Shown here: positions 1 through 64,000 of the stretch, in pieces | How positions within the stretch are numbered: position 1 is the stretch's first letter | How the letters are laid out: each line of letters opens with the position of its first letter | DNA from: an uncultured Granulosicoccaceae bacterium | GTDB lineage: Bacteria > Pseudomonadota > Gammaproteobacteria > Granulosicoccales > Granulosicoccaceae | DNA length: 64,000 nucleotides | Direction of reading: 5' to 3' | NCBI GenBank assembly: GCA_937922945.1 | Contig: CAKZUP010000092.1 | Coordinates: 62,001 to 126,000, forward strand | Notes under the pieces: model-generated | Database searches by the model: none | The model's input: the letters and a program-made list of their open reading frames with translations, nothing else | Told to the model about the DNA's origin: nothing | Translations under genes and position numbers: made by a program

Positions 1-196
1 TGGACGGTACGGGCTGATTCTGGCCATCGCCCTCAATGACAAAATACGGCTGTATCAGCATGGCGCTATCGACGGTGTTCTCACGCATTAAATTGCGAGA
101 AAATGTGTCGCGCCGCATGCGCCGGGGCCTGTTCGCCGGGAATGGCGCACGAATACCGAATAGAGCGTCGTTGGTCACAGAAAAGCTCCCGATCAT
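1..196 (-). CDS. hemB: Delta-aminolevulinic acid dehydratase (porphobilinogen synthase), N-terminal part
   Basis: Only the first 65 codons lie in the window; the gene runs off the left edge. The reverse strand from an ATG at 196 reads MIGSFSVTNDALFGIRAPFP and continues with NRPRRMRRD, LMREN, then LIQPYFVIEGDGQNQPVPS. The RPRRxRR block followed by a P-F-V-x-E-G beta strand and a P-[IV]-P-S turn is the characteristic HemB amino terminus. HemB condenses two 5-aminolevulinates to porphobilinogen in cytoplasmic haem synthesis. The catalytic lysines and metal ligands lie beyond the edge. Start codon is provisional; a GTG lies six codons further in. It is transcribed away from the gene at 326. Confidence 0.88.
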   Translation of the reverse strand, partial: MIGSFSVTNDALFGIRAPFPANRPRRMRRDTFSRNLMRENTVDSAMLIQPYFVIEGDGQNQPVPS

Positions 197-325
197 TGTT
201 AAAATCACACTAGAATAGACATTCTACGCGCTTGGCGGAGTTCGCTCCATATAAGCAGTTTTATCTGCCACGCTCAATACTAATCGACTGCCTTTTCAGG
301 CTTATCCACTATATTAGGTTTCTGT

Positions 326-1282
326 ATGTTCAAACTGATGTTGGCGGTACTCACAGGAACAGTCATCGGCTGGTTTGTGGTGTTCCGCCTAATGAGCTCC
401 ACCGACCACATGCCTGATACATTCTCAGTGGAAACCACTCAGCATTTAGCCCGAGCCGCAGACACCAACGACGAAGCCCAACAGCCAGCCGACGATGCAG
501 AAGCTGCATTAACAAAAGATAACTTCCAACCCAGCAAGGCTCCTTCGCCAGGCATACCTGCATCACAACGCGAATTGGCAACGCTTGCAGAACAAGGCCC
601 TACACGCCCAGGCTCAGCCGCCACCGAAGAGGGGTTGCGAATCGACTCAAAAATTATTATCGATGAACGTGCAGATGAAGACGCACTGGAACCCTTAAAC
701 AATGTAACCAGACTGCCCTCAGATGACGCAGCCGAGCTGACAACCGAGAACGAAGAAAACACTGCACTTACCGTGGTATCGGCTTCCAATGGATCACCCT
801 CTGAACGGGGCGACAGTGATGCGGACATAAAGGCTGCGGAGGCAGCTCAAGCCAAAGAGGATGCCAAAGAGGATGCAAGAGCAGTAATGGCTGCAAACCG
901 GATCAACTCGATAAGAGAAAACACAACTAACACGGTTAGACAAAAAAGCAAATCGGTGAAAGCGCTCGACATTGCTTACGCCCTGCCCGCACAAACCGAT
1001 TGCGTACTGCCAACAGAATCTTACCCACAGGTGGGCGTGCTCTACCGACCGTCTTCATTTGCCATTAAAGGTCAAAGCCTGACTAACATCGATCAGTTGA
1101 TAAAATTACACCGCAAATGCAGCGGAGGTAAGTTTATCGTTGTGCACAACAAATCGATTGATGAGTCCATTGAAGTAGACCTGGACGACAAATTAATCAA
1201 GCTGCGACAAGATGAAGTAAAGTACTATCTCCTGCAGCGCAGAATTCCAAAAGACGACATCATACTTCCGGACGATTCGTGA
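326..1282 (+). CDS. Membrane-anchored protein with acidic linker and OmpA-like C-terminal region
   Basis: Unrecognised 318-residue protein. Residues 1-20 form one hydrophobic segment without a clear cleavage site, so an inner-membrane anchor is likely. Residues 30-210 are low-complexity, rich in Ala, Glu and Asp, with a 12-bp coding repeat giving KEDAKEDA near residue 178. The last 95 residues resemble a divergent OmpA/peptidoglycan-binding fold: VLYRPSSFAIKGQSL, a helix, a central FIVVHNKS strand, then a KLIKLRQDEVKYYLLQRRIP helix, where OmpA has 'LSxxRAxxVxxxLxxxGI'. That similarity is my inference. The stop overlaps the aroE start by four bases (GTGA), so the two are translationally coupled. 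Confidence 0.7.
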   Translation: MFKLMLAVLTGTVIGWFVVFRLMSSTDHMPDTFSVETTQHLARAADTNDEAQQPADDAEAALTKDNFQPSKAPSPGIPASQRELATLAEQGPTRPGSAATEEGLRIDSKIIIDERADEDALEPLNNVTRLPSDDAAELTTENEENTALTVVSASNGSPSERGDSDADIKAAEAAQAKEDAKEDARAVMAANRINSIRENTTNTVRQKSKSVKALDIAYALPAQTDCVLPTESYPQVGVLYRPSSFAIKGQSLTNIDQLIKLHRKCSGGKFIVVHNKSIDESIEVDLDDKLIKLRQDEVKYYLLQRRIPKDDIILPDDS

Positions 1283-2154
1283 TAAACCGATACACAGTAA
1301 TAGGTCAGCCCATCGCACACAGTGTGTCTCCAGCGATTCACCACTTGTTTGGAGAACTAACCCAGCGGCGTTTGCACTACACACGCACAGAAGCAACAAC
1401 AGAGACATTCGAAACCATTGTCAAGGATTGGCAAAGCTCAGGCGGGAAGGGTTGCAATGTAACGGCACCGTTCAAAGAGCTGGCGGCACAGGTTTGCGAT
1501 CGACTCCACGTGTCTGCAAAGTTGGCTGGCGCTGTTAACACCATAGAGATGCATCGCGATGGTTCGTTGGTTGGGCACAACACAGATGGAACAGGACTAC
1601 TACGCGACATAGAAAAAAACAAAGGGTTTAACCTTGCACAAAAACGTATTCTTATGGTGGGTGCAGGCGGAGCAGCAAGAGGAACCATAGCATCACTGCT
1701 ATCGTCCAAGCCGGCAACGCTGCATATCGCAAACCGTACCGTGAAACGCGCTGAAGAACTTACCAACCTGTTTGAGCATTTAGGCCCAACCGTCAGTAGC
1801 AGTTACCAGGATTTATCTGAACACGGCCCATTCGATCTCATTATCAATGCCACCAGCATGGCCTTCGATGATCAGGCACCACCACTTCCACAAACTGTGT
1901 TGCATCCAGATTCAGTTGCCTATGACTTGGCTTACAGCGCGAATTCCACACCGTTTCTCGATTGGTGTAAAAACAGTGGAATAGGCAAAACAACCGATGG
2001 TTTTGGCATGTTGGTAGAGCAAGCCGCCGACGCCTACCTAATCTGGGAAGGTGTCAGACCCAAAACCCGAAAAGTCTTTCTGGCAACCAGCGATATCATC
2101 AACAGCGTTGCAATAGAACAACGCGCTGCTGCTAATAACGGTACAGCAAGCTAA
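1279..2154 (+). CDS. aroE: Shikimate dehydrogenase (NADP+)
   Basis: 291 residues, slightly longer than the usual 270-280. Reduces 3-dehydroshikimate to shikimate in the chorismate pathway. The N-terminal substrate domain has the family opening GQPIAHSVSPAIH (the Ser pair binds the shikimate carboxylate), then NVTAPFKE with the catalytic Lys and LAGAVNT. The NADP domain carries MVGAGGAARG near residue 125 and HIANRTVKRA, where Asn-Arg-Thr reads the 2'-phosphate. GFGMLVEQAADAYLIWEG is the C-terminal helix motif. Start is GTG inside the four-base overlap with the upstream gene. The 18-residue tail is extra. Confidence 0.96.
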   Translation: MINRYTVIGQPIAHSVSPAIHHLFGELTQRRLHYTRTEATTETFETIVKDWQSSGGKGCNVTAPFKELAAQVCDRLHVSAKLAGAVNTIEMHRDGSLVGHNTDGTGLLRDIEKNKGFNLAQKRILMVGAGGAARGTIASLLSSKPATLHIANRTVKRAEELTNLFEHLGPTVSSSYQDLSEHGPFDLIINATSMAFDDQAPPLPQTVLHPDSVAYDLAYSANSTPFLDWCKNSGIGKTTDGFGMLVEQAADAYLIWEGVRPKTRKVFLATSDIINSVAIEQRAAANNGTAS

Positions 2155-2171
2155 CCATGAGGCGGCTATCA

Positions 2172-2618
2172 ATGAAATCGATAACCCACTGTATCGCAAC
2201 TCTGCTACTCAGCTTCAGTTTTTTCGCTATGGCTAACGCCGACACGCAAGCGCAACCGAAGCTTCAAGTGGTTGGTTTGAACATGGGTGACAAGACACTG
2301 GTTACCGAAATCGCCAACACACCCGACCAGCGGTATATGGGCTTAAGTTTTCGACAATCTCTGGCGGAAAACGAAGCGATGCTGTTCGTATACACACGTG
2401 AGCAGCCACTGGTTTTCACTATGCGCAACACGTTAATACCTCTCTCCATTGCGTATATATCGGAAGACTTTGTGATCAACGAAATTTATGATATGCCAGT
2501 GGGTGACAACCTGCTTTTTCCATCCAAAGCGCCAGCCAAATATGCATTGGAAGTGAATCAAGGTTGGTTCAAGCGTAATAATATTGATGTTGGTTATCAA
2601 ATAAAAATGAACCCATAG
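2172..2618 (+). CDS. DUF192 family exported protein
   Basis: About 148 residues. I chose the ATG at 2172 because a GAGG Shine-Dalgarno lies nine bases upstream; an in-frame ATG at 2157 would add five residues. A signal peptide (MKSITHCIATLLLSFSFFAMANA) precedes the DUF192 domain: TEIANTPDQRYMGLSFRQSL, then MLFVYTREQPLVFTMRNTLIPLSIAYIS and YALEVNQGWFKRNNIDVG. The M-R-N-T-x-I-P-L-S core is diagnostic. The molecular function of DUF192 is not established. It follows aroE by 17 bases and is probably co-transcribed. Confidence 0.85.
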   Translation: MKSITHCIATLLLSFSFFAMANADTQAQPKLQVVGLNMGDKTLVTEIANTPDQRYMGLSFRQSLAENEAMLFVYTREQPLVFTMRNTLIPLSIAYISEDFVINEIYDMPVGDNLLFPSKAPAKYALEVNQGWFKRNNIDVGYQIKMNP

Positions 2619-2660
2619 CCAACACAACAAAGAATCAGACAACACAAGTCAAGGCAACTC

Positions 2661-3704
2661 ATGCAATACCGAAAGCTTGGAAACACCGATATCGATATCA
2701 GCCAGATCTGCCTTGGCAGCATGACATGGGGCACCCAAAACTCCTACGCCGAGGCGTGTGAACAAATAGAGTACTCACTCGAGCGCGGCGTTAACATTAT
2801 CGATACTGCCGAGTTGTATCCCACTACACCGCTTGGCCCTGAAACACATGGAAAAACAGAGGAGCTTATTGGTCAATGGATATCAGAAAGCGGTAAGCGC
2901 GATCAAGCTATCATCGCAACCAAAGTCGCTGGGGCTGGCACAAAGTGGATCGATAACGGTCGCGATATAGACGGAAAGAAACTACGCAACTCATTGGAAG
3001 GCAGTCTTCGTCGTTTGAATACAGACTATGTTGACTTGTATCAATTGCATTGGCCAAACAGAGGCTCCTACCACTTTCGCCAGTCGTGGACCTACGACCC
3101 AACTACACAGAACCGTGAACAGTTTCTTGAACACGTACTTGATGTACTTGAAACAGCCAAGGCACTGATTGATGAAGGCAAGATTCGCCACATCGGCTTA
3201 TCTAACGAATCATGCTGGGGAACGTCGCAATTTTTAAATATTGCGCAGCAACATGATCTTCCTCGCGTGGTTACAGTGCAAAACGAATACAACCTTATGC
3301 AGCGCATTTTCGATCTGGACTTTGCCGAGCTTGCGCATAACGAACAGATAGGACTACTTGCGTTCTCGCCGCTGGCGTGCGGCATGCTCACGGGTAAATA
3401 CAATCAAGGTGCCATCCCAGAGGGTTCAAGACGCAGCATATACGCAGAACTAGGCGGTCGGTACTCTGAAAAAAGTCAACCAGTCATGCATAAGTACATC
3501 GCATTAGCCAACGAGCATGGTCTTGACCCCACGCAAATGGCATTGGCTTTCTGCATGTCACGTCCGTTTATGGCATCGGTCATCATTGGTGCTACCACCA
3601 TGGAACAGCTGAAAGTCAATATCGATGCAGCGGATTTAACTCTGGAAGACAGTGTTATTCAGGGCATTGCAGACATTTATCGCGACCACCCTATTCCAAT
3701 GTAA
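2661..3704 (+). CDS. tas: NADP(H)-dependent aldo/keto reductase, Tas family
   Basis: 347 residues, the length of E. coli Tas, and collinear with it as I recall that sequence (MQYRKLGNTDIDISQICLGS start, NVINIIDTAELYP-type motif, QALHWP-type strand). The AKR tetrad is visible: Asp in NIIDTAELY, Tyr in AELYP, Lys in ATKVAG and His in QLHWPNRG. The C-terminal GATTMEQLKVN binds the adenosine phosphate. Substrate is unknown; the family reduces aldehydes and ketones. Independent start with an AAGG ribosome site seven bases ahead. Faces purH tail to tail. Confidence 0.9.
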   Translation: MQYRKLGNTDIDISQICLGSMTWGTQNSYAEACEQIEYSLERGVNIIDTAELYPTTPLGPETHGKTEELIGQWISESGKRDQAIIATKVAGAGTKWIDNGRDIDGKKLRNSLEGSLRRLNTDYVDLYQLHWPNRGSYHFRQSWTYDPTTQNREQFLEHVLDVLETAKALIDEGKIRHIGLSNESCWGTSQFLNIAQQHDLPRVVTVQNEYNLMQRIFDLDFAELAHNEQIGLLAFSPLACGMLTGKYNQGAIPEGSRRSIYAELGGRYSEKSQPVMHKYIALANEHGLDPTQMALAFCMSRPFMASVIIGATTMEQLKVNIDAADLTLEDSVIQGIADIYRDHPIPM

Positions 3705-3749
3705 TCGATAGGTTCAATAATTCGATGCACACAACGGCTTCGATGGAAA

Positions 3750-3785
3750 CAACGATCGCGCTGAAGGCAACGATCGCGCTAAAAG
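3750..3785. repeat. 18-bp imperfect tandem duplication
   Basis: Two adjacent copies, 3750-3767 and 3768-3785, sharing CAACGATCGCGCT and differing at two or three of the last five bases. It sits in the 121-bp gap between the converging tas and purH genes. Confidence 0.8.
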
Positions 3786-3825
3786 CAAAGGAACCGCGTA
3801 TCGCAGCAAAGCCGACGAGCCTTAA

Positions 3826-5421
3826 CTAGTGTCGAAAATGCCGAACGCCTGTGAACACCATCGCCATACCGTGCTCATCTGCTGCAGCGATAACCTCTTT
3901 ATCGTTGCGTGAACCACCGGGTTGTATAACCGCAGCAATACCAACCTCTGCAGCATTATCAATTCCATCGCGAAACGGAAAGAACGCATCGGACGCCATA
4001 ACCGCACCAGCGACCGGCAAGCCGCCATCAGTGGCTTTGATTGCAGCAATTTTCGCGGAGTAAACCCGACTCATCTGGCCAGCGCCAACACCGACGGTCG
4101 CTTTGTCTTTGCAGTAAACAATGGCGTTGGATTTTACAAACTTTGCAACATTCCATGCGAACAATAAATCCTGAAGCTGTGCATCGGTTGGTGCTTTGCT
4201 CGTCACCACCTGCATATCGTTTATCGTCAAGGTATGAAGATCGTCATCTTGTACCAGCAAGCCACCCGAGACCGGTTTGAATTGCCAGTTATTTTGAAGT
4301 GGAGGTAAGGAGCCGCAATCGAGCAGTCGCACGTTCGGGTAATGACTCAGTACGTCAGCGACACCTGCCTCCATACCTGGGGCAATAATCACTTCAACAA
4401 ACTGGCGTTCGGTTATGGCCTTGGCGGTTGCCACATCGAGTGGGCGGTTAAACGCGATTATGCCGCCAAACGCCGATGTTTCATCTGTTTTGTAAGCTCG
4501 GTCGTAGGCATCTAGCACGCTATTGGCGGTACAGACACCACATGGGTTGGCATGCTTAACAATAACGCACGCTATGTCGCTGAACTGCCTGACGCAAGCA
4601 AGCGCTGCATCAGCGTCCATAACATTGTTGAACGACAATGCTTTGCCTTGCAACAAGTTGGCAGCCGCAAGCGAACCTTCTACCGGTGAATGCTCGTGAT
4701 AAAACGCAGCGCGTTGATGGGGATTCTCGCCGTAGCGTAACGCATTGGCCAGGGTATATTGCCGGTTCATCGTGCGCGGAAACTCGCCAAGACTTTCAAC
4801 CACACCAGTATCCGACACATTCTCGGCCGGATTGATACGGCCAAGAAAATTGGCAATCATGCCATCGTAGTGTGCAGTGTGCTCAAACGCTTTCACCGCA
4901 AGATCAAAACGTAATGCGCTTTGATCCTGCTCGCTAGCACTTAATGACTCAATAACACGCGAGTAATCAGCCGGATTACAAACAACCGTGACAGAGGCAT
5001 GGTTTTTTGCCGCCGAGCGAAGCATAGCAGGGCCACCAATATCGATGTTTTCAATAGCGTCATCGAAACTGACTTTCGGCTGAGCCACAGTTTGTGCAAA
5101 CGGGTACAGATTAACGATGACAAAATCTATCGGCGCGATATTACGTTCGCGCATGAGATCGTCATCGGTACCACGGCGACCTAAAATGCCACCATGCACA
5201 GTCGGATGCAGTGTTTTCACACGGCCCGCCATCATTTCAGCGGCACCCGTGTGTTCAGAAACATCGGTTACCGGCAGGCCCTCATCGCGCAATAGTGAAG
5301 CCGTTCCACCGGTCGACAACAACAGGTAACCTGCATCAGTTAAGGCTTTGGCCAGTTCGGCTATTCCGGTTTTGTCAGATACGCTGAGTAGCGCGCAGCG
5401 AGTCGCCGTTGCAGGTGTCAA
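3826..5421 (-). CDS. purH: Bifunctional AICAR formyltransferase / IMP cyclohydrolase
   Basis: Last two steps of IMP synthesis. I place the start at TTG 5421, giving 531 residues. The frame stays open to an ATG at 5508, but that would run through fis in another phase, and homology begins at [14 protein letters not shown]. The TTG overlaps the fis stop in TTGA, implying coupled translation. The cyclohydrolase domain shows [24 protein letters not shown]-type [17 protein letters not shown] and VNLYPF. The transformylase domain shows [43 protein letters not shown] and DAFFPFRDG. Purine repressor sites were not seen. Confidence 0.96.
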
Positions 5422-5693
5422 GTTTGCTTGCTGTCTGCCAGTTTGCCTCTCAAGGTGCCGCGGCTGATACCCAGCCACTGAGCAGCCTTGCTTTGATTGC
5501 CTCGGCATTCTTCAAGAACGTATTTGATTAGAGCGCTTTCGACCTGGCGTATAACCATGCGATGAAGATCTCGAGGCACTTCGCCATCGAGCATTTCAAA
5601 ATAGCGTTCAAGTTCGCTGTTTACGCAGCGTTGTAGCGCTGTTTCTTCCCTGGTATGCATCGTTGTATTTTGTGTTGTAGATTCTAAAGACAT
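5418..5693 (-). CDS. fis: DNA-binding nucleoid protein Fis
   Basis: 91 residues; E. coli Fis is 98. The C-terminal helix-turn-helix is intact: [21 protein letters not shown] then [16 protein letters not shown], matching the Fis GN-x-S-x-A-A-x-x-L-G-I-x-R-x-T-L-R pattern. The N-terminal arm, which contacts invertases in enteric Fis, is short and divergent ([20 protein letters not shown]). Sits seven bases after dusB, the classical dusB-fis pair, and its stop overlaps the purH start. Bends DNA and tunes growth-dependent transcription. Confidence 0.94.
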
Positions 5694-5700
5694 AAGATAC

Positions 5701-6687
5701 TCAAGCCGCTGCCGCGAATGTGTCGGGACATGTGAAAAATTCTTCTATGATTGCAAGCTGTTCAATACACGACTCTTTTTCATAAGCTCGCGATCGAAAT
5801 TCAGCCGCGTTACGCATTCCTTTGCAATACCACGCGATATGTTTTCTTGCTACTCGCACTCCGGTGAATTCACCGTAAAGCGCATACAAACCTTTTAGGT
5901 GTGATGTCAAGGTTTCATAAATTTCTTCTGCCGTTGGCGGCGGTGAAATTGCATTGCCTGCAAGTTGTTCTGTTATGGATTTAAACACCCACGGATTACC
6001 TTGCGCCGCCCTGCCTATCATAACGCCATCTGCGCCAGTTATAGCAAGTACTCTTTTTGCATCGGCTGCATTATTTATATCGCCGTTTGCAATGACAGGA
6101 ATGCTAACTGCTTGTTTTATTTCAGCGATAGTGTCGTATTCGGCAACACCTTTAAATCGATCGGCACGTGTTCTACCGTGCACAGCCAAACAGGCAATAC
6201 CTTCCTGTTCCGCTAAACGGGCAATGCTCACACCATTTCGATGTTCAGGTGTAGGGCCCGTACGAATTTTTAACGTTACGGGTACAGACACACTTGACAC
6301 AACTGATCTTAAAATATCTGCAACCAGCTTGGGGTGTTCAAGCAGCGCTGAGCCCGCTGCCTTATTACACACTTTTTTCGCCGGACAACCCATGTTGATA
6401 TCAATCACTTCCGCGCCATACTTTACATTGAGTTCAGCAACCTGAGCCATTGCATCAGGGCAAGAACCTGCTATTTGTACGACGTGTGGCAAATTGTTTT
6501 TGCCTCGCTGAACACGGTGACGGGTTTTGCTGGTCGCAAATAACAATGCATCGCTGGAAATCATTTCAGATGCAGCGTATGCAGCACCTTCTCTTGCACA
6601 AAGGTCTCTGAAAGGTGCATCGGTTATTCCTGCCATAGGCGCAAGAAAAACGTTATTCAGCAACTTGTGAGGGCCGATTTGCAACAT
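5701..6687 (-). CDS. dusB: tRNA-dihydrouridine synthase B
   Basis: 328 residues, FMN TIM barrel. Reduces uridine in the tRNA D-loop. Motifs: N-terminal FLAPMAGITDAPFRDLC, the active-site DINMGCPAKKVCNKAAGSAL with the catalytic Cys, KIRTGP, AVHGRTRADRFKG, IPVIANGDI and GVMIGRAAQGNPW, in the usual order. Followed by fis. The 105 bp upstream is strongly AT-rich on the coding strand and probably carries the dusB-fis promoter, although upstream readthrough from the acc cluster is also possible. Confidence 0.95.
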   Translation of the reverse strand: MLQIGPHKLLNNVFLAPMAGITDAPFRDLCAREGAAYAASEMISSDALLFATSKTRHRVQRGKNNLPHVVQIAGSCPDAMAQVAELNVKYGAEVIDINMGCPAKKVCNKAAGSALLEHPKLVADILRSVVSSVSVPVTLKIRTGPTPEHRNGVSIARLAEQEGIACLAVHGRTRADRFKGVAEYDTIAEIKQAVSIPVIANGDINNAADAKRVLAITGADGVMIGRAAQGNPWVFKSITEQLAGNAISPPPTAEEIYETLTSHLKGLYALYGEFTGVRVARKHIAWYCKGMRNAAEFRSRAYEKESCIEQLAIIEEFFTCPDTFAAAA

Positions 6688-6792
6688 TAAAAAGTCAGTG
6701 AAGCTCGAAGGATGAACATCCTAATACAGAATTGAAAATAAAAAAACTAGATGCACTAACAAAATTTTTTTGCAATTACTTTATGAAAAAAT

Positions 6793-8019
6793 TTACGTTC
6801 TAAATTCGCGAAAATAAAATTCAAACGACTGCGCATCCTGTCCGGGATCGGTTATTTCGAGCTTGACATCAAGCTGCTGATTTGCATCGATAACAGCACC
6901 CTCTTGCCAACCAGGTAAATACTCAGATGGAATGAAATCCTGTTTCGCTACCGTTCTTCCAACACGATTGGATAAAACCATATGCAAGACAGGTAATTGC
7001 TGTGCAAAGTCAGCATCGTTTCGAAACGATGCGTTAATGACGAGTGCATTAGGCTTGCCGGGATGAGAGTAAACATTGCGCTTAACCATTTTCAACGACG
7101 CGATATCTATGCGCGCGGGCAAGGTGCAGCGAACTATCTTGCAACCAAATTCCAGTACAGGCCGCACGGTTGCGTTGTTATAGAGTTGAGGCCGCGTGCG
7201 GTACGCAAATAACCCGCCCAACAAAGCCACTAACAACAGAAACATGCTTGCCCGAAACAACCATGGGTTTGAGCCGGTCGGACGCTCAAGCTCTACCGCT
7301 TTTTGTTCGCTGGCGGGCGGCGGAGAGGCATCTGAAGCCAGTGCGTTATCGGGCAACTCAATGGGCTTGACGTTCGGAACCGCCTTGGCAGGCTTTGCAG
7401 ATTCTTGCGCGGTATTCTCGCCAGCAGAATCAGAGGCGGCATCTCGGTAGTTGAATATTAGCGGCTCACGAGGCTGGGCATCGGCAACAAAATCGATATC
7501 AGCATATTCTGGTGAAGCAGGCTCAGGCGTTGCCTTCGTGCGTAACGCTGTCGCGTCTGCATCGATGGTCACATCGTGCACAAAAAGCGTATCACTGAAC
7601 GTCTCGTCATTACCCAGCTCGACGGCATCAAAATCAAAGTCGGGGGTATCTCGGGTTTGATCGAAGTAGGCTATTTCGGGTAGCTCGGCCTCTTCGGAGA
7701 ATAAGTCAAAATCGGAATAGGTGACATCGAGCGCCGCGGTCTCGCTGCTTGCCAACGTCGAGCTACTGCGTCGAATGTTAGGTGACGCAGCGGCCGCCCT
7801 GTCTGTATCGGCGCGAGCCCTGCTGCCGCTCTCCTCGTCCAGCTGATCGCCAGTGCGGAGCTCCTCAAGCGCATCGAATATGCTCAGGCATTCTCCACAG
7901 CGCACGCGCGTATCGCTCGAAGACAGCAGGTCTCGAGATACCTCGAACACCGTCTGGCAATTCGAACATCTTGTCTGTGGATTCTTTGCAGCGTCCAATT
8001 GTGAGCTGGGGTATGCCAT
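6793..8019 (-). CDS. Zinc-ribbon and DUF3426 membrane protein
   Basis: 408 residues. An MJ0042-type zinc ribbon opens the protein (C18-x2-C21 and C41-x2-C44: RCSNCQTVFEV, VRCGECLSIFD). A long acidic linker follows to about residue 245, then one transmembrane segment (WLFRASMFLLLVALLGGLFAY) and a C-terminal DUF3426 beta domain (INASFRNDADFAQQLPVL, EYLPGWQEG, FEFYFREF). The arrangement suggests a cytoplasmic ribbon and a periplasmic domain. Function is unknown; the gene is a regular resident of the prmA-dusB interval in gammaproteobacteria. Starts six bases after prmA. Confidence 0.85.
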   Translation of the reverse strand: MAYPSSQLDAAKNPQTRCSNCQTVFEVSRDLLSSSDTRVRCGECLSIFDALEELRTGDQLDEESGSRARADTDRAAAASPNIRRSSSTLASSETAALDVTYSDFDLFSEEAELPEIAYFDQTRDTPDFDFDAVELGNDETFSDTLFVHDVTIDADATALRTKATPEPASPEYADIDFVADAQPREPLIFNYRDAASDSAGENTAQESAKPAKAVPNVKPIELPDNALASDASPPPASEQKAVELERPTGSNPWLFRASMFLLLVALLGGLFAYRTRPQLYNNATVRPVLEFGCKIVRCTLPARIDIASLKMVKRNVYSHPGKPNALVINASFRNDADFAQQLPVLHMVLSNRVGRTVAKQDFIPSEYLPGWQEGAVIDANQQLDVKLEITDPGQDAQSFEFYFREFRT

Positions 8020-8025
8020 TCGTCA

Positions 8026-8946
8026 TTAGGGTCGACGAGCCGCGGTAATAAGCGCCCATCCATTTTTTGCCGTCGCAGGCTCCAGATCGAACCAAGTATT
8101 GTAGCGCATGGAAAGCTGGTCTACTTGATCTTCAAGGATACCTGACATAAGCAGTATCCCACCAGTTCGCAATAGCCCAGAAAAGCGAGTTGAAAGACTT
8201 GTTAACGGTTCAAACAGTATATTGGCGATAATCACGTCGGCTTGCTCTATTTGCAACTCGTCCGGGTGACTAACAAGCAGTTTTTCAAACACGCCATTGT
8301 CGGCAGCATTTTGACGAGTCGCAATCAGCGCCTGATCATCAATATCAACAGCATAGACCGCTGCTGCCCCTAGTTTTGCCGCTGCAATGGCAAGCACGCC
8401 CGAGCCGCAACCATAATCAATCACTGTCGCGCCTTTTAATGGCGTTCGGGTCTTATCTGTTTTCTGACCCAACCAGTCCAGACACAGCGCCGTGGTTGCG
8501 TGAGTACCGGTGCCGAAAGCCAAACCCGGATCCAAATGCACTATCACGGCACTGGGGTCTGGCGGGGGTTGGTGAGATGGACAGACCCAAAGGGCCGGGC
8601 CGAATTGCATCGGCTGATAATCGGCCATCCAGGCCCGCTCCCAAACCGCGTCTGGCAGGACCCTGAGTTGGTACTCGGGCACTTCCATACCTGACACGCG
8701 GGCGGCGATATGCAAGGCGCTATGCAGACTATCGAGATCTTGTGCCTGAACAAACAATCCGACTAACGTTATTTCATCCCACAGCGGCAGCTCACCCGGA
8801 GCAGGCTCAAGTATGGGTTGGTCGTTCTGATCTTGCAGCGTAACAGATACAGCGCCTGCGCTGAAAAGCCACTGCTCTAAATCTTCTACGGTTGCAGGTG
8901 TGGCACTGACCGCAACCTCGGGCCAATCTGCACTAGGAAGGCTCAC
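8026..8946 (-). CDS. prmA: Ribosomal protein L11 methyltransferase
   Basis: 306 residues, within the family range. Trimethylates L11 using S-adenosylmethionine. The N-terminal substrate domain (VTLQDQNDQPILEP, GLFVQ) precedes the Rossmann methyltransferase domain with LDPGLAFGTGTHATTALCLDWL, the SAM-binding DYGCGSGVLAIAAAKLGA, VYAVDIDDQALIATRQNA and the NPPY-like ADVIIANILFEPL. All PrmA hallmarks are present. Lies between accC (38-bp gap) and the DUF3426 gene. Confidence 0.96.
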   Translation of the reverse strand: MSLPSADWPEVAVSATPATVEDLEQWLFSAGAVSVTLQDQNDQPILEPAPGELPLWDEITLVGLFVQAQDLDSLHSALHIAARVSGMEVPEYQLRVLPDAVWERAWMADYQPMQFGPALWVCPSHQPPPDPSAVIVHLDPGLAFGTGTHATTALCLDWLGQKTDKTRTPLKGATVIDYGCGSGVLAIAAAKLGAAAVYAVDIDDQALIATRQNAADNGVFEKLLVSHPDELQIEQADVIIANILFEPLTSLSTRFSGLLRTGGILLMSGILEDQVDQLSMRYNTWFDLEPATAKNGWALITAARRP

Positions 8947-8984
8947 CAGGAAGGCTCTCCAGGGAGGCTACTGGGCACGCGGGA

Positions 8985-10352
8985 CTAAGCCAGCCCGAGC
9001 TTGTGTTCCAGGTAGTGAATGTCTACCCCACCTGCGAGAAAGCCTTCATCCATGAAGATATCGTTATGCAACGGTATGTTAGTGGTAATGCCATCAATGA
9101 ACACTTCGCTGAGCGCACCGCGCATGCGCGACATGGCGGTTTCTCTGGTCATACCCTTGACGATCAACTTGCCAATCATGGAGTCGTAATGGGGCGGTAC
9201 TTTGTAACCGTTGTAAATATGCGTGTCCATCCGGACACCCAGCCCACCGGGCGCATGGTACTGAGTTATGGTGCCAGGAGACGGCATAAAATTTTCCGGA
9301 TCTTCTGCATTGATCCGACACTCGAATGCGTGACCACTAACAACGATATCTTCTTGTTTGTACGCCAGTTCCTGACCTTCAGCAACCAGAATCTGCTGCT
9401 TGATTATATCGACGCCGGTGATCATCTCGGTAACCGGATGCTCAACCTGGACACGAGTGTTCATCTCAATGAAGTAAAACGCACCGTTTTCGTAAAGAAA
9501 CTCAAAGGTGCCTGCGCCGCGATAACCAATACGTTTACACGCATCAGTGCAACGCTTGCCCATCTCTTGCCGAGTTGCTTCGTCGATTCCCGGTGCCGGC
9601 GCCTCTTCCACCACTTTTTGATGCCGGCGCTGCAAAGAACAATCGCGTTCAGCGAGGTGAATCGCGTTACCGTGGCTGTCAGCAATAACCTGAAACTCAA
9701 TGTGCCGGGGTGTAGTCAGGAATTTTTCCATGTACACCATCGGATTGTTGAATGCTACCGCGGCCTCGTTGCGAGTCATGGATATTGACTGCTCCAGCTC
9801 TTCGTTGTTGTGAACAACACGCATACCACGCCCGCCGCCACCACCGGAGGCTTTGATGATAATGGGATAGCCAATGGATTCGGCCAGACGACGGTTTTCA
9901 GCGTTGTCGTCGCCCAGCGGGCCATCGGAGCCTGGCACGCAAGGAACGCCGGCAGCACGCATTTCTTTGATCGCACTAACTTTGTCACCCATTAGTCGAA
10001 TCGTTTCAGCTTTAGGTCCGATGAAAACGAATCCACTGGACTCTACCCGCTCGGCAAAATCCGCATTTTCAGCCAAAAAACCATAGCCCGGGTGAATCGC
10101 TTCAGCGCGGGTAATCTCTGCTGCAGCAATAATGGCTGGAATATTCAGGTAACTATCAAGCGATGAAGCAGGCCCGATGCACACCGCTTCATCGGCCAAT
10201 CGAACATGCTTCAAGTCTCTGTCGGCTGTGGAATACACCGCCACGGTTTGCAACCCCAGATCGCGGCAGCAACGCATAATGCGAAGCGCAATTTCACCTC
10301 GATTGGCGATAAGAACTTTATTTATTTTGTGTTTTTTGGTTGCTTGTGCCAT
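8985..10352 (-). CDS. accC: Acetyl-CoA carboxylase, biotin carboxylase subunit
   Basis: 455 residues. ATP-dependent carboxylation of the biotin on AccB, first half of malonyl-CoA formation. Motifs: [29 protein letters not shown], the glycine-rich ATP lid [54 protein letters not shown] (catalytic Glu and Arg) and ECRINAED. The C-terminus ends LEHKLGLA. Separated from accB by 77 bp filled with degenerate 14-bp repeats. Confidence 0.98.
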
Positions 10353-10363
10353 GCGCCTGCTCA

Positions 10364-10440
10364 GTCAATTACGATCGGTCGATTACGATCGGTCAATTAC
10401 CCTCGTGAATTAAGATTGGTCAGTTAAAGTCAGTCAATGA
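10364..10440. repeat. Degenerate 14-bp tandem repeat between accB and accC
   Basis: Units begin GTCAATTACGATCG (10364-10377), GTCGATTACGATCG (10378-10391) and GTCAATTACCCTCG (10392-10405), followed by looser copies beginning GGTCAG at 10418 and GTCA at 10432 that reach the end of accB. It occupies nearly all of the accB-accC spacer. Confidence 0.8.
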
Positions 10441-10888
10441 CAATAAGTGGTTCACCGTACTCAACGGGCTGGCCTTCCTCAACAACAATGGCTCGAATGG
10501 TGCCACTGGTTTCAGCTTCAATTTGATTCATGATTTTCATCGCTTCGATGATGCACAAGGTATCGCCTTTCGATACCGACTGACCAATTTCAACGAAGGG
10601 CTTTTCACCTGGCGATGGAGCTCGATAGAACGTGCCCACCATGGGCGATTCGACGATAGTGCCCGGTGGCAGTAAATCTTCTGCGTCCGCTGCTGGTGCA
10701 GCGCTGCCAGGCGATACGCTGATGGGGTTAACGGTTTGAGCCGCTGGGGCAACTGGAACTGGAGCTGGCTGGTATTGAGTTGAGCCCCTGGCAATGCGAA
10801 CCGATTCTTCGCCCTCCACAATTTCTATCTCAGCTACATCTGAATCTTCTAGCAATTCGATGAGTTTCTTTATTTTTCTAATGTCCAT
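10430..10888 (-). CDS. accB: Biotin carboxyl carrier protein of acetyl-CoA carboxylase
   Basis: 152 residues from the ATG at 10888 ([16 protein letters not shown]), which is the family start; the frame continues ten codons further to another ATG, but that extension is not conserved. A Pro/Ala-rich linker (residues 45-75) leads to the biotinyl domain: [25 protein letters not shown] and the biotin attachment motif [14 protein letters not shown]. Carries carboxybiotin between AccC and the AccAD transferase. First gene of the acc-prmA-dusB-fis-purH cluster. BirA would modify it, so it is the main biotin consumer near the bio transport genes. Confidence 0.97.
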
Positions 10889-10942
10889 GTCGCTGTTTCC
10901 CAGAGGTGCCCATATCACTTGACTAAATTTTAAGCATAAACG

Positions 10943-10960
10943 AAGCGGTCTTCACCGCTT
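10943..10960 (-). promoter_or_regulatory. Hairpin in the accB leader
   Basis: A perfect 7-bp stem AAGCGGT / ACCGCTT with a four-base loop, 55-72 bases upstream of the accB ATG. No U-tract follows, so it is not a classical terminator. It could be a leader structure involved in accB control or simply a stable stem in the untranslated leader. Confidence 0.4.
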
Positions 10961-11073
10961 GTTCATCATAAGACAATACTTTGTATTACCTTCTTCAATT
11001 ATGCGAAGATACCATCAAATTGCCGCGGTTTACAGACAATTAGCCGCAGTACTCCAAAAAAAGAGATGATACT

Positions 11074-12069
11074 ATTTCCAGCTCAAACCCTACACTCGCC
11101 TTTGCCGCACTCGATCCTCACCAAATTCTCGATGCGATAGACGCACACGGTTGGCGCACCGATGGCCGCGTGTCCGCACTAAACAGTTACGAAAACCGCG
11201 TGTACAGCATCGGACTGGAAGACAGCTCCTCCATCGTTGCCAAATTTTATCGACCCGAACGCTGGTCGAATGAGGCCATTCTCGAAGAACATCGTTTTTG
11301 CGATGCGCTGGTAGAGAACGACCTACCGGTTATCGCACCGTTTAAAAATGCGCAAGGTGAATCCTTGTTCACGCACGGTGTCTTTCGGTTCTGTCTGTTT
11401 CCGACCGCCGGCGGGCGACCACCGGAGCTCGATAACGACGACCAATTACTGGTTATCGGAAGAACACTGGGACGACTGCATCTCAGCGCTGACAGGCATG
11501 AATTCAAGCATCGCCCAAAAATCGACGCGCAACGACTAGGTGATGTGTCAGTTGATTTTCTGGAATCCTCGGATTTACTGCCAATGGATGTCAGAACCGC
11601 GTACTTATCTCTGGTTAAAGAAATCATGCCCGTGGTGCACGAGCAATTCAGTGCCTGCGCCAAGGTTAAAATGCGCTGCATTCACGGCGATTTTCATCCG
11701 GGCAATATTTTATGGGGCCGGGACGATACACCACACTTGCTTGATTTTGATGATGCCGGCACGGGTCCGGCAATTCAGGATTTGTGGATGTTTATTTCGG
11801 GTGATAGACAATACGCTCAAGCACGGCTGGGCCACTTACTCGACGGCTATCATGAGTTTCGCGAATTTGATGAGCGAGAGCTGGCGCTGATAGAACCGTT
11901 ACGGGCATTGCGTATTATTCACTACGCAGCCTGGATAGCCAGACGCTGGGAAGACCCTGCGTTCCAACGCGCTTTTCCGTTTTTTGCCAGCAACCGGTTC
12001 TGGGATGAACACATTCTCTCGCTGAAAGAACAACGATCGGCGCTTGATGAAGCGCCATTGATCTATTAG
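11074..12069 (+). CDS. srkA: Stress response serine/threonine kinase SrkA (YihE/RdoA), probable AUU start
   Basis: APH-like cytoplasmic kinase of envelope-stress and cell-death control. Motifs: LNSYENRVYS, VAKFYRPERWS with the ATP Lys, the catalytic loop IHGDFHPGNILW and LLDFDDAGTGPAIQDLWM. The first usual start codon is GTG 11170, but that removes about 32 conserved residues: the same frame upstream reads LAFAALDPHQILDAIDAHGW, aligning with E. coli FTFQTLHPDTIMDALFEHGI. The frame closes at TAG 11041, with no ATG, GTG or TTG between. ATT at 11074, seven bases after an AGAG ribosome site, gives 331 residues against 328 in E. coli. Otherwise a frameshift must separate the gene from the out-of-phase ATG at 11066. 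Confidence 0.88.
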   Translation: MSSSNPTLAFAALDPHQILDAIDAHGWRTDGRVSALNSYENRVYSIGLEDSSSIVAKFYRPERWSNEAILEEHRFCDALVENDLPVIAPFKNAQGESLFTHGVFRFCLFPTAGGRPPELDNDDQLLVIGRTLGRLHLSADRHEFKHRPKIDAQRLGDVSVDFLESSDLLPMDVRTAYLSLVKEIMPVVHEQFSACAKVKMRCIHGDFHPGNILWGRDDTPHLLDFDDAGTGPAIQDLWMFISGDRQYAQARLGHLLDGYHEFREFDERELALIEPLRALRIIHYAAWIARRWEDPAFQRAFPFFASNRFWDEHILSLKEQRSALDEAPLIY

Positions 12070-12088
12070 CTGGATTTATTAGCCAGAT
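12064..12088. repeat. 13-bp duplication at the srkA stop codon
   Basis: TATTAGCTGGAT (12064-12075) is followed by TATTAGCCAGAT (12077-12088), with two mismatches. The first copy contains the srkA stop codon and the second repeats it. Confidence 0.65.
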
Positions 12089-12109
12089 ATGTTCACAACA
12101 AGTCGATGG

Positions 12110-13321
12110 TTACACCCGCCTGAACACCAGCGATGCGTTAGTTCCGCCAAACCCGAAACTGTTCGACATCACTGTATCAATCGCGACATTGTCGTGCCGT
12201 TCCGTTGCGATATTCATGTTTTCGGTCGCAGGGTCCAGCGTCTGGATGTTGGCCGATGCAGCAATAAAACCCGCCTGTTGCATTAGAAGCGTGTAAATGG
12301 ATTCCTGCACACCAGCTGCACCCAAAGAGTGGCCTGACAACGATTTCGTTGAGCTAATAAGAGGCGTATTATCACCAAACACGCCACGCACCGCTTTGAG
12401 TTCGGCAATATCACCCACGGGCGTACTGGTGCCGTGCGCGTTGATATAGTCGATGGGCGTATCAACTGTTGCTTTGGCCATTTCCATGCAGCGTTGAGCG
12501 CCTTCGCCAGACGGCGCCACCATGTCATGGCCGTCGGATGTGGCTCCGTATCCAACCACCTCCGCATAGATTGTTGCACCACGAGCCTTTGCCATTTCCA
12601 GCTCTTCCACCACAACCATACCGCCGCCGCCAGCAATGACAAAGCCATCACGATCAGCATCGTATGCACGTGATGCTTGTGTCGGTGTGTCGTTATACTT
12701 TGAAGACAGCGCCCCCATGGCGTCAAACAGGCAACTTAAGGTCCAATGCTCCTCTTCACCGCCACCAGCGAAAATCCGATCCTGCTTGCCTAGTTGAATC
12801 AACTCAACAGCGTTGCCAATACAATGAGCACTGGTTGAGCAGGCCGATGAAATAGAGTAGTTGGTTCCACGAATTTTATACGGTGTAGCCAGACACGCCG
12901 ATACAGTTGAACCCATGGTTTGCGTGACCCGATAAGGCCCAACGCGACGCAAGCCACGATTGCGCAACACATCTGCGGCCTCTACCTGACTCATGGTGGA
13001 ACCACCGCCTGAACCTGCAATGATGCCCGTGCGCTCATTCGACACTTCTTTGTCGGTCAAGCCTGCATCAGCGATGGCATCTCGCATGGCAATATACGAG
13101 TAAGCAGCAGCTTCGCCCATAAACCGCAGTTGCTTGCGTTCGATGTTTTCTTTCAGATCAATATCGGGACGTCCGGCAATATGCGAACGCATCCCAAGCT
13201 CTTTATATTCTTCGCGGGTGGTAATACCTGACTTACCTTCCCGCAACGATTCGGTTACCGTCTGCTTATCATTTCCAAGACAGGAAACGATGCCAATACC
13301 GGTGATAACTGCACGACGCAT
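12110..13321 (-). CDS. fabB: Beta-ketoacyl-ACP synthase I
   Basis: 403 residues. Elongates acyl-ACP and is needed for unsaturated fatty acids. The thiolase-fold catalytic triad is visible: Cys in [16 protein letters not shown], His in [12 protein letters not shown] and His in [12 protein letters not shown]. The terminal [17 protein letters not shown] is typical. Follows fabA by 12 bases in the usual fabAB operon. Converges with srkA. Confidence 0.97.
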
Positions 13322-13333
13322 AACGCTAACTCG

Positions 13334-13849
13334 CTAAAAATCTTTTGTAGATGTGAACAAGCCAACGCGTAAATCGTTAGCGGTATAAATTTCCCTGCCA
13401 TCAACCAGCATTCGACCGTCGGCTATTCCCATCACCAACTTACGTTCTATCAAGCGCTTCATGTGTAACTCGTAAGTGACCAGCTTTGCTTCAGGCAACA
13501 CTTGACCAAAGAATTTAACCTCACCAGAACCCAGCGCTCTACCGCGCCCGGGATTGCCTTTCCAGCCGAGAAAAAATCCCACCAATTGCCACATGGCGTC
13601 GAGCCCAAGACAGCCTGGCATAACGGGGTCGCCAACAAAGTGACAGCCAAAGAACCAAAGATCGGGGTTAATGTCGAGTTCTGCTTTGATATAGCCTTTC
13701 TCGTGATCGCCACCGTCGGCGGTAATACTGACGATGCGATCCATCATGAGCATGTTCGGCGTTGGCAGGCGTGCATTGCCCTCACCAAACAAGTCGCCCT
13801 GACCGCACTCAAGCAACTCTTCGCGGGTAAAGGAGTTTTTATCTATCAC
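13334..13849 (-). CDS. fabA: 3-hydroxydecanoyl-ACP dehydratase/isomerase
   Basis: Makes and isomerises trans-2-decenoyl-ACP, the branch point to unsaturated fatty acids. The GTG at 13849 gives 171 residues starting (M)[21 protein letters not shown], the canonical FabA length and N-terminus. A TTG at 13915 in the same frame would add 22 non-conserved residues and cannot be excluded, because the ribosome site before the GTG is weak. Active-site His is in [17 protein letters not shown] and the Asp in [15 protein letters not shown]. Pairs with fabB. No FabR-type operator was recognised upstream. Confidence 0.95.
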
Positions 13850-13963
13850 GTGTGCTGCAATTCCAGTCAAAGCCCGTCGGTATTCTACTGCTTTGACCGC
13901 CTCAGTTCCATGCAATGCATGACTTTTGCGAGAAAAACACCGCCTTGCGTTAAATTCGGCCGC

Positions 13964-13993
13964 AAAACTACTGAGCTAAAAAACTACTGAGCA
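13964..13993. repeat. 16-bp duplication at the end of the DUF4197 gene
   Basis: AAAACTACTGAGCT (13964-13977) recurs as AAAACTACTGAGCA (13980-13993). The second copy covers the last codons and stop of the minus-strand DUF4197 gene, so the stop region has been duplicated. Confidence 0.7.
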
Positions 13994-14721
13994 GAAAAAA
14001 CGCGCCTGAGTAAATCGCTGGTGCGTTCAAGCGGATTGGTACGAATCGCCTTTTCTTCCTCGGCCAGATAATGAAAAATACCTTCTGACCCTTTGTCCAC
14101 AACGTGGCCACTCAAATCGGCATCGACTTTTGGTGCAAGTGGAATCGCCTGATATTGCTTTAATAACCGATTAAACGTTTGTACCGCTCCCACCTGAGCC
14201 AGAGCATCGTCGACCAATGGGCGCATCGCTGTTTTGATTGATGAGCCGGTTTTTTGCTCGAAATACTGCGTGGCTGCGTTGTCTGGGCCTTGTAGTATGC
14301 CCTTGGCATCCTGCACCGACATGTCTCGAATGGCGCCAACAAACAAGCTTTTGGCTTTGGGCGTGGCCAGTTCCGCAGCGCGGTTAAGGCGCATTTCCAG
14401 ATCATCAAACGAACCCTCCAGACCAACTTTACTGGCGAAGTTACGCGCGGTGACCAGCGTTTTCGGCAACGGGATGCGTATGGTCGGGTCGGACGAGAAT
14501 CCATTTTCCTGACCCAGCTGGCCCACAACCGCATTTGAGCCCTTTGTCAGCGCTTCTTTTAGCCCGGCAGTAATATCAGCTGTGCTAAGCGCACCACCCT
14601 GACTTGATCCGAGTACACTCTCTGCCGTTTTGGTTATATCGCTCAGGGTGGGACCACTACCCGCACAACCACTAACAAGTGCAGCCACCAGCACAAGAGA
14701 ACCGAACTGTAACGAACGCAT
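13984..14721 (-). CDS. DUF4197 domain lipoprotein
   Basis: 245 residues from the ATG at 14721, chosen because a TGGAG ribosome site lies six bases upstream and a lipoprotein signal begins there (MRSLQFGSLVLVAALVSGCAG, Cys at 19). The rest matches DUF4197: GLKEALTKGSNAVVGQLGQENGF, IPLPKTL, LEMRLNRAAELATPKAKSLF, and the C-terminal YLAEEEKAIRTNPLERTSDLLRRVF. Periplasmic, function unknown. Upstream in-frame codons to 14790 are ignored. Confidence 0.85.
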   Translation of the reverse strand: MRSLQFGSLVLVAALVSGCAGSGPTLSDITKTAESVLGSSQGGALSTADITAGLKEALTKGSNAVVGQLGQENGFSSDPTIRIPLPKTLVTARNFASKVGLEGSFDDLEMRLNRAAELATPKAKSLFVGAIRDMSVQDAKGILQGPDNAATQYFEQKTGSSIKTAMRPLVDDALAQVGAVQTFNRLLKQYQAIPLAPKVDADLSGHVVDKGSEGIFHYLAEEEKAIRTNPLERTSDLLRRVFSAQ

Positions 14722-14922
14722 AACTAACTCCAGATCATCAGAACTTAAACCATTAGACGTTAGGGTAGGCTGTTTCGGCAATTTATGCACAGTTCCGAGT
14801 ATTAAATTATCTTAAACTCAGTTCAGCCTGATTTCTGCGGCAATTGAGCCCTGACACGCTCGATACACGCATGGGCTAACCGTCTGAGGATAATCGTCTG
14901 ATGGTGCACAGAGCAAATTAAC

Positions 14923-16398
14923 GTGGATTTACAGCTAGGTATGGCGTTTTATTGGAAAGAAGATTCAAAGGTACACCACTGGCCCTTAAATCAAACAAGG
15001 AGTCAAACGCATAATCAAACACGAGCTAGCGAGACCGACAATCACAACATCAACGCGTGTTGCGAACAAGTCCAGTTCATTCAGGACGCTAATTCTGTCG
15101 AAGCTTTGCAGGCAGTGCGCAGTGCCGTTATGCAACAGCGGGAATTCTGTGTTCAACCAACCGGTATTGAGTTAAATCCGTGTGCTGAGCGTAGCTTGCG
15201 GGGAACGTCACCCGGGACAGGCACGAGCGCTTGCTTTCAGTGCATGAGCTCGGGCAGCAATGGCAATCCGAAAACCATTCGCCGCAGTCACGATTCCTGG
15301 CTACGCAGTTTTTCAGTCAACGCTAAACTAGCGGCAATAGATTCGGCCGACCACTATGCCATTGTTGGCAAGCTATCTCACTCGCTGGCGCTCTATGCTG
15401 CATTGGAGGCGGCCAACCTGGGAGCAGACATTCACGCTCTGGGAGAATTAAGGCCAGATCATCAGTTAAACGCGATGCGCACACTTGGCTCCAGTGTGTT
15501 GTATGCCACACCGACGCAACTGCGCCAGCTATGCCACCGTGTTAAAAATGAATCGCAGATCATCAGTAATCTGAGGTGTATTTTTTCCGGTGGTGGAAAG
15601 CTGGATAAGCGCACGGCCAGTATGGTTAAACGGTGTTTCCCGAATGCTTGCTTAAGAGAATTTTATGGTGCATCAGAAACAAGCTTTATCACAATGACTG
15701 ATGAGCACACACCAGAGGGTTCTGTCGGCAGAGCGTATCCGGGGGTGCAACTGCACATTAACACCGCTCTTAACGATTCTATTGATAACGACATTGCTGA
15801 TAAAAAAGCGAGTGACAAAGAAGCTGTCGATAAGCAGGAACCTTGCGATCAACAAAGAACACATTTAGCAGGAGAAATATGGGTGAAGAGCCCATACTTA
15901 TTTCTCGACTACGCGGATGCTAACACCACGCTTGCAAATGAGTTAGCCGAAAACCCTATAAGCACAATTTCATCACCAAACACTAACGCCCGATGGCATA
16001 ACGGTTACGTCAGTGTGGGCGAATTCGGTTATCTTGATAACAATGGCTATCTGTTTCTGGAGGGACGTTTATCGCGACGGATTAACGTTGCTGATCAACT
16101 GGTTTATCCAGAAGAAATTGAAACCATACTAAATGAGCACCCTGCCATTTTTGCTGCAGCCGTTATTCCAGTTGTCGATAAAAAACGTGGGCACATATTG
16201 GTTGCGATTGTCGAGGTTGAGGCTGAGATCGACAATAGCCATACACCAAACTGGCGGCAAGAACTGCTTGTAACACTACGACAACAACTCGGTAGCTTAA
16301 AAGCACCACGGGATATCATTCAAGTGGATCACTTACCACTTCTGGCCTCCGGCAAACCCGATTTGTCAGCAGCCGAACAATTCGTACAACGGCACTGA
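14923..16398 (+). CDS. Class I adenylate-forming enzyme (acyl-CoA synthetase-like), reduced N-terminus
   Basis: 491 residues. Activates a carboxylate as an acyl-adenylate, usually to CoA; substrate unknown. The ATP loop MSSGSNGNPKTIRRS is at residues 108-121, about 60 earlier than in ordinary acyl-CoA synthetases, so the N-terminal subdomain is short. Core A5 is YGASE (248-252). Core A7 reads YVSVGEFGYLD: the ribose-binding Asp is Glu367. In the A8 hinge GRLSRRINVAD the usual Asp is Arg385. The A10 catalytic Lys is probably K478 in LASGKPDL. An acidic/lysine insert occupies 283-312. Start GTG is weak; ATG 14941 is an alternative. Ten bases before the thiolase gene, so co-transcribed. Confidence 0.85.
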   Translation: MDLQLGMAFYWKEDSKVHHWPLNQTRSQTHNQTRASETDNHNINACCEQVQFIQDANSVEALQAVRSAVMQQREFCVQPTGIELNPCAERSLRGTSPGTGTSACFQCMSSGSNGNPKTIRRSHDSWLRSFSVNAKLAAIDSADHYAIVGKLSHSLALYAALEAANLGADIHALGELRPDHQLNAMRTLGSSVLYATPTQLRQLCHRVKNESQIISNLRCIFSGGGKLDKRTASMVKRCFPNACLREFYGASETSFITMTDEHTPEGSVGRAYPGVQLHINTALNDSIDNDIADKKASDKEAVDKQEPCDQQRTHLAGEIWVKSPYLFLDYADANTTLANELAENPISTISSPNTNARWHNGYVSVGEFGYLDNNGYLFLEGRLSRRINVADQLVYPEEIETILNEHPAIFAAAVIPVVDKKRGHILVAIVEVEAEIDNSHTPNWRQELLVTLRQQLGSLKAPRDIIQVDHLPLLASGKPDLSAAEQFVQRH

Positions 16399-16407
16399 CA
16401 ACAGACA

Positions 16408-17544
16408 ATGACTGCACAGGCTTATATTGTTGCTTCCAAACGTTCGCCTATAGCACCGCGTAATGGGGCGTTATCCAATCTGGAACTACACCAACTTAGC
16501 GCACCGGTTATAGAGTCACTGATACGTAGTAGCAAGATCGACAAGACGCAGATAGATGAACTCATTGTCGGCAACGCACTGGGTGCCGGCGGCAATCCTG
16601 CTCGCGTGATTGCGTTGGCCAGTGGATTAAATGAAAACGTTGCCGGCCTCAGTATCGACAGACAATGTTGCAGTGGGCTTGATGCTGTATTAATAGCGAA
16701 TGATATGGTTATATCGGGTCGGGCGTCAGTGGTTATTGCCGGCGGCGCTGAAAGTTATTCCACACGCCCACAACGTAGCCGACGCAACACTGAAACCGGA
16801 CAATGGCACGCGTACGAGCAACCGGCGTTCACACCATGGCCGGATAAAGATCCGGATATGGCACAGGCAGCCGATACACTCGCCCAACAACTCGATATAA
16901 GTGTTGATGTACAAAATGAATGGGCAATCCATAGCCACCAGAAAGCGTTGAACGCATTGGCGCGTCTGAAGAGCGAAATCGTGTGCGTTGGTAGCGTTGA
17001 GCAAGATACGTATGCGCGAAATTTAAGCCACACTGTGTGTCAACGAGCGCCGCGCATACACGGCAGTATCACCGCCGCAAACACGGCGGTGGCTGCTGAT
17101 GGTGCCGCATTCAGCATTATCGTTAATGAAGCAATCGCCGCAGGCTTGGGCGGTCCACAACTGCGAATTCAATCAGGCTGCACAATTGGCGCAGACCCGC
17201 AGTTACCAGGGCTTGCACCCGTTCAGGCAATACAAGCAGTACTTGCCAATCAAAAGATGGTTTCATCAGAACTGCGTTATGTTGAAATGATGGAGGCTTA
17301 TGCAGCACAAGCGATAGCTTGCATCCAACAACTTAAACTCGATCCGGCCATCTGCAATGTCGGCGGAGGTGGGTTAGCACGTGGTCATCCTATTGGTGCA
17401 TCGGGAGCGGTATTGATAACAAGATTGTTTAGCGAACTAACCGCTGCGACTCTGACTGAAAAAAGACGGCCAAACTTCGGACTCGCAGCAATCGCTGCTG
17501 CTGGCGGGCTAGGCAGCGCTGTGTTGGTGGAAGCGGTCGGTTAA
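16408..17544 (+). CDS. Thiolase-superfamily enzyme with altered catalytic motifs
   Basis: 378 residues with the full thiolase fold. The acylated Cys is present (C87 in SIDRQCCSGLDAV) and so is the GHP His (H327 in LARGHPIGASGA). The NEAF motif is MEAY, with Asn replaced by Met295. The second catalytic Cys, which sits in LCIGGG of biosynthetic thiolases, is replaced by Ala363 in GLAAIAAAGGLG. Normal thiolysis or Claisen chemistry would therefore be impaired or mechanistically different. The neighbouring ligase could supply its acyl-CoA. Its stop overlaps the end of the oppositely oriented nitroreductase gene by four bases. Confidence 0.88.
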   Translation: MTAQAYIVASKRSPIAPRNGALSNLELHQLSAPVIESLIRSSKIDKTQIDELIVGNALGAGGNPARVIALASGLNENVAGLSIDRQCCSGLDAVLIANDMVISGRASVVIAGGAESYSTRPQRSRRNTETGQWHAYEQPAFTPWPDKDPDMAQAADTLAQQLDISVDVQNEWAIHSHQKALNALARLKSEIVCVGSVEQDTYARNLSHTVCQRAPRIHGSITAANTAVAADGAAFSIIVNEAIAAGLGGPQLRIQSGCTIGADPQLPGLAPVQAIQAVLANQKMVSSELRYVEMMEAYAAQAIACIQQLKLDPAICNVGGGGLARGHPIGASGAVLITRLFSELTAATLTEKRRPNFGLAAIAAAGGLGSAVLVEAVG

Positions 17545-18227
17545 TCTTCGCCAAAACCATAAAAACGTGAGAACGAAGCCAAGGCTTCACGATCGGTTCG
17601 TACTTGGTTCACTGGGTGCGACTTATCTGGCTTGCCAAGCGCAATACCACAGACCACCATTTCGTTATCGGGCAATTGCAAATACTCGTGCACCACATCT
17701 GCATGGTGCGCAAGCGCACCGATACCGCTGGATCCAAGCCCTCGGCTTTGTGCACTGATGAAAAAATTCATAAGCGCCATACCCATATCCATAAAGCACC
17801 CTTTACCCATACTACGTTCGATAGTGACAACCACACCTACAGGCGCATCGAAAAAACGGTAATTACGATCGAACTGTTTACGTCGGGCTTTTTTATCCAA
17901 CCGCTCAATACCTAAAGCATTGTACAGAGCGAACCCTGCAGCTATCTGTCTCGCTTTTAGCGACTTTGGCATAACACGTGGAAAATAGGAATATTCATCG
18001 ACCGTTGGGCGGTTTTGCTTTATTGCCAACTCCAGCGATTCAATTAATCCAGTGAGTGCATGGCCTGCAAGCACATGGAAGCAGCCCGGCTGCAGGTTCG
18101 CACCACTGGGGGCTTGACGTGCATCTTTCAATATCGCTTCAATGCAATCGCGATCGACTGGTTCAGGCAAGAACGCACGAACAGAGCGGCGTTGCTGTAG
18201 CAGGTTTTCCAGATCGCCTGCCTTCAC
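17541..18227 (-). CDS. Nitroreductase-family flavoprotein
   Basis: 228 residues. FMN-dependent oxidoreductase fold: RRSVRAFLPEPV at the N-terminus (FMN phosphate contacts), ARQAPSGANLQPGCFHVL, DMGMALMNFFISAQSRGLGSSGIGAL and VCGIALGKPD. Substrate cannot be read from the sequence; members reduce nitro groups, quinones or enones. Its ATG overlaps the bioY stop by four bases (ATGA), which ties it to the biotin transporter unit rather than to a generic detoxification role. Confidence 0.9.
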   Translation of the reverse strand: MKAGDLENLLQQRRSVRAFLPEPVDRDCIEAILKDARQAPSGANLQPGCFHVLAGHALTGLIESLELAIKQNRPTVDEYSYFPRVMPKSLKARQIAAGFALYNALGIERLDKKARRKQFDRNYRFFDAPVGVVVTIERSMGKGCFMDMGMALMNFFISAQSRGLGSSGIGALAHHADVVHEYLQLPDNEMVVCGIALGKPDKSHPVNQVRTDREALASFSRFYGFGED

Positions 18228-18772
18228 GTTCTGGATAATACACTTTGAGGTCTGGCAGTTAAAAGAGAAGCAGTTACAGCGCCTGCGATAACCGCTTTGA
18301 GTATGTCGCCGGGAATGAAGGCCAGAACCAACACCGCCGCCTCATTGATCGATTTGCCCATATTCCACGCCATGCCAACGATTCCAAAAACATAGAGAAC
18401 AAGAACACCGCCTATCAAAGACGCTAAGGTTGCCAGCAAAAAGGTCGGTGCCGAACGAAAGCGCTCGAAGATTAAACCGGTCACATATGCAGCAATTGGC
18501 CAACCAATCAGAAAACCAACCGACGGTGTCCATAATAGTCCAATGCCGCCCCGACCTCCGGCCAGCAAAGGTAAACCGATAAACACCAGCAACAAAAACA
18601 ACATGACGGCAAGCGCTCCGCGTTTGGCACCCAGGACAGTACCGCACAACATAACGCCTAAGCTTTGCGCCGTTATCGGAATTCCGAACGCAAGCGTAAG
18701 TTTAGGTATTAAACCAAGCGCGGCTATGAGTGCTGCGAACAAGGCGATAAAAACAACATCACGTTCTTTCAT
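18224..18772 (-). CDS. bioY: Biotin ECF transporter S component BioY
   Basis: 182 residues from ATG 18772 (MKERDVVFIALFAALIAALG), which lies 22 bases after the bioN stop; an upstream in-frame extension would overlap bioN. Six hydrophobic segments. BioY hallmarks: ITAQSLGVMLCGTVLGAKRGALAV, LPLLAGGRGGIGLLWTPSVGFLIGWPIAA and FIPGDILKAVIAG. High-affinity biotin capture in the inner membrane. Followed by the nitroreductase with overlap. Confidence 0.95.
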   Translation of the reverse strand: MKERDVVFIALFAALIAALGLIPKLTLAFGIPITAQSLGVMLCGTVLGAKRGALAVMLFLLLVFIGLPLLAGGRGGIGLLWTPSVGFLIGWPIAAYVTGLIFERFRSAPTFLLATLASLIGGVLVLYVFGIVGMAWNMGKSINEAAVLVLAFIPGDILKAVIAGAVTASLLTARPQSVLSRT

Positions 18773-18794
18773 TTTTCTTTTAAACCAACTCGTG

Positions 18795-19433
18795 TTAATC
18801 AGTATTGTGTGAGCGTTCATGGCTACTGGCAAAAGCTCGTATTCCACCTCGCGCTTTCAGTGCTTCGGCTACGTGTTCGGCATCATCCATGGCAATCAGA
18901 CTCATTGGAAGCACAATACGCCAGTTCACTCTTTTAACCGCTCGCAACCGCCAGGCATCAAACAGTGTCGAGCCTTTCTCTATTAGCACCGGGGTAAATC
19001 TAACCACCAGCGCGATGGCTATTTCCAGGGCTCTGGTACTAAACCCTAATGCACGAACCGGTGTCAACGCAGTTTGTATCAAGGCAAGTAAGTCGCTTAG
19101 TCGACTTGTCATGGTCATTAAGTTAGACAGAGCCACGATACTTATAAGCCGAATCGCGAAGGCAATGCCTTGCATGGCTGTGCCAGTGACTCCGTGCCAT
19201 ACCACAATAACCAGTAAAATCGGCCACAGAAACAGGAGTTTTTTCGCCCCGATACGAATAAATGACACACCTCCAACAGCGTAGAATAAGACGCAACAAA
19301 GCAATGCAATACACTGAATGTACAGACTGTCGAACACAAACAAAAATATCGACGCAAAACAAACGAGCAAAAACTTCCAACCGACAGGCACCTTATGCCA
19401 AACGGTTTGAACAGGCGAATTAAACGAAAGCAT
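18795..19433 (-). CDS. bioN: ECF transporter T component (BioN)
   Basis: 212 residues, EcfT/CbiQ family coupling protein. Four to five transmembrane segments (WKFLLVCFASIFLFVFDSLY, LLFLWPILLVIVVWHG). Signature cytoplasmic motifs FDAWRLRAVKR and AEALKARGGIRA couple to the ATPase; the second matches the family Ala-Arg-Gly signature. Overlaps the end of bioM by 14 bases. With BioM and BioY this is a dedicated three-part biotin ECF importer. Confidence 0.92.
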   Translation of the reverse strand: MLSFNSPVQTVWHKVPVGWKFLLVCFASIFLFVFDSLYIQCIALLCCVLFYAVGGVSFIRIGAKKLLFLWPILLVIVVWHGVTGTAMQGIAFAIRLISIVALSNLMTMTSRLSDLLALIQTALTPVRALGFSTRALEIAIALVVRFTPVLIEKGSTLFDAWRLRAVKRVNWRIVLPMSLIAMDDAEHVAEALKARGGIRAFASSHERSHNTD

Positions 19434-20145
19434 CGGTACTACCCAGTTGTTTCATCTTCGCACAATAGGCTTCAAGAACAATGGTAGGCCTTTCATCCAT
19501 AACCAGTTCTCCATTATCCAGCCAGAGTATACGATTGTACTCTTGCAAGGATTCAATCTGATGGGTCACGTGCACAATGGATGCATCAAGTTTTTCAAGT
19601 AGGCGAGACAATTGCGCAGTGGTTGGCATATCCAGACCTGTGAAAGGTTCATCGAGCACCACAAGCTTAGGCTTCATAAGAATAACAGCCATGAGGCAAA
19701 CCAAATGCCGTTGCCCTTGCGACAAGGTGCTTACCGATTGCTCCGCCCAATGCATTACACCGAATTCTGCCAGCAACTCGCGCAATTGCCGCTGGGCTTC
19801 ATCGCGACTTTGTCCAAGCTGCTCCAAACCAAACGCCAACTCTTCTTCTACGGTGGGAAATATGACTTGATGATCAGGGTTCTGAAATAACATACCAACA
19901 GTGCGAATTGCCCGGTATCGATCCGTCGCAACATCAACACCCGCTACTGTCAACGAACCGGAACTCGGTTCATTAAGACCACAAAGCAATCGGGCCAATG
20001 TCGATTTACCCGAACCATTTCGCCCCACTATGCCTATTCTACGTTCCGTCGCTTCTATTGATAGGTTTGATAGTAGCGTTTTATCGCCTATGCGATAGCT
20101 TACATTCACCAAAGCAAGCAGCGGTTCAGAATCACGGCCTTTCAT
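19420..20145 (-). CDS. bioM: ECF transporter ATPase (BioM)
   Basis: 241 residues. Walker A GRNGSGKSTLARLL, Q-loop GMLFQNPDHQVIFPTVEEELAFG (the ECF-ATPase Q-helix), signature LSQGQRHLVCL, Walker B KLVVLDEPFTGLD and switch His in IVHVTHQIE. Signature has LSQGQ in place of LSGGQ, as is common in this family. Only one ATPase is present, so it would act as a homodimer. Starts on the last base of the tauE-like stop. Confidence 0.93.
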   Translation of the reverse strand: MKGRDSEPLLALVNVSYRIGDKTLLSNLSIEATERRIGIVGRNGSGKSTLARLLCGLNEPSSGSLTVAGVDVATDRYRAIRTVGMLFQNPDHQVIFPTVEEELAFGLEQLGQSRDEAQRQLRELLAEFGVMHWAEQSVSTLSQGQRHLVCLMAVILMKPKLVVLDEPFTGLDMPTTAQLSRLLEKLDASIVHVTHQIESLQEYNRILWLDNGELVMDERPTIVLEAYCAKMKQLGSTDAFV

Positions 20146-20915
20146 TAACTACCAACCCATTTTAATAGTAAGCTGCCCAAACCGATGACAGAAACCAGAA
20201 CCAGACCATAGCCTATAAACCGTTCGAATCGGGATTTATCCCCTAGTGCAAATCGATGGTGAACCTTCAATCCAAGATAATGCCCTAACGCTGCTAACGG
20301 AAATGACAGTAACGTCAAGCGCCATTGCAAGTTTACATCGGCCGCAACAAAGGTTGCTATTTTTACGACAACCAATACAATCCAAAGCGCGAAGAACGTG
20401 TCTCGCATTTTTTCTTTTTCTAAGTATCTGCCACCAACAGCCACGATAAGTGGGGCACCAATTAACGATACGCCACTCACGTAGCCACCCAGACATAAGA
20501 AAACAAAGTCTGCGAATTTACTGTTGCTGGAGAATACATAATTCAGTACATAACCGAAGCCATACACTAGTGTTATCAGATAGACGATACCACTAAGCAA
20601 TGCACCCGGCAGCTTTATAAGACCCGTTAGACCTATGGCAATTGGAATCGCCATAACGAGTAGAATTTTTACCAAAAAGCGCCAATCGATATTCGTCAGG
20701 CGCGTAAACACCGTAAGTGATGAAAAAAACAATAACTGGAACGCGATAGCTGGGAGGAAAATGAGAGGGTCATTTTCAAACATTAACAGTAACGGTAAGC
20801 TCAATGCCGCGCCGCCAAAGCCCAAGCCAGATCGAACAAAACCACTCCATACAAAGCAGGCGCTAATCAGCAACCATTGCCACAACGGCAAGCTATCTAA
20901 AATGGTGAGAGTCAC
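20145..20915 (-). CDS. TauE/SafE-family anion permease
   Basis: 256 residues, about eight hydrophobic segments, with the repeated family patterns GFVRSGLGFGGAALSLPLL and YVSGVSLIGAPLIVAV. The family exports sulfite, sulfoacetate or related anions, though many members are uncharacterised. Contact with bioM (one-base overlap) places it in the transporter unit; four bases separate it from tag upstream. A link between export of a small anion and biotin chemistry is speculation. Confidence 0.85.
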   Translation of the reverse strand: MTLTILDSLPLWQWLLISACFVWSGFVRSGLGFGGAALSLPLLLMFENDPLIFLPAIAFQLLFFSSLTVFTRLTNIDWRFLVKILLVMAIPIAIGLTGLIKLPGALLSGIVYLITLVYGFGYVLNYVFSSNSKFADFVFLCLGGYVSGVSLIGAPLIVAVGGRYLEKEKMRDTFFALWIVLVVVKIATFVAADVNLQWRLTLLSFPLAALGHYLGLKVHHRFALGDKSRFERFIGYGLVLVSVIGLGSLLLKWVGS

Positions 20916-20919
20916 CGGC

Positions 20920-21537
20920 TTACTTTGGCCAGTGTGATGGGCGTTTAATCGTGGAGGCCATGCGAGCTACGGCTTTATGACGTGGGCAAGAAACCAAATG
21001 ATCGTTAACCATGCCACTTGCCTGCATGAAAGCGTAGCATGTTGTGTTACCAACAAATTTGAACCCGGCCTTTTTGAGCGTTTTACTCATCAGTACAGAT
21101 GCATCGGTACTGGACTTGACTGTTTTCATTGTCCGATGCTTGTTCTGCACCGGCTTATAATCAACAAAAGACCAGAGTAAATCCACAAACGATTCACCCC
21201 TTTTTTCCATAGCGACAACCACTTTGGCATTGTTGATGGACGCTTCAATTTTTTGGCGGTGCCTGACAATACCGGCATCGAGCACAAGCTTCTCTACTTT
21301 TGCATCTGTAAATCGCGCTACTTTGGGTATATCAAAATCTTTGAAGGCTTTCCGGTAGTTCTCTCGCTTGTTTAATATGGTTATCCAACTCAAGCCTGCC
21401 TGAGCACCTTCCAGGTTAAGCATTTCAAACAATTCTGTGGCGTCGTAGCACGGCACGCCCCACTCGGTATCGTGATAGTCGATATACAGCTCGCTGCCCA
21501 GACACCAGCCACAGCGTTTTTCTTTTACGGCGCTCAT
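20920..21537 (-). CDS. tag: DNA-3-methyladenine glycosylase I
   Basis: 205 residues. Excises 3-methyladenine from alkylated DNA. The N-terminal RCGWCLGSELYIDYHDTEWG contains the zinc Cys and the family W-G motif; LNLEGAQAGLSWITILNKRENYR is the helix-hairpin region with the base-pocket Glu and Trp; VGNTTCYAFMQASGMVNDHL and CPRH supply the remaining zinc ligands. Possibly first in the minus-strand unit leading to bioY. Confidence 0.96.
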   Translation of the reverse strand: MSAVKEKRCGWCLGSELYIDYHDTEWGVPCYDATELFEMLNLEGAQAGLSWITILNKRENYRKAFKDFDIPKVARFTDAKVEKLVLDAGIVRHRQKIEASINNAKVVVAMEKRGESFVDLLWSFVDYKPVQNKHRTMKTVKSSTDASVLMSKTLKKAGFKFVGNTTCYAFMQASGMVNDHLVSCPRHKAVARMASTIKRPSHWPK

Positions 21538-21671
21538 GCGCTAATTGTGCACACACTCAGCGCACAACACAATCATTGGTTGGAAAATTCAAAAGACTTG
21601 GGTTGAAACAGAATATCAGCCAGCGCTGACAGGATTTTAAAGACAAGACTGCCTTTTTTCGAACCGATCGC

Positions 21672-23777
21672 CTAGGTGCCGAATCGCTTTTTATGGGTTG
21701 GAAGGCTCAGAACGTTTCCGGGATTATCCACACCCTGCACACCTTGCGGCCACTTACGCAGCCAGGCAAGGTACATCGCAACAGGCATAGGCTTACTAAT
21801 ATAGTACCCTTGTGCGATATCACAGCCCTGTGTCTGCAGGAACTCAAGCTGATCTTCATCCTCCACACCCTCGGCAACCACTTTCATATTAAAGTGCTTG
21901 CCCAGACCGAGTACCGCCTCCACAATGGCAACATCGTCATTGTCACTCGAAATATCCGTGATAAACGCGCGGTCTATCTTCAGCGTATGTACGGGGAAAC
22001 GTTTCAGGTAAGCCAGCGAAGAATAGCCAGTTCCAAAGTCATCAATTGCCAAGCCAAGTCCAAACCGACTCAGTTCGTGCAGCGAGTTGATGACTTCTTC
22101 CGGGTCGTGCATAACCGCACTTTCGGTTATTTCCAATTCCAGAAACTCGGGCGGCAACATGCTGTCCTTGAGCGCCTTGCTTACCATCGGCAACAAGTTA
22201 CCATCGGTAAACTGAACGGTGGAGATATTCACGGCAATGTTTAGTGTGTGGAAACCAAGTTGCTGTAGTTTTCGGGTTTCTTTGCAGGCGGTACGTAGAA
22301 TCCATTCACCCAACTCGATGATCATGCCAGCCTCTTCCGCTACCGGCACAAAGACTTCAGGTGAAATAAAGCCCTTGGTTGGATGCTTCCATCGAACCAA
22401 TGCTTCAGCACCCGTGACCTGACGCGTATTTATATTGACCTTCGGCTGATAGTAAACTTCGAACTGTCCTTCCTGCAGTGCGATTTTCAAATCCTGCTCG
22501 AGACTAATGCGCGCTGTTAGACGACTGCGCATTTTCTCATTGAACATCTGGTACTGGTTTTTACCGTTACTCTTGGCTTCCTGCAAGGCTACGGCTGCGT
22601 TATTCACGATTTCCTCGCCCATCAGCTCTTCATCCTGATCGCCGTGAACATCAATTGGAAAGCAAGAGATACCAACCGATACCGCGGCTTTTAGCGTAAA
22701 GCCTCTATATTCATACGGAGCGGTGGAAATATTCATAACCCGACGCGCTATCTCTTTAGCGGCTTGTCGATCGCCAACGTTTTTTTGAATCACGACAAAC
22801 TCGTCACCATCAAGACGCGCAACAAGATCGATATCGTGCATCATCGACTGTAGCCGATTACCAATTTCTGCTACCATTTTGTCACCGACCAAGTGTCCGT
22901 ATTGGTCGTTAAAGAATTTGAAGTTATCCAGATCAACAAGAAAAACCACAAAAGACTCATCGTTCTCTACAGCATTGGATACGGTTTGCTTTAACTTATC
23001 CTCGAACATGAGGCGGTTGGGCAAATGCGTTAGCGGGTCATGGTGTGCGGCGAACTCCAGGTACTGTTGCTTTACTTTCACCTGGCGAGCAGCACGTTGC
23101 TGCGCCTCAATTAAACTGTTGTACTCATCAGCCAGACCATTCAGGTCTTCGCTTTCGGCGTAGTCAATTTTGTCGGGCACCTTACCCTGGCTATTCTCAC
23201 GACTGTCTCGCAGCTTTGAGGTCAGGTTAGCCACCGGATGAATATATGATCGGTTAGTACCCCATAACGTGACCAGGGCTGCGATTATGCCGATCAGAAG
23301 CGACGCTACAACAACCAATAGCGTATAAACCACTGCCACGGTAAAGATATCGCCTGTGTATATTCGAGCAGCGGCAAGCACTCGCCCCTTGGAGCTATCT
23401 AAAAACCACAACACATCAATGGAGCCGCTCCGGTTTTTTCTACTGCGGCTGCCATGCTGACCCAGGCTTTCAAATTCAGGCAATTCGCCTTGCGTTACAA
23501 CCGGGTTTCCAGCTGTATCGGTCAACAAAAGACCGATCATGGAATCGTTAATCAGGCCCTGTGGATTGAGCAATGTTTCAGGAGGGCTATAGGTAACGAT
23601 GTTTTGAAGCGCATTGTGCTCATGTTCTATGGCACTGTCCACAGACTGATGGTAGCGGGTCCATAGGAGAGGTAAGAGCAGTACGAGTTGAGCTATAAAT
23701 ACTGAGCACAGCACAACGACTGCCAGCTTTCTTGCTGGTCGCGAACTTGATAGCTTTTCAAGTACGATTTTGAACAT
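21672..23777 (-). CDS. Membrane GGDEF-EAL cyclic-di-GMP enzyme
   Basis: 701 residues. Transmembrane segments near residues 17-38 and 150-178 bracket a periplasmic sensor of about 110 residues, followed by a HAMP-like linker and a short coiled coil. The GGDEF domain has DNFKFFNDQYGH and the active-site variant RLDGDEF. The EAL domain looks catalytically complete: AEALVRWKHP, LELEITESAVM, IDDFGTGYSSLAYLKRFP and KIDRAFI. Phosphodiesterase activity is likely; cyclase activity is uncertain because the first Gly of GGDEF is Asp. No obvious signal partner alongside. Confidence 0.92.
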   Translation of the reverse strand: MFKIVLEKLSSSRPARKLAVVVLCSVFIAQLVLLLPLLWTRYHQSVDSAIEHEHNALQNIVTYSPPETLLNPQGLINDSMIGLLLTDTAGNPVVTQGELPEFESLGQHGSRSRKNRSGSIDVLWFLDSSKGRVLAAARIYTGDIFTVAVVYTLLVVVASLLIGIIAALVTLWGTNRSYIHPVANLTSKLRDSRENSQGKVPDKIDYAESEDLNGLADEYNSLIEAQQRAARQVKVKQQYLEFAAHHDPLTHLPNRLMFEDKLKQTVSNAVENDESFVVFLVDLDNFKFFNDQYGHLVGDKMVAEIGNRLQSMMHDIDLVARLDGDEFVVIQKNVGDRQAAKEIARRVMNISTAPYEYRGFTLKAAVSVGISCFPIDVHGDQDEELMGEEIVNNAAVALQEAKSNGKNQYQMFNEKMRSRLTARISLEQDLKIALQEGQFEVYYQPKVNINTRQVTGAEALVRWKHPTKGFISPEVFVPVAEEAGMIIELGEWILRTACKETRKLQQLGFHTLNIAVNISTVQFTDGNLLPMVSKALKDSMLPPEFLELEITESAVMHDPEEVINSLHELSRFGLGLAIDDFGTGYSSLAYLKRFPVHTLKIDRAFITDISSDNDDVAIVEAVLGLGKHFNMKVVAEGVEDEDQLEFLQTQGCDIAQGYYISKPMPVAMYLAWLRKWPQGVQGVDNPGNVLSLPTHKKRFGT

Positions 23778-24080
23778 TGTGGCTTTCAGTCTCAGCCCCC
23801 CGCATTCTCATTAATCCAGCGGCAAGCTTATTAGCTAAAAAAATCTCATCGCGTCCGGTGCGTACAGACACGACTTTCCATGCAACTAATAGCGGCACGT
23901 TTAACGCGCTCTTAACACCACCGCATGGGGCCTACAGAGATAGTCAGGGCTAGTAAAGATACGGTATCGAGCAAGAAGGGAGGGGGTTTATTCAGTTTGC
24001 CTGAACCAACAACTGCGTGGCGCGGCGAAAATAGGCTTAAATGTGTGCATAGCGCACAAACACGGATTTACATTGGAGCA
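23778..24080. other. Intergenic stretch, no gene recognised
   Basis: About 300 bp between the GGDEF-EAL gene start and the groEL terminator. An open frame of about 70 codons on the plus strand (from 23925) runs through the groEL terminator and has no recognisable features, so I do not call it. The promoter for the GGDEF-EAL gene should lie near 23780-23850. Confidence 0.6.
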
Positions 24081-24112
24081 AAAAAAATCCCTGCTCCGAA
24101 AAGCAGGGATTT
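24081..24112 (-). terminator. Rho-independent terminator of groESL
   Basis: Perfect 11-bp stem AAATCCCTGCT (24085-24095) with AGCAGGGATTT (24102-24112) and a six-base loop. On the minus strand it is followed by a run of Ts (complement of A 24081-24087). It lies 29 bases past the groEL stop. Confidence 0.92.
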
Positions 24113-24140
24113 CTTAATTTACATCAAATTGTGCGGTTGA

Positions 24141-25817
<1,677 letters not shown>

Positions 25818-25878
25818 TCATGTGGCTATCTGCCGGCTTTTCGAAAGCCTTAAGGCAGTTAGCGCGAAATTGGGAAAA

Positions 25879-26169
25879 TTAACCTTCGAAAACACCCATG
25901 ATGTCGTCTTCACGCATCACAAGCAGTTCTTCACCTTCGATTTTAATTTCAGTACCTGAGTACTTACCGAATAACACTTGGTCACCGGCTTTCACGTCCA
26001 GCGGACGGACATCGCCGTTTTCTGCAACCTTGCCGTTTCCAACTGAAATGACTTCGCCGCGTACGGGCTTTTCAGTGGCGGAATCGGGAATCACAATGCC
26101 ACCGGCACTGGTGCGTTCCTCTTCCATGCGCTTGATGACCACGCGGTCATGCAAAGGACGAATCTTCAT
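25879..26169 (-). CDS. groS: Co-chaperonin GroES (Hsp10)
   Basis: 96 residues. Caps the GroEL ring. Begins [21 protein letters not shown]; the mobile loop [15 protein letters not shown] and the roof [21 protein letters not shown] are intact. First gene of the groESL operon, with a sigma70-like promoter and CIRCE operator 50-100 bp upstream. Confidence 0.99.
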
Positions 26170-26218
26170 ATGTTCAAACTCCAGAACGGGTTGTTAATTG
26201 ATCGCGGCGAGCTGATTA

Positions 26219-26245
26219 TTAGCACTCACCATAGGCGAGTGCTAA
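26219..26245 (-). promoter_or_regulatory. CIRCE operator (HrcA binding site)
   Basis: Perfect match to the CIRCE consensus: TTAGCACTC (26219-26227), nine-base spacer, GAGTGCTAA (26237-26245). It overlaps the -10 hexamer of the groES promoter and lies in the leader 50 bp before the ATG, the usual place for HrcA repression. The hrcA gene is not in the window. Confidence 0.95.
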
Positions 26246-26272
26246 TTCTAATGATAGGGCGGACGAAATCAA
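26245..26272 (-). promoter_or_regulatory. Predicted sigma70 promoter of groESL
   Basis: Minus strand TTGATT (26267-26272), 16-bp spacer, TAGAAT (26245-26250). The -10 shares its last base with the CIRCE arm, so repressor binding would block initiation. I see no convincing sigma32-type element. Confidence 0.6.
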
Positions 26273-26325
26273 GGGGGTTTGGCAAAAATAGTCGATCTAA
26301 TTGCCGAATAAGTACCAGGAGCACA

Positions 26326-26838
26326 CTAATCGAGGCGCTGATAATCACCATCGATGACATTTGGCTCCTTGGAACCGGCTTTTGGGTTCTTGGAAGCACT
26401 ATTGTTCATCTGAGCCGAGCCATCTGCAGGTCGTCGCGTTCCTGCCCTGCTGTGCCCGGGGGCCCCGCCAACGAACACGTTCATGTTAGCCATGGAGCGA
26501 GAAGCCAGTTTTTTGGCCAAAAACTCCCGACTCACCGGTACAAGCGTGCAAAATCCGAAAAAATCCGTAATAAAACCGGGGGTGAGTAAAAGAACCCCGC
26601 CAATCAGCAATAACAGGCCTTCCAGCAGTTGTTGCGCTGGCATCTCACCGCTCTGCATACGTTGTTGGGCTTTATTAAGCGTGGCGATGCCCTGCTGGCG
26701 CAGCATAAATGTGCCGATAACAGCCGTAAGAATGACGATACCAATGGTTGTCCACCCGCCAATCGCCCCACCAACCTTGATCAGGACGGCAATTTCAACA
26801 ATGGGCATAATGATAAACAGCAAAAACAGGTAGGGCAT
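26326..26838 (-). CDS. fxsA: FxsA family membrane protein
   Basis: 170 residues, cytoplasmic membrane. MPYLFLLFIIMPIVEIAVLIKVGGAIGGWTT is the FxsA opening; LLLIGGVLLLTPGFITDFFGF is the second conserved block. Three to four hydrophobic segments and a polar C-terminal tail rich in Gly, Ala, Ser and Asn. E. coli FxsA is known for suppressing F exclusion of phage T7; its normal role is unclear. Upstream of groESL on the same strand, an association common in proteobacteria. Confidence 0.9.
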   Translation of the reverse strand: MPYLFLLFIIMPIVEIAVLIKVGGAIGGWTTIGIVILTAVIGTFMLRQQGIATLNKAQQRMQSGEMPAQQLLEGLLLLIGGVLLLTPGFITDFFGFCTLVPVSREFLAKKLASRSMANMNVFVGGAPGHSRAGTRRPADGSAQMNNSASKNPKAGSKEPNVIDGDYQRLD

Positions 26839-26992
26839 TTAGCGCTCCGGCACACATTCGTACTCTTGAACCTATCGCTTACACACAACTCTTACAAGGG
26901 CGGTGCAGAAAAAGTTCATGAAAAGGCAATATTTAGGTGCTGTGGAACGTTATTCAGCCACTTAATATTGTTTGCGCGAAACCGCGTCGCCT

Positions 26993-27031
26993 ACGTTGGT
27001 ATAGAACGTTGGTATAGAACGCTGGTATAGA
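26993..27031. repeat. Three 13-bp tandem repeats upstream of dsbD
   Basis: ACGTTGGTATAGA at 26993-27005 and 27006-27018, then ACGCTGGTATAGA at 27019-27031. It lies 80-118 bases before the dsbD start, in the fxsA-dsbD divergent spacer. Each unit contains GGTATAGA, which resembles a -10 region. Confidence 0.9.
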
Positions 27032-27110
27032 TTGTGAACCAGCACTAGAATTACGGTTGCGCGCACTACAGCTTGCCATAGAAACCGGCTTTAATCAGGG
27101 ATAAAACTTA

Positions 27111-29627
27111 GTGATTTCAATTCGACCATTCGCTCGATGCAATCTTGCAACCACGTTACTGCTGGTTTCTGCATTGATGGGTTTGGCAAACCCTACGGCG
27201 TACGCACTGGAATCGCTGTTTGGCAGCGGCCCGACCCCGCTCTCGCCCGAAGAAGCATTTAAACCATCCATAGAAACCATCTCCGGTAACCAGGTTGAAA
27301 TCCGCTTCGACATTGCAGACGAGTATTACCTGTACGAAAAGCGCTTCAACTTCAGCACAGAAAGTACAGAGGTTACCGTCGGCGACCCGAGTTTTCCGAA
27401 AGCACTGGTTCACGAAGATGAGTATTTTGGCAAAAGTAATATATTCCGCGACAACGCAATTATCACAGTTCCTGTAACCAGCAAAGGCGCTGCGACGGAA
27501 TTTGATTTAACGGTTGGGTATCAGGGCTGTGCCGACATGGGCCTATGTTATCCACCAACCAAAACATCACTAAAAATCGCATTGCCCGCGTCCACGATGA
27601 ATGCCACGGCGCCGGTTAATATCGCGCAAAACAACAGCAATAATCTCAAAGCACTTATAACGAAAGACAAACCTGCACTGATTCCGTTGCCTGAATTGGA
27701 TTTACCAGCAACGCAGCAAAACGCTGCAGCTCCCGGGAAAGTCAACCTCAACGATTTATTTGATAAACCGACGATTTTCAACAACAGCGACTCTGACACA
27801 TTGCTCGGCCCAAGCGAAGCGTTTGTGCCTTCCATTCTGGAAGCGGGAGACAACCAGATAACACTACGGTGGTTCATTGAGCCCGGCTATTACCTGTATA
27901 GGGATAAGATCAGTTTCAGCCTTGCTGATGCAGGTGATGCCTCAGTCGTAGAGAGCGATATCGATCGCGGCGTAATGCAAAACGATGCGTATTTTGGCAA
28001 CGTCGAAATCCTTAGAGAAGTTCCTGGCGCACGAATTACACTAACGAACGCGCAAAACCTGACGAATGCAACCTTAAAAATACAATCTCAAGGTTGCGCC
28101 GATATCGGTGTTTGTTTCCCTCCGGAAGTCACCACTCTGCCAGTGACTTTCAACAATACAGGGGTCGCGGCGGCCATTGCGAATGCCTCTGATGGCACAC
28201 CGTCGGCTGAATCCCGAGTTGATGTGAATGCTGCTACGGCTGCTACGGCTGCTGACAGTGCATCCCTTGACACAGCATCGAACACAACCGCCTTACCCGA
28301 AACCGAACAAAACAAATTAACCAGACTACTCGAAGGCGGCCATCTCGGTCTGATTGCATTGGCGTTTTATATCGCAGGGTTACTACTCGCCTTCACCGCA
28401 TGCATGTATCCAATGATACCCATTCTCTCCAGTTTAATCGTTGGGCACGGGGCGAATATTGGCGCAGGCAAGGCCTTTAGTTTGTCGCTCGTTTATGTGT
28501 TGTCGATGGCGTCCGTGTTTGCGCTGGTGGGTGTACTGGTGGGTTTATCGGGCTACAACATACAACCGCTGTTTCAAAACCCATGGGTGCTCAGTGCGTT
28601 CGCGGCCCTGTTCGTTCTACTCGCCTTGTCTATGTTTGGTTTATACCAACTACAAATGCCAAGTAGTATTCAGTCCAGGATGACCGAACTGTCCAATAAA
28701 CAAAAAGGAGGTTCGTGGTCTGGCGTAGCCATAATGGGCGTACTATCGGCACTTATTGTAGGCCCTTGTGTCACTCCACCACTGGTCGCAGCGTTAGCCT
28801 ATATCGCGAATACCGGTGATGCCCGCATTGGCGGTATAGCTTTGTTTGCAATCGGTATTGGCATGGGGACGCCTCTGCTGTTTATCGGTACGTCCCTGGG
28901 CCGGTTTATGCCAAAGGCCGGTGGTTGGATGGAAACAACGCAACGTATATTCGGCATTATCCTTTTAGCAGTGGCTATTTATATGCTCTCGCGCTTTTTG
29001 CCTGCAAACGTCATTATGATTATGTGTGCAATGCTTGCAATCTTTAGTGGCGTGTATTTTGGAGCAACCGACCGGCTAGATCAGGATAGCCAGGGCACGC
29101 AGCGTTTTGGCAAGAGTATTGGCCTGGTTGCGTTAGTGTATGGCGTCGTTTTAATGGTCGGCGCACTGGCCGGAAACACCAGTTTACTGGCACCACTTAA
29201 GGGCGTAGTTGGCCAGCAAGCTGCAGTGAATGGCCAGCAAGCGGAAAACGCTCATCTCACTTTTCAACGAATTAAAACCACTGCCGATTTAGACAAAGTG
29301 CTGGCCGAAGCAAAAGCACTAAACCGACCTGTTATGCTGGATTTCTATGCCGACTGGTGTATCAGTTGTAAAGAAATGGAAGCGTTCACTTTTCCAGATA
29401 AGCGCGTAAAAGAACAACTTGCAGATGCCATACTGATACAAGCCGATGTGACGAAAAACGATGATGCAGACAAAAGCATGTTGAAAAAATTCAACTTGTT
29501 CGGTCCGCCTGCCATCATCCTCTACGACCGATCAGGAAACGAATTAACAGCAGGCAGAGTCGTTGGCTTCATGAATGCCGATAAGTTCAGTACACATTTG
29601 CAGGCTTACTTAAACGGACCTATTTAA
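27111..29627 (+). CDS. dsbD: Thiol:disulfide interchange protein DsbD with duplicated N-terminal domain
   Basis: 838 residues; E. coli DsbD is about 565. Passes electrons from cytoplasmic thioredoxin to periplasmic DsbC/DsbG and CcmG. Signal peptide 1-32. Two consecutive DsbD-alpha domains follow: residues 37-160 (C140 and C146, QGCADMGLCYPP) and 230-350 (C329 and C335, QGCADIGVCFPP), each with its own YYLY strand and D-x-YFG loop. A linker leads to the eight-helix beta domain with Cys in FTACMYPMIP and VGPCVTPPL. The C-terminal thioredoxin-like gamma domain has DFYADWCISCKE. Start GTG with an AGGGAT site 9-11 bases upstream. Confidence 0.95.
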   Translation: MISIRPFARCNLATTLLLVSALMGLANPTAYALESLFGSGPTPLSPEEAFKPSIETISGNQVEIRFDIADEYYLYEKRFNFSTESTEVTVGDPSFPKALVHEDEYFGKSNIFRDNAIITVPVTSKGAATEFDLTVGYQGCADMGLCYPPTKTSLKIALPASTMNATAPVNIAQNNSNNLKALITKDKPALIPLPELDLPATQQNAAAPGKVNLNDLFDKPTIFNNSDSDTLLGPSEAFVPSILEAGDNQITLRWFIEPGYYLYRDKISFSLADAGDASVVESDIDRGVMQNDAYFGNVEILREVPGARITLTNAQNLTNATLKIQSQGCADIGVCFPPEVTTLPVTFNNTGVAAAIANASDGTPSAESRVDVNAATAATAADSASLDTASNTTALPETEQNKLTRLLEGGHLGLIALAFYIAGLLLAFTACMYPMIPILSSLIVGHGANIGAGKAFSLSLVYVLSMASVFALVGVLVGLSGYNIQPLFQNPWVLSAFAALFVLLALSMFGLYQLQMPSSIQSRMTELSNKQKGGSWSGVAIMGVLSALIVGPCVTPPLVAALAYIANTGDARIGGIALFAIGIGMGTPLLFIGTSLGRFMPKAGGWMETTQRIFGIILLAVAIYMLSRFLPANVIMIMCAMLAIFSGVYFGATDRLDQDSQGTQRFGKSIGLVALVYGVVLMVGALAGNTSLLAPLKGVVGQQAAVNGQQAENAHLTFQRIKTTADLDKVLAEAKALNRPVMLDFYADWCISCKEMEAFTFPDKRVKEQLADAILIQADVTKNDDADKSMLKKFNLFGPPAIILYDRSGNELTAGRVVGFMNADKFSTHLQAYLNGPI

Positions 29628-29640
29628 ACAAGCACGCGGT

Positions 29641-30846
29641 TTAGTCACGCTTAGCTACAACAGGCAAGTCGGCAAACAGGCGCGCAAAACAGGCACCGAC
29701 TATCGCAACGCAAAGGCACATAAGACCACCGACGTACCATAAGCCGCTCCATTCAACCAAACGGGCCAGCATCATCGGCCCCAAAAATTGACCGACCCCG
29801 GCACCGCTGAGTACAAATCCAATAATCACCCCGGCCCCGCCTGCCGTGGTCGACAACAATCCGGCCGTACTGAATATCACGCCTGGGATAACGCCTCCAA
29901 TACCCGTTGTTAGTACTGCCGCAACAATGCGCACCGTTGTATCGGTTGTGGAAAGTGTCACCAGCGCACATACGCCCAACGCCAAGGCCGACACCATCAC
30001 AATGGTCGATCGTTTTAGACCCCGGTTAATCAACCAACCGGCGGACACGTTACCGATTGCATTCGGAAGAAGAATGAATGCGGTCCACAAGGTGGCGGTC
30101 GCAAGGGACATGTCTGGATCTTCTGCAAGCAAGCTTGGCAGATAAGAACTCACTGCAACGTATACGAGTGAATAGCACAGGAAACATACAAAAAGCGCCA
30201 CCGAACGTCGCTTCTTAAGATCAGCAAAAGCGGCAGTCGACACGTTTGTACGGAGCACGGACAAACGCAACCTTGCTTTATAACAAACCATGCACGCAGC
30301 CAGTGTGCCAACCCCCGAAAGACAAGCGGCGACCTTCCACGACAAACGCCAGCCACCATAATCGTGCAAGCCAGGTGCAATGAGTAGCATGCTTACGCTA
30401 CCAACCGCCATGAATCCACCCCACATCCCCAGCACAACGGGATGATCTTTGGTGGATGAGAATGCACTCATCAGAACAGGTATAGCCACAACACCCATAA
30501 TCCAGCCAAGCCCTTCAATAGCGCGAGTAACCATCAACCACTCCACCGAAGAGGCGTAGATTCCAGCAAAGCTCCCCACCGCACAAAGACCCAAACCGAT
30601 ACCGGCAAATCGGCCATAGCCTACGCGTGCGACCAAAGCGCCGCACAGTACGCCTCCTAACGCAACCAGAACAGCATAGAAAGAGACGAGAGTGCCGGTT
30701 TGGCTCAGCGACATGCTGTATTCTTGTGCCAACAAGGGTAATGCCGCAGGCAGCTTGCCCACATGCAACGATAACGTACAACCGGCCAGATAAAGCACCC
30801 AGACGGCACGCCAGTTGGTGGATTGATTTGCGTCGCTTTGATTCAC
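29641..30846 (-). CDS. MFS transporter
   Basis: 401 residues, twelve predicted transmembrane helices. First-half signature between helices 2 and 3: CGALVARVGYGRFAG. Helix 4-5 reads RAIEGLGWIMGVVAIPVLM. Looks like the CynX/NarK-like branch of the superfamily, but the substrate cannot be inferred. Tail to tail with dsbD (13 bp between stops). Isolated, with no enzyme partner. Confidence 0.85.
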   Translation of the reverse strand: MNQSDANQSTNWRAVWVLYLAGCTLSLHVGKLPAALPLLAQEYSMSLSQTGTLVSFYAVLVALGGVLCGALVARVGYGRFAGIGLGLCAVGSFAGIYASSVEWLMVTRAIEGLGWIMGVVAIPVLMSAFSSTKDHPVVLGMWGGFMAVGSVSMLLIAPGLHDYGGWRLSWKVAACLSGVGTLAACMVCYKARLRLSVLRTNVSTAAFADLKKRRSVALFVCFLCYSLVYVAVSSYLPSLLAEDPDMSLATATLWTAFILLPNAIGNVSAGWLINRGLKRSTIVMVSALALGVCALVTLSTTDTTVRIVAAVLTTGIGGVIPGVIFSTAGLLSTTAGGAGVIIGFVLSGAGVGQFLGPMMLARLVEWSGLWYVGGLMCLCVAIVGACFARLFADLPVVAKRD

Positions 30847-30983
30847 ATCCGAAGAGTACAGGTATATTAAAGGCAGAGGCCAAATTTCCCATCAACACGC
30901 AACGGGTACCAAATCACACTGGTTTATGCTTATGCACAACGCGCGCAAACCGCGCCATACCTGCAACACAACACTAACGCCAA

Positions 30984-31292
30984 ATGCACAATATGCCCAA
31001 CGAATTAAGGAAAAAATTTGGCCGCTGTCAACTGTGCAAACGAACCACAGCACTCACGTTCCACCACTTAATTCCCAGAAAATTACACCGCCGCACTCGA
31101 TTTAAAAAACACTACACAAAGGAAGAGCTTGCCTCGGGAATAAACATATGTCGCCAGTGTCATAATGGATTGCATAAACTTTTTGATGAAATGACATTAG
31201 GTCGCGACTTGAACACGCTAAACCTGCTACTAGCGCATCCAGACGTGGCGCGACATTGCGGCTGGGTTTCCAAACAAAAAAGATTACCCTAA
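30984..31292 (+). CDS. Small HNH-type zinc protein
   Basis: 102 residues. CQLC near residue 15, then FHHLIPRKLHRR, and CRQCHNGLHKLFDE: two CxxC zinc pairs around the HH..N/H..H arrangement of an HNH nuclease core. Reads as a free-standing HNH domain protein, with basic residues between the motifs. No restriction methylase or phage gene nearby, so the biological target is open. An ATG at 30993 is an alternative start. The 137 bp upstream separates it from the divergent MFS gene. Confidence 0.75.
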   Translation: MHNMPNELRKKFGRCQLCKRTTALTFHHLIPRKLHRRTRFKKHYTKEELASGINICRQCHNGLHKLFDEMTLGRDLNTLNLLLAHPDVARHCGWVSKQKRLP

Positions 31293-31338
31293 ACTGCGCA
31301 TAGCATTTAGCCCATACACCGTTAAATAGTAGACACGC

Positions 31339-32133
31339 ATGAACAGTGATCGCTCTTTTACTTTCTCGCACGCGCTATGTCGCCGGCCCGCAAAATCGGT
31401 TTGCAGTGGCCTACGAGCCGAAGATCATGGCGACCCGGACCATGATCAGTTTATGGCACACCACCAACTCTATGTTAACGCGCTTCAGGCTGCCCAGTGC
31501 GAAGTCATCGTGCTCGATGCATTGGAGGCCTACCCAGATTCTGTTTTTATTGAAGATGCGGCGCTTTGTTTAGGCAATACCGCTATCGCTTTACGTCCGG
31601 GAGCAACGTCAAGGTTTGGCGAATCAGCGGCACTACTGCCCACACTACAAAAGACCTTTAAGTCTGTCATCTCTCTACCGGGTGAAGGCTATGTAGATGG
31701 AGGCGATATTCTGGTTACAGACAACGAAGTGCTGATTGGTTTATCTTCACGAACCAATGAAGCAGGTTATAACGCATTAAGCGACGTTGTTTCTGGGCTT
31801 GGTTATATCGCCAGAAAAATACTAACCCCGACGGAAATTCTACACTTTAAAACCGACTGTGGCTTACTTGATAGTGGCACTGTATTCGCAACACAAGCAC
31901 TTGCCGCTACAGGTTGTTTTAACGACTATCGTGTCATTACCGCACCTGCCGGAGAGGAAGCTGCAGCCAACCTTATCAGAGTCAACGATTATGTAATGAT
32001 GAGCGATGGGTACCCGAAAACCAGAGAAATGTTGGAATCCGATGGCTACCAGGTGGCTTGCTTGCCTAACTCTGAAGCGGCAAAAATCGACGGTGGATTA
32101 TCCTGTATGTCTTTACGCTTCAAACTGATCTGA
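31339..32133 (+). CDS. Dimethylarginine dimethylaminohydrolase-like enzyme
   Basis: 264 residues, guanidino-group-modifying pentein fold. The DDAH triad is in place: acid in FIEDAALC, His in ILHFKTDCGLLDSG and Cys in GGLSCMSLRF near the C-terminus. VDGGDILV and SSRTNEAGYNAL are family motifs. Would hydrolyse N-omega-methylarginines to citrulline and methylamine; a related amidinohydrolase specificity is possible. No arginine-catabolism neighbours. Confidence 0.9.
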   Translation: MNSDRSFTFSHALCRRPAKSVCSGLRAEDHGDPDHDQFMAHHQLYVNALQAAQCEVIVLDALEAYPDSVFIEDAALCLGNTAIALRPGATSRFGESAALLPTLQKTFKSVISLPGEGYVDGGDILVTDNEVLIGLSSRTNEAGYNALSDVVSGLGYIARKILTPTEILHFKTDCGLLDSGTVFATQALAATGCFNDYRVITAPAGEEAAANLIRVNDYVMMSDGYPKTREMLESDGYQVACLPNSEAAKIDGGLSCMSLRFKLI

Positions 32134-32136
32134 AGT

Positions 32137-32165
32137 GAATACAATTGAGAATTGAACACAATTGA
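32137..32165. repeat. 17-bp-period duplication after the DDAH stop
   Basis: GAATACAATTGA (32137-32148) and GAACACAATTGA (32154-32165), one mismatch, beginning three bases after the DDAH stop codon. Confidence 0.6.
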
Positions 32166-32189
32166 TAAGCGCAGAACTATTTCAAACTC

Positions 32190-32262
32190 GGCGTATTTTA
32201 AGATACGCCCTATAGAAGTTGTTATGCCTTGAGTACGCGGCAATGATACCGATGCATAACAA
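32190..32262. repeat. Two inverted repeats between DDAH and lipoprotein genes
   Basis: GGCGTAT / ATACGCC (32190-32196 and 32203-32209) forms a tight hairpin with a six-base loop but no T-run on either strand. TTGTTATGC / GCATAACAA (32219-32227 and 32254-32262) is a second perfect 9-bp arm pair, 26 bases apart. They may help end DDAH transcription or bind a regulator of the next gene. Confidence 0.4.
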
Positions 32263-32410
32263 TTATTTCTAAGGGCGTTTTAAGCTCGACACATACTCAC
32301 TCACTGCCTAGTAACTGGTTCTCAAATAATACACACAGTTACATTGGTGAAAAACCAAAAATCGCTATACTGACGCAATCAATGGATTAATTAAAAAGTC
32401 AGTGTTCATC

Positions 32411-33361
32411 ATGCTAAAAAATTTGCAACGGCAGATCGAAAGAATACTCCCATGCGTAGCTTCTGGCTTAATACCGTTGATGATGCTCAGCGCATGTAGC
32501 TCAACTCCGATTGCAACAGAATTGCCCAACTACTTTGAGTCCCGCGCACGGGCTGTAGAAGTAAATAGACCAACGCTACTTTTCAGAGACAAATTCTATA
32601 ACGTCGATATTGGTGATTTTAAAGTCAGCAACGCTAACATCAGTCAGCCCGTAATTTCCGAACAAAAATACGAGGTGAATAAAAAGCGACGAAACAATAC
32701 TTTGTATAATTTTATTTTTAAAAATGAGCTCAACATCGAAACAGTCGATGTCAGCACCATTGCCAATAGTCAAAAACGCTCTTTTTCATTCGACATAGAA
32801 TTTAGTGCGGAAAGCCTGTTTCAGAGTAGTTGCGAAATCAACAGCGTTCGACACAGCAAAAAAGAATCTGAAAGCAATTCAATTCGTATTGGCTCCAAGA
32901 GTAAATGGAAGTCCAGCGGAGGCCCCGTGATTACAGAGGGCGAAGGAACATGGCAGTTCTCCAACGCGCAATGCGAGCTAAGCTATCATGGCCAGAATTG
33001 GCAATTGCAGTTACTCGCTTTTAAAGACAAAGTCCCTCAACTGAGCTTGACATCCGGCAACAGTCAGTACCGGCTAAAGCCCATGTATGTTCATGTGGGC
33101 GGCTCCGACTACACGAGACTAATAGTGCAGGAAAACGATGCGACAAACTTCGAATCGGTTAGAAAGCCGTTCTTTGGAGTCAGCATTTCAAAAAACGATA
33201 AAGTGTTGTCCAATGTTGCACTGCACAGAGGCGACAGCGCAACAATATGGCTCGACAATGATTTAACAGGAAACGAACTATCAGAAAAAGAGGCCAACTT
33301 TCTACTGGGCATAAACCACACGCTTATTATGGCAAGTTGGTTCGACGAATTTGCTGAGTAA
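32411..33361 (+). CDS. Predicted lipoprotein, unknown function
   Basis: 316 residues from ATG 32411; a GTG three codons earlier is possible. Signal peptide with lipobox LMMLSACSS (Cys near 33). The mature part is beta-rich, with many short hydrophobic-polar alternations (FRDKFYNVDIGDFKVSNAN, WQLQLLAFKDKVPQLSL) and two Cys that could pair (SSCEIN, NAQCELS). No family recognised. Monocistronic; converges with the mannosidase gene eight bases on. Confidence 0.75.
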   Translation: MLKNLQRQIERILPCVASGLIPLMMLSACSSTPIATELPNYFESRARAVEVNRPTLLFRDKFYNVDIGDFKVSNANISQPVISEQKYEVNKKRRNNTLYNFIFKNELNIETVDVSTIANSQKRSFSFDIEFSAESLFQSSCEINSVRHSKKESESNSIRIGSKSKWKSSGGPVITEGEGTWQFSNAQCELSYHGQNWQLQLLAFKDKVPQLSLTSGNSQYRLKPMYVHVGGSDYTRLIVQENDATNFESVRKPFFGVSISKNDKVLSNVALHRGDSATIWLDNDLTGNELSEKEANFLLGINHTLIMASWFDEFAE

Positions 33362-33369
33362 AAATAAGC

Positions 33370-35850
33370 TTACAGGTGCTCAATTTTTAATTCTTTCAGT
33401 TTGGGCGCTCTTGGATTTTCCAGGACTCTTTCAACTAAAACCTGTTTGGTTTCACCGGGAAGCAAGGTGAATCCATTATCTGAGAAGACCAGGTTCCCTC
33501 CCAAACCAAGACTAACGTAGTAGGCAGCGGTATCCGTTTGCAAACTCACGCATTCTTTACCATCGAGTTGTGATTGAGTCGCTTGAATACGCGGCGTCGG
33601 CAAATCAAATGCTTTGTACGGCTTTAACCAATACTCGTTCGTTCCACTGCTTTGTTGCATCGAAACTGTTGGCGTCTTGTCGGTAACACCTTTATCTTCG
33701 CATCGCACTTGCCAATGGAATCGATAAAACGCGAGTTGTTCGTTGGCATTCGACTCCATCGTATCAACCAGCGCAGCAGCATCGGCATCAATACCAATCG
33801 AATAGGAACGTTGTATTAACGTTTGTCCATTCACATCATGACCGCTCAGTTCGATCTGCACGTCAATGGGAGCGGCAAAATCGCTGATCACTTTTAGCTG
33901 CAGTTCGCCGGCAGAATTAAATCGCTTATGTCCCGGAACCATAGCTACCAACACAGGCTGATAGAAACGCCGCGCGGCATACTGCAACAGCTTCCAGCCA
34001 CCACCGTATTCCAAAGACGCCCACGAAGCCACTGGCCACGTATCGTTCAGTTGCCAAAACAAGGTACCCATACAATGAGGCTTTAAACTGCGCCAGTATT
34101 CAACTGCCGTTTTTATCGCCATGGCTTGCTGACACTGCGAAAGAAAAACCATACGATCAAATGTATTCGGAAACTCAAAATAACGGACCAGCGTTTCGAC
34201 AATGCGCGCGTTGCCACCCTGATTTCGCTGATGAACTTCCATGATTGGTGAAGACACATTCTGATCGGAAAGCTTGGTGAATGTGTTCACTATCGGCATA
34301 GATGGGAATGATTGGAAACCAAATTCAGAACAAAAACGCGGATGAATGTCCTGATACGCGGAGAACGGCTTTGCTTCATGCCAAACATCCCAAAAATGCA
34401 TATCCCCTGCGGCATCGTTCTTCCAGCCATCGCCAAAATCCATAAACCCTGAGGACGGGGAGCTCGGCCAAAAATCCACGTCGCTAATCTCAGCTTGCGT
34501 TGTCTTCTCCAGGGTATGATTTAAGCGAGAATAATTGGCAAGGTAGCGATCACGGTTGTTACGCGTCACGTCCCACCAATTCAACGCACCAACCAGTTCA
34601 TTGTCACCACACCATAATGCTAAACACGGATGACTCGACAAACGACGCACTTGCTGAGTTGCCTCACGTTTAACCAATGCCAACCAATCAGGACAGGCTG
34701 CCGGATAGTGGTTACAGGAAAACATAAAATCTTGCCAGACGAGAATACCCATTTCGTCGCACAGATCATAAAACCAGTCTGGTTCGTATTGACCGCCACC
34801 CCAAACGCGCAGCATATTCATGTTCGCATCGACAACCGATTGCAATAGCTCCCTGACAGAATCCATTGTTATACGCTGCGGTAACGCATCCGCTGGAATC
34901 CAGTTAGCACCACGCATGAATAATGGCTTTTCATTTACAACTATTTCGAAACCTGAGCCGTGCTTATCTGGCGCTCTATTTATACTGACTTGTCGAAAGC
35001 CAATCGTTTTTTGTACCTGTTGCTCACCAATACTAATGATTATTGGATAGAGCTTCTGGGCACCACTGCCCGCTGGCCACCAGCGTTGCGGGTTCTTAAC
35101 GTCTAAAGACCAGCTTAACGTGGCCTCTCCTTGCTGAACGTGCTCGTTTGATTCAAGGCTTACACCAGCCACACTCAACTGACACTTGAGCGTTGCGGCT
35201 TCCACCACGCCAAGCGTGGCAGTAATACGCAGGGTTACATCATCGCCGTTGTATTGTTGTTCAAATTGAATGTCTTCTACCCAATGGGTTTGTACATACT
35301 CTAACGATGGTTTGCCATAAATACCAATTGGCATCAAGCATATATTCCAATCCCAACCGGCATGACACGGCGTTTTACGTAACATATTGGTATGTGGAAC
35401 ACGACAGTTCCAGTCTAGGAAGGGTAATTCAAACGGAAACGCATCTGCCTGCTTTCGCGCCGCAATGCTGGCAGAATCAAAAGTGATGGAGATAGCATTG
35501 GTACCAGAACGCAAATACGTTGTTATATTGAATGAGTAATGCAGAAACTGGCTTGCGATATTTGCAATAACCACATTGTTGACCCTAATACACGCGATGC
35601 AATCGACCTGATCGAGACGTAAAATACACTGATGCTGAAGCGAGACGGTATCTAGTTCGATGAATCGCTCGATGGTCCAGGCTTGTTGATGCACCCAGTC
35701 AACGGCATATTCATTGTCGCGATAGTACGGTTCTTCGATAATGCCCGCGTCTAGTAAAGCGCTATGAACGTCGCCGGGTATGATAAAAGGTATTTCTATC
35801 TTTCGCTCAGCCTGCTTTAGAACCCAACCAGTATTCAACTCTTGTTGCAT
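33370..35850 (-). CDS. Beta-mannosidase, glycoside hydrolase family 2
   Basis: 826 residues, no signal peptide, so it acts in the cytoplasm on imported oligosaccharides. N-terminal jelly roll (DWVHQQAWTIERFIEL, LRLDQVDCIACIRVNN), Ig-like domain, then the TIM barrel: MRGANWIPADALPQRI, MNMLRVWGGGQYE, the acid/base Glu in LALWCGDNELVGALNWW and the nucleophile Glu in FCSEFGFQSFPS. GTLFWQLNDTWPVASWASLEYGG is typical of beta-mannosidases. Last gene of the sugar operon, 32 bp after the oxidoreductase. Confidence 0.93.
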   Translation of the reverse strand: MQQELNTGWVLKQAERKIEIPFIIPGDVHSALLDAGIIEEPYYRDNEYAVDWVHQQAWTIERFIELDTVSLQHQCILRLDQVDCIACIRVNNVVIANIASQFLHYSFNITTYLRSGTNAISITFDSASIAARKQADAFPFELPFLDWNCRVPHTNMLRKTPCHAGWDWNICLMPIGIYGKPSLEYVQTHWVEDIQFEQQYNGDDVTLRITATLGVVEAATLKCQLSVAGVSLESNEHVQQGEATLSWSLDVKNPQRWWPAGSGAQKLYPIIISIGEQQVQKTIGFRQVSINRAPDKHGSGFEIVVNEKPLFMRGANWIPADALPQRITMDSVRELLQSVVDANMNMLRVWGGGQYEPDWFYDLCDEMGILVWQDFMFSCNHYPAACPDWLALVKREATQQVRRLSSHPCLALWCGDNELVGALNWWDVTRNNRDRYLANYSRLNHTLEKTTQAEISDVDFWPSSPSSGFMDFGDGWKNDAAGDMHFWDVWHEAKPFSAYQDIHPRFCSEFGFQSFPSMPIVNTFTKLSDQNVSSPIMEVHQRNQGGNARIVETLVRYFEFPNTFDRMVFLSQCQQAMAIKTAVEYWRSLKPHCMGTLFWQLNDTWPVASWASLEYGGGWKLLQYAARRFYQPVLVAMVPGHKRFNSAGELQLKVISDFAAPIDVQIELSGHDVNGQTLIQRSYSIGIDADAAALVDTMESNANEQLAFYRFHWQVRCEDKGVTDKTPTVSMQQSSGTNEYWLKPYKAFDLPTPRIQATQSQLDGKECVSLQTDTAAYYVSLGLGGNLVFSDNGFTLLPGETKQVLVERVLENPRAPKLKELKIEHL

Positions 35851-35882
35851 GAACGATCCTCAATGCGTTGCAGAATCAAGAA

Positions 35883-37019
35883 TCAGCCGTGATTATTGAT
35901 AAGTTCTTTAGCAAGTGCATCAGATAGGGCTGCCGGTCTTTCACAGGTGGTCGTGGTTTTTTCAAACCGGCCTGATTCCGCTGCCTTCAAAATGCACATT
36001 AAGGTATCGACTACGTGCAGTGCTAAATCACTGTTGCAACGGTGCTCACGGTTAGCCGATATTGCGGCCACCATATCTGCTAAACCGACACCGCGGTAGT
36101 TTGCCTGCTTAATACCTGCCGCGTCATGGTAGTTAGGAGAGCTTAGTGTTGCAAACGGCGCATGTACATGCTCGTGTTCGCCTTTAATGACTCTGCAGTC
36201 ACCACCAAAATTATTCGGATCTGGCAGGAACAGCGATTTCTCGGTTCCGTGCAACTCCATCAGGTTATTCTCGCTTGCCCATACATCCCAACTGGCCGTA
36301 AAGGTAATCTGTGCGCCCTGTTGAAATTCCAATATGCCATGCACGGATGTTTGCACATCCACATCAATAAACTCACCAGCAAGTGGTTCGCTGCTAATGG
36401 CACGTTGTGCAAACGGTTTTGAAGACATGGCAGCAACCTGCTTCACCGGCCCAAGCAGCTGCACCAGATTGGTTACATAGTACGGACCCATATCCAACAC
36501 TGGCCCACCGCCTTGTTGATAGAAAAACGCCGGCTGCGGATGCCAATCTTCCATACCATGCGATTGAAAATAACAACTACCACCCACCACTTTGCCAATA
36601 TCACCTGAATCCAGAATTTCCCGGGCACACTGATGAGCCCCACCAAGGAAGGTATCGGGCGCTGAGCCAAGCCGCAGCTGCATACTTTGAGCAAGCTCTC
36701 GCAATTGCATACCTTGCTCAAGCGTTAACACATAAGGTTTTTCAGAGTAAACATGCTTGCCAGCCTGAAGGGCTGCCTTTGATACCCCGAAATGTGCATT
36801 GGGAACCGTCAGGTTAACGACTAAGGCTATCGTACTATCAGCGAGCAGCTCATCAACGCTCAGGCTACGGCAATTGAATTCAGCCGCGCGTAAATCGGCC
36901 AGCGACTTATCAATATCGGCGCAAGCCACAATGGTGTAACCAGCGAACTGGGAAGCCAATGAAAGATAGGCTGTAGAGATATTGCCACATCCGATTATCC
37001 CAACTGACATGTTCTCCAT
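35883..37019 (-). CDS. Gfo/Idh/MocA family oxidoreductase
   Basis: About 378 residues. NAD(P)-binding VGIIGCGNISTAYL at the N-terminus, EKPYVLTLEQG with the catalytic Lys, and the C-terminal alpha/beta domain (VLDMGPYYVTNLVQLLG). Oxidises or epimerises a sugar or cyclitol. I take the ATG in TAATG overlapping the isomerase stop; ATG 37010 directly behind a GGAG is an equally good start. The neighbouring epimerase and mannosidase suggest processing of the released sugar through a keto intermediate. Confidence 0.9.
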   Translation of the reverse strand: MENMSVGIIGCGNISTAYLSLASQFAGYTIVACADIDKSLADLRAAEFNCRSLSVDELLADSTIALVVNLTVPNAHFGVSKAALQAGKHVYSEKPYVLTLEQGMQLRELAQSMQLRLGSAPDTFLGGAHQCAREILDSGDIGKVVGGSCYFQSHGMEDWHPQPAFFYQQGGGPVLDMGPYYVTNLVQLLGPVKQVAAMSSKPFAQRAISSEPLAGEFIDVDVQTSVHGILEFQQGAQITFTASWDVWASENNLMELHGTEKSLFLPDPNNFGGDCRVIKGEHEHVHAPFATLSSPNYHDAAGIKQANYRGVGLADMVAAISANREHRCNSDLALHVVDTLMCILKAAESGRFEKTTTTCERPAALSDALAKELINNHG

Positions 37020-37780
37020 TACACGCCCCATGTATTCATTGCGGTAATCGAATTCTGTGCAAAACGTGCGAAGTCAGACGGGTTGTCGTGCTCTACAATA
37101 AAATGTTTCGCCGCTGATTGTTTAATATCGCTTAGTAAGTTGGCCCAATCGATTATACCGTGACCCACGTCAGCCCAACCATCTTCGCTCTGAATGCCAT
37201 CTCCCGCCTCGCCATTTTTCGCAACGTCCTTGAAATGCACCGCACTGATACGTTTTGCATAGCTTTGTAACCACTCTTGCGGGTTCAGGCCGGCTCGCAC
37301 AACCCAACCAATATCGATCTCCCAGTGAATACCTGGCGCATGATCGAGAATAATATTCATGGGCAAGGTTTTATCAGGCAATGCATTGAATTCGAAGTCG
37401 TGATTGTGCCAGGCAAAGGTAAATCCATTGCTGATTAAACGCTCGTTAATAACAGACAGTGAGTCAGCAAACCGCAGCCAACCATCTTTATTTACAGGCC
37501 GTTCTTCTGGCACCAGGTAAGGACAAACGATGTGCGATGCGCCAAACGATGACAATAACTCGATTGAATCACCCAGATTCTTTTCTAGTTGATCGATACC
37601 AACGTGCGAAGAGACAAGCTTAAGCCCATTGCTTTTGAGCCCAGTTGCAAACGCTTCCTGATTTTCAAAGTTCGCGCCATACGCTTCAACTGATTGATAG
37701 CCTGCCTCTGAAATGGTTCGCAAAGCCAGCTGTAATTCGGTATTGCGAGCGCTGTACAATTGCAGCGTAATATCTGTCAT
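37019..37780 (-). CDS. Sugar phosphate isomerase/epimerase (xylose isomerase-like TIM barrel)
   Basis: 253 residues. AP-endonuclease-2-like barrel: ITLQLYSARNTE, ISEAGYQSVEAYG, LKLVSSHVGI, FAWHNHDFEFNAL, HWEIDIGWVVRAGLNP, ISAVHFKDVAKNG and HFIVEHDNPSDF. The metal ligands Glu, Asp, His and Glu of the family lie on these strands. Related to IolE/IolI/YcjR-type enzymes that often pair with Gfo/Idh oxidoreductases, as here (one-base overlap). Confidence 0.88.
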   Translation of the reverse strand: MTDITLQLYSARNTELQLALRTISEAGYQSVEAYGANFENQEAFATGLKSNGLKLVSSHVGIDQLEKNLGDSIELLSSFGASHIVCPYLVPEERPVNKDGWLRFADSLSVINERLISNGFTFAWHNHDFEFNALPDKTLPMNIILDHAPGIHWEIDIGWVVRAGLNPQEWLQSYAKRISAVHFKDVAKNGEAGDGIQSEDGWADVGHGIIDWANLLSDIKQSAAKHFIVEHDNPSDFARFAQNSITAMNTWGV

Positions 37781-37871
37781 TGATCTGCCTGAATATTATT
37801 CAATGATCGATTTCCACGTGCCAAAAACCGATCAATCTGTTTTTATTGAAAAAAGTAAATTTAATAGCAAG

Positions 37872-37898
37872 CACTTAACAGCATTAGCTTGTTAAGTG
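37872..37898. promoter_or_regulatory. 9-bp perfect inverted repeat in the sugar operon
   Basis: CACTTAACA (37872-37880), nine-base spacer, TGTTAAGTG (37890-37898). It lies between the ABC ATPase stop and the isomerase start, the longest spacer between consecutive catabolic genes. No T-run, so either an operator or an mRNA-processing/stability hairpin separating transport from catabolic genes. Confidence 0.45.
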
Positions 37899-37922
37899 AA
37901 TACGTTGCAAGAAACGTTAATA

Positions 37923-39113
37923 TTAAAGTCTCTCCCCTGTAGCCGTAAACAGCAAAGCCCTATTCGGGTTAATTCCTACATCAATGCTATCGCCAGCTTT
38001 CACGGTCGATTCAGAATCGGTACGAATGGTTAGGCTGTTACCTGCAATGGTTGTCCAAAGCACGGTATCTGCACCCATTGGTTCAACCAGATCGGCTTCG
38101 CAAGAGAAGACCACAGCTTGGCCCTGTGCAGCATCGCCAACAAACATATGCTCTGGTCTGATACCAATTTCTACTGGTTGACCAGACTGCGGATTTTGTA
38201 AAAAAGCATAGTCCGTCAGCGGAATGGTGATGTCTCCTGCATTGAAAACCCATCTATCACTTTTCTGTTCAAGCACGCCATCGATAAAATTCATACCGGG
38301 TGAACCAATAAAACCTGCCACAAAACGGTTAGAAGGCTGATTGTAAATTGCATGCGGGGTATCAAGTTGCTGAATTAGTCCGTCCTTCATAATTGCAATG
38401 CGATCTGCCAGTGTCAATGCCTCTATTTGATCATGTGTTACATAGATCATGGTATTGCCCAGCCGCTGATGTAGCCGTTTCAGTTCAACTCTTAAATCGG
38501 TCCTGAGCTTGGCATCCAGATTCGACAATGGCTCGTCGAAAAGGAACACATCCACATCCCGCACCAATGCACGTCCAATGGCTACACGCTGACGTTGTCC
38601 GCCGGATAAAGCAGCAGGCTTTCGTTTCAACAATGATTCAATTTGCAAGATCCCGGCAGCGCGTTGTACACGCTCTTCAATCTGTTGCTTTGGAAGCCCA
38701 GCGACTTTTAAACCAAACGACAAGTTTTTCTCAACACTCATTTGGGGATAAAGCGCATAAGATTGAAACACCATACCGATACCACGGTCTTTTGGCTCCT
38801 CCCATGTCACATTTATACCGTTGATAAAAATCTGGCCGGCTGTAACATCAAGTAAACCGGCTATGCAATTAAGCAAGGTTGACTTACCGCATCCAGAAGG
38901 CCCCAGCAGAACAATGAATTCGCCCTGCTCTACCTCCAAATTAAGCGACTTAAGAACTTCAACCGACCCAAAGCTTAATGACAGATCGTTAATTGCTACA
39001 CTTGTCACGCTGTCACTGCTCACCTTTTCCTCATCCAACTTTTCCCCATCCAACTTTTCCCCATCCAACTTCTCCCCATGCAACTTTTCGCCGCTCACCT
39101 TTTCCCCGCTCAC
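37923..39113 (-). CDS. ugpC: CUT1-type sugar ABC transporter ATPase (MalK/UgpC-like)
   Basis: 396 residues as read from GTG 39113. Residues 1-30 are an in-frame repeat (VSGEKVSGEKLHGEKLDGEK...) not found in the family; the conserved part begins near SVAINDLSLSFGSVEVL. Walker A GPSGCGKSTLLNCIAG, signature LSGGQRQRVAIGRALV, Walker B VFLFDEPLSNLD, H-loop YVTHDQIEAL, then the TOBE regulatory domain (IGIRPEHM). Symbol is by family only. The true start could be any of several GTG/TTG codons in the repeat. GTGA overlap with the permease stop. Confidence 0.92.
   Translation of the reverse strand: MSGEKVSGEKLHGEKLDGEKLDGEKLDEEKVSSDSVTSVAINDLSLSFGSVEVLKSLNLEVEQGEFIVLLGPSGCGKSTLLNCIAGLLDVTAGQIFINGINVTWEEPKDRGIGMVFQSYALYPQMSVEKNLSFGLKVAGLPKQQIEERVQRAAGILQIESLLKRKPAALSGGQRQRVAIGRALVRDVDVFLFDEPLSNLDAKLRTDLRVELKRLHQRLGNTMIYVTHDQIEALTLADRIAIMKDGLIQQLDTPHAIYNQPSNRFVAGFIGSPGMNFIDGVLEQKSDRWVFNAGDITIPLTDYAFLQNPQSGQPVEIGIRPEHMFVGDAAQGQAVVFSCEADLVEPMGADTVLWTTIAGNSLTIRTDSESTVKAGDSIDVGINPNRALLFTATGERL
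39009..39113. repeat. 15-bp tandem repeat at the 5' end of the ATPase gene
   Basis: Six clear copies (39024-39113) and a degenerate seventh (39009-39023). On the coding strand each copy is of the form [GT]TG-(AGC/GAT)-GGG-GAA-AAG, encoding V/L-S/D-G-E-K. Each carries a possible start codon and a GGGGA ribosome-site-like stretch positioned before the next unit's start codon. Confidence 0.93.
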
Positions 39114-40015
39114 CCTTTTACCGCACCGGCGGCAATGCCGCGAACAAATAATTTACCTGAAATAAAGTAGACAACCAAAGGCAACGCGCCAGTGAGAAGA
39201 GTCGCCGCCATATTGACGTTGTACTCCTTCACACCTTGTGTCGTGTTAACAATATTGTTTAGCTGCACCGTCATAGGAAAGTTCGTCGTGCCCGAATAAA
39301 TAATTCCGAAAAGAAAATCGTTCCATATACCAGTCACCTGCAAAATAATCGCAACAACAAAAATGGGTAACGACATTGGTAACATAATTTGGGCAAATAT
39401 ACGCCAAAATCCTGCGCCATCTACACGCGCCGCTTTAAAAAGTTCTTCAGGCACACTGGCAAAGTAATTACGGAAAAGTAGCGTAAGAATTGGCATACCG
39501 AAAATACAATGGATAAGCACAACACCGCCTAATGATGAAAACAGCCCCAATTCCCGAAGAATAATAACCAGCGGATACAACATAACCTGGTACGGAATAA
39601 ACGCGCCAAAGAGCAATATCGTAAAGAAGATTTCAGAACCTTTGAATCGCCAGAATGAAAGCGCGTATCCGTTTACAGATGCAATAGCAATAGAAATAAC
39701 CGTACTTGGTATCAATATTTTTACACTGTTCCAGAACCCGACTTTTAAGCCTTCGCAATACAGACCCGTGCAGGCCGTATCCCAGGCTTTTATCCAAGGC
39801 TCAAACGTGATTTCCATGGGTGGTGAGAATATATTGCCCATGCGCACTTCAGGCAAGCCTTTTAATGACGTAACAATCATTACATACAGAGGTAACAACC
39901 AATAAAAAGCCGCAACCAGCAGAAAACCATACAACACTATATTGCGGGCACTGAGCGACTTTTTTGGTTTCGGCCCGTGCGGGCCTTGCATGCCCTCATG
40001 GATAGACTTAACCAT
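39110..40015 (-). CDS. Sugar ABC transporter permease (MalG/UgpE-like)
   Basis: 301 residues from ATG 40015, which overlaps the previous stop by eight bases and follows a GAGGA site. Six transmembrane helices (NIVLYGFLLVAAFYWLLPLYVMIVTSL at the start). The cytoplasmic EAA loop reads VPEELFKAARVDGAGFWRIFAQIMLPMS. Second membrane half of the importer. Confidence 0.93.
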   Translation of the reverse strand: MVKSIHEGMQGPHGPKPKKSLSARNIVLYGFLLVAAFYWLLPLYVMIVTSLKGLPEVRMGNIFSPPMEITFEPWIKAWDTACTGLYCEGLKVGFWNSVKILIPSTVISIAIASVNGYALSFWRFKGSEIFFTILLFGAFIPYQVMLYPLVIILRELGLFSSLGGVVLIHCIFGMPILTLLFRNYFASVPEELFKAARVDGAGFWRIFAQIMLPMSLPIFVVAIILQVTGIWNDFLFGIIYSGTTNFPMTVQLNNIVNTTQGVKEYNVNMAATLLTGALPLVVYFISGKLFVRGIAAGAVKG

Positions 40016-40952
40016 GCTTGGCATTCCTCTTCTGGCTGAACTCAAGATACGCCCAAGGAATGAGAATAATTAACACGGTGATTAACATAACGGTTGATGC
40101 TGCCAGTGCCTGACCCAGATTAGCCCGACCAAACATATAGTCATACACGTATTTGGCAGGCAGCTCGGAAGATCCGCCCGGGCCACCCGCGGTTAAAGCA
40201 ACCACCAAATCGAACACTTTCACTATGCCCGACGCGATAATAACCAGTGTGGTTATAAACACAGGCTTCATCATTGGAATAACAATAAAAAGATACGTGC
40301 GCCAGGCAGGTATACCATCGACGCGTGAGGCCTTCCAGATATCTTGATCAATTCCGCGTAAACCAGCCAGCATTAACGCCATCACCAATCCTGTTCCTTG
40401 CCATAAACCTGCAATAACGATGGCGTAGATTGCATACTCTCGGTTGGATAGTATGTTCATTTCAAAACCCGAAAAGCCGATATCCCGAATAACCTGAGCG
40501 ATACCGAATTCCGCATTCAACAACCACTGCCAGACTAGACCGGTGACAATGAAGCTCAGTGCAAACGGATACAGGAAGATAGTACGGAATGTATTCTCAA
40601 AACGAATTTTCTGATCTAACGCAACCGCTAGTAAAAAACCGATGGTCAATGAAAATACCAATGAACACACGCCATAAATCGCCACGTTCTCTACCGAGGT
40701 TTGCCATCGCGACGAATCGAATAGTCGCTCGTATTGAGCAAAACCGACGAAGCGTTCCTTTGGCAGCGATTTGGATGAGGTAAACGAGTAAAAAATGGAC
40801 CACACAGAGCAGCCGACAAAACCTACCAACGCAACCAATATCATCGGTACAGCGGCAATTTTTGCTGCAAGGTTTCTGAGCAACTTGGGGCGACGCCGCC
40901 CTTTCAATGCTGATTTAACAGCAACTTCCGAATTTGACACAGGTTCTTTCAT
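40008..40952 (-). CDS. Sugar ABC transporter permease (MalF/UgpA-like)
   Basis: 314 residues. Six transmembrane helices with the EAA loop IDQDIWKASRVDGIPAWRTYLFIVIPMM. N-terminal basic stretch KSALKGRRRPKLLRN lies in the cytoplasm. First membrane gene of the importer, 148 bp after the binding-protein gene with a strong terminator hairpin between. Confidence 0.93.
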   Translation of the reverse strand: MKEPVSNSEVAVKSALKGRRRPKLLRNLAAKIAAVPMILVALVGFVGCSVWSIFYSFTSSKSLPKERFVGFAQYERLFDSSRWQTSVENVAIYGVCSLVFSLTIGFLLAVALDQKIRFENTFRTIFLYPFALSFIVTGLVWQWLLNAEFGIAQVIRDIGFSGFEMNILSNREYAIYAIVIAGLWQGTGLVMALMLAGLRGIDQDIWKASRVDGIPAWRTYLFIVIPMMKPVFITTLVIIASGIVKVFDLVVALTAGGPGGSSELPAKYVYDYMFGRANLGQALAASTVMLITVLIILIPWAYLEFSQKRNAKHG

Positions 40953-41009
40953 TCGTGAGCAGTGGCCTTAAACGACTCACCATTGAGTAAGTTAGTAAAC
41001 ACAACTAAC

Positions 41010-41048
41010 CAAAAAGAAACCGGCCATGCCTGATGGCTGCATGGCCGG
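41010..41048 (-). terminator. Terminator/attenuator between binding protein and permeases
   Basis: Perfect 10-bp stem CCGGCCATGC (41020-41029) and GCATGGCCGG (41039-41048), nine-base loop. On the minus strand it is followed by TTTCTTTTTGG. Placed 53 bases after the binding-protein stop, it would make most transcripts end there and let a fraction continue into the permease genes. Confidence 0.88.
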
Positions 41049-41087
41049 GTGAGGTGATCAAGAAGGCTAAGGTTATCTAGCCTCTTT

Positions 41088-41115
41088 TATTCGGCTTCTT
41101 CTATTCGGCTTCTTC
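41088..41115. repeat. 14-bp duplication over the binding-protein stop codon
   Basis: TATTCGGCTTCTTC at 41088-41101 and again, identical, at 41102-41115. The second copy is the last codons (Glu-Glu-Ala-Glu) plus part of the stop region of the minus-strand gene; the first lies just past the stop. Confidence 0.85.
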
Positions 41116-42348
41116 TATGATAGTTGCCCAAGTATCGTGGGCATCTTCAGGTTTCATATCAGGATTGGTCCAGAACTCGGAAAGCAGGTCTTCGAGCTGA
41201 CCTGATGTATCAGGACTGAATAATTGCGTACCACCCGGAACGATGTTTTCAGGACTTTTAAGAATTTCCAGTCCTTTTTTCATGCAGTCGTTAGCCGCAG
41301 ACAAATCAACATCTCCACGTACAGGCAGAGAACCTTTTTTCAGATTGAATGCAACCTGTACGGACTTACTGATCATCATGGAAGCCATGCGCAATTGCGC
41401 TGCAGTTTTCTCAGGGTCGTCCTGTTTTGGAAAATAGAAGGCATCGCCGCCAGTATCCAGCGCTGGTGCTATACCCAGACCCGGAAGGCAATCGTACTCA
41501 ACGCCAGCCGTTTGACCAGCCACCTGAAACTCACCCTGCGCCCAGTCGCCCATTATTTGAGCACCGTGTGAAGCGTTAATAACCTGACTTGTTGCATCGT
41601 TCCAATTCTGGATACTGTTATTGTCATCATCCAGTTTGCGAGCCTCGCCGAACGCCTCCCAGATTGCCGCCATGGTGTCACTTCGAAGTGCCTCTGAATC
41701 GCGCTCAACGTCTGTTTTCAAGAATAAGTCCATACCACCGAGGCCAAGCCGGATAACGCCGAACATGCCATTGGTTTGCCAGGTTTGCGCACCAACTGCA
41801 AGCGGCGTGATGCCCGCTTCCCGGAGCTTAGGCGCAGATGCGACAAACTCGTTCCAATCTTTAGGCGCATCGATGCCAGCTTTTTTGTATGCATTCAAGC
41901 TGATCCACATCCATTGAAAGCTGTGGATATTAATGGGCACACAATAGATTCTGCCGTCCAATGTACATGACTCAAGCAATGATGCCGGGCGTACGATGTC
42001 TTTCCAGCCTTCTTTCTCAGCCAACTCTGTCAGGTCTAGCATGAGCCCTTCTTCAACCAGCTCTTCGGCCTGTCGGCCATGGTTTAACTGAGTAGCACCC
42101 ATTGGGTCACCACCGATAATTCGACTCACGATAACGGGGCGGGCTACGCCAGCTGAGCCAGCTATCGCACCATCTTTCCAGGTGTCTCCGCCTGCATTAA
42201 ACGCATCGGCCAATTCTTTCACCGCCGCAGCTTCACCACCGGATGTCCACCAGTGAGTCACTTCCAGTTCGGCCGCACTGGCAGGTGTGGTGGTTGCGAT
42301 GGCCGCAAACGCAATTGCAGCCGCAAGTGTATTTCGCACTAACTTCAT
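41101..42348 (-). CDS. Sugar ABC transporter substrate-binding protein
   Basis: 415 residues from ATG 42348, preceded by a GGAG site; a longer frame to 42387 is unlikely. Signal peptide MKLVRNTLAAAIAFAAIATTTPASA. Family 1 extracellular solute-binding fold: ELEVTHWWTSGGEAAAVKELADAFN, GRIYCVPINIHSFQWMWISLNAYKKAG, and GDWAQGEFQ. The HWWTSGGE opening is typical of oligosaccharide or glucoside binders. First gene of the importer operon. Confidence 0.93.
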   Translation of the reverse strand: MKLVRNTLAAAIAFAAIATTTPASAAELEVTHWWTSGGEAAAVKELADAFNAGGDTWKDGAIAGSAGVARPVIVSRIIGGDPMGATQLNHGRQAEELVEEGLMLDLTELAEKEGWKDIVRPASLLESCTLDGRIYCVPINIHSFQWMWISLNAYKKAGIDAPKDWNEFVASAPKLREAGITPLAVGAQTWQTNGMFGVIRLGLGGMDLFLKTDVERDSEALRSDTMAAIWEAFGEARKLDDDNNSIQNWNDATSQVINASHGAQIMGDWAQGEFQVAGQTAGVEYDCLPGLGIAPALDTGGDAFYFPKQDDPEKTAAQLRMASMMISKSVQVAFNLKKGSLPVRGDVDLSAANDCMKKGLEILKSPENIVPGGTQLFSPDTSGQLEDLLSEFWTNPDMKPEDAHDTWATIIEEAE

Positions 42349-42571
42349 CGAATTTTTCTCCAATTTGGTACTCATTTCAATTTGCATGTTGGACTAGAGT
42401 CAATACCTCTGGTTTAACGTTCATGTCCACTGACCTGCCGACAACTCGCGCCCCACTTTACACGTTGATTTTTTTTAACTCAAAAAAAAAATTATGTATC
42501 CGCGCCTCTCAACGGTATATCAGCCAGATGATGTGTATTCAGCTCACCTACTTTGGCTACTATGCCGCACT

Positions 42572-42596
42572 GGAAATCGGCACGGGAAATCGGCAC
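42572..42596. repeat. 13-bp-period duplication, intergenic
   Basis: GGAAATCGGCAC (42572-42583) is followed by GGAAATCGGCAC (42585-42596), one base apart. It is in the 325-bp spacer between the binding-protein start and the exporter gene stop. That spacer otherwise shows only an AT-rich stretch near 42470-42495; I see no gene. Confidence 0.75.
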
Positions 42597-42673
42597 TGAA
42601 TATCCACACGGCTCTTCACGCACGGTACTTTTGGACAATTCATATTTGTTCAGAGTCTGTTAACCGAGCCGGT

Positions 42674-44536
42674 TCAGGAGGCATCTTCATTGTCCTCTTC
42701 TCTATCTCTTGTTAAGAAGCCACCAGACTGTCTTTGCCAAAGCTGTGCATACAAGCCGCCAGCATCAACCAGTGTTGAATGCGTTCCTTGCTCGATAATT
42801 CTGCCGACATCCATCACAATTAACCTGTCCATCATAGCGATGGTTGATAGTCGATGTGCGATGGCGATAACAGTTTTGCCTTGCATTAGCGATGCGAGAT
42901 TCTCTTGAATTGCCGCCTCCACTTCGCTGTCAAGGGCTGAGGTTGCTTCATCAAGTACCAGTATGGGCGCATCTTTAAGGAACATTCGCGCAATTGCTAT
43001 TCGCTGTCGTTGCCCACCAGAGAGCTTGACCCCTCGTTCCCCAACTTGCGCATCATAGCCACTGCGCCCCTTAGAATCCACGAGTTCGTCAATAAACTCG
43101 TGTGCATTAGCACGTTTCGCTGCACTAACGACCTGCTCGAGCGTGGCATCGGGTTTACCATAAGCGATGTTGTCGAAAACGGAACGATGCAGCAACGATG
43201 TGTCCTGTGTAACAACACCAATTTGTCGACGAAGCGATTCCTGCGTAAAACTGGCGATGTCGACTCCATCAATGCGTATGCGCCCGGATTCAACATCGTA
43301 TAAACGCAACAGCAAATTGGTAAGCGTTGTTTTGCCTGCACCGCTACGCCCTACCAGACCGATCTTTTCTCCAGCAGCAATATCCAGTGACAAAGCATCG
43401 ATTGCACCTGAGTCTTTTCCATAATGAAATATGACCTGATCAAATTCGATTCGCCCTTTGGCGCTCGATAGTGGCTGTGCATCTGGAGAATCTTTTACAT
43501 CGGTATCGCGTGAAATCATGCTCATGCCGTCGTACACCACGCCAATGCTCTCGAACAGGTGAGACAACTCCCACATAATCCAGTGTGACATGCCTTGCAA
43601 TCGTAAAACCAAGCCCACACCTACGGCAACTGCACCCACACTAATACTGTTCTGAGTCCATAACACAATGGATACTGCGCCCACTCCAAACAACATTAAA
43701 CCGTTTAATAACGATAACAGTGAAATAAGCTGGGTAGATAAGCGCATTTGCGGATGAACTGTTTCAAGAAACAAATTCATACTCTCTTTCGCGTAGCCAG
43801 CTTCTCGGCCACTGTGTGCAAACAGTTTAACGGTCATTATATTGGTGTAGCTATCAACAACACGCCCAGTCATCTCAGAGCGTGCATCGGCCTGTCGACG
43901 GGAGATCGCCTTGAGTCGAGGTAAAAAATAACCCATTAATAATGCATAGGCTAAAAGCCAGACTAAAAACGGCAACAACAGCCATGCATTAAAGCTTGCC
44001 AGCAATACCATTGCCGAGAGAAAGTACACAAACACATAAGTGAGCGTGTCGAGCACTTTCATGACCGTTTCTCGGATAGCTAACGAGGTTTGCATGACTT
44101 TAGTTGCCACACGGCCTGCAAACTCATCCTGAAAAAAAGAATAGCTCTGCCCAAGAATATAACGATGCGTCTGCCATCGTATTGCCATTGGATAATTTCC
44201 AATAATGGTTTGATGCAATACGAGAGAATGCAGGAATCCGGCAAGCGGTATAAACACAGCCGCAATAGCTGCTATCCAAAAAAGCTTGCCTGCTTCGTTT
44301 TGTATGAACGTTTCGCGTTCTGCTGCACCTAACCAATCAACCAGATTGCCCAGATAATTGAATAGGCTCACTTCGAGAATCGAAATAACAGCAGTCAGTA
44401 GCGACATGGTCAGTAACCATGGCCATACGTTTTTGGAGTAATGCCATAGAAAAGGCGCTAGCGTACTGGGCGGCCTTGTAGCAGGCGCGTCCGGAAACGG
44501 AGGAATGAAAGACTCAAAAAAAGCAAAAATGCGCAT
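42674..44536 (-). CDS. ABC exporter, fused permease-ATPase
   Basis: 620 residues. Six transmembrane helices in the first 330 residues, then the nucleotide-binding domain: Walker A GRSGAGKTTLTNLLLRLYD, Q-loop IGVVTQDTSLLHRSVFDNIAYG, signature LSGGQRQRIAIARMFLKDAPIL, Walker B VLDEATSALDSE and H-loop IAIAHRLSTI. MsbA/multidrug type half-transporter acting as a homodimer. The substrate is not evident. Downstream of the AhpD-like gene (12 bp). Confidence 0.92.
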   Translation of the reverse strand: MRIFAFFESFIPPFPDAPATRPPSTLAPFLWHYSKNVWPWLLTMSLLTAVISILEVSLFNYLGNLVDWLGAAERETFIQNEAGKLFWIAAIAAVFIPLAGFLHSLVLHQTIIGNYPMAIRWQTHRYILGQSYSFFQDEFAGRVATKVMQTSLAIRETVMKVLDTLTYVFVYFLSAMVLLASFNAWLLLPFLVWLLAYALLMGYFLPRLKAISRRQADARSEMTGRVVDSYTNIMTVKLFAHSGREAGYAKESMNLFLETVHPQMRLSTQLISLLSLLNGLMLFGVGAVSIVLWTQNSISVGAVAVGVGLVLRLQGMSHWIMWELSHLFESIGVVYDGMSMISRDTDVKDSPDAQPLSSAKGRIEFDQVIFHYGKDSGAIDALSLDIAAGEKIGLVGRSGAGKTTLTNLLLRLYDVESGRIRIDGVDIASFTQESLRRQIGVVTQDTSLLHRSVFDNIAYGKPDATLEQVVSAAKRANAHEFIDELVDSKGRSGYDAQVGERGVKLSGGQRQRIAIARMFLKDAPILVLDEATSALDSEVEAAIQENLASLMQGKTVIAIAHRLSTIAMMDRLIVMDVGRIIEQGTHSTLVDAGGLYAQLWQRQSGGFLTRDREEDNEDAS

Positions 44537-44548
44537 TGATGCCTGTAT

Positions 44549-45085
44549 TTATATTGTCGGTGCAGCTGGTAGCGGAGACACTGATTTATTTATGTGGTTA
44601 GTAATGTTCGTGAAAAAAATGGTGCTCATTGTCAAACAGATGTCTACCAAGTTCTGATCGGTAAATCCGGCGGAACGAGCTTCTGCGAGTAAATCATCAC
44701 TTAACGCACCCGGTTGCCTGAACAGACTGCTGACAAGTCGCACGATAATATCGAACCTGATATTGCCGGTTGAATTGGTTTGCCGGATAAGTTTCTGCAG
44801 CTCGGGGCTTATACCCGCTTTTCCGGATTTAAAGCTGTGCACTGACAGACAGTAGTCGCACTGAGTGAATTCACTCACCAACAATTTTACACACTCCAGC
44901 TCCTGTTCGTTCAGCGAACCAGCACGCAATGCCTCCTCCATACCTAAATACGCCCTCACAGCCGGTTCACTATTGGCAAACTGCAAATAGACATCAGCAA
45001 GCTTTCCGTTCACGCGTACCGGCTCCAGGGCTGACAGTGTGTTCTCTGACAGGGTTGATTCGCTAACGGTGGTAAGGCGAGGCAT
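44549..45085 (-). CDS. AhpD-like carboxymuconolactone decarboxylase family protein
   Basis: 178 residues, all-alpha. The active motif TQCDYCLSVHSFKSGKAG has the CxxC pair and following His of peroxidase-associated AhpD proteins. Probably a thiol-dependent antioxidant enzyme in the cytoplasm. Starts a two-gene unit with the exporter and is divergent from the second binding protein. Confidence 0.82.
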   Translation of the reverse strand: MPRLTTVSESTLSENTLSALEPVRVNGKLADVYLQFANSEPAVRAYLGMEEALRAGSLNEQELECVKLLVSEFTQCDYCLSVHSFKSGKAGISPELQKLIRQTNSTGNIRFDIIVRLVSSLFRQPGALSDDLLAEARSAGFTDQNLVDICLTMSTIFFTNITNHINKSVSPLPAAPTI

Positions 45086-45217
45086 GTTGGCATTCTCTGT
45101 TCAAAACAATAGACAAATAGTATCGCAGTGGTATTGTAGAGAACGCAACACAAACAACACGATACGACAAAAAAGCCTGTTTCGTAAAAACCGCACTACT
45201 TACATGGAGAAGAGCAT

Positions 45218-46474
45218 ATGAAGCTAATGACGCGAAAATTACCCTTGGTAGCGTTAGCCGGAGCAATTTCGCTCACCGGTACCGCAATCGCTCAAGACGC
45301 CACTATAACCATCGAAAGCTGGAGAAACGACGACCTCGCATTGTGGCAGGAAAAAATTATCCCAGCTTTCGAGAAAGAAAATCCTGGCATCAAAGTTAAA
45401 TTCACACCATCTGCGCCCACAGAATACAACGCCGCACTGAATTCGAAACTAGAGGCCGGTAGTGCCGGTGACCTGATTACCTGTCGCCCGTTCGATGCGT
45501 CACTTGCACTCTATGACGCTGGACATCTGGCCGACCTTAGCGAGATGCCCGCCATGGCCGAGTTTTCCGATGTAGCAAAATCTGCGTGGCAAACCGATGA
45601 TGCATCGGCCAGTTTTTGTGTACCAATGGCATCGGTTATCCATGGCTTTATTTATAATAAAGATGCGTTTAATGAGCTGGGTATAGAAGCACCAACAACA
45701 GAAGACGAATTTTTCGCCGTATTGGAAAAAATTAAAGCGGATGGTTCTTACATTCCATTGGTCATGGGCACAAACGATCAATGGGAAGCCGCTACCATGG
45801 GATATAACAACATCGGTCCAACGTATTGGAAAGGTGAAGAAGGCAGGCTCGCTCTTATAAAGGGCGAACAGAAATTAACCGACGAGCAGTGGGTTGCTCC
45901 TTATGCCACATTGGCAAAATGGGCGCCTTACATGGGCGATGGCTATGAAGCGCAAACTTATCCAGACAGCCAGAACTTATTTACTCTTGGTCGTGGCGCT
46001 ATCTACCCAGCTGGAAGCTGGGAAATCTCTGGGTTTAATGCGCAAGCTGATTTTGAAATGGGTGTGTTTAAGCCACCAGTACAAGAGTCTGGCGATACGT
46101 GTTACATATCCGACCACACCGACATTGGCTTGGGCATGAACGCAGCTTCAAAGAACCCTGAAGCAGCAAAAGCCTTTTTAAGCTGGGTTGCCAGCCCCGA
46201 ATTTGCATCGATATTTGGTAACGCACTACCAGGATTCTTTCCACTGTCCAATGCACCAGTTGAACTAAGTGACCCATTGGCCAACGAGTTTGTTAGCTGG
46301 CGCGCTGAGTGTGAAAGCACAATACGATCAACCTATCAAATTCTGTCTCGCGGAACACCCAATCTTGAGAATGAAACCTGGGGTGCATCTGTCGCCGCTA
46401 TTAAAGGCGCAAACTCACCCGAAGAGCTTGGTATGAAACTTCAGGAAGGGCTTGAAAGTTGGTATAAGCCATAG
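45218..46474 (+). CDS. Orphan sugar ABC substrate-binding protein
   Basis: 418 residues. ATG follows GGAG by ten bases. Signal peptide MKLMTRKLPLVALAGAISLTGTAIA. Family 1 solute-binding protein: ATITIESWRNDDLALWQEKIIPAFEKENPGIKV, AGDLITCRPFDASLALYDAG, CVPMASVIHGFIYNKDAFNELGI and LGRGAIYPAGSWEIS. No permease or ATPase on this strand; it may share the importer encoded at 37923-40952. Confidence 0.92.
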   Translation: MKLMTRKLPLVALAGAISLTGTAIAQDATITIESWRNDDLALWQEKIIPAFEKENPGIKVKFTPSAPTEYNAALNSKLEAGSAGDLITCRPFDASLALYDAGHLADLSEMPAMAEFSDVAKSAWQTDDASASFCVPMASVIHGFIYNKDAFNELGIEAPTTEDEFFAVLEKIKADGSYIPLVMGTNDQWEAATMGYNNIGPTYWKGEEGRLALIKGEQKLTDEQWVAPYATLAKWAPYMGDGYEAQTYPDSQNLFTLGRGAIYPAGSWEISGFNAQADFEMGVFKPPVQESGDTCYISDHTDIGLGMNAASKNPEAAKAFLSWVASPEFASIFGNALPGFFPLSNAPVELSDPLANEFVSWRAECESTIRSTYQILSRGTPNLENETWGASVAAIKGANSPEELGMKLQEGLESWYKP

Positions 46475-46501
46475 GCGGTAAGCAGCCGTAACGTCGGCGG
46501 T

Positions 46502-46521
46502 CCGGGTTGATATCAGCCCGG
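46502..46521. promoter_or_regulatory. 20-bp near-perfect palindrome
   Basis: CCGGGTTGAT joined directly to ATCAGCCCGG, one mismatched pair. It is 27 bases past the orphan binding-protein stop and about 180 bases before plsB. The zero-loop dyad fits a dimeric repressor operator better than a terminator; no T-run follows. Regulator unknown. Confidence 0.4.
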
Positions 46522-46698
46522 GCGCGCCGCTTGCAAGCCTTAATAATGGCTGACAAGCAAACATCACCCTATTATATGTCGGGCATCTAAATGCATGACC
46601 GGGCAAATTCCTTGCAAGTCGACCTATATCAGTCAATGGCAATTTCTGTCTCCCGGTACACTAACGCCTAACCACCCAAGAATTCACAAACATCCAAT

Positions 46699-49269
46699 AT
46701 GCGCAAGGTTTTGTACAGGCCAATTGAAAAACTGATTACCCGCATCTTGTCCTGGTGGGTTAAGCCGGATGTGCTGCCCGCAGATCCTGCCGTTCTGTTA
46801 AACCCTGATTTGCCAGTACTCTATATTCTTGAAAAAGTGGGAATGGCCGATCGCGCGACATTGAATCTGGTGTGCGAAAAGTATGGACTGCCAACACCCT
46901 CTGATGCACTCGTTTATGGGGACGCGCAGGAATCCAGCTCGGTAGATGTCCTCAAACATCGGCGCGGCTTGATATTTCGCCAACACAGGCTTGTACAATC
47001 AAAACGTTTGAAACGCATTATACAAACTCGTTTACGCGATGCACCCGGTGAATTACAGATAGTGCCAGTGGCAGTTTATTGGGGTCGGGCACCGAACAAA
47101 GAACAATCGGTCTGGTCACTGTTCTTCAGTGAGAACTGGCAGATAGGTGGGCGCACCCGAAAGTTTATAACAACGCTACTCTACGGCCGCGACACGTTGC
47201 TTTCCATTAGTGAGCCTTTGTCGCTGAACACATTGGTACAAAGTACGACAAACGATATTACAGGAACGCAAAAGCCGATTGATGACTCACTCATTGCCGA
47301 ACGGTTACAACATAAGTTATCAAGAATTTTAAGAGTACACTTCCGACAACGCCGTATTGCCAGCCTTGGGCCTGATCAATCACACCGCCGAATGCTTGTT
47401 AGCCATGTTATGGCAGACCCGGGTGTTCGCTTGGCCATTCAACACGAAGTTGGCAAGGAAAATAAAAAACTTGATCGCGTGCAAGCGCGCGCCAACAAGT
47501 ACGCGCTGGAAATAGCTGCCGACGTCTCTTACCCAACGGTTCGTGTACTCCACAGGCTCATGAACCGATTATGGACAGAGCTATACGACGGTGTGAAACT
47601 ATCGGGCATACACCGTTTAAAGTCGGTAGCAGATGGCAAAGAGGTGGTTTATGTACCCTGTCACAGGAGTCATATCGATTATCTCCTACTGTCTTATATT
47701 TTATATATCAATGGATTCTCGTTGCCACACATTGCAGCCGGTATAAACCTTAACCTGCCGGTTGTTGGCGGAATACTCCGACGAGGTGGCGCATTCTTCT
47801 TACGACGCAGTTTTGCCGGTAATAAGTTATACGCAGCCGTGTTCAATGCCTACCTGAAGGAAATTCTGCAACGCGGCCATGCATTGGAATACTTTGTCGA
47901 AGGCGGCCGAAGCCGGACAGGTCGCTCACTGCCACCCAAAGGCGGCATGCTGGCAATGACAGCACACGCGTACTTGCGCAACCCAAGAACACCCGTTGTT
48001 TTCATACCGGTATATTTCGGGTATGAACGCCTACTGGAAGGGCGTGCGTTTACCAGTGAATTGGCTGGTGGTAAAAAACAGAAAGAATCTGTGTTTGGGC
48101 TATTAAAATCATTGAAAACACTTCGCGAAGAGTACGGCAATGTGTATGTGAATTTTGGTGAGCCGATTGAACTTGATGCCCTACTCGACAAACACCAGAG
48201 TAACTGGCGGGCTGACACAGTCGAGCTTACCCGCCCGGAATGGCTTAGCCCGGTGATTGATGATCTTGGTGAAAACATCATGCAAAACATTAACGATGCT
48301 GCATGCGTTACGCCTATCAGCTTACTGGCTATGGGCTTGCTGTCGACTCGTCAGGGCAAACTGGGTACTTCCGAATTAATCGATCAAATGCGTGTTTACC
48401 ACAGCTTGTTCTTATCGGCCGCTCTGAACTCCACCGCCGTAGTACCAGAGATAGATTTTCAACAAGCCATCGAACATGGCAAAAAGCTGGGCTTTATTCA
48501 AACCAGTGAAGATCCGCTTGGAACATTGGTTTCTATTAAACCCGGCATGTCCGCACCAATGACCTATTTTCGAAACAACGTTCAGCACCTGATTATGGCA
48601 CCTGCCCTAGTAGCGTGTTGTTTTTCAGGCAGAGCTGTTCGATCTTACGAAGAGCTGGAGCGTTTGGTCGGGTACGCGTACCCATTTCTACAAAATGAAT
48701 TGTACTTAACACCAAAACCGGCCGAGCAGACACTTGACGATGCTCTGCGCTCATTAGTCGACAGTAAGCTTATACAAATCGATGATACTACTGACCAAAG
48801 CAATGACCTTGGTAACGATCGACGTAGTAATCCAAACAACAATGAGAGTAACGAGCAAAGCAGTTATGCACAAACCAGTTTTCGTCGTGCATCGGGCGGT
48901 TCGATAGAAGCTGTTACTTTAATGCGGTTAGCGGAAAGCGTTATGCCTGCATTGGAGCGGTACCTTTTGGCTGCGGCGGTGCTGGTACAAAGTGGCACCG
49001 ATGGCCTGCCGTTAGACACATTGGCCCAGCAATGTGAAGCCTGTGCTGAGCGTCTTGCCCTGACACAAGGTCGCGATGCGGTTGATCTGTACGACAAGCA
49101 TCTACACAAAGCCATGGTTAGCAAACTCACCCAGAGCCAATACGTTTCAGTAGAAAACGATCACATCGTGGCTACCCAGCAATTCTTGACGCTCGCTGCC
49201 GATACCCGCAGCCTGGTCACAGAACAAATGCGTCAAGCCATCTTACATGCGGCCAGCCATTTCAGTTAG
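46699..49269 (+). CDS. plsB: Glycerol-3-phosphate 1-O-acyltransferase
   Basis: 856 residues, close to the roughly 807 of E. coli PlsB. First acylation of phospholipid synthesis at the inner membrane. Block I HRSHIDYLLLSYILY holds the HX4D catalytic pair; GAFFLRRSF, EYFVEGGRSRTGR and PRTPVVFIPVYFGYERLLEG are blocks II-IV. A polar insert near residues 700-735, rich in Asn, Ser and Gln, is not conserved and resembles a linker. Own transcription unit. Confidence 0.96.
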   Translation: MRKVLYRPIEKLITRILSWWVKPDVLPADPAVLLNPDLPVLYILEKVGMADRATLNLVCEKYGLPTPSDALVYGDAQESSSVDVLKHRRGLIFRQHRLVQSKRLKRIIQTRLRDAPGELQIVPVAVYWGRAPNKEQSVWSLFFSENWQIGGRTRKFITTLLYGRDTLLSISEPLSLNTLVQSTTNDITGTQKPIDDSLIAERLQHKLSRILRVHFRQRRIASLGPDQSHRRMLVSHVMADPGVRLAIQHEVGKENKKLDRVQARANKYALEIAADVSYPTVRVLHRLMNRLWTELYDGVKLSGIHRLKSVADGKEVVYVPCHRSHIDYLLLSYILYINGFSLPHIAAGINLNLPVVGGILRRGGAFFLRRSFAGNKLYAAVFNAYLKEILQRGHALEYFVEGGRSRTGRSLPPKGGMLAMTAHAYLRNPRTPVVFIPVYFGYERLLEGRAFTSELAGGKKQKESVFGLLKSLKTLREEYGNVYVNFGEPIELDALLDKHQSNWRADTVELTRPEWLSPVIDDLGENIMQNINDAACVTPISLLAMGLLSTRQGKLGTSELIDQMRVYHSLFLSAALNSTAVVPEIDFQQAIEHGKKLGFIQTSEDPLGTLVSIKPGMSAPMTYFRNNVQHLIMAPALVACCFSGRAVRSYEELERLVGYAYPFLQNELYLTPKPAEQTLDDALRSLVDSKLIQIDDTTDQSNDLGNDRRSNPNNNESNEQSSYAQTSFRRASGGSIEAVTLMRLAESVMPALERYLLAAAVLVQSGTDGLPLDTLAQQCEACAERLALTQGRDAVDLYDKHLHKAMVSKLTQSQYVSVENDHIVATQQFLTLAADTRSLVTEQMRQAILHAASHFS

Positions 49270-49285
49270 GCAACTTTGTTGCCTA
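49267..49285 (+). terminator. Weak hairpin overlapping the plsB stop
   Basis: TAGGCAAC, a TTT loop, GTTGCCTA: a perfect 8-bp stem whose first three bases are the plsB stop codon. No T-run follows, so it may be an inefficient terminator or mRNA 3'-end structure. Confidence 0.4.
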
Positions 49286-49400
49286 TCCTGACCGTAAGCC
49301 CCTCTCCATTCGCTTGAAGGGTACATTTCATGCTTATTCATCTACTACACTAACCCTATTTCCGAGCACAATTAATCCAGATTTAAGGACACAGGCTCAC

Positions 49401-50714
49401 ATGATTTTCCAAACCCGTCAATTCTGCATCGCCTGTACCATGGCATTTTTTATTTCATCTCCGGCATTGGCACTCGATGCAAGGTCTGCAGCCCTTGGTG
49501 GTTCGGCCATCGCCAACGGTGCTGGCGCACACGGCGCGCTGGAGAACCCCTCTTCGCTCATGCGCATGAAACGCGAGCAGCAAAACTTCCATATTCACCT
49601 TGGACTCAGCACCGATATACAAGATGATGCAGGACTCGTTGACATAGCTTTGGATAACGAATCACTACCAGAGGACCTTGAAACTGAAATTGATGCGATA
49701 TCGGGCCGAACGATAACCTGCGCCGTTCCCAGCGCACCCGAAACTGTTTGTCTGAACGATACGCAGCGCCTTGGCAACTTGGCAGGTACGGTGTTGGACA
49801 TTCTGAACGATATTGACAACAAACCGATAAAAGCCACAGCCGCTGCCGAATTTGGTGTGGCCTATGCAGCATCCCCGATTCCTATTGCACTGCATTACAG
49901 GCAATCGGTTACCGGTCGTGTTCAATCCGATATTGAAGACTCAGACACCGACTACGTTGATACGTTTGCAACAGTTCTATCAGATGATCAATTAACCTTC
50001 AATGAATTATCAACCGCCGTTCCATTAACCATATCCGATGACGGTACAACGCTAAGTGTTCAACAGCCTGAGGATGCACTTCAGTCTGATGCGCAAAGTA
50101 GCGCACTTATTCGCGAGCAACTAGGCGTAAGTATCGCAACCACTTTCCAGATAGCCGGGCTTAACGTCGACTTTGGTATTACACCCAAGTTCTCTGAGCT
50201 ACGATCTTTAAGTCTGACTACCGCTATCGGTGAACGATTCGACGATGCTGCCGAATCATTACAGGATCAGTTTGAAGATAATGAAGTTATTGATACAAGC
50301 TTCAATGTCGATCTGGGTGTCAGTGCGGCCATTTCAGGACTCCCGTTGAGAGTATCTGCGGTTGCGCGGAATATGATCACAGAATCGGTGACAACCAAAG
50401 AAAACTTCGAATTCGAAACCACGCCGCAGCTCATCGTTGGCGGTGCGTTTGAACTAGGCGCGTTAACACTATCTGCAGATCTCGCACTAAATGAAGCCAA
50501 GGTGGATAATCTGGAAACCCAAATTATGGCGCTTGGTGTCGAACTCGCCAAACCCTTATTCGGACTCCGTGCAGGTGTTAGCCACGACAATGCGCGAACA
50601 GATGATGCAACAGCGCTGAGCCTTGGCTTTAGTCTTGGCCCGCTTCACCTTGGCGGACGTATTACCGATAGACAATCGGCTCAAGCCGGTGTGCAATTAG
50701 CGTTTGGTTTCTAA
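49401..50714 (+). CDS. TraF-like (TraF_2) exported beta-rich protein
   Basis: 437 residues from ATG 49401, chosen for its signal peptide (MIFQTRQFCIACTMAFFISSPALA); the frame extends to 49314 without one. After it: LDARSAALGGSAIANGAGAHGALENPSSLMRMKR, the opening of proteins annotated conjugal transfer TraF-like, which look like outer-membrane barrels of the FadL/OMPP1 kind. Long amphipathic strands to the end, closing GVQLAFGF with a C-terminal Phe, as in barrels. No other transfer genes, so the conjugation name is probably misleading. Confidence 0.72.
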   Translation: MIFQTRQFCIACTMAFFISSPALALDARSAALGGSAIANGAGAHGALENPSSLMRMKREQQNFHIHLGLSTDIQDDAGLVDIALDNESLPEDLETEIDAISGRTITCAVPSAPETVCLNDTQRLGNLAGTVLDILNDIDNKPIKATAAAEFGVAYAASPIPIALHYRQSVTGRVQSDIEDSDTDYVDTFATVLSDDQLTFNELSTAVPLTISDDGTTLSVQQPEDALQSDAQSSALIREQLGVSIATTFQIAGLNVDFGITPKFSELRSLSLTTAIGERFDDAAESLQDQFEDNEVIDTSFNVDLGVSAAISGLPLRVSAVARNMITESVTTKENFEFETTPQLIVGGAFELGALTLSADLALNEAKVDNLETQIMALGVELAKPLFGLRAGVSHDNARTDDATALSLGFSLGPLHLGGRITDRQSAQAGVQLAFGF

Positions 50715-50747
50715 GAAGCTATAACCGACAGGAAAGTGTGGCTCAAA

Positions 50748-50810
50748 GCGCTGCTCGCTCAGTCTATCACTGCATGGATAAAGAGCGTCTTATCACATAG
50801 CGAGCAGCGC
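50748..50810. repeat. 12-bp inverted repeat across the methyltransferase gene end
   Basis: GCGCTGCTCGCT (50748-50759) and AGCGAGCAGCGC (50799-50810), perfect arms 39 bases apart. One arm is inside the C-terminal codons of the minus-strand gene, the other in the convergent spacer. Might act as a transcript-end structure for both converging genes. Confidence 0.6.
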
Positions 50811-51510
50811 GTTTCATCGCCGGTGTTAAATCGGTCGCATCCAAATGTCTTAACCAAGCGTTTGAATGGACCGGTTGGGTAAAGAAAACACCAATCGCAT
50901 TTTCGTACTCTGGCATACTCCATCGGTAACCTTGACAAAAACCGAGAGCCGAAAAAATCGGCACAGTGCGCAATAGCTCAGAAGGTGTAATGCAATTGGT
51001 AACCAATGTACCGCTCGGGTTCAGGGCGCCTTTTAACACGCTAATCCAGGTGTCGTTAAGCGGTTGAGCTCTTACCGGCTCATTATTTGAGTCGCCAAAC
51101 AAATCGTCGATAATCAGGTCGAAACCCTCGCCTGTATACTGATGCATCCATTCAATAGCATCGGCATGTTCAATAGCCACCTTTTGACTGGTAACACCAA
51201 ACCACTTACGCGCAATGGTTATATGAACAGCATCGATTTCAATCGCCTGTAGAAAATCAAATTCAACCAGTGTCTGTAACTGGCGTATACCTGCCCCACC
51301 ACCCAAACCAAGCAACAACACTCGCTTGCATTCTGCCGGGGGTCGATATAGGCACGGTAAACTCAGACAATCCCATACTGCTCCGGCAAACGGCCGTTTG
51401 GCATTCCATTGACTATGGTATACACCGTTAGTGTATAAGCGAACCGAGCCACCAGCGCTTCTTACCGAGTATTCGGTACCGCCTTGAGTGGTTTCCCACA
51501 ACGTACTCAT
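50767..51510 (-). CDS. Spermidine synthase-like methyltransferase-fold protein
   Basis: 247 residues from ATG 51510 with an AGGGAAC site upstream; an in-frame extension to 51555 is not needed. Rossmann fold with VLLLGLGGGAGIRQLQ, IEIDAVHITIARKWFG, ADAIEWM and DLIIDDLFGD. This is the SpeE-like family of polyamine-type transferases without the N-terminal SpeE domain. The catalytic Asp equivalent may be in IIDDLFGD. Substrate unknown. Confidence 0.8.
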   Translation of the reverse strand: MSTLWETTQGGTEYSVRSAGGSVRLYTNGVYHSQWNAKRPFAGAVWDCLSLPCLYRPPAECKRVLLLGLGGGAGIRQLQTLVEFDFLQAIEIDAVHITIARKWFGVTSQKVAIEHADAIEWMHQYTGEGFDLIIDDLFGDSNNEPVRAQPLNDTWISVLKGALNPSGTLVTNCITPSELLRTVPIFSALGFCQGYRWSMPEYENAIGVFFTQPVHSNAWLRHLDATDLTPAMKRAARYVIRRSLSMQ

Positions 51511-51614
51511 GATGTTCCCTATACACGCCACTTTCTTGCAGCTATTGTAAATCAACGGAACTTACAAACGGCAACCACTTCCGTAAACGCTCATATCTGT
51601 GTCAGACTTAACCT

Positions 51615-53144
51615 ATGCAACCATCGAAATCACACGTGCCATACGTCGCCAGTAGCTTAGCAACACTGTGCTCGCTACTATTGCTCTCTGGCTGCGCTGA
51701 AAAGGCACCAGAACACAGCCAGATATCCGAGCAGCCACCCATGGCTACACAACTGGCCTCCAATGAGATAGTCCATCAAAGCCGGCTCAGTACCAGAGCG
51801 CGCATCGCCCATGCCGACTTAATCGCGTTGGTAGAAGAAGAGGTTCCAGCCGAACACACCGATACGGGCAAGCAGAAAATATGTAAAAAGGTGCTCGGCT
51901 TTAAAGCTTGCGGTAATGCACGGTGGAATTACACCGTTGTGCGCAACGGTAAGGTCAGCATTACAGCTGCTAACGATTTATCAACAAACGACTTCATCGA
52001 CATCACCGTACCAATGACATTTTCTGGACAGGCAGGTATTGGTGGTGATGTTGCCAAAGTGCTAAAACTCGATGCCTTGGACTTTGCCGGAGCCATGATC
52101 GCCAAACTACGACTTAAGCTCGATTTAGCAGAAAACTGGTGTCCACAAATTGATACCGAAATGAGCTATGAATGGACCAAAACACCACGCTTGAAATGGA
52201 AAGGCGGGCTCGATTTAAATTTACGAGATAAGCTTGATAAGGCCATCGCTAAGCAACTAGATGGTCTTGAAGAAAAAGCAGCAGGTGCAATAGACTGCGA
52301 TGAATTCAGAAACACAATACAAGCGCAGTGGAAGCACCACAGTATTCCGTTAGACCTACCAGGCAATGAAACACTGTTCCTGAACATTAAACCCAATGAG
52401 TTCTCTTTCTCCGGCATAAAAACAGATGCCGATAAGCTTGGTTTGGCTTTCACACTCAATGCCGAAACCAGTGTGCACCCTGAAGCACCTCCACCTCAGG
52501 CGCTGACATTACCCGCATTAACCCGAACGGAATACCAAGCTGGCGCTACTGAATTCAATATTCTTATCCGAGCAGCCTATTCACAGTTGCAGTCAATGGC
52601 AGAACAACAGCTCGTGGGAAGAAATTTCACTGAATCGAGCCCCGCGGGCGATGTATCAGTAGACATTGACAGTATGGCTTTATCCGGCAACCCTGATGGC
52701 GTAACCGTGAATCTTGGGTTCCACGCAAAGCTACCCGGGAAGAAACACCCCTCGCCCGGTAACGTGTACTTAACCGCCACGCCAGTGCTGGAACCATTCA
52801 CTCAAACCATTCATCTGGAAAACATAGCCTTATCCAACGTGTTGGATAGTACGCTATGGAACACAATCGCCAAGGTGTTTAATAATAAAATTATTACGGA
52901 AATAGAGAAAAAAGCGGTTTTCGAGCTCGGCCCAAAATTAACAGAAGTATCTGAACTCTTGGAAAAACAACTATCAGACCCTCAACGTACCGGCGGATTG
53001 GCGATTGCTGAACCCGAAGTGAACGTGATTCTGGAAAAACTGATACCAGAACACAGTAATTTGGCAGCCCTGATTAAAGTTGAAACCCAGTTGGATATTG
53101 ATGTTCCTGTTAAATCTATCTATCAACAAAGAAAAAAACCCTGA
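51615..53144 (+). CDS. DUF4403 family lipoprotein
   Basis: 509 residues. Lipobox LLLLSGCAEK (Cys near 29). Repeated motifs of a lipid-binding-like BPI/DUF4403 fold: SRLSTRARIAHADLIALVEEEVP, KVLKLDALDFAGAMIAKLRLKL, GGLDLNLRDKLDKAIAKQLDGLEEKA, then a C-terminal pair of similar modules. Likely envelope-associated; its ligand is unknown. Convergent with the TerB gene. Confidence 0.8.
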   Translation: MQPSKSHVPYVASSLATLCSLLLLSGCAEKAPEHSQISEQPPMATQLASNEIVHQSRLSTRARIAHADLIALVEEEVPAEHTDTGKQKICKKVLGFKACGNARWNYTVVRNGKVSITAANDLSTNDFIDITVPMTFSGQAGIGGDVAKVLKLDALDFAGAMIAKLRLKLDLAENWCPQIDTEMSYEWTKTPRLKWKGGLDLNLRDKLDKAIAKQLDGLEEKAAGAIDCDEFRNTIQAQWKHHSIPLDLPGNETLFLNIKPNEFSFSGIKTDADKLGLAFTLNAETSVHPEAPPPQALTLPALTRTEYQAGATEFNILIRAAYSQLQSMAEQQLVGRNFTESSPAGDVSVDIDSMALSGNPDGVTVNLGFHAKLPGKKHPSPGNVYLTATPVLEPFTQTIHLENIALSNVLDSTLWNTIAKVFNNKIITEIEKKAVFELGPKLTEVSELLEKQLSDPQRTGGLAIAEPEVNVILEKLIPEHSNLAALIKVETQLDIDVPVKSIYQQRKKP

Positions 53145-53193
53145 GACACCAAACCACCATTTCATTAACGGCTTTTGTCTTTTGCAAATGTCG

Positions 53194-53640
53194 TTACTCG
53201 CTTTCTGTCACCCGCAGTTTAGCTTGAATAAATTCACTGTGTCGCATGTGTAACAAATCGCTTAGTTTTCGAATCGTGTAATCCTCGTACTGATCGATAC
53301 TGCCATCAGCAACGGCTACACGCCACATTTGTTCGAGCAGCCGTATCTTTTGCTCTCGATCGAAGTGTTCATTGACCAATCGAATATGTTCGTGCAGCGA
53401 AATGGCAGAATCGGCATCGACAACAGCCGCATTGACAATTTCAGCCAGCTCTTTATGACTAACCGACGACGAATGTTGTAGCGCTGAGTTGATGGATTCT
53501 ATTTCTTCGCTGTCCAGCTGATGATCGGCGCGGGCAATTTCAACCAGCAAAGCTGCGCTTATGCGCTCCACATCTGCCGCCGTTATCTCTTCGTCGCGAT
53601 TGGTCGCAGCCGAAATTCTTTCTATCCATTGCTTAAACAT
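53194..53640 (-). CDS. TerB-family protein
   Basis: 148 residues, all helical. LLVEIARADHQLDSEEIESINSAL and MWRVAVADGSIDQYEDYTIRKLSDLL are the two acidic TerB-like helix pairs (A-D-G/H-x-x-D-x-x-E), which bind metal in tellurite-resistance TerB. No ter operon nearby, so the protein is one of the many solitary TerB homologues of unknown role. Confidence 0.85.
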   Translation of the reverse strand: MFKQWIERISAATNRDEEITAADVERISAALLVEIARADHQLDSEEIESINSALQHSSSVSHKELAEIVNAAVVDADSAISLHEHIRLVNEHFDREQKIRLLEQMWRVAVADGSIDQYEDYTIRKLSDLLHMRHSEFIQAKLRVTESE

Positions 53641-53674
53641 GTTTTCTCTACTCGCTTTGTACGGCTCTTTTTTT

Positions 53675-53780
53675 CAGATCTTATATTACAGATCTTTTCT
53701 TATAAATCTTTTCTTACAAATCTTTTCTTACCGACAGATCTTGTCTTACAGGTTTTTTCTGGCGAAGCTTTTGTTACGAT
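53675..53780. repeat. AT-rich degenerate 14-bp tandem repeat
   Basis: Seven units of the kind (A)GATCTTTTCTTA(C)A start near 53676, 53690, 53704, 53718, 53736, 53750 and 53765; the spacing is 14 bp except once 18 and once 15. It fills the whole 140-bp spacer between the TerB start and the YdjM stop. Confidence 0.85.
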
Positions 53781-53781
53781 T

Positions 53782-54822
53782 TTAGTGCGGCTCCAGAATG
53801 ATACTTTCATCCACAAGCCTTTTTAACAGCAATTTCATCCTGTCGACATCAATTTCTACCGGTAGTTCACGACTTACGATGGGTTCAAATTCTGTGCTGT
53901 TCCATCGTCCAACAGCAAATCGGAAAATATAACTGCTCTCGATGCCCATGCGTAAATCATTGATCACAAGCTCATCGGCTATTCGACTAGCCGAAATCAT
54001 CTGATTCGTAAACCAGTCCAGGCGTGATACCGGCCAATGAGCAGCATGCGCATCAATGAGTTCTCTATTAGTATCGTAGGCGATAAACCGTATCTCATCC
54101 GATTTGTCGAGTAGTGACGTAAACCCCTCATGGTATTGGTTTCCATCCATTGAAACGACGCGCCACAGCACTGATAAAGGTGTTGGTGCAACAAGCACAT
54201 TATGCGCACTTACGTTTTGTGCACTCAGGGCGTCAATCGATTTGGCGCGAACATGGCTTTGCAGTAATAACGTAACGCCTAAGTACGTTGTACTGACAAG
54301 CAAGCCAGTGATTACCGCCTTCTTGGCTTTTGTCCGATGTCGGTAAGCCACCAGCAAGCCGATAATAAGCGGCAATGTATATAGGGGATCGATGATAAAA
54401 ATCGAACCCCATGCTATGGGTTGCACGGGCAGAGGCCATAACAATTGCGTGCCATAGATAGTAAAGCCATCCAATACAGGATGAGTAACAAGAACGAGAA
54501 AGACACACGTAAACCAGTGCCGGTATGGAACAGCCAGACCCTGCTTATCGCCACTGTATTTGTCGTTCAACCAGGAAGCGGGAAAGTAGCGCATGAGTAA
54601 CCACGCAATGGGTATGCTGACTAAACCGAGTACGAAAAGCGAATGGCTCCAACTACGATGGTAGGTAAAGCTCTCCACAGCATCCGCGTATTGGACCAAC
54701 ACGTCCATATCAGGCAAGGTGCCTAATAGCCCGCCCAGCAGCATCGCTTTGCGTCCAAGCCTGGCTCCCAGAGTCGCCTCGCCGATGGCAGCGCCCAGTG
54801 CAAATTGAGAAACGGAATCCAT
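53782..54822 (-). CDS. YdjM-family membrane-bound metal-dependent hydrolase
   Basis: 346 residues. N-terminal FALGAAIGEATLGARLGRKAM, then GTLPDMDVLVQY, YHRSWSHSLF and VLVTHPVLDGFTIYGTQLLWP: the Asp/His set of the YdjM/PF04307 family (a phospholipase-C-like zinc site). Five to six membrane segments up to residue 190, followed by a cytoplasmic or periplasmic alpha/beta region of 150 residues. E. coli YdjM is LexA-controlled; I find no LexA box here. Confidence 0.85.
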   Translation of the reverse strand: MDSVSQFALGAAIGEATLGARLGRKAMLLGGLLGTLPDMDVLVQYADAVESFTYHRSWSHSLFVLGLVSIPIAWLLMRYFPASWLNDKYSGDKQGLAVPYRHWFTCVFLVLVTHPVLDGFTIYGTQLLWPLPVQPIAWGSIFIIDPLYTLPLIIGLLVAYRHRTKAKKAVITGLLVSTTYLGVTLLLQSHVRAKSIDALSAQNVSAHNVLVAPTPLSVLWRVVSMDGNQYHEGFTSLLDKSDEIRFIAYDTNRELIDAHAAHWPVSRLDWFTNQMISASRIADELVINDLRMGIESSYIFRFAVGRWNSTEFEPIVSRELPVEIDVDRMKLLLKRLVDESIILEPH

Positions 54823-54988
54823 TGTTCTGCTAAACCTTAAGGTACACGCGACAGTGATATTCCATATTTACGGGTTCGCCAGGCACTCAGACTACCGAAT
54901 TTATTGAAGTGCATCTCAGCGCCAGTTTCTTAAATTTATACTTTTTAGAATGACACTTTCCGTGCGTTTATCGTTGGTTCTACCAACT

Positions 54989-56389
54989 TCAGTGCAAATC
55001 GTAAAGATGATGGGTGCTCTCAAACTCCAGCATGTCCTGAAAACGTTCTGCGTTCATAGTGGCAGCCGGATCATCGATAGTTGGTCTGGCTGCATTGCGC
55101 AATTGAATCGGGTTGGAAACGGAGAGACTGAACGCTTGGTTTTGACACCAATCGACGCCTGAGCTCATCGGTTCTGATAATCCAAGCTCATTATCCAGAT
55201 AGGCTTCTATTGCCTGAGTGTCATTCAATAACAGGGCTGCAGCGGCTCGTGAGCGCAGGTTAACCAGCGACTCACCCAACCTGTTGCGTTGCCCCCAGCT
55301 GACCAGATACTCGCTGCAAGGTGCAGGAGTGGCTTCCGGTTTTTGCACAAAACCGACATTTATCCGTGCATCGAAATGATAAGCCATAAGCGCACTTTCC
55401 ATTAGCTGAGCGAGGTCTTCGTGCTCAGAGTAATAGCTGTAGAATTGCATCGCACCATCGGCATGCATTTGCTCTCCAACATCTGACGCCGTCATGCTCA
55501 TTTGTTCTTCGGTGGCTTGCTGCCCGCCGAAACGGACTTCTGCGAGTAGCTCCAACACGCTACTGGTTTTCGGGTATTGCGAGATAAAACTTGCCGACAA
55601 CCATTCACTTCTAATTTCTGAAATGGCATCGTACAAAGAAATATCCGGATTAACATCGGGGATTTTGTGCCTCGGCATAAAGTCATTGGCGTGAGTGAGC
55701 TCGTGGTATAGCAGTCGATACAACGGCAACTGCATTTGCTCAACCGTTCGTTCAGCACTCTGTTCAAGACTAAAGTACGGCGTTAGCCGTTCACCTGTTG
55801 TATCTGCTGTGCGAGCAATAAATTGAAATTGTAAGTCTTTACCATAATCTGCGCGTTCATCTTCACGCACGGATACACTGCTTTTCTCTTGTTCGGTAAC
55901 CCAAAGATAATTAGCGTCTATCTGAATACCAGCGGTGGTAGCAATATAAAAAGATGGCCTGACATCACTACCAATAAGTACAGATGTGGTGGATGAAAAT
56001 AAGGTGAGTAAGGTGTCATCGGGCGCGTTGCGCAAGGCGTCCTCAAACCGCCGCCCCATCCATTTATTGGTGACGAGCACTCGGTCCATCACATCGTCAA
56101 CGCTCGGTGTGGTTGCGCCATCACCGATAAAGGGCATTTGGTCTACGTTACAAGACTCTGCAACCGTGCCGATTAATACACACTCTTTCAGTATCGACGC
56201 ATACGGGCTGTTCTTACGATAGGGAAAAGCGTCCTCTTCCGCTCTGACTTCGTAGTCATCGTAGCCATCGTCATCATGACTATCACCATCGCACCCGGAA
56301 AGTGCGACCATGACATACGTTAAAAGTAAAGCGCAAAGAGGACGTTTAGAATTATTAGACCGTGCACCGAATTTTAAAAACATTCGCAA
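54989..56389 (-). CDS. Putative zinc-metallopeptidase lipoprotein
   Basis: 466 residues, no family recognised by name. Lipobox VALSGCDGD (Cys 33) followed by an Asp-rich stretch (SHDDDGYDDYEV). HELTH at 229-233 gives a zincin HExxH motif in RLLYHELTHANDFM; a Glu-rich helix 25-30 residues on (YDAISEIRSEW) could give the third ligand. The C-terminus is helical. Eighteen bases upstream of the OmpA gene stop on the same strand, so it is probably the downstream member of that operon. Periplasmic or surface protease is an inference. Confidence 0.7.
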   Translation of the reverse strand: MRMFLKFGARSNNSKRPLCALLLTYVMVALSGCDGDSHDDDGYDDYEVRAEEDAFPYRKNSPYASILKECVLIGTVAESCNVDQMPFIGDGATTPSVDDVMDRVLVTNKWMGRRFEDALRNAPDDTLLTLFSSTTSVLIGSDVRPSFYIATTAGIQIDANYLWVTEQEKSSVSVREDERADYGKDLQFQFIARTADTTGERLTPYFSLEQSAERTVEQMQLPLYRLLYHELTHANDFMPRHKIPDVNPDISLYDAISEIRSEWLSASFISQYPKTSSVLELLAEVRFGGQQATEEQMSMTASDVGEQMHADGAMQFYSYYSEHEDLAQLMESALMAYHFDARINVGFVQKPEATPAPCSEYLVSWGQRNRLGESLVNLRSRAAAALLLNDTQAIEAYLDNELGLSEPMSSGVDWCQNQAFSLSVSNPIQLRNAARPTIDDPAATMNAERFQDMLEFESTHHLYDLH

Positions 56390-56406
56390 CCACCTGTGGG
56401 CCTCAG

Positions 56407-57474
56407 TTACTCAATGCGAATGTCGACCCTTCGGTTGCTGGCTCGACCTTCCGCTGTGGTGTTAGATGCGATAGGTCGCGTTTCGCCAAATCCACGAACA
56501 CTCATTCTTGATCTGGCAATACCCTTGCTCTCAAGGTAGCGACGAACGTTTTCAGATCGACGCAATGACAAATCGTAGTTGTAGCGCTCAGTGGCCACCC
56601 AGTCGGTGTGCCCTTCCAACACTAAACGAGCATCCGAATCGGCTACAGCTGCAACCACTTCATCCAGTTTGTTAGCGGCCGTATCAGAAATAACTGATTT
56701 ATCGAATGCAAAGTACACGGTTGGAACGCCCGTAAATGCTGGCTTTTCAGGCACTACAGACGCTTTCGGGGCCTCAGGCACAATCGCCTTGGGCGCAGCC
56801 ACAGCAGCCACTGGCACAACCGCTTGACTCGCTTTGCCAAAGCGCTTAATCAGACTCAGCGATGCATAATGCGCATCTGAATCAAAGGCACGATACTCGC
56901 CTCTAAGTGCAAATCCATTACGGAACCCGTATTCTGCTCCGAGGCCAAGCGCTAAATGTGTGCGGTGGTTAACGGTGTAATCGAGTTCTGAATCGGCGCT
57001 TACACCCCCAATACCCACGCGACCAAACAAAGACAGACCTTCACGTGTACCCATACTGGAGGTATTGCCTGCACGCAGACCGCTTCTGGAATTGTACAAA
57101 TACGCAATTCCGCTTAAACCAAAAACCTGATAGTCGATCTCGCCAACATCTGCGCCCAAAAACGCAATGTCTGCTGAACCCAGATCGGCATAATAAACTT
57201 CAGCAGCGAACCTACTGGTAAAGTCATAGCCAATAACTCCATGAAAACCGGTACTGCTATCTTCACTAACCGACAAACTGTCGTTCGGCATTTTTGGTTC
57301 AAGCCGGGTTACGCCAACACCTGCACCGGCATAAACACGAGGTTTAAATTCCAATTCACGCTCTTGCGCCTGTGCAACCATTAACACAGCCGTTCCGAGC
57401 AGCACTGTGCAAACAAAGGCCGCTAATGTCTGACCAGACTCTTGCTTGAGCTGTTTACGCAGTTTGAAATTCAT
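56407..57474 (-). CDS. OmpA-family outer membrane protein
   Basis: 355 residues. Signal near 1-36, then an eight-strand OmpA-like barrel (RVYAGAGVGVTRLEP, GVIGYDFTSRFAAEVYYADLG, GLGAEYGFRNGFALRGEYRAFD). A Pro/Ala linker (residues 215-245) leads to the peptidoglycan-binding OmpA domain: VYFAFDKSVISDTAANKLDEVV, LEGHTDWVATERYNYDLSLRR and GFGETRPIASNTTAEGRASNRRVDI. Its ATG overlaps the stop of the upstream repeat protein (ATGA), so their synthesis is coupled. Confidence 0.95.
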   Translation of the reverse strand: MNFKLRKQLKQESGQTLAAFVCTVLLGTAVLMVAQAQERELEFKPRVYAGAGVGVTRLEPKMPNDSLSVSEDSSTGFHGVIGYDFTSRFAAEVYYADLGSADIAFLGADVGEIDYQVFGLSGIAYLYNSRSGLRAGNTSSMGTREGLSLFGRVGIGGVSADSELDYTVNHRTHLALGLGAEYGFRNGFALRGEYRAFDSDAHYASLSLIKRFGKASQAVVPVAAVAAPKAIVPEAPKASVVPEKPAFTGVPTVYFAFDKSVISDTAANKLDEVVAAVADSDARLVLEGHTDWVATERYNYDLSLRRSENVRRYLESKGIARSRMSVRGFGETRPIASNTTAEGRASNRRVDIRIE

Positions 57475-59852
57475 TGGCTTACTCCAAAGAATTTGTTTCG
57501 TCCAGTGCGTACGCTGCGGCGTAGCGCAAACAGTAAACTCAGTATCACGAAACTAATCAAAGACCATGCGCCTAATGCAGTACCGTCTACCCCTACTTCG
57601 ATGGTGAGGTTGTCACAATCGCACTCTTCAAAATCGTTGATACCGTTGTTGTTGATATCGCTGAATCGCACCACTCTGACACTGACCGTTCCTGTGCTTT
57701 GTGTGCCCGCAGCATCTTCCATCACATACAAGAATGAATCTGACCCCATGAAGCCCGGGTCTGGCGTGTAAACCACGAACCTATCGGTTGCATTGGCACC
57801 CTCACTTATCTCAATGGTTGCATTAGGAGATTCAGTGACTTCAATAATATCCAACCCTTGCCCGGGTGCGTCCTGATCGTTTTCTAAAACGAAGATCTGC
57901 ACGCTCGAACCCTGAGTCACTATCGCTGAGTCCGGATTGGCCACAGTCTCGTTGGTGCCATCACCAATCGGCACAAATTCTTCACCGGTAGAACCGGTTG
58001 TGGTACCAGCGTCGGTTTGGCCTGCAGTAGACCCGGCATCGGTTGAGCTGGCATCGGTGGCGCCAGCATCTGAACCTGAGTCAGTCGCTCCTGCATCTGA
58101 ACCTGAATCCGTTACGCCTGAATCTGAACCCGAATCCGTTACGCCTGAATCCGAACCCGAATCCGTTACACCTGCGTCTGAACCTGAATCCGTTACGCCT
58201 GAATCTGAACCTGAATCCGTTACGCCTGAATCCGAACCCGAATCAGTCGCACCAGCATCCGAACCCGAATCAGTCGCACCAGCATCTGAACCCGAATCCG
58301 TCGCACCAGCATCCGAACCTGAATCAGTCGCGCCTGCATCCGAACCCGAATCCGTCGCTCCAGCATCCGAACCCGAATCCGTCGCGCCAGCATCCGAACC
58401 TGAATCCGTCGCGCCAGCATCCGAACCTGAATCCGTCGCTCCAGCATCCGAACCAGCACCATTGGTTGGACCAGTATCACTAATAAAGCCAAAATTAACA
58501 CCGTGTGCATCGTTATCCTGAATGACAATAACCGCAGGATTGGTTCCCGGTGCAACGCTCAATGCAGGCGGTATATCCTCGTCAGCTTCATCCAGCGTTA
58601 CGAAGTAGATGCCGTTTTCAAGCCCAGGTATTCGGAAAGTACCACTGATATCGGTAACGAAACCCGGCCCCAACTGCGCATCTTGATCAGGGTCAAATAC
58701 GCCATTGCCATTACTATCGCGGTGAAGCGCTAAATCGATATCGCTGATACCCGCTTCATCTTCACCCAACAAACCATCGCCGTTTTCATCCTTAAAGACC
58801 GCGCCAGTCGCAACACTTAACGATTCACCAAGAAAATAACCAGACACTCCACCATAAATGTCAGGACCATCGCCAAACAGAATTTGTTCGTCGTCGGTGT
58901 CTTGCGGAAAGGTAGAAACGTCGGTTAGTACGTGGTCGGTTGGGTTTACATCATCTGCAAAGTAAGAGAATCCGTAGTAAAGCTGTCCCGCACTCAACCC
59001 TAAGCGCTCAAGTGACACAAATGCCATACCCACTGATTCTGTCGAATCTTTTAGAAAAGATGGAAAGCCTTGAGGTGCTTGAGAGTCGTTTTGAAAAAAC
59101 GTGTAGTTATGGCGCAGATTGGTTATTCCATAACAGATCGATTCGCCGGAGCATCCGTTTCGCTCCACCAAGATAAGCGGTCCGTAGGATGTCGGGTTAC
59201 CAAGAATATCAACTGATGTTATCGCAGCGATTTGCAACGGGTTGTTACCGCTTTTCTCAGCAACAACGTGACCGCTCAACGACAGTGCGGATGAACTCAG
59301 TGGAGCAAGCACGCCTGTGTCGAACAAATAATCCACTCGCTCAACATTTTTCGGATTAGGGCCAATGTTGGAAAATAAATTCAGCGCACCACGATTAACC
59401 ACGCGACTGGCCAGCATTTCTGCCATATCGCAATTGCCGGTATCGGTGCCATCGCTCGGGTAATTTGCTTTGAGCACTTCGCTTGAAGCACCAAGTCGTT
59501 CTACAAAAACCCCACACGGGTTACCGGTAGAAACGTTGTTAACATCGTAGCGAACCAGTTCAACTCGATCGGCAGAATTAGCGTACTCGTATTTGAGCCC
59601 GTCGACGGTAAAACCTTGCATGACCTGGTTTTGACCCATACCCCAGGTATAGGTGATGCCATCGACGCTATAGCGAAGTGGCGTGGCCGGTTGATCTGCC
59701 GTATCGATAAAAGTGACTTCACCAGCAGCGAGCGCACTGCCCGTGTGGAGAGCAGCAGCCATGGCCATGCTCGTTACCATCGGATTTGCAATACGTAACA
59801 GCCAACGAAGGCTGAAATGTCCATGCAGGCGTTGTGTATTCAAGTAAGTCAT
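57471..59852 (-). CDS. Large secreted/surface protein with 15 nine-residue repeats
   Basis: 793 residues from ATG 59852; the frame extends 35 codons further without a signal. Signal peptide ends near SALAAGE. About residues 40-350 are beta-rich and unassigned. An SdrD B-like calcium domain follows (FKDENGDGLLGEDEAG, LHRDSNGNGVFDPDQD). Then fifteen copies of [SA]GSD-[AS]-G-[AV]-TD, a Bacterial-Ig/cadherin-like module (VLENDQDAPGQ, YTPDPGFMGSDSFLYV) and a CDCDN turn. The tail is one hydrophobic helix followed by RRSVRTGR, a sorting-signal-like layout. Coupled to the OmpA gene. Confidence 0.88.
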   Translation of the reverse strand: MTYLNTQRLHGHFSLRWLLRIANPMVTSMAMAAALHTGSALAAGEVTFIDTADQPATPLRYSVDGITYTWGMGQNQVMQGFTVDGLKYEYANSADRVELVRYDVNNVSTGNPCGVFVERLGASSEVLKANYPSDGTDTGNCDMAEMLASRVVNRGALNLFSNIGPNPKNVERVDYLFDTGVLAPLSSSALSLSGHVVAEKSGNNPLQIAAITSVDILGNPTSYGPLILVERNGCSGESICYGITNLRHNYTFFQNDSQAPQGFPSFLKDSTESVGMAFVSLERLGLSAGQLYYGFSYFADDVNPTDHVLTDVSTFPQDTDDEQILFGDGPDIYGGVSGYFLGESLSVATGAVFKDENGDGLLGEDEAGISDIDLALHRDSNGNGVFDPDQDAQLGPGFVTDISGTFRIPGLENGIYFVTLDEADEDIPPALSVAPGTNPAVIVIQDNDAHGVNFGFISDTGPTNGAGSDAGATDSGSDAGATDSGSDAGATDSGSDAGATDSGSDAGATDSGSDAGATDSGSDAGATDSGSDAGATDSGSDSGVTDSGSDSGVTDSGSDAGVTDSGSDSGVTDSGSDSGVTDSGSDAGATDSGSDAGATDASSTDAGSTAGQTDAGTTTGSTGEEFVPIGDGTNETVANPDSAIVTQGSSVQIFVLENDQDAPGQGLDIIEVTESPNATIEISEGANATDRFVVYTPDPGFMGSDSFLYVMEDAAGTQSTGTVSVRVVRFSDINNNGINDFEECDCDNLTIEVGVDGTALGAWSLISFVILSLLFALRRSVRTGRNKFFGVSQ
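58051..58458. repeat. 27-bp tandem repeat (15 units) coding the SGSDAGATD array
   Basis: Each unit encodes SGSDAGATD or a variant: AGSDAGATD first, seven canonical copies, two SGSDSGVTD, one SGSDAGVTD, two SGSDSGVTD, two canonical. Third-position differences between copies are scattered, and the variant block sits centrally in the low-coordinate half, which points to past unequal exchange. The opposite strand is also open here because of the codon pattern; that frame is a by-product. Confidence 0.95.
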
Positions 59853-60283
59853 GTCGTTCTCGGAAAGTCGCAACTTCACCCCATAGCTATTACATAGGCG
59901 AAATTGAAAAAAATGCCAGTAAAAACACGCAGATTGCGCATAAAATCGTAAATTCAACCAGTTAGATACGTTTTTATCAGGTTTAAACGGGTGTCAGCTA
60001 TAACCAGCGTACCTATTGCCGAGAATATCTAATGTGGGATTACCCCCAAAACCAAACCAACGGCCGTGATGCACATCAACTGCTGCATATTATCTCGCGC
60101 GCACTAAGATCTACTGCGCATCTACCGCCGCACACCTGCCACCGCACAGGATACTGGTGCAGTATCGCGCGCAGCGTGTTTTGTGCACCTATCGAGGTTC
60201 TGAGACTGCCAATAAAGCCACTAGCTTGGCGCATTTTACAGGATCAGTGTGTTCCCGTACGCACTTGCGTGGACAAGTAAGGA
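59853..60283. other. Intergenic stretch upstream of the surface protein
   Basis: About 430 bp. The surface-protein promoter must lie in its low-coordinate part; TATGTAAT near 59890 on the minus strand resembles a -10 but I cannot find a matching -35. A plus-strand open frame of 82 codons (60032-60280) has unusual composition (many His, Arg, Cys) and no family, so I do not call it. No RNA gene recognised. Confidence 0.55.
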
Positions 60284-60673
60284 TTAAGGGAATTTTACCA
60301 AGGTCCAACCCGAGGGGGTAAAGGAGCCGTCTGAAAGGAAAATGCGTTGATCGTAGCGTCCTGATTCGTAGCGTTTTAATGAATCCGGGTTGCTTCTGCC
60401 GAAAGATACCCTGAACACGGCATCTGCCGATGGAATATCGGCTAACGGACCAATCAGTGCTTTGTCGGTGCCAACAACGATATTGCGGTATCGATCATCG
60501 TTGGCAAAATCTTCTATCCAGCGTTGCATCGACGGAAATTCAGGCTTCAGCGCAAATGAGGTATCTGCCACCAGCAGTACTTCCAAAGGTCGCTCTTTTT
60601 TGTACCAGTGCGCCCCAACCCATGCAACGATATGCAACAGCATGAACACGGAAAAGACTTTGACCCATTTCAT
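60284..60673 (-). CDS. Small membrane-anchored protein, unknown
   Basis: 129 residues from ATG 60673 (MKWVKVFSVFMLLHIVAWVGAHWY), one N-terminal transmembrane helix, the rest outside the cytoplasm. EVLLVADTSFALKPEFPSMQRWIEDFA and VVGTDKALIGPLADI are regular alpha/beta patterns, but no family is recognised. It starts 10 bases after the VWA gene stop and is likely co-transcribed with it. Confidence 0.75.
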   Translation of the reverse strand: MKWVKVFSVFMLLHIVAWVGAHWYKKERPLEVLLVADTSFALKPEFPSMQRWIEDFANDDRYRNIVVGTDKALIGPLADIPSADAVFRVSFGRSNPDSLKRYESGRYDQRIFLSDGSFTPSGWTLVKFP

Positions 60674-60683
60674 TGCTCGCGTC

Positions 60684-62384
60684 TCACATTTCTGAGTTAA
60701 GCAGATTGCCAATTCGATAAGACGCAGACTCGGCCTTCGATTCGATATAAGCGCCCTCGGCCAATCCAGCCAACGCGCGAAGTTCTTCCGACGTTATTTC
60801 GTAAGCAATGGAGTGAATGGGTATGCCCGACCATTCCAGCATTGTGTTGACATCGTCTAAAGCCAAGCCTCGGTTACGCTCGCCGTCGGACAATACAAAT
60901 ATGATCAGTTTATCTGATGGATTCTGCTTACGATGTTCTATTAGCATGTTTGCCGCCACTAACACCGCATCGTTAGTCGCTGTGCGGCCGTTGGCAATAA
61001 GACGCTCCACGGCACCGATGAACAAAGACTTTTGCTGTACATCGAACTTGCGCACAAACAAATCGACATTAACCGACTCGTTGTACGTCACTAGACCTAT
61101 CGAGTTATTGGAGCTAATAAGATCAGAAGATTCTATTAACGCCTTTTTCAAATTGCGTAAACGAGGACCATCCATTGAACCGGACACATCTGCAACAAAA
61201 ACCGCAGCAACCGGGCGGCCACCGGATTTCTTTTCCTTCCAGATGGCTTGTGCTTGCGCGATAAGAGATGAATCGCTAATTTCGTAGGCAGATTCGTAGT
61301 CAGCGTTGCGGCCAAAGCCGAATCGCGACACCACCGACTGCTGCTGCGCGATAAACCGTGCAAACAGGTCAAGCGCTTCACGCTCGCTTGCATCAGCTTC
61401 TGGTGTTGCATACAGCGGACTGTCGTGCCGCACGCCAAACGGCACAAACATGTAATCTTTCATGCCCGTTACGTTGACCCAAGACTGATGCTCCATAACC
61501 AGCGCATCGAGCACACCGCTGCCTTGAGCTGCATCGCGCATTTGAATAGTCGTTTGCGCAACGAACGGCACGCCCGTTTGAAAAGCTTCAAATGCACTGG
61601 CGACATCGGGGCTTAACATCTGCGATTCATCACCTTGTGCAAAGGCATTTAATACTGTGAGCAGAAAGTTTAAACCGGTGCTCGACTGATACGGGTTGGT
61701 ATAACCCATGGCAAAACTGCCGTTACTCACGTTGTTGAGTAACTTTGGAATATCCAACTGACCATCAGTGGTAATCATGTCTGACTTGGATTTCTTTACA
61801 ATAATTCCAGCGGTATTAGGCGCTGTTTTTTCAGCAATCGTATCGAGCTTGATTCCATCTGCGTTCAGCATTTCACCCCATAAAAGATTACTCGGTGAGA
61901 ATGCATCTGGCGTATAACGGCCGGCGAGCATAAATTGCGCACCTAAACCAGAGGCAATTTTACGAATACTGATAACGGCGGTTTTCCCGTTGGATAATTG
62001 TATGCGTTCGCGATTGAATGCCTCAGCCAGTTCAATGTAGAACGCATCGCGACCCGTACCGGCTTTTTCAGACGATGTAAAAATCTCCACTGATTCAACT
62101 GATGCGCTATCGCGTTGTCCGGTGCTGATCGGGTAGTCGTTCAAATCGGGTAGCAGCGAAGAAAGATTGGTTTTGGAGAGACGGATATTCGCCCGAGCCT
62201 GATTCTCCCTGTAAGTGGGTTGTACTGTTTTTTCAACAGCCTTGATAATCGCCTCTTCGGCTGATTCCTGACTATCGATAGAGGCACCACAACCAGCAAG
62301 CAGAAGCAGGCTCGTTGTGATAGTTCCAGTAGCGAGCAAACGTGGCAATTGCAGACCTTGAAACTTCGGTATTAACTGAAACAT
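60684..62384 (-). CDS. Lipoprotein with binding-protein-like and VWA domains
   Basis: 566 residues from ATG 62384. Lipobox LLLLAGCGAS. N-terminal half resembles a periplasmic binding protein of the ABC type (VEIFTSSEKAGTGRDAF, AEAFNRERIQLSNGK, NTAGIIVKKS, NPYQSSTGLNFLLTVLNAF). The C-terminal half is a von Willebrand A domain with an intact MIDAS: FVADVSGSMDGPRLRNLKKAL (DxSxS), a Thr in RTATND and LSDGERNRG. Probably a surface- or periplasm-exposed sensor or adhesion factor; function unproven. Centre of a three-gene minus-strand unit. Confidence 0.85.
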   Translation of the reverse strand: MFQLIPKFQGLQLPRLLATGTITTSLLLLAGCGASIDSQESAEEAIIKAVEKTVQPTYRENQARANIRLSKTNLSSLLPDLNDYPISTGQRDSASVESVEIFTSSEKAGTGRDAFYIELAEAFNRERIQLSNGKTAVISIRKIASGLGAQFMLAGRYTPDAFSPSNLLWGEMLNADGIKLDTIAEKTAPNTAGIIVKKSKSDMITTDGQLDIPKLLNNVSNGSFAMGYTNPYQSSTGLNFLLTVLNAFAQGDESQMLSPDVASAFEAFQTGVPFVAQTTIQMRDAAQGSGVLDALVMEHQSWVNVTGMKDYMFVPFGVRHDSPLYATPEADASEREALDLFARFIAQQQSVVSRFGFGRNADYESAYEISDSSLIAQAQAIWKEKKSGGRPVAAVFVADVSGSMDGPRLRNLKKALIESSDLISSNNSIGLVTYNESVNVDLFVRKFDVQQKSLFIGAVERLIANGRTATNDAVLVAANMLIEHRKQNPSDKLIIFVLSDGERNRGLALDDVNTMLEWSGIPIHSIAYEITSEELRALAGLAEGAYIESKAESASYRIGNLLNSEM

Positions 62385-62508
62385 CGAATCACTCTTGTTA
62401 TGTTTTGTGTATTTCACCCGACCAATATAGATGGCGACAACATGCGTTGAGGCATGACTTGGTGCGCGTTAAATCAGGCGATTGGGTGGTATTGAAGATA
62501 GCAGACGC

Positions 62509-63192
62509 TTACTTGCCGCTGCGACTGGCTATTTCGGACATACTCACCAAACGCGCCATTGTATCCAATCGCTCGTAATCAGAATATGAGCTAATGTTCG
62601 CCACTTCAACCGCCGTGTCTGTGAGCGCTTCAAATAAGTCCCTATTTTCCGCTAGCAGCGCGTTCAGACGCTCGCTTTGCTCGCTATTCAGGCCTTCCAT
62701 GCGATCGACCCGCCGAGTATTACCATCGTGACGTGAAATGGAAGCCAGGCTATGCCCTACGGCAACTGCATCGGTCAGATTCGAAATTGCGTGCTTTTGC
62801 ACGCGTCGAGCGGTTGCAAGATACGCTACTGGGCTGTGCTTTTTGCCAAGAAACCGAGTCTCGACCACGGCGTGAAAATCATCGAGCATGGCTGTCAGTG
62901 TTTTCGCCTGCTGGACGCCCTCCTCAATGCCCAGATTGTCCAATTGGCCTTCGAGCTCTGCCAGCCTATTCAGCATATTGCGATGGTCTTCGGCTTCACG
63001 CCCTTCCAGCCAGCGAACCTCGTCGGCCAATGTGAAACCGGCCAATCGATACAAAGCGGCTACTGACAAAGTGGCGACGACACCAACAGCTGCGTAGGCT
63101 GCCAGCAGGGTTAAATCACCCCGAAACCACCAGTAGAATACGGCCAGTAAGATTATCGACAGGATAGCTGCAAACACAGTGGTGTTGCGCAC
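62509..63192 (-). CDS. Membrane protein with coiled-coil, unknown
   Basis: 227 residues. Two N-terminal transmembrane helices (AAILSIILLAVFYWWF and LLAAYAAVGVVATLSVAALYRLAGF), then a long alpha-helical cytoplasmic part (LNRLAELEGQLDNL, FEALTDTAVEVANISSY). No family recognised. Its neighbours downstream are the VWA lipoprotein and the small membrane protein. Confidence 0.8.
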   Translation of the reverse strand: MRNTTVFAAILSIILLAVFYWWFRGDLTLLAAYAAVGVVATLSVAALYRLAGFTLADEVRWLEGREAEDHRNMLNRLAELEGQLDNLGIEEGVQQAKTLTAMLDDFHAVVETRFLGKKHSPVAYLATARRVQKHAISNLTDAVAVGHSLASISRHDGNTRRVDRMEGLNSEQSERLNALLAENRDLFEALTDTAVEVANISSYSDYERLDTMARLVSMSEIASRSGK

Positions 63193-63342
63193 TTCGCTGC
63201 CTAGTCCATCGAAAAGAATACCCCACCCCCGTACTTACGCACTTTTACAATAATTGAAACGCTGGTTGACAGGTTAGCCCTTGAACGACTTCAGTTCAAC
63301 AAACGGGTTGCAATGCGTTCCATGCGTAACCACGAATACGCG

Positions 63343-64000
63343 TCAGTTCGGGCGTTCTCTCGGCTCCCTGCCGAGCAATTCCGGCACCAACTCAACTAAC
63401 AGCATGGCACTAAATATAAGTGCGCAGCCGAATAATCCAACCCATCCAATACGCTCTCCCAACACGAGAGCGCCAAACAGCGCGGCAAAAAGGCTCTCGG
63501 AAGATAAGAATATAGCTGCCTGCGCGGAAGAGGTATAGCGCTGCCCGATGACTTGCAAACTAAACGCCACACCAGTGGCAAAAATCCCCGTGTATAGAAT
63601 CTCAAACGCCGCGGCACGCATCGCCTGAAGCGATATACTTTCCAGCGCAATTGCCACGCACGCAGCCAACACGAAAGTGACCAGGAATTGCACCAGCGAC
63701 AAGGTAAGCGGCCGCTTCGATCGCCCAACAAAATGCCCGATAAGGACCACCTGCAACGCCCAGAAAGCCGCGCTTAATACCGTCAGTAAATCCCCGGTTT
63801 GAAGTTGAGACAAGTTACCACCGGATAGAAAGAAGATGCCCAGCATGGCAAGCACTGTCGCTGGCCATACAATCGGGTGTGGCCATTGACGAAATAAAAG
63901 CACCGCAAGAAACGGTGTAAAAACCACATACAACCCGGTTAAGAATCCGGAGTTGGTTACCGTAATGGTTAACAAGCCAATTTGCTGAGCGGCCATACCA
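63343..64000 (-). CDS. EamA/DMT-family transporter, partial
   Basis: At least 218 residues; the gene continues past the right edge. Roughly eight of the usual ten helices are visible, and two EamA halves are evident: TVTNSGFLTGLYVVFTPFLAVLLF (end of the first repeat) and a second repeat with TGIFATGVAFSLQVIGQRYTSSAQAAIFLSSESLFAALFGALVLGERI. Exports a small metabolite such as an amino acid; substrate unknown. Confidence 0.88.
   Translation of the reverse strand, partial: GMAAQQIGLLTITVTNSGFLTGLYVVFTPFLAVLLFRQWPHPIVWPATVLAMLGIFFLSGGNLSQLQTGDLLTVLSAAFWALQVVLIGHFVGRSKRPLTLSLVQFLVTFVLAACVAIALESISLQAMRAAAFEILYTGIFATGVAFSLQVIGQRYTSSAQAAIFLSSESLFAALFGALVLGERIGWVGLFGCALIFSAMLLVELVPELLGREPRERPN

Follow-up and report, generated by a model that had tools for sequence, protein, structure and literature searches.

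The window, meaning the whole 64,000-nucleotide stretch analysed here, comes from a marine bacterium of the genus Granulosicoccus, whose genome has a completeness of 94 %. Two genes on its forward strand, a compact AMP-forming acid ligase of the ANL family resembling YhfT (LIG, 14923..16398) and a YhfS-like thiolase-fold enzyme that lacks the second catalytic cysteine (THL, 16408..17544), converge with a group on the reverse strand. The latter encodes a nitroreductase-family flavoprotein (NTR, 17541..18227), a biotin-binding ECF S component (BioY, 18224..18772, in an ORF extending to 18847), an ECF transmembrane T component (BioN, 18795..19433) and an ECF ATPase (BioM, 19420..20145). A TauE/SafE permease gene (20145..20915, reverse strand; Pfam TauE, 50.1 bits) adjoins BioM and was judged to be a neighbour outside the module.

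The gene content and strands given in a first-pass annotation were confirmed using the window ORFs, Pfam and NCBIfam, and the four-base overlap that it described for the convergent thiolase and nitroreductase genes was found at 17541–17544. It also had the bioM, bioN, bioY and nitroreductase genes overlapping one another, which is correct for BioN/BioM (14 bases) and for the end of BioY and the start of the nitroreductase gene (4 bases, 18224–18227); TauE and BioM have 1 base in common. The 53-base overlap of BioN and BioY depends on an upstream GTG start in the BioY ORF. Because homology to BioY starts only near residue 26, an ATG that places the high end of the gene at 18772 and leaves a 22 bp gap, these two genes probably do not overlap.

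BioY and BioN matched Pfam BioY (116.9 bits) and CbiQ (35 bits), both with a cut-off of 25, and BioM matched ABC_tran over its cut-off (100.3 bits), its best NCBIfam model, ECF_ATPase_1, scoring 170.5 bits, below the cut-off of 315. With S, T and ATPase genes of known families adjacent to one another, as in BioMNY ECF biotin transporters, the three are predicted to form an ECF biotin importer. The locus differs from most of its kind in the phylum survey, as 22 of 29 BioMNY-type BioY loci are without the LIG/THL pair. NTR belongs to the nitroreductase family (Pfam Nitroreductase, 93.2 bits; cut-off 23.5). Its nearest solved relatives, 3gr3, 7dp0–7dp2 and NfnB (2wzv), scored 126–218 bits and match positions 10–225, 9–229 and 7–225 of the 229 in the profile, but NTR is set apart from them by its genomic context with biotin importers.

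The TauE-like protein had been proposed to export a by-product anion. This is unsupported: of 14 genus loci in which the only BioY is a distant solo one and LIG, THL and NTR are all missing, 7 also have TauE next to BioY. For this reason TauE was assigned to the local backbone and rejected as a functional part of the module. The fabA, fabB and accC genes and an accB-like gene near the window locus also flank solo BioY in genus loci, and are likewise backbone.

Active sites and known counterparts of the ligase and thiolase-fold enzyme

The Pfam scores of LIG were 83.3 bits for AMP-binding and 54.2 for AMP-binding_C, and its best NCBIfam model was NF005797/PRK07638, at 189.7 bits far under the cut-off of 518. 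The best equivalog for THL, NF005212/PRK06690, was also under its cut-off (264.1 versus 498 bits). We take these two models to represent YhfT and YhfS. The predicted structure of LIG is ANL-like (mean pLDDT 82.7; TM 0.4–0.7 to its matches), and the catalytic Glu (motif A5) and Lys (motif A10) are kept in all 103 distinct homologs, placing LIG among the ANL acid ligases. Because the PDB sequence that LIG matches best, 6sq8, belongs to an amide bond synthetase, CoA transfer by LIG is a putative activity.

Residues were counted after dropping THL rows below 300 bits and LIG and NTR rows below 200 bits. The nucleophilic cysteine (Cys89) and the histidine of the GHP motif (His348) of the classical thiolases (EC 2.3.1.9/2.3.1.16) were present in 103 of 103 distinct THL sequences. 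The second catalytic cysteine (Cys378, in the CxGGGxG motif) was found in none, the position being occupied by Ala (93), Gly (6) or Pro (4), and Asn316 was replaced in 97; both features distinguish THL from biosynthetic and degradative thiolases (Zoogloea ramigera thiolase, PhaA). In the window THL the nucleophile is Cys87, with Ala at Cys378 and Met at Asn316. Cys378 was present in the control thiolases from loci L093, L094 and L074 and in PDB entries 4o99 and 4wyr. The family illustrates the natural loss of one of two catalytic cysteines with retention of the other.

The combination of ligase, thiolase and BioY is not wholly new. In the cited passages, bioY is grouped under BirA in Bacillus and Staphylococcus with one gene resembling CoA ligases and one resembling thiolases (PMC11089781, PMC6391492), and YhfT and YhfS are named as putative homologs of a fatty-acid ligase and an acetyl-CoA acetyltransferase, repressed by BirA together with biotin (PMC11089781, PMC6391492, PMC7235819). 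This BirA-controlled set (bioY-yhfT-yhfS in B. subtilis, bioY and yhfT-yhfS in S. aureus), whose enzymes are named only putatively, is the closest known to that in the window, which also joins BioY with ligase and thiolase genes, as do the nearest THL relatives (LIG in 80 of 80 loci, BioY in 60). The likeness extends to the best equivalog models for LIG and THL, a comparison made through the models. The window differs in the addition of dedicated BioM and BioN and of a nitroreductase, in LIG and THL scores that fall short of both cut-offs, and in the Ala and Met in the THL active site. The B. subtilis bioY is also named yhfU. The NF005212 control gave a match in B. subtilis, though which control passes the cut-off was not indicated.

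The single BirA-type pattern tried (16-base spacer, up to 3 mismatches) had no match in the window. A BioR-type pattern gave nine matches with one mismatch in the window, against 4.8 expected; those at 16172 and 17117, which fall within the gene set, are both in coding sequence. Neither pattern yielded a useful candidate for a regulatory site. In a search of titles, abstracts and passages we recognised no description of a ligase-thiolase-nitroreductase set with bioMNY, though an earlier mention is possible.

Conservation of the set, its importers and biotin synthesis in carriers

Conservation was assessed using the 80 nearest THL relatives in named genomes, 70 of which are from Rhodobacterales and thus not independent; THL matches below 200 bits, LIG and NTR matches below 100 and BioM matches below 130 were dropped. 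All 80 loci had LIG, which in 79 of them was ordered directly next to THL. BioY was in the locus in 60 and NTR in 49, and 16 of the 20 carriers without BioY in the locus had it elsewhere in the genome. The exact order LIG> THL> NTR< BioY< BioN< BioM< was seen in 32 of the 80, and the arrangement is more than chance. In the phylum survey (THL below 300 bits, LIG and NTR below 200 bits dropped), the LIG/THL pair was beside 7 of 29 BioMNY-type BioY versus none of 51 solo-type BioY. NTR was found beside BioY without LIG and THL in two loci (L133 and L173), and L041 has BioMNY but lacks LIG, THL and NTR. The first-pass annotation had made its interpretation dependent on a neighbourhood conserved in relatives, and the set does recur across several families.

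A different importer was found in two Tatumella genomes, in which nitroreductase, ligase and thiolase genes are divergent to a homolog of BioP/YigM (38–39 % identity to E. coli BioP over 293 columns). This homolog was the only BioP match in each genome. It occupies the place that BioMNY has in other carriers but is unrelated to BioMNY, and is absent from the window module. The Tatumella THL nests among those of Rhodobacterales in a quick FastTree tree, where two long outgroup branches join. Because the importer has been swapped, a functional tie of the enzymes to biotin acquisition is very probable. The role around imported biotin that had been proposed for these genes is likely, given that the set recurs in several families and accompanies an unrelated importer in Tatumella, and this recurrence suggests an undescribed processing or rescue of vitamin B7 after uptake.

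No bioB over the TIGR00433 cut-off was found in any of 27 genus genomes, some of them incomplete drafts (best score 34.3 of 225 bits), which bears out the earlier remark that the set is not a standard bio pathway. Elsewhere, bioB was over cut-off in two of nine genomes with LIG/THL and in three of 23 carriers of another set; carriers with bioB include the two Tatumella, G235, G547 and one Paracoccus. As BioB is absent from the genus genomes and most carriers tested, the enzymes do not feed de novo biotin synthesis there. However, bioB was also missing from 18 of 23 genomes with a BioMNY-type BioY but without the pair, and auxotrophy was rejected as a mark of the module.

The cassette was found in Sulfitobacter sp. 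DFL-14 (L239) and in two other strains of Pacificibacter marinus (L200 and L206). Sulfitobacter sp. DFL-14 and P. marinus DSM 25228 did not grow with desthiobiotin, according to the cited part of PMC9561691. Because these cassette-linked strains did not grow, the module gives no use of desthiobiotin. A term search of the text of that paper did not find bisnorbiotin named.

Possible roles of the three enzymes

Our preferred reading, offered tentatively and at somewhat less than an even chance, is a horizontally mobile biotin-acquisition module in which the importer, LIG, THL and often NTR rebuild imported biotin with an altered side chain. Its basis is the gene families, their conservation, the importer swap, the altered thiolase active site and the finding that most carriers tested lack bioB. 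The importer would bring in biotin together with altered forms, for example bisnorbiotin or unsaturated biotin from beta-oxidation by other organisms. LIG would activate the carboxylate to an adenylate or CoA thioester, and Cys87 of THL would bind the acyl group and add a two-carbon unit; as THL lacks Cys378, the base that deprotonates acetyl-CoA, the donor would more likely be one that decarboxylates, such as malonyl-CoA, than acetyl-CoA. Host fatty-acid enzymes could then reduce and dehydrate the product, NTR (in rhizobia, a dehydrogenase) could reduce the enoyl double bond, and the rebuilt biotin would be used by a thioesterase or BirA. This particular chemistry of activation, two-carbon re-extension and flavin reduction is doubtful. 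A form of biotin repair undescribed in the literature searched, in which a damaged side chain is rebuilt, possibly by decarboxylating malonyl-CoA extension, and the set travels and pairs with any importer at hand, is rather unlikely.

Reductive or release genes lie beside the pair in some lineages and favour such a salvage, namely a 4HBT thioesterase and an MDR dehydrogenase in S. meliloti and R. etli and a MaoC-like hydratase in Microvirga. Against it, the replacement of Cys378 and, in 97 of 103 sequences, of Asn316 weakens the predicted carbon-carbon bond-making role of THL, NTR is absent from 31 of the 80 loci and can accompany BioY without LIG and THL (L133, L173), and neither a dedicated beta-keto reductase nor a dedicated dehydratase was seen to recur beside the genes. 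The failure to grow with desthiobiotin, the frequent lack of bioB in genomes without the pair, the preponderance of Rhodobacterales among the 80 loci and the amide bond synthetase match of LIG also count against it.

The main rival, to which we give a fairly low probability, is that lipids are scavenged when biotin is short. Acetyl-CoA carboxylase would then fail and malonyl-CoA would be depleted, and the genes would be a response to biotin limitation in which exogenous fatty acids are activated by LIG and the acyl-CoA is dealt with by THL, leaving biotin untouched. The putative names of the BirA- and biotin-repressed YhfT and YhfS agree with this, as does the disturbance of S. aureus membranes by biotin limitation via acetyl-CoA carboxylase reported in the cited part of PMC12642757. 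The nearby fab and acc genes would fit too, but they are backbone shared with solo BioY loci; a flavin reductase has no obvious use in such a response, and LIG is compact, with scores that fall far short of the cut-offs for the fatty-acid ligase models matched. Trapping or transfer of biotin, in which LIG makes biotinyl-AMP, biotinyl-CoA or an amide that retains the vitamin and Cys87 of THL passes the biotinyl group to an acceptor, is improbable. It would draw on the kept Glu and Lys, on the amide bond synthetase nearest to LIG in the PDB and on a thiolase fold in which acyl transfer could survive the loss of Cys378, Cys and His being retained; yet it leaves NTR without a role, and the window genome has a normal biotin protein ligase (196.6 bits).

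Biotin beta-oxidation begins with CoA activation and ends with a thiolase step, which is what would recommend the catabolic reading, also raised in the first-pass annotation, that biotin is activated and its side chain shortened. Its chance is small, as most carriers tested have a biotin importer and no bioB, THL is without the cysteine required for ordinary thiolysis, and the Bacillus and Staphylococcus counterparts are, in the passages cited above, repressed and not induced by biotin. A ligase and a thiolase could also make or shorten dicarboxylic acids to supply pimeloyl-CoA or another early precursor, and the few carriers with bioB would accommodate this. Such a supply is highly improbable overall, as none of the 27 genus genomes had bioB over cut-off and, of the two sets of carriers tested elsewhere, 7 of the 9 and 20 of the 23 did not either; in this genus it was rejected.

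Seawater biotin lies between undetectable levels and a few hundred picomolar, and a large proportion of the Alphaproteobacteria in aquatic habitats are predicted to be unable to make it (both from the cited part of PMC9561691). If import is indeed coupled to enzymes acting on the acid side chain, biotin breakdown products would be a source of the vitamin and models of vitamin exchange would change. YhfT and YhfS, the putatively named BirA-regulated gene products of Bacillus and Staphylococcus, would also gain a testable role.

Other genes near the pair

Recurrent-neighbour clusters among the 80 loci were mostly shadow reading frames. Among the apparently genuine clusters that were checked, a MOSC-like gene was seen in nine loci, with Pfam scores of 23.7 against a cut-off of 22.7 in L204 and 20.1, under the cut-off, in L232; the match in L217 was on the opposite strand (43 %). 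An aminotransferase cluster (eight loci) was a mix, with two omega-aminotransferases (AptA) and one diaminobutyrate transaminase in the three scanned, and was rejected as unrelated to biotin. In one locus from the window's family but another genus (L074), an ordinary ligase and an ordinary, Cys378-containing thiolase lie 3–6 kb from a solo-type BioY; these were dropped before counting, as were L107 and L115, which have a weak ligase match and no thiolase. An MDR dehydrogenase was found in eight loci, mostly from Sulfitobacter, and clusters common to six or seven loci follow one genus each where checked (Aliiroseovarius, Sulfitobacter).

Gene layout and recurrence of the module

In the window, the genes for TauE, BioM, BioN, BioY and the nitroreductase-family flavoprotein (NTR) lie on the minus strand, and those for the YhfT-like AMP-forming ligase (LIG) and the YhfS-like thiolase-fold protein (THL) lie on the plus strand, converging on NTR. 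The first-pass annotation described these genes as overlapping. The 4-base overlap where THL and NTR converge was confirmed, but BioN and BioY are probably separated by 22 bp, as the homology of BioY begins near the ATG with its high end at 18772. LIG contains a charged low-complexity insertion (DNDIADKKASDKEAVDKQ, window about 15760–15860), and the LIG of locus L039 has a longer insertion at the same place.

Named genomes were scanned with the THL alignment, and the best 80 of 557 confirmed places were analysed over up to 6 kb on each side of THL (18 of the 80 loci were shorter than 12.9 kb). Rhodobacterales accounted for 70. Within this span LIG was found in all 80 loci, BioY and BioN in 60 each, BioM in 59 and NTR in 49. 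BioY and NTR occurred together in 36, and 32 of these best 80 loci had exactly the layout of the window, so the co-occurrence of ligase, thiolase and nitroreductase with bioY that had been proposed does recur in relatives. Sixteen of the 20 genomes with no BioY in the locus encode it elsewhere, and BioY was found nowhere in the remaining four, two of Tatumella and two of Granulosicoccus.

The convergent layout was present in plasmid records of Thioclava, Aestuarium and Pseudosulfitobacter. Among other arrangements, Salipiger has a single operon, lig-thl-bioM-N-Y-ntr, and in Paracoccus yeei ntr converges on bioY-lig-thl. The order bioMNY-lig-thl occurs in Azospirillum, Sinorhizobium meliloti pSymB (where the ligase frame is unannotated and was detected by profile) and an unannotated Microvirga record, in which BioN and BioY were named by eye. 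BioY-LIG-THL was detected by profile in the actinomycete Streptantibioticus. Rhizobium etli p42f (L175 4032–8167) carries thioesterase-ligase-thiolase with a divergent MDR dehydrogenase, and no BioY was found within the 15 kb examined.

A class-wide sample contained BioY in 30 of 370 genomes, and the LIG/THL pair was found at two of the 28 loci outside the genus, as bioM-N-Y-LIG-THL-NTR on one strand (L061) and without NTR (L077). At a further locus (L074), an ordinary ligase and an ordinary thiolase 3–6 kb from a solo-type BioY fell below the score limits and were not counted. The phylum-wide sample contained BioY in 98 of 397 genomes, at 119 places, 80 of which were compared, a choice that represented every genus first and added some repeats. 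Scores against a BioMNY-type BioY profile divided these into 29 loci (≥164 bits) and 51 loci (≤92 bits). LIG and THL were found beside 7/29 BioMNY-type BioY but 0/51 others, a hypergeometric chance of 4.9e-4 that ignores kinship, three of the seven being from one family. NTR was found beside 3/29 BioMNY-type BioY. In two of the three, from one genus, a nitroreductase of this family lies directly 3′ of BioY with no ligase or thiolase nearby (L133 about 7423–8166, L173 about 7440–8183), which suggests that NTR alone may act on a biotin-related compound.

One chromosomal slot in Granulosicoccus

BioY was found in 21 of 27 Granulosicoccus genomes. Among the 20 BioY loci other than the window, five carry BioMNY with NTR, THL and LIG, one (L041) carries BioMNY only, and 14 carry a distant solo BioY, about 29–38% identical to that of the window. 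All but one (L037) occupy a common slot, with GGDEF/tag on one side (and groEL where the contig extends) and a DUF4197 gene, fabA and fabB on the other. Because 19/20 loci share this slot, the module and solo BioY exchange at one chromosomal site, and either may have replaced the other. TauE, for which a role as a partner exporting a by-product had been suggested, adjoins solo BioY in 7/14 solo loci and so belongs to the backbone. The neighbours of the slot (window 8985–25799) are accC, an accB-like gene, fabA/fabB and groEL, with solo BioY and full module alike.

Importer exchange outside BioMNY

We consider the exchange of importer in Tatumella to be the strongest evidence linking the enzyme genes to biotin. 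The two Tatumella loci (L247, L252) each carry a gene for an EamA-family transporter, transcribed divergently from ntr-lig-thl across gaps of 341 and 278 bp. Across 293 alignment columns its product shares 38–39% identity with b3827 of E. coli, which is annotated as the biotin transporter BioP, and when E. coli BioP served as the query this gene was the sole match in each genome. BioY is absent from both genomes and bioB is present. A FastTree phylogeny with several weakly supported forks and long outgroup branches places Tatumella THL within Rhodobacterales, next to Thioclava, and the THLs of Granulosicoccus likewise inside the alphaproteobacterial spread. The most parsimonious interpretation is that a gammaproteobacterium lacking BioMNY acquired the enzyme genes, which inserted next to the biotin importer already present in that host.

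Two Granulosicoccus genomes lacking BioY and bioB, overlooked by the BioY-based survey, carry LIG-THL-NTR (L182 2743–9194, L253 2546–9044). Immediately 5′ of ntr, in the same orientation, is a gene of the ammonium-transporter family (308 and 305 bits with Pfam), and a SulP-family transporter (named from L253) is upstream of lig in both. A transporter here could conceivably be a stand-in importer.

Biotin synthesis and possible functions

No bioB exceeded the cut-off in the 27 Granulosicoccus genomes (best 34.3 of 225 bits), and a biotin protein ligase was detected in the genome of the window (196.6 bits), with 22/27 genomes having one that exceeds the cut-off. Elsewhere, bioB was over the cut-off in 2/9 LIG/THL genomes, 0/2 with NTR only and 5/23 with BioMNY-type BioY alone, and in a second set in 3/23 carriers (two Tatumella and Paracoccus aminovorans). 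Most carriers thus lack bioB, yet the same is true of bacteria with BioMNY-type BioY generally. PMC4554459 describes a Paracoccus with plasmid bioMNY plus the full pathway. According to PMC9561691, bioF, A, D and B are missing from Sulfitobacter sp. DFL-14 and Pacificibacter marinus DSM 25228, neither of which grew when supplied with desthiobiotin, and a third strain, S. qiaohouensis, grew without either vitamin. DFL-14 corresponds to L239, a locus without NTR; L200 and L206 are from two other P. marinus strains.

The reading we tentatively favour is that the module enzymes might rebuild side-chain-damaged biotin. Thiolases use Cys378 as the base for deprotonating acetyl-CoA. Because THL lacks it, any carbon-carbon bond formation would be expected to draw on a decarboxylating donor. 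The chief competing explanation, that the enzymes scavenge lipids when biotin is scarce, seems less likely and agrees with BirA control of the Bacillus/Staphylococcus counterparts. The association of bioY with YhfT/YhfS under BirA is described in PMC11089781, PMC6391492 and PMC7235819. The literature searched, with key older papers outside its coverage, contained no account of this proteobacterial gene set that combines BioMNY with a nitroreductase, nor of the BioP swap or the lost THL cysteine.

Additional neighbours would suit a reductive, releasing route, and are not general. A 4HBT thioesterase and an MDR dehydrogenase adjoin the pair in S. meliloti and R. etli, and a MaoC-like hydratase frame lies 3′ of THL on a Microvirga plasmid (L087 8896–9591; 32.2 bits, cut-off 27). 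In nine of the best 80 loci (e.g. L204 7095–7700), a Rhodobacterales subset in which five loci include NTR and four do not, a MOSC-like gene of marginal Pfam score either separates THL from the bio genes or adjoins THL.
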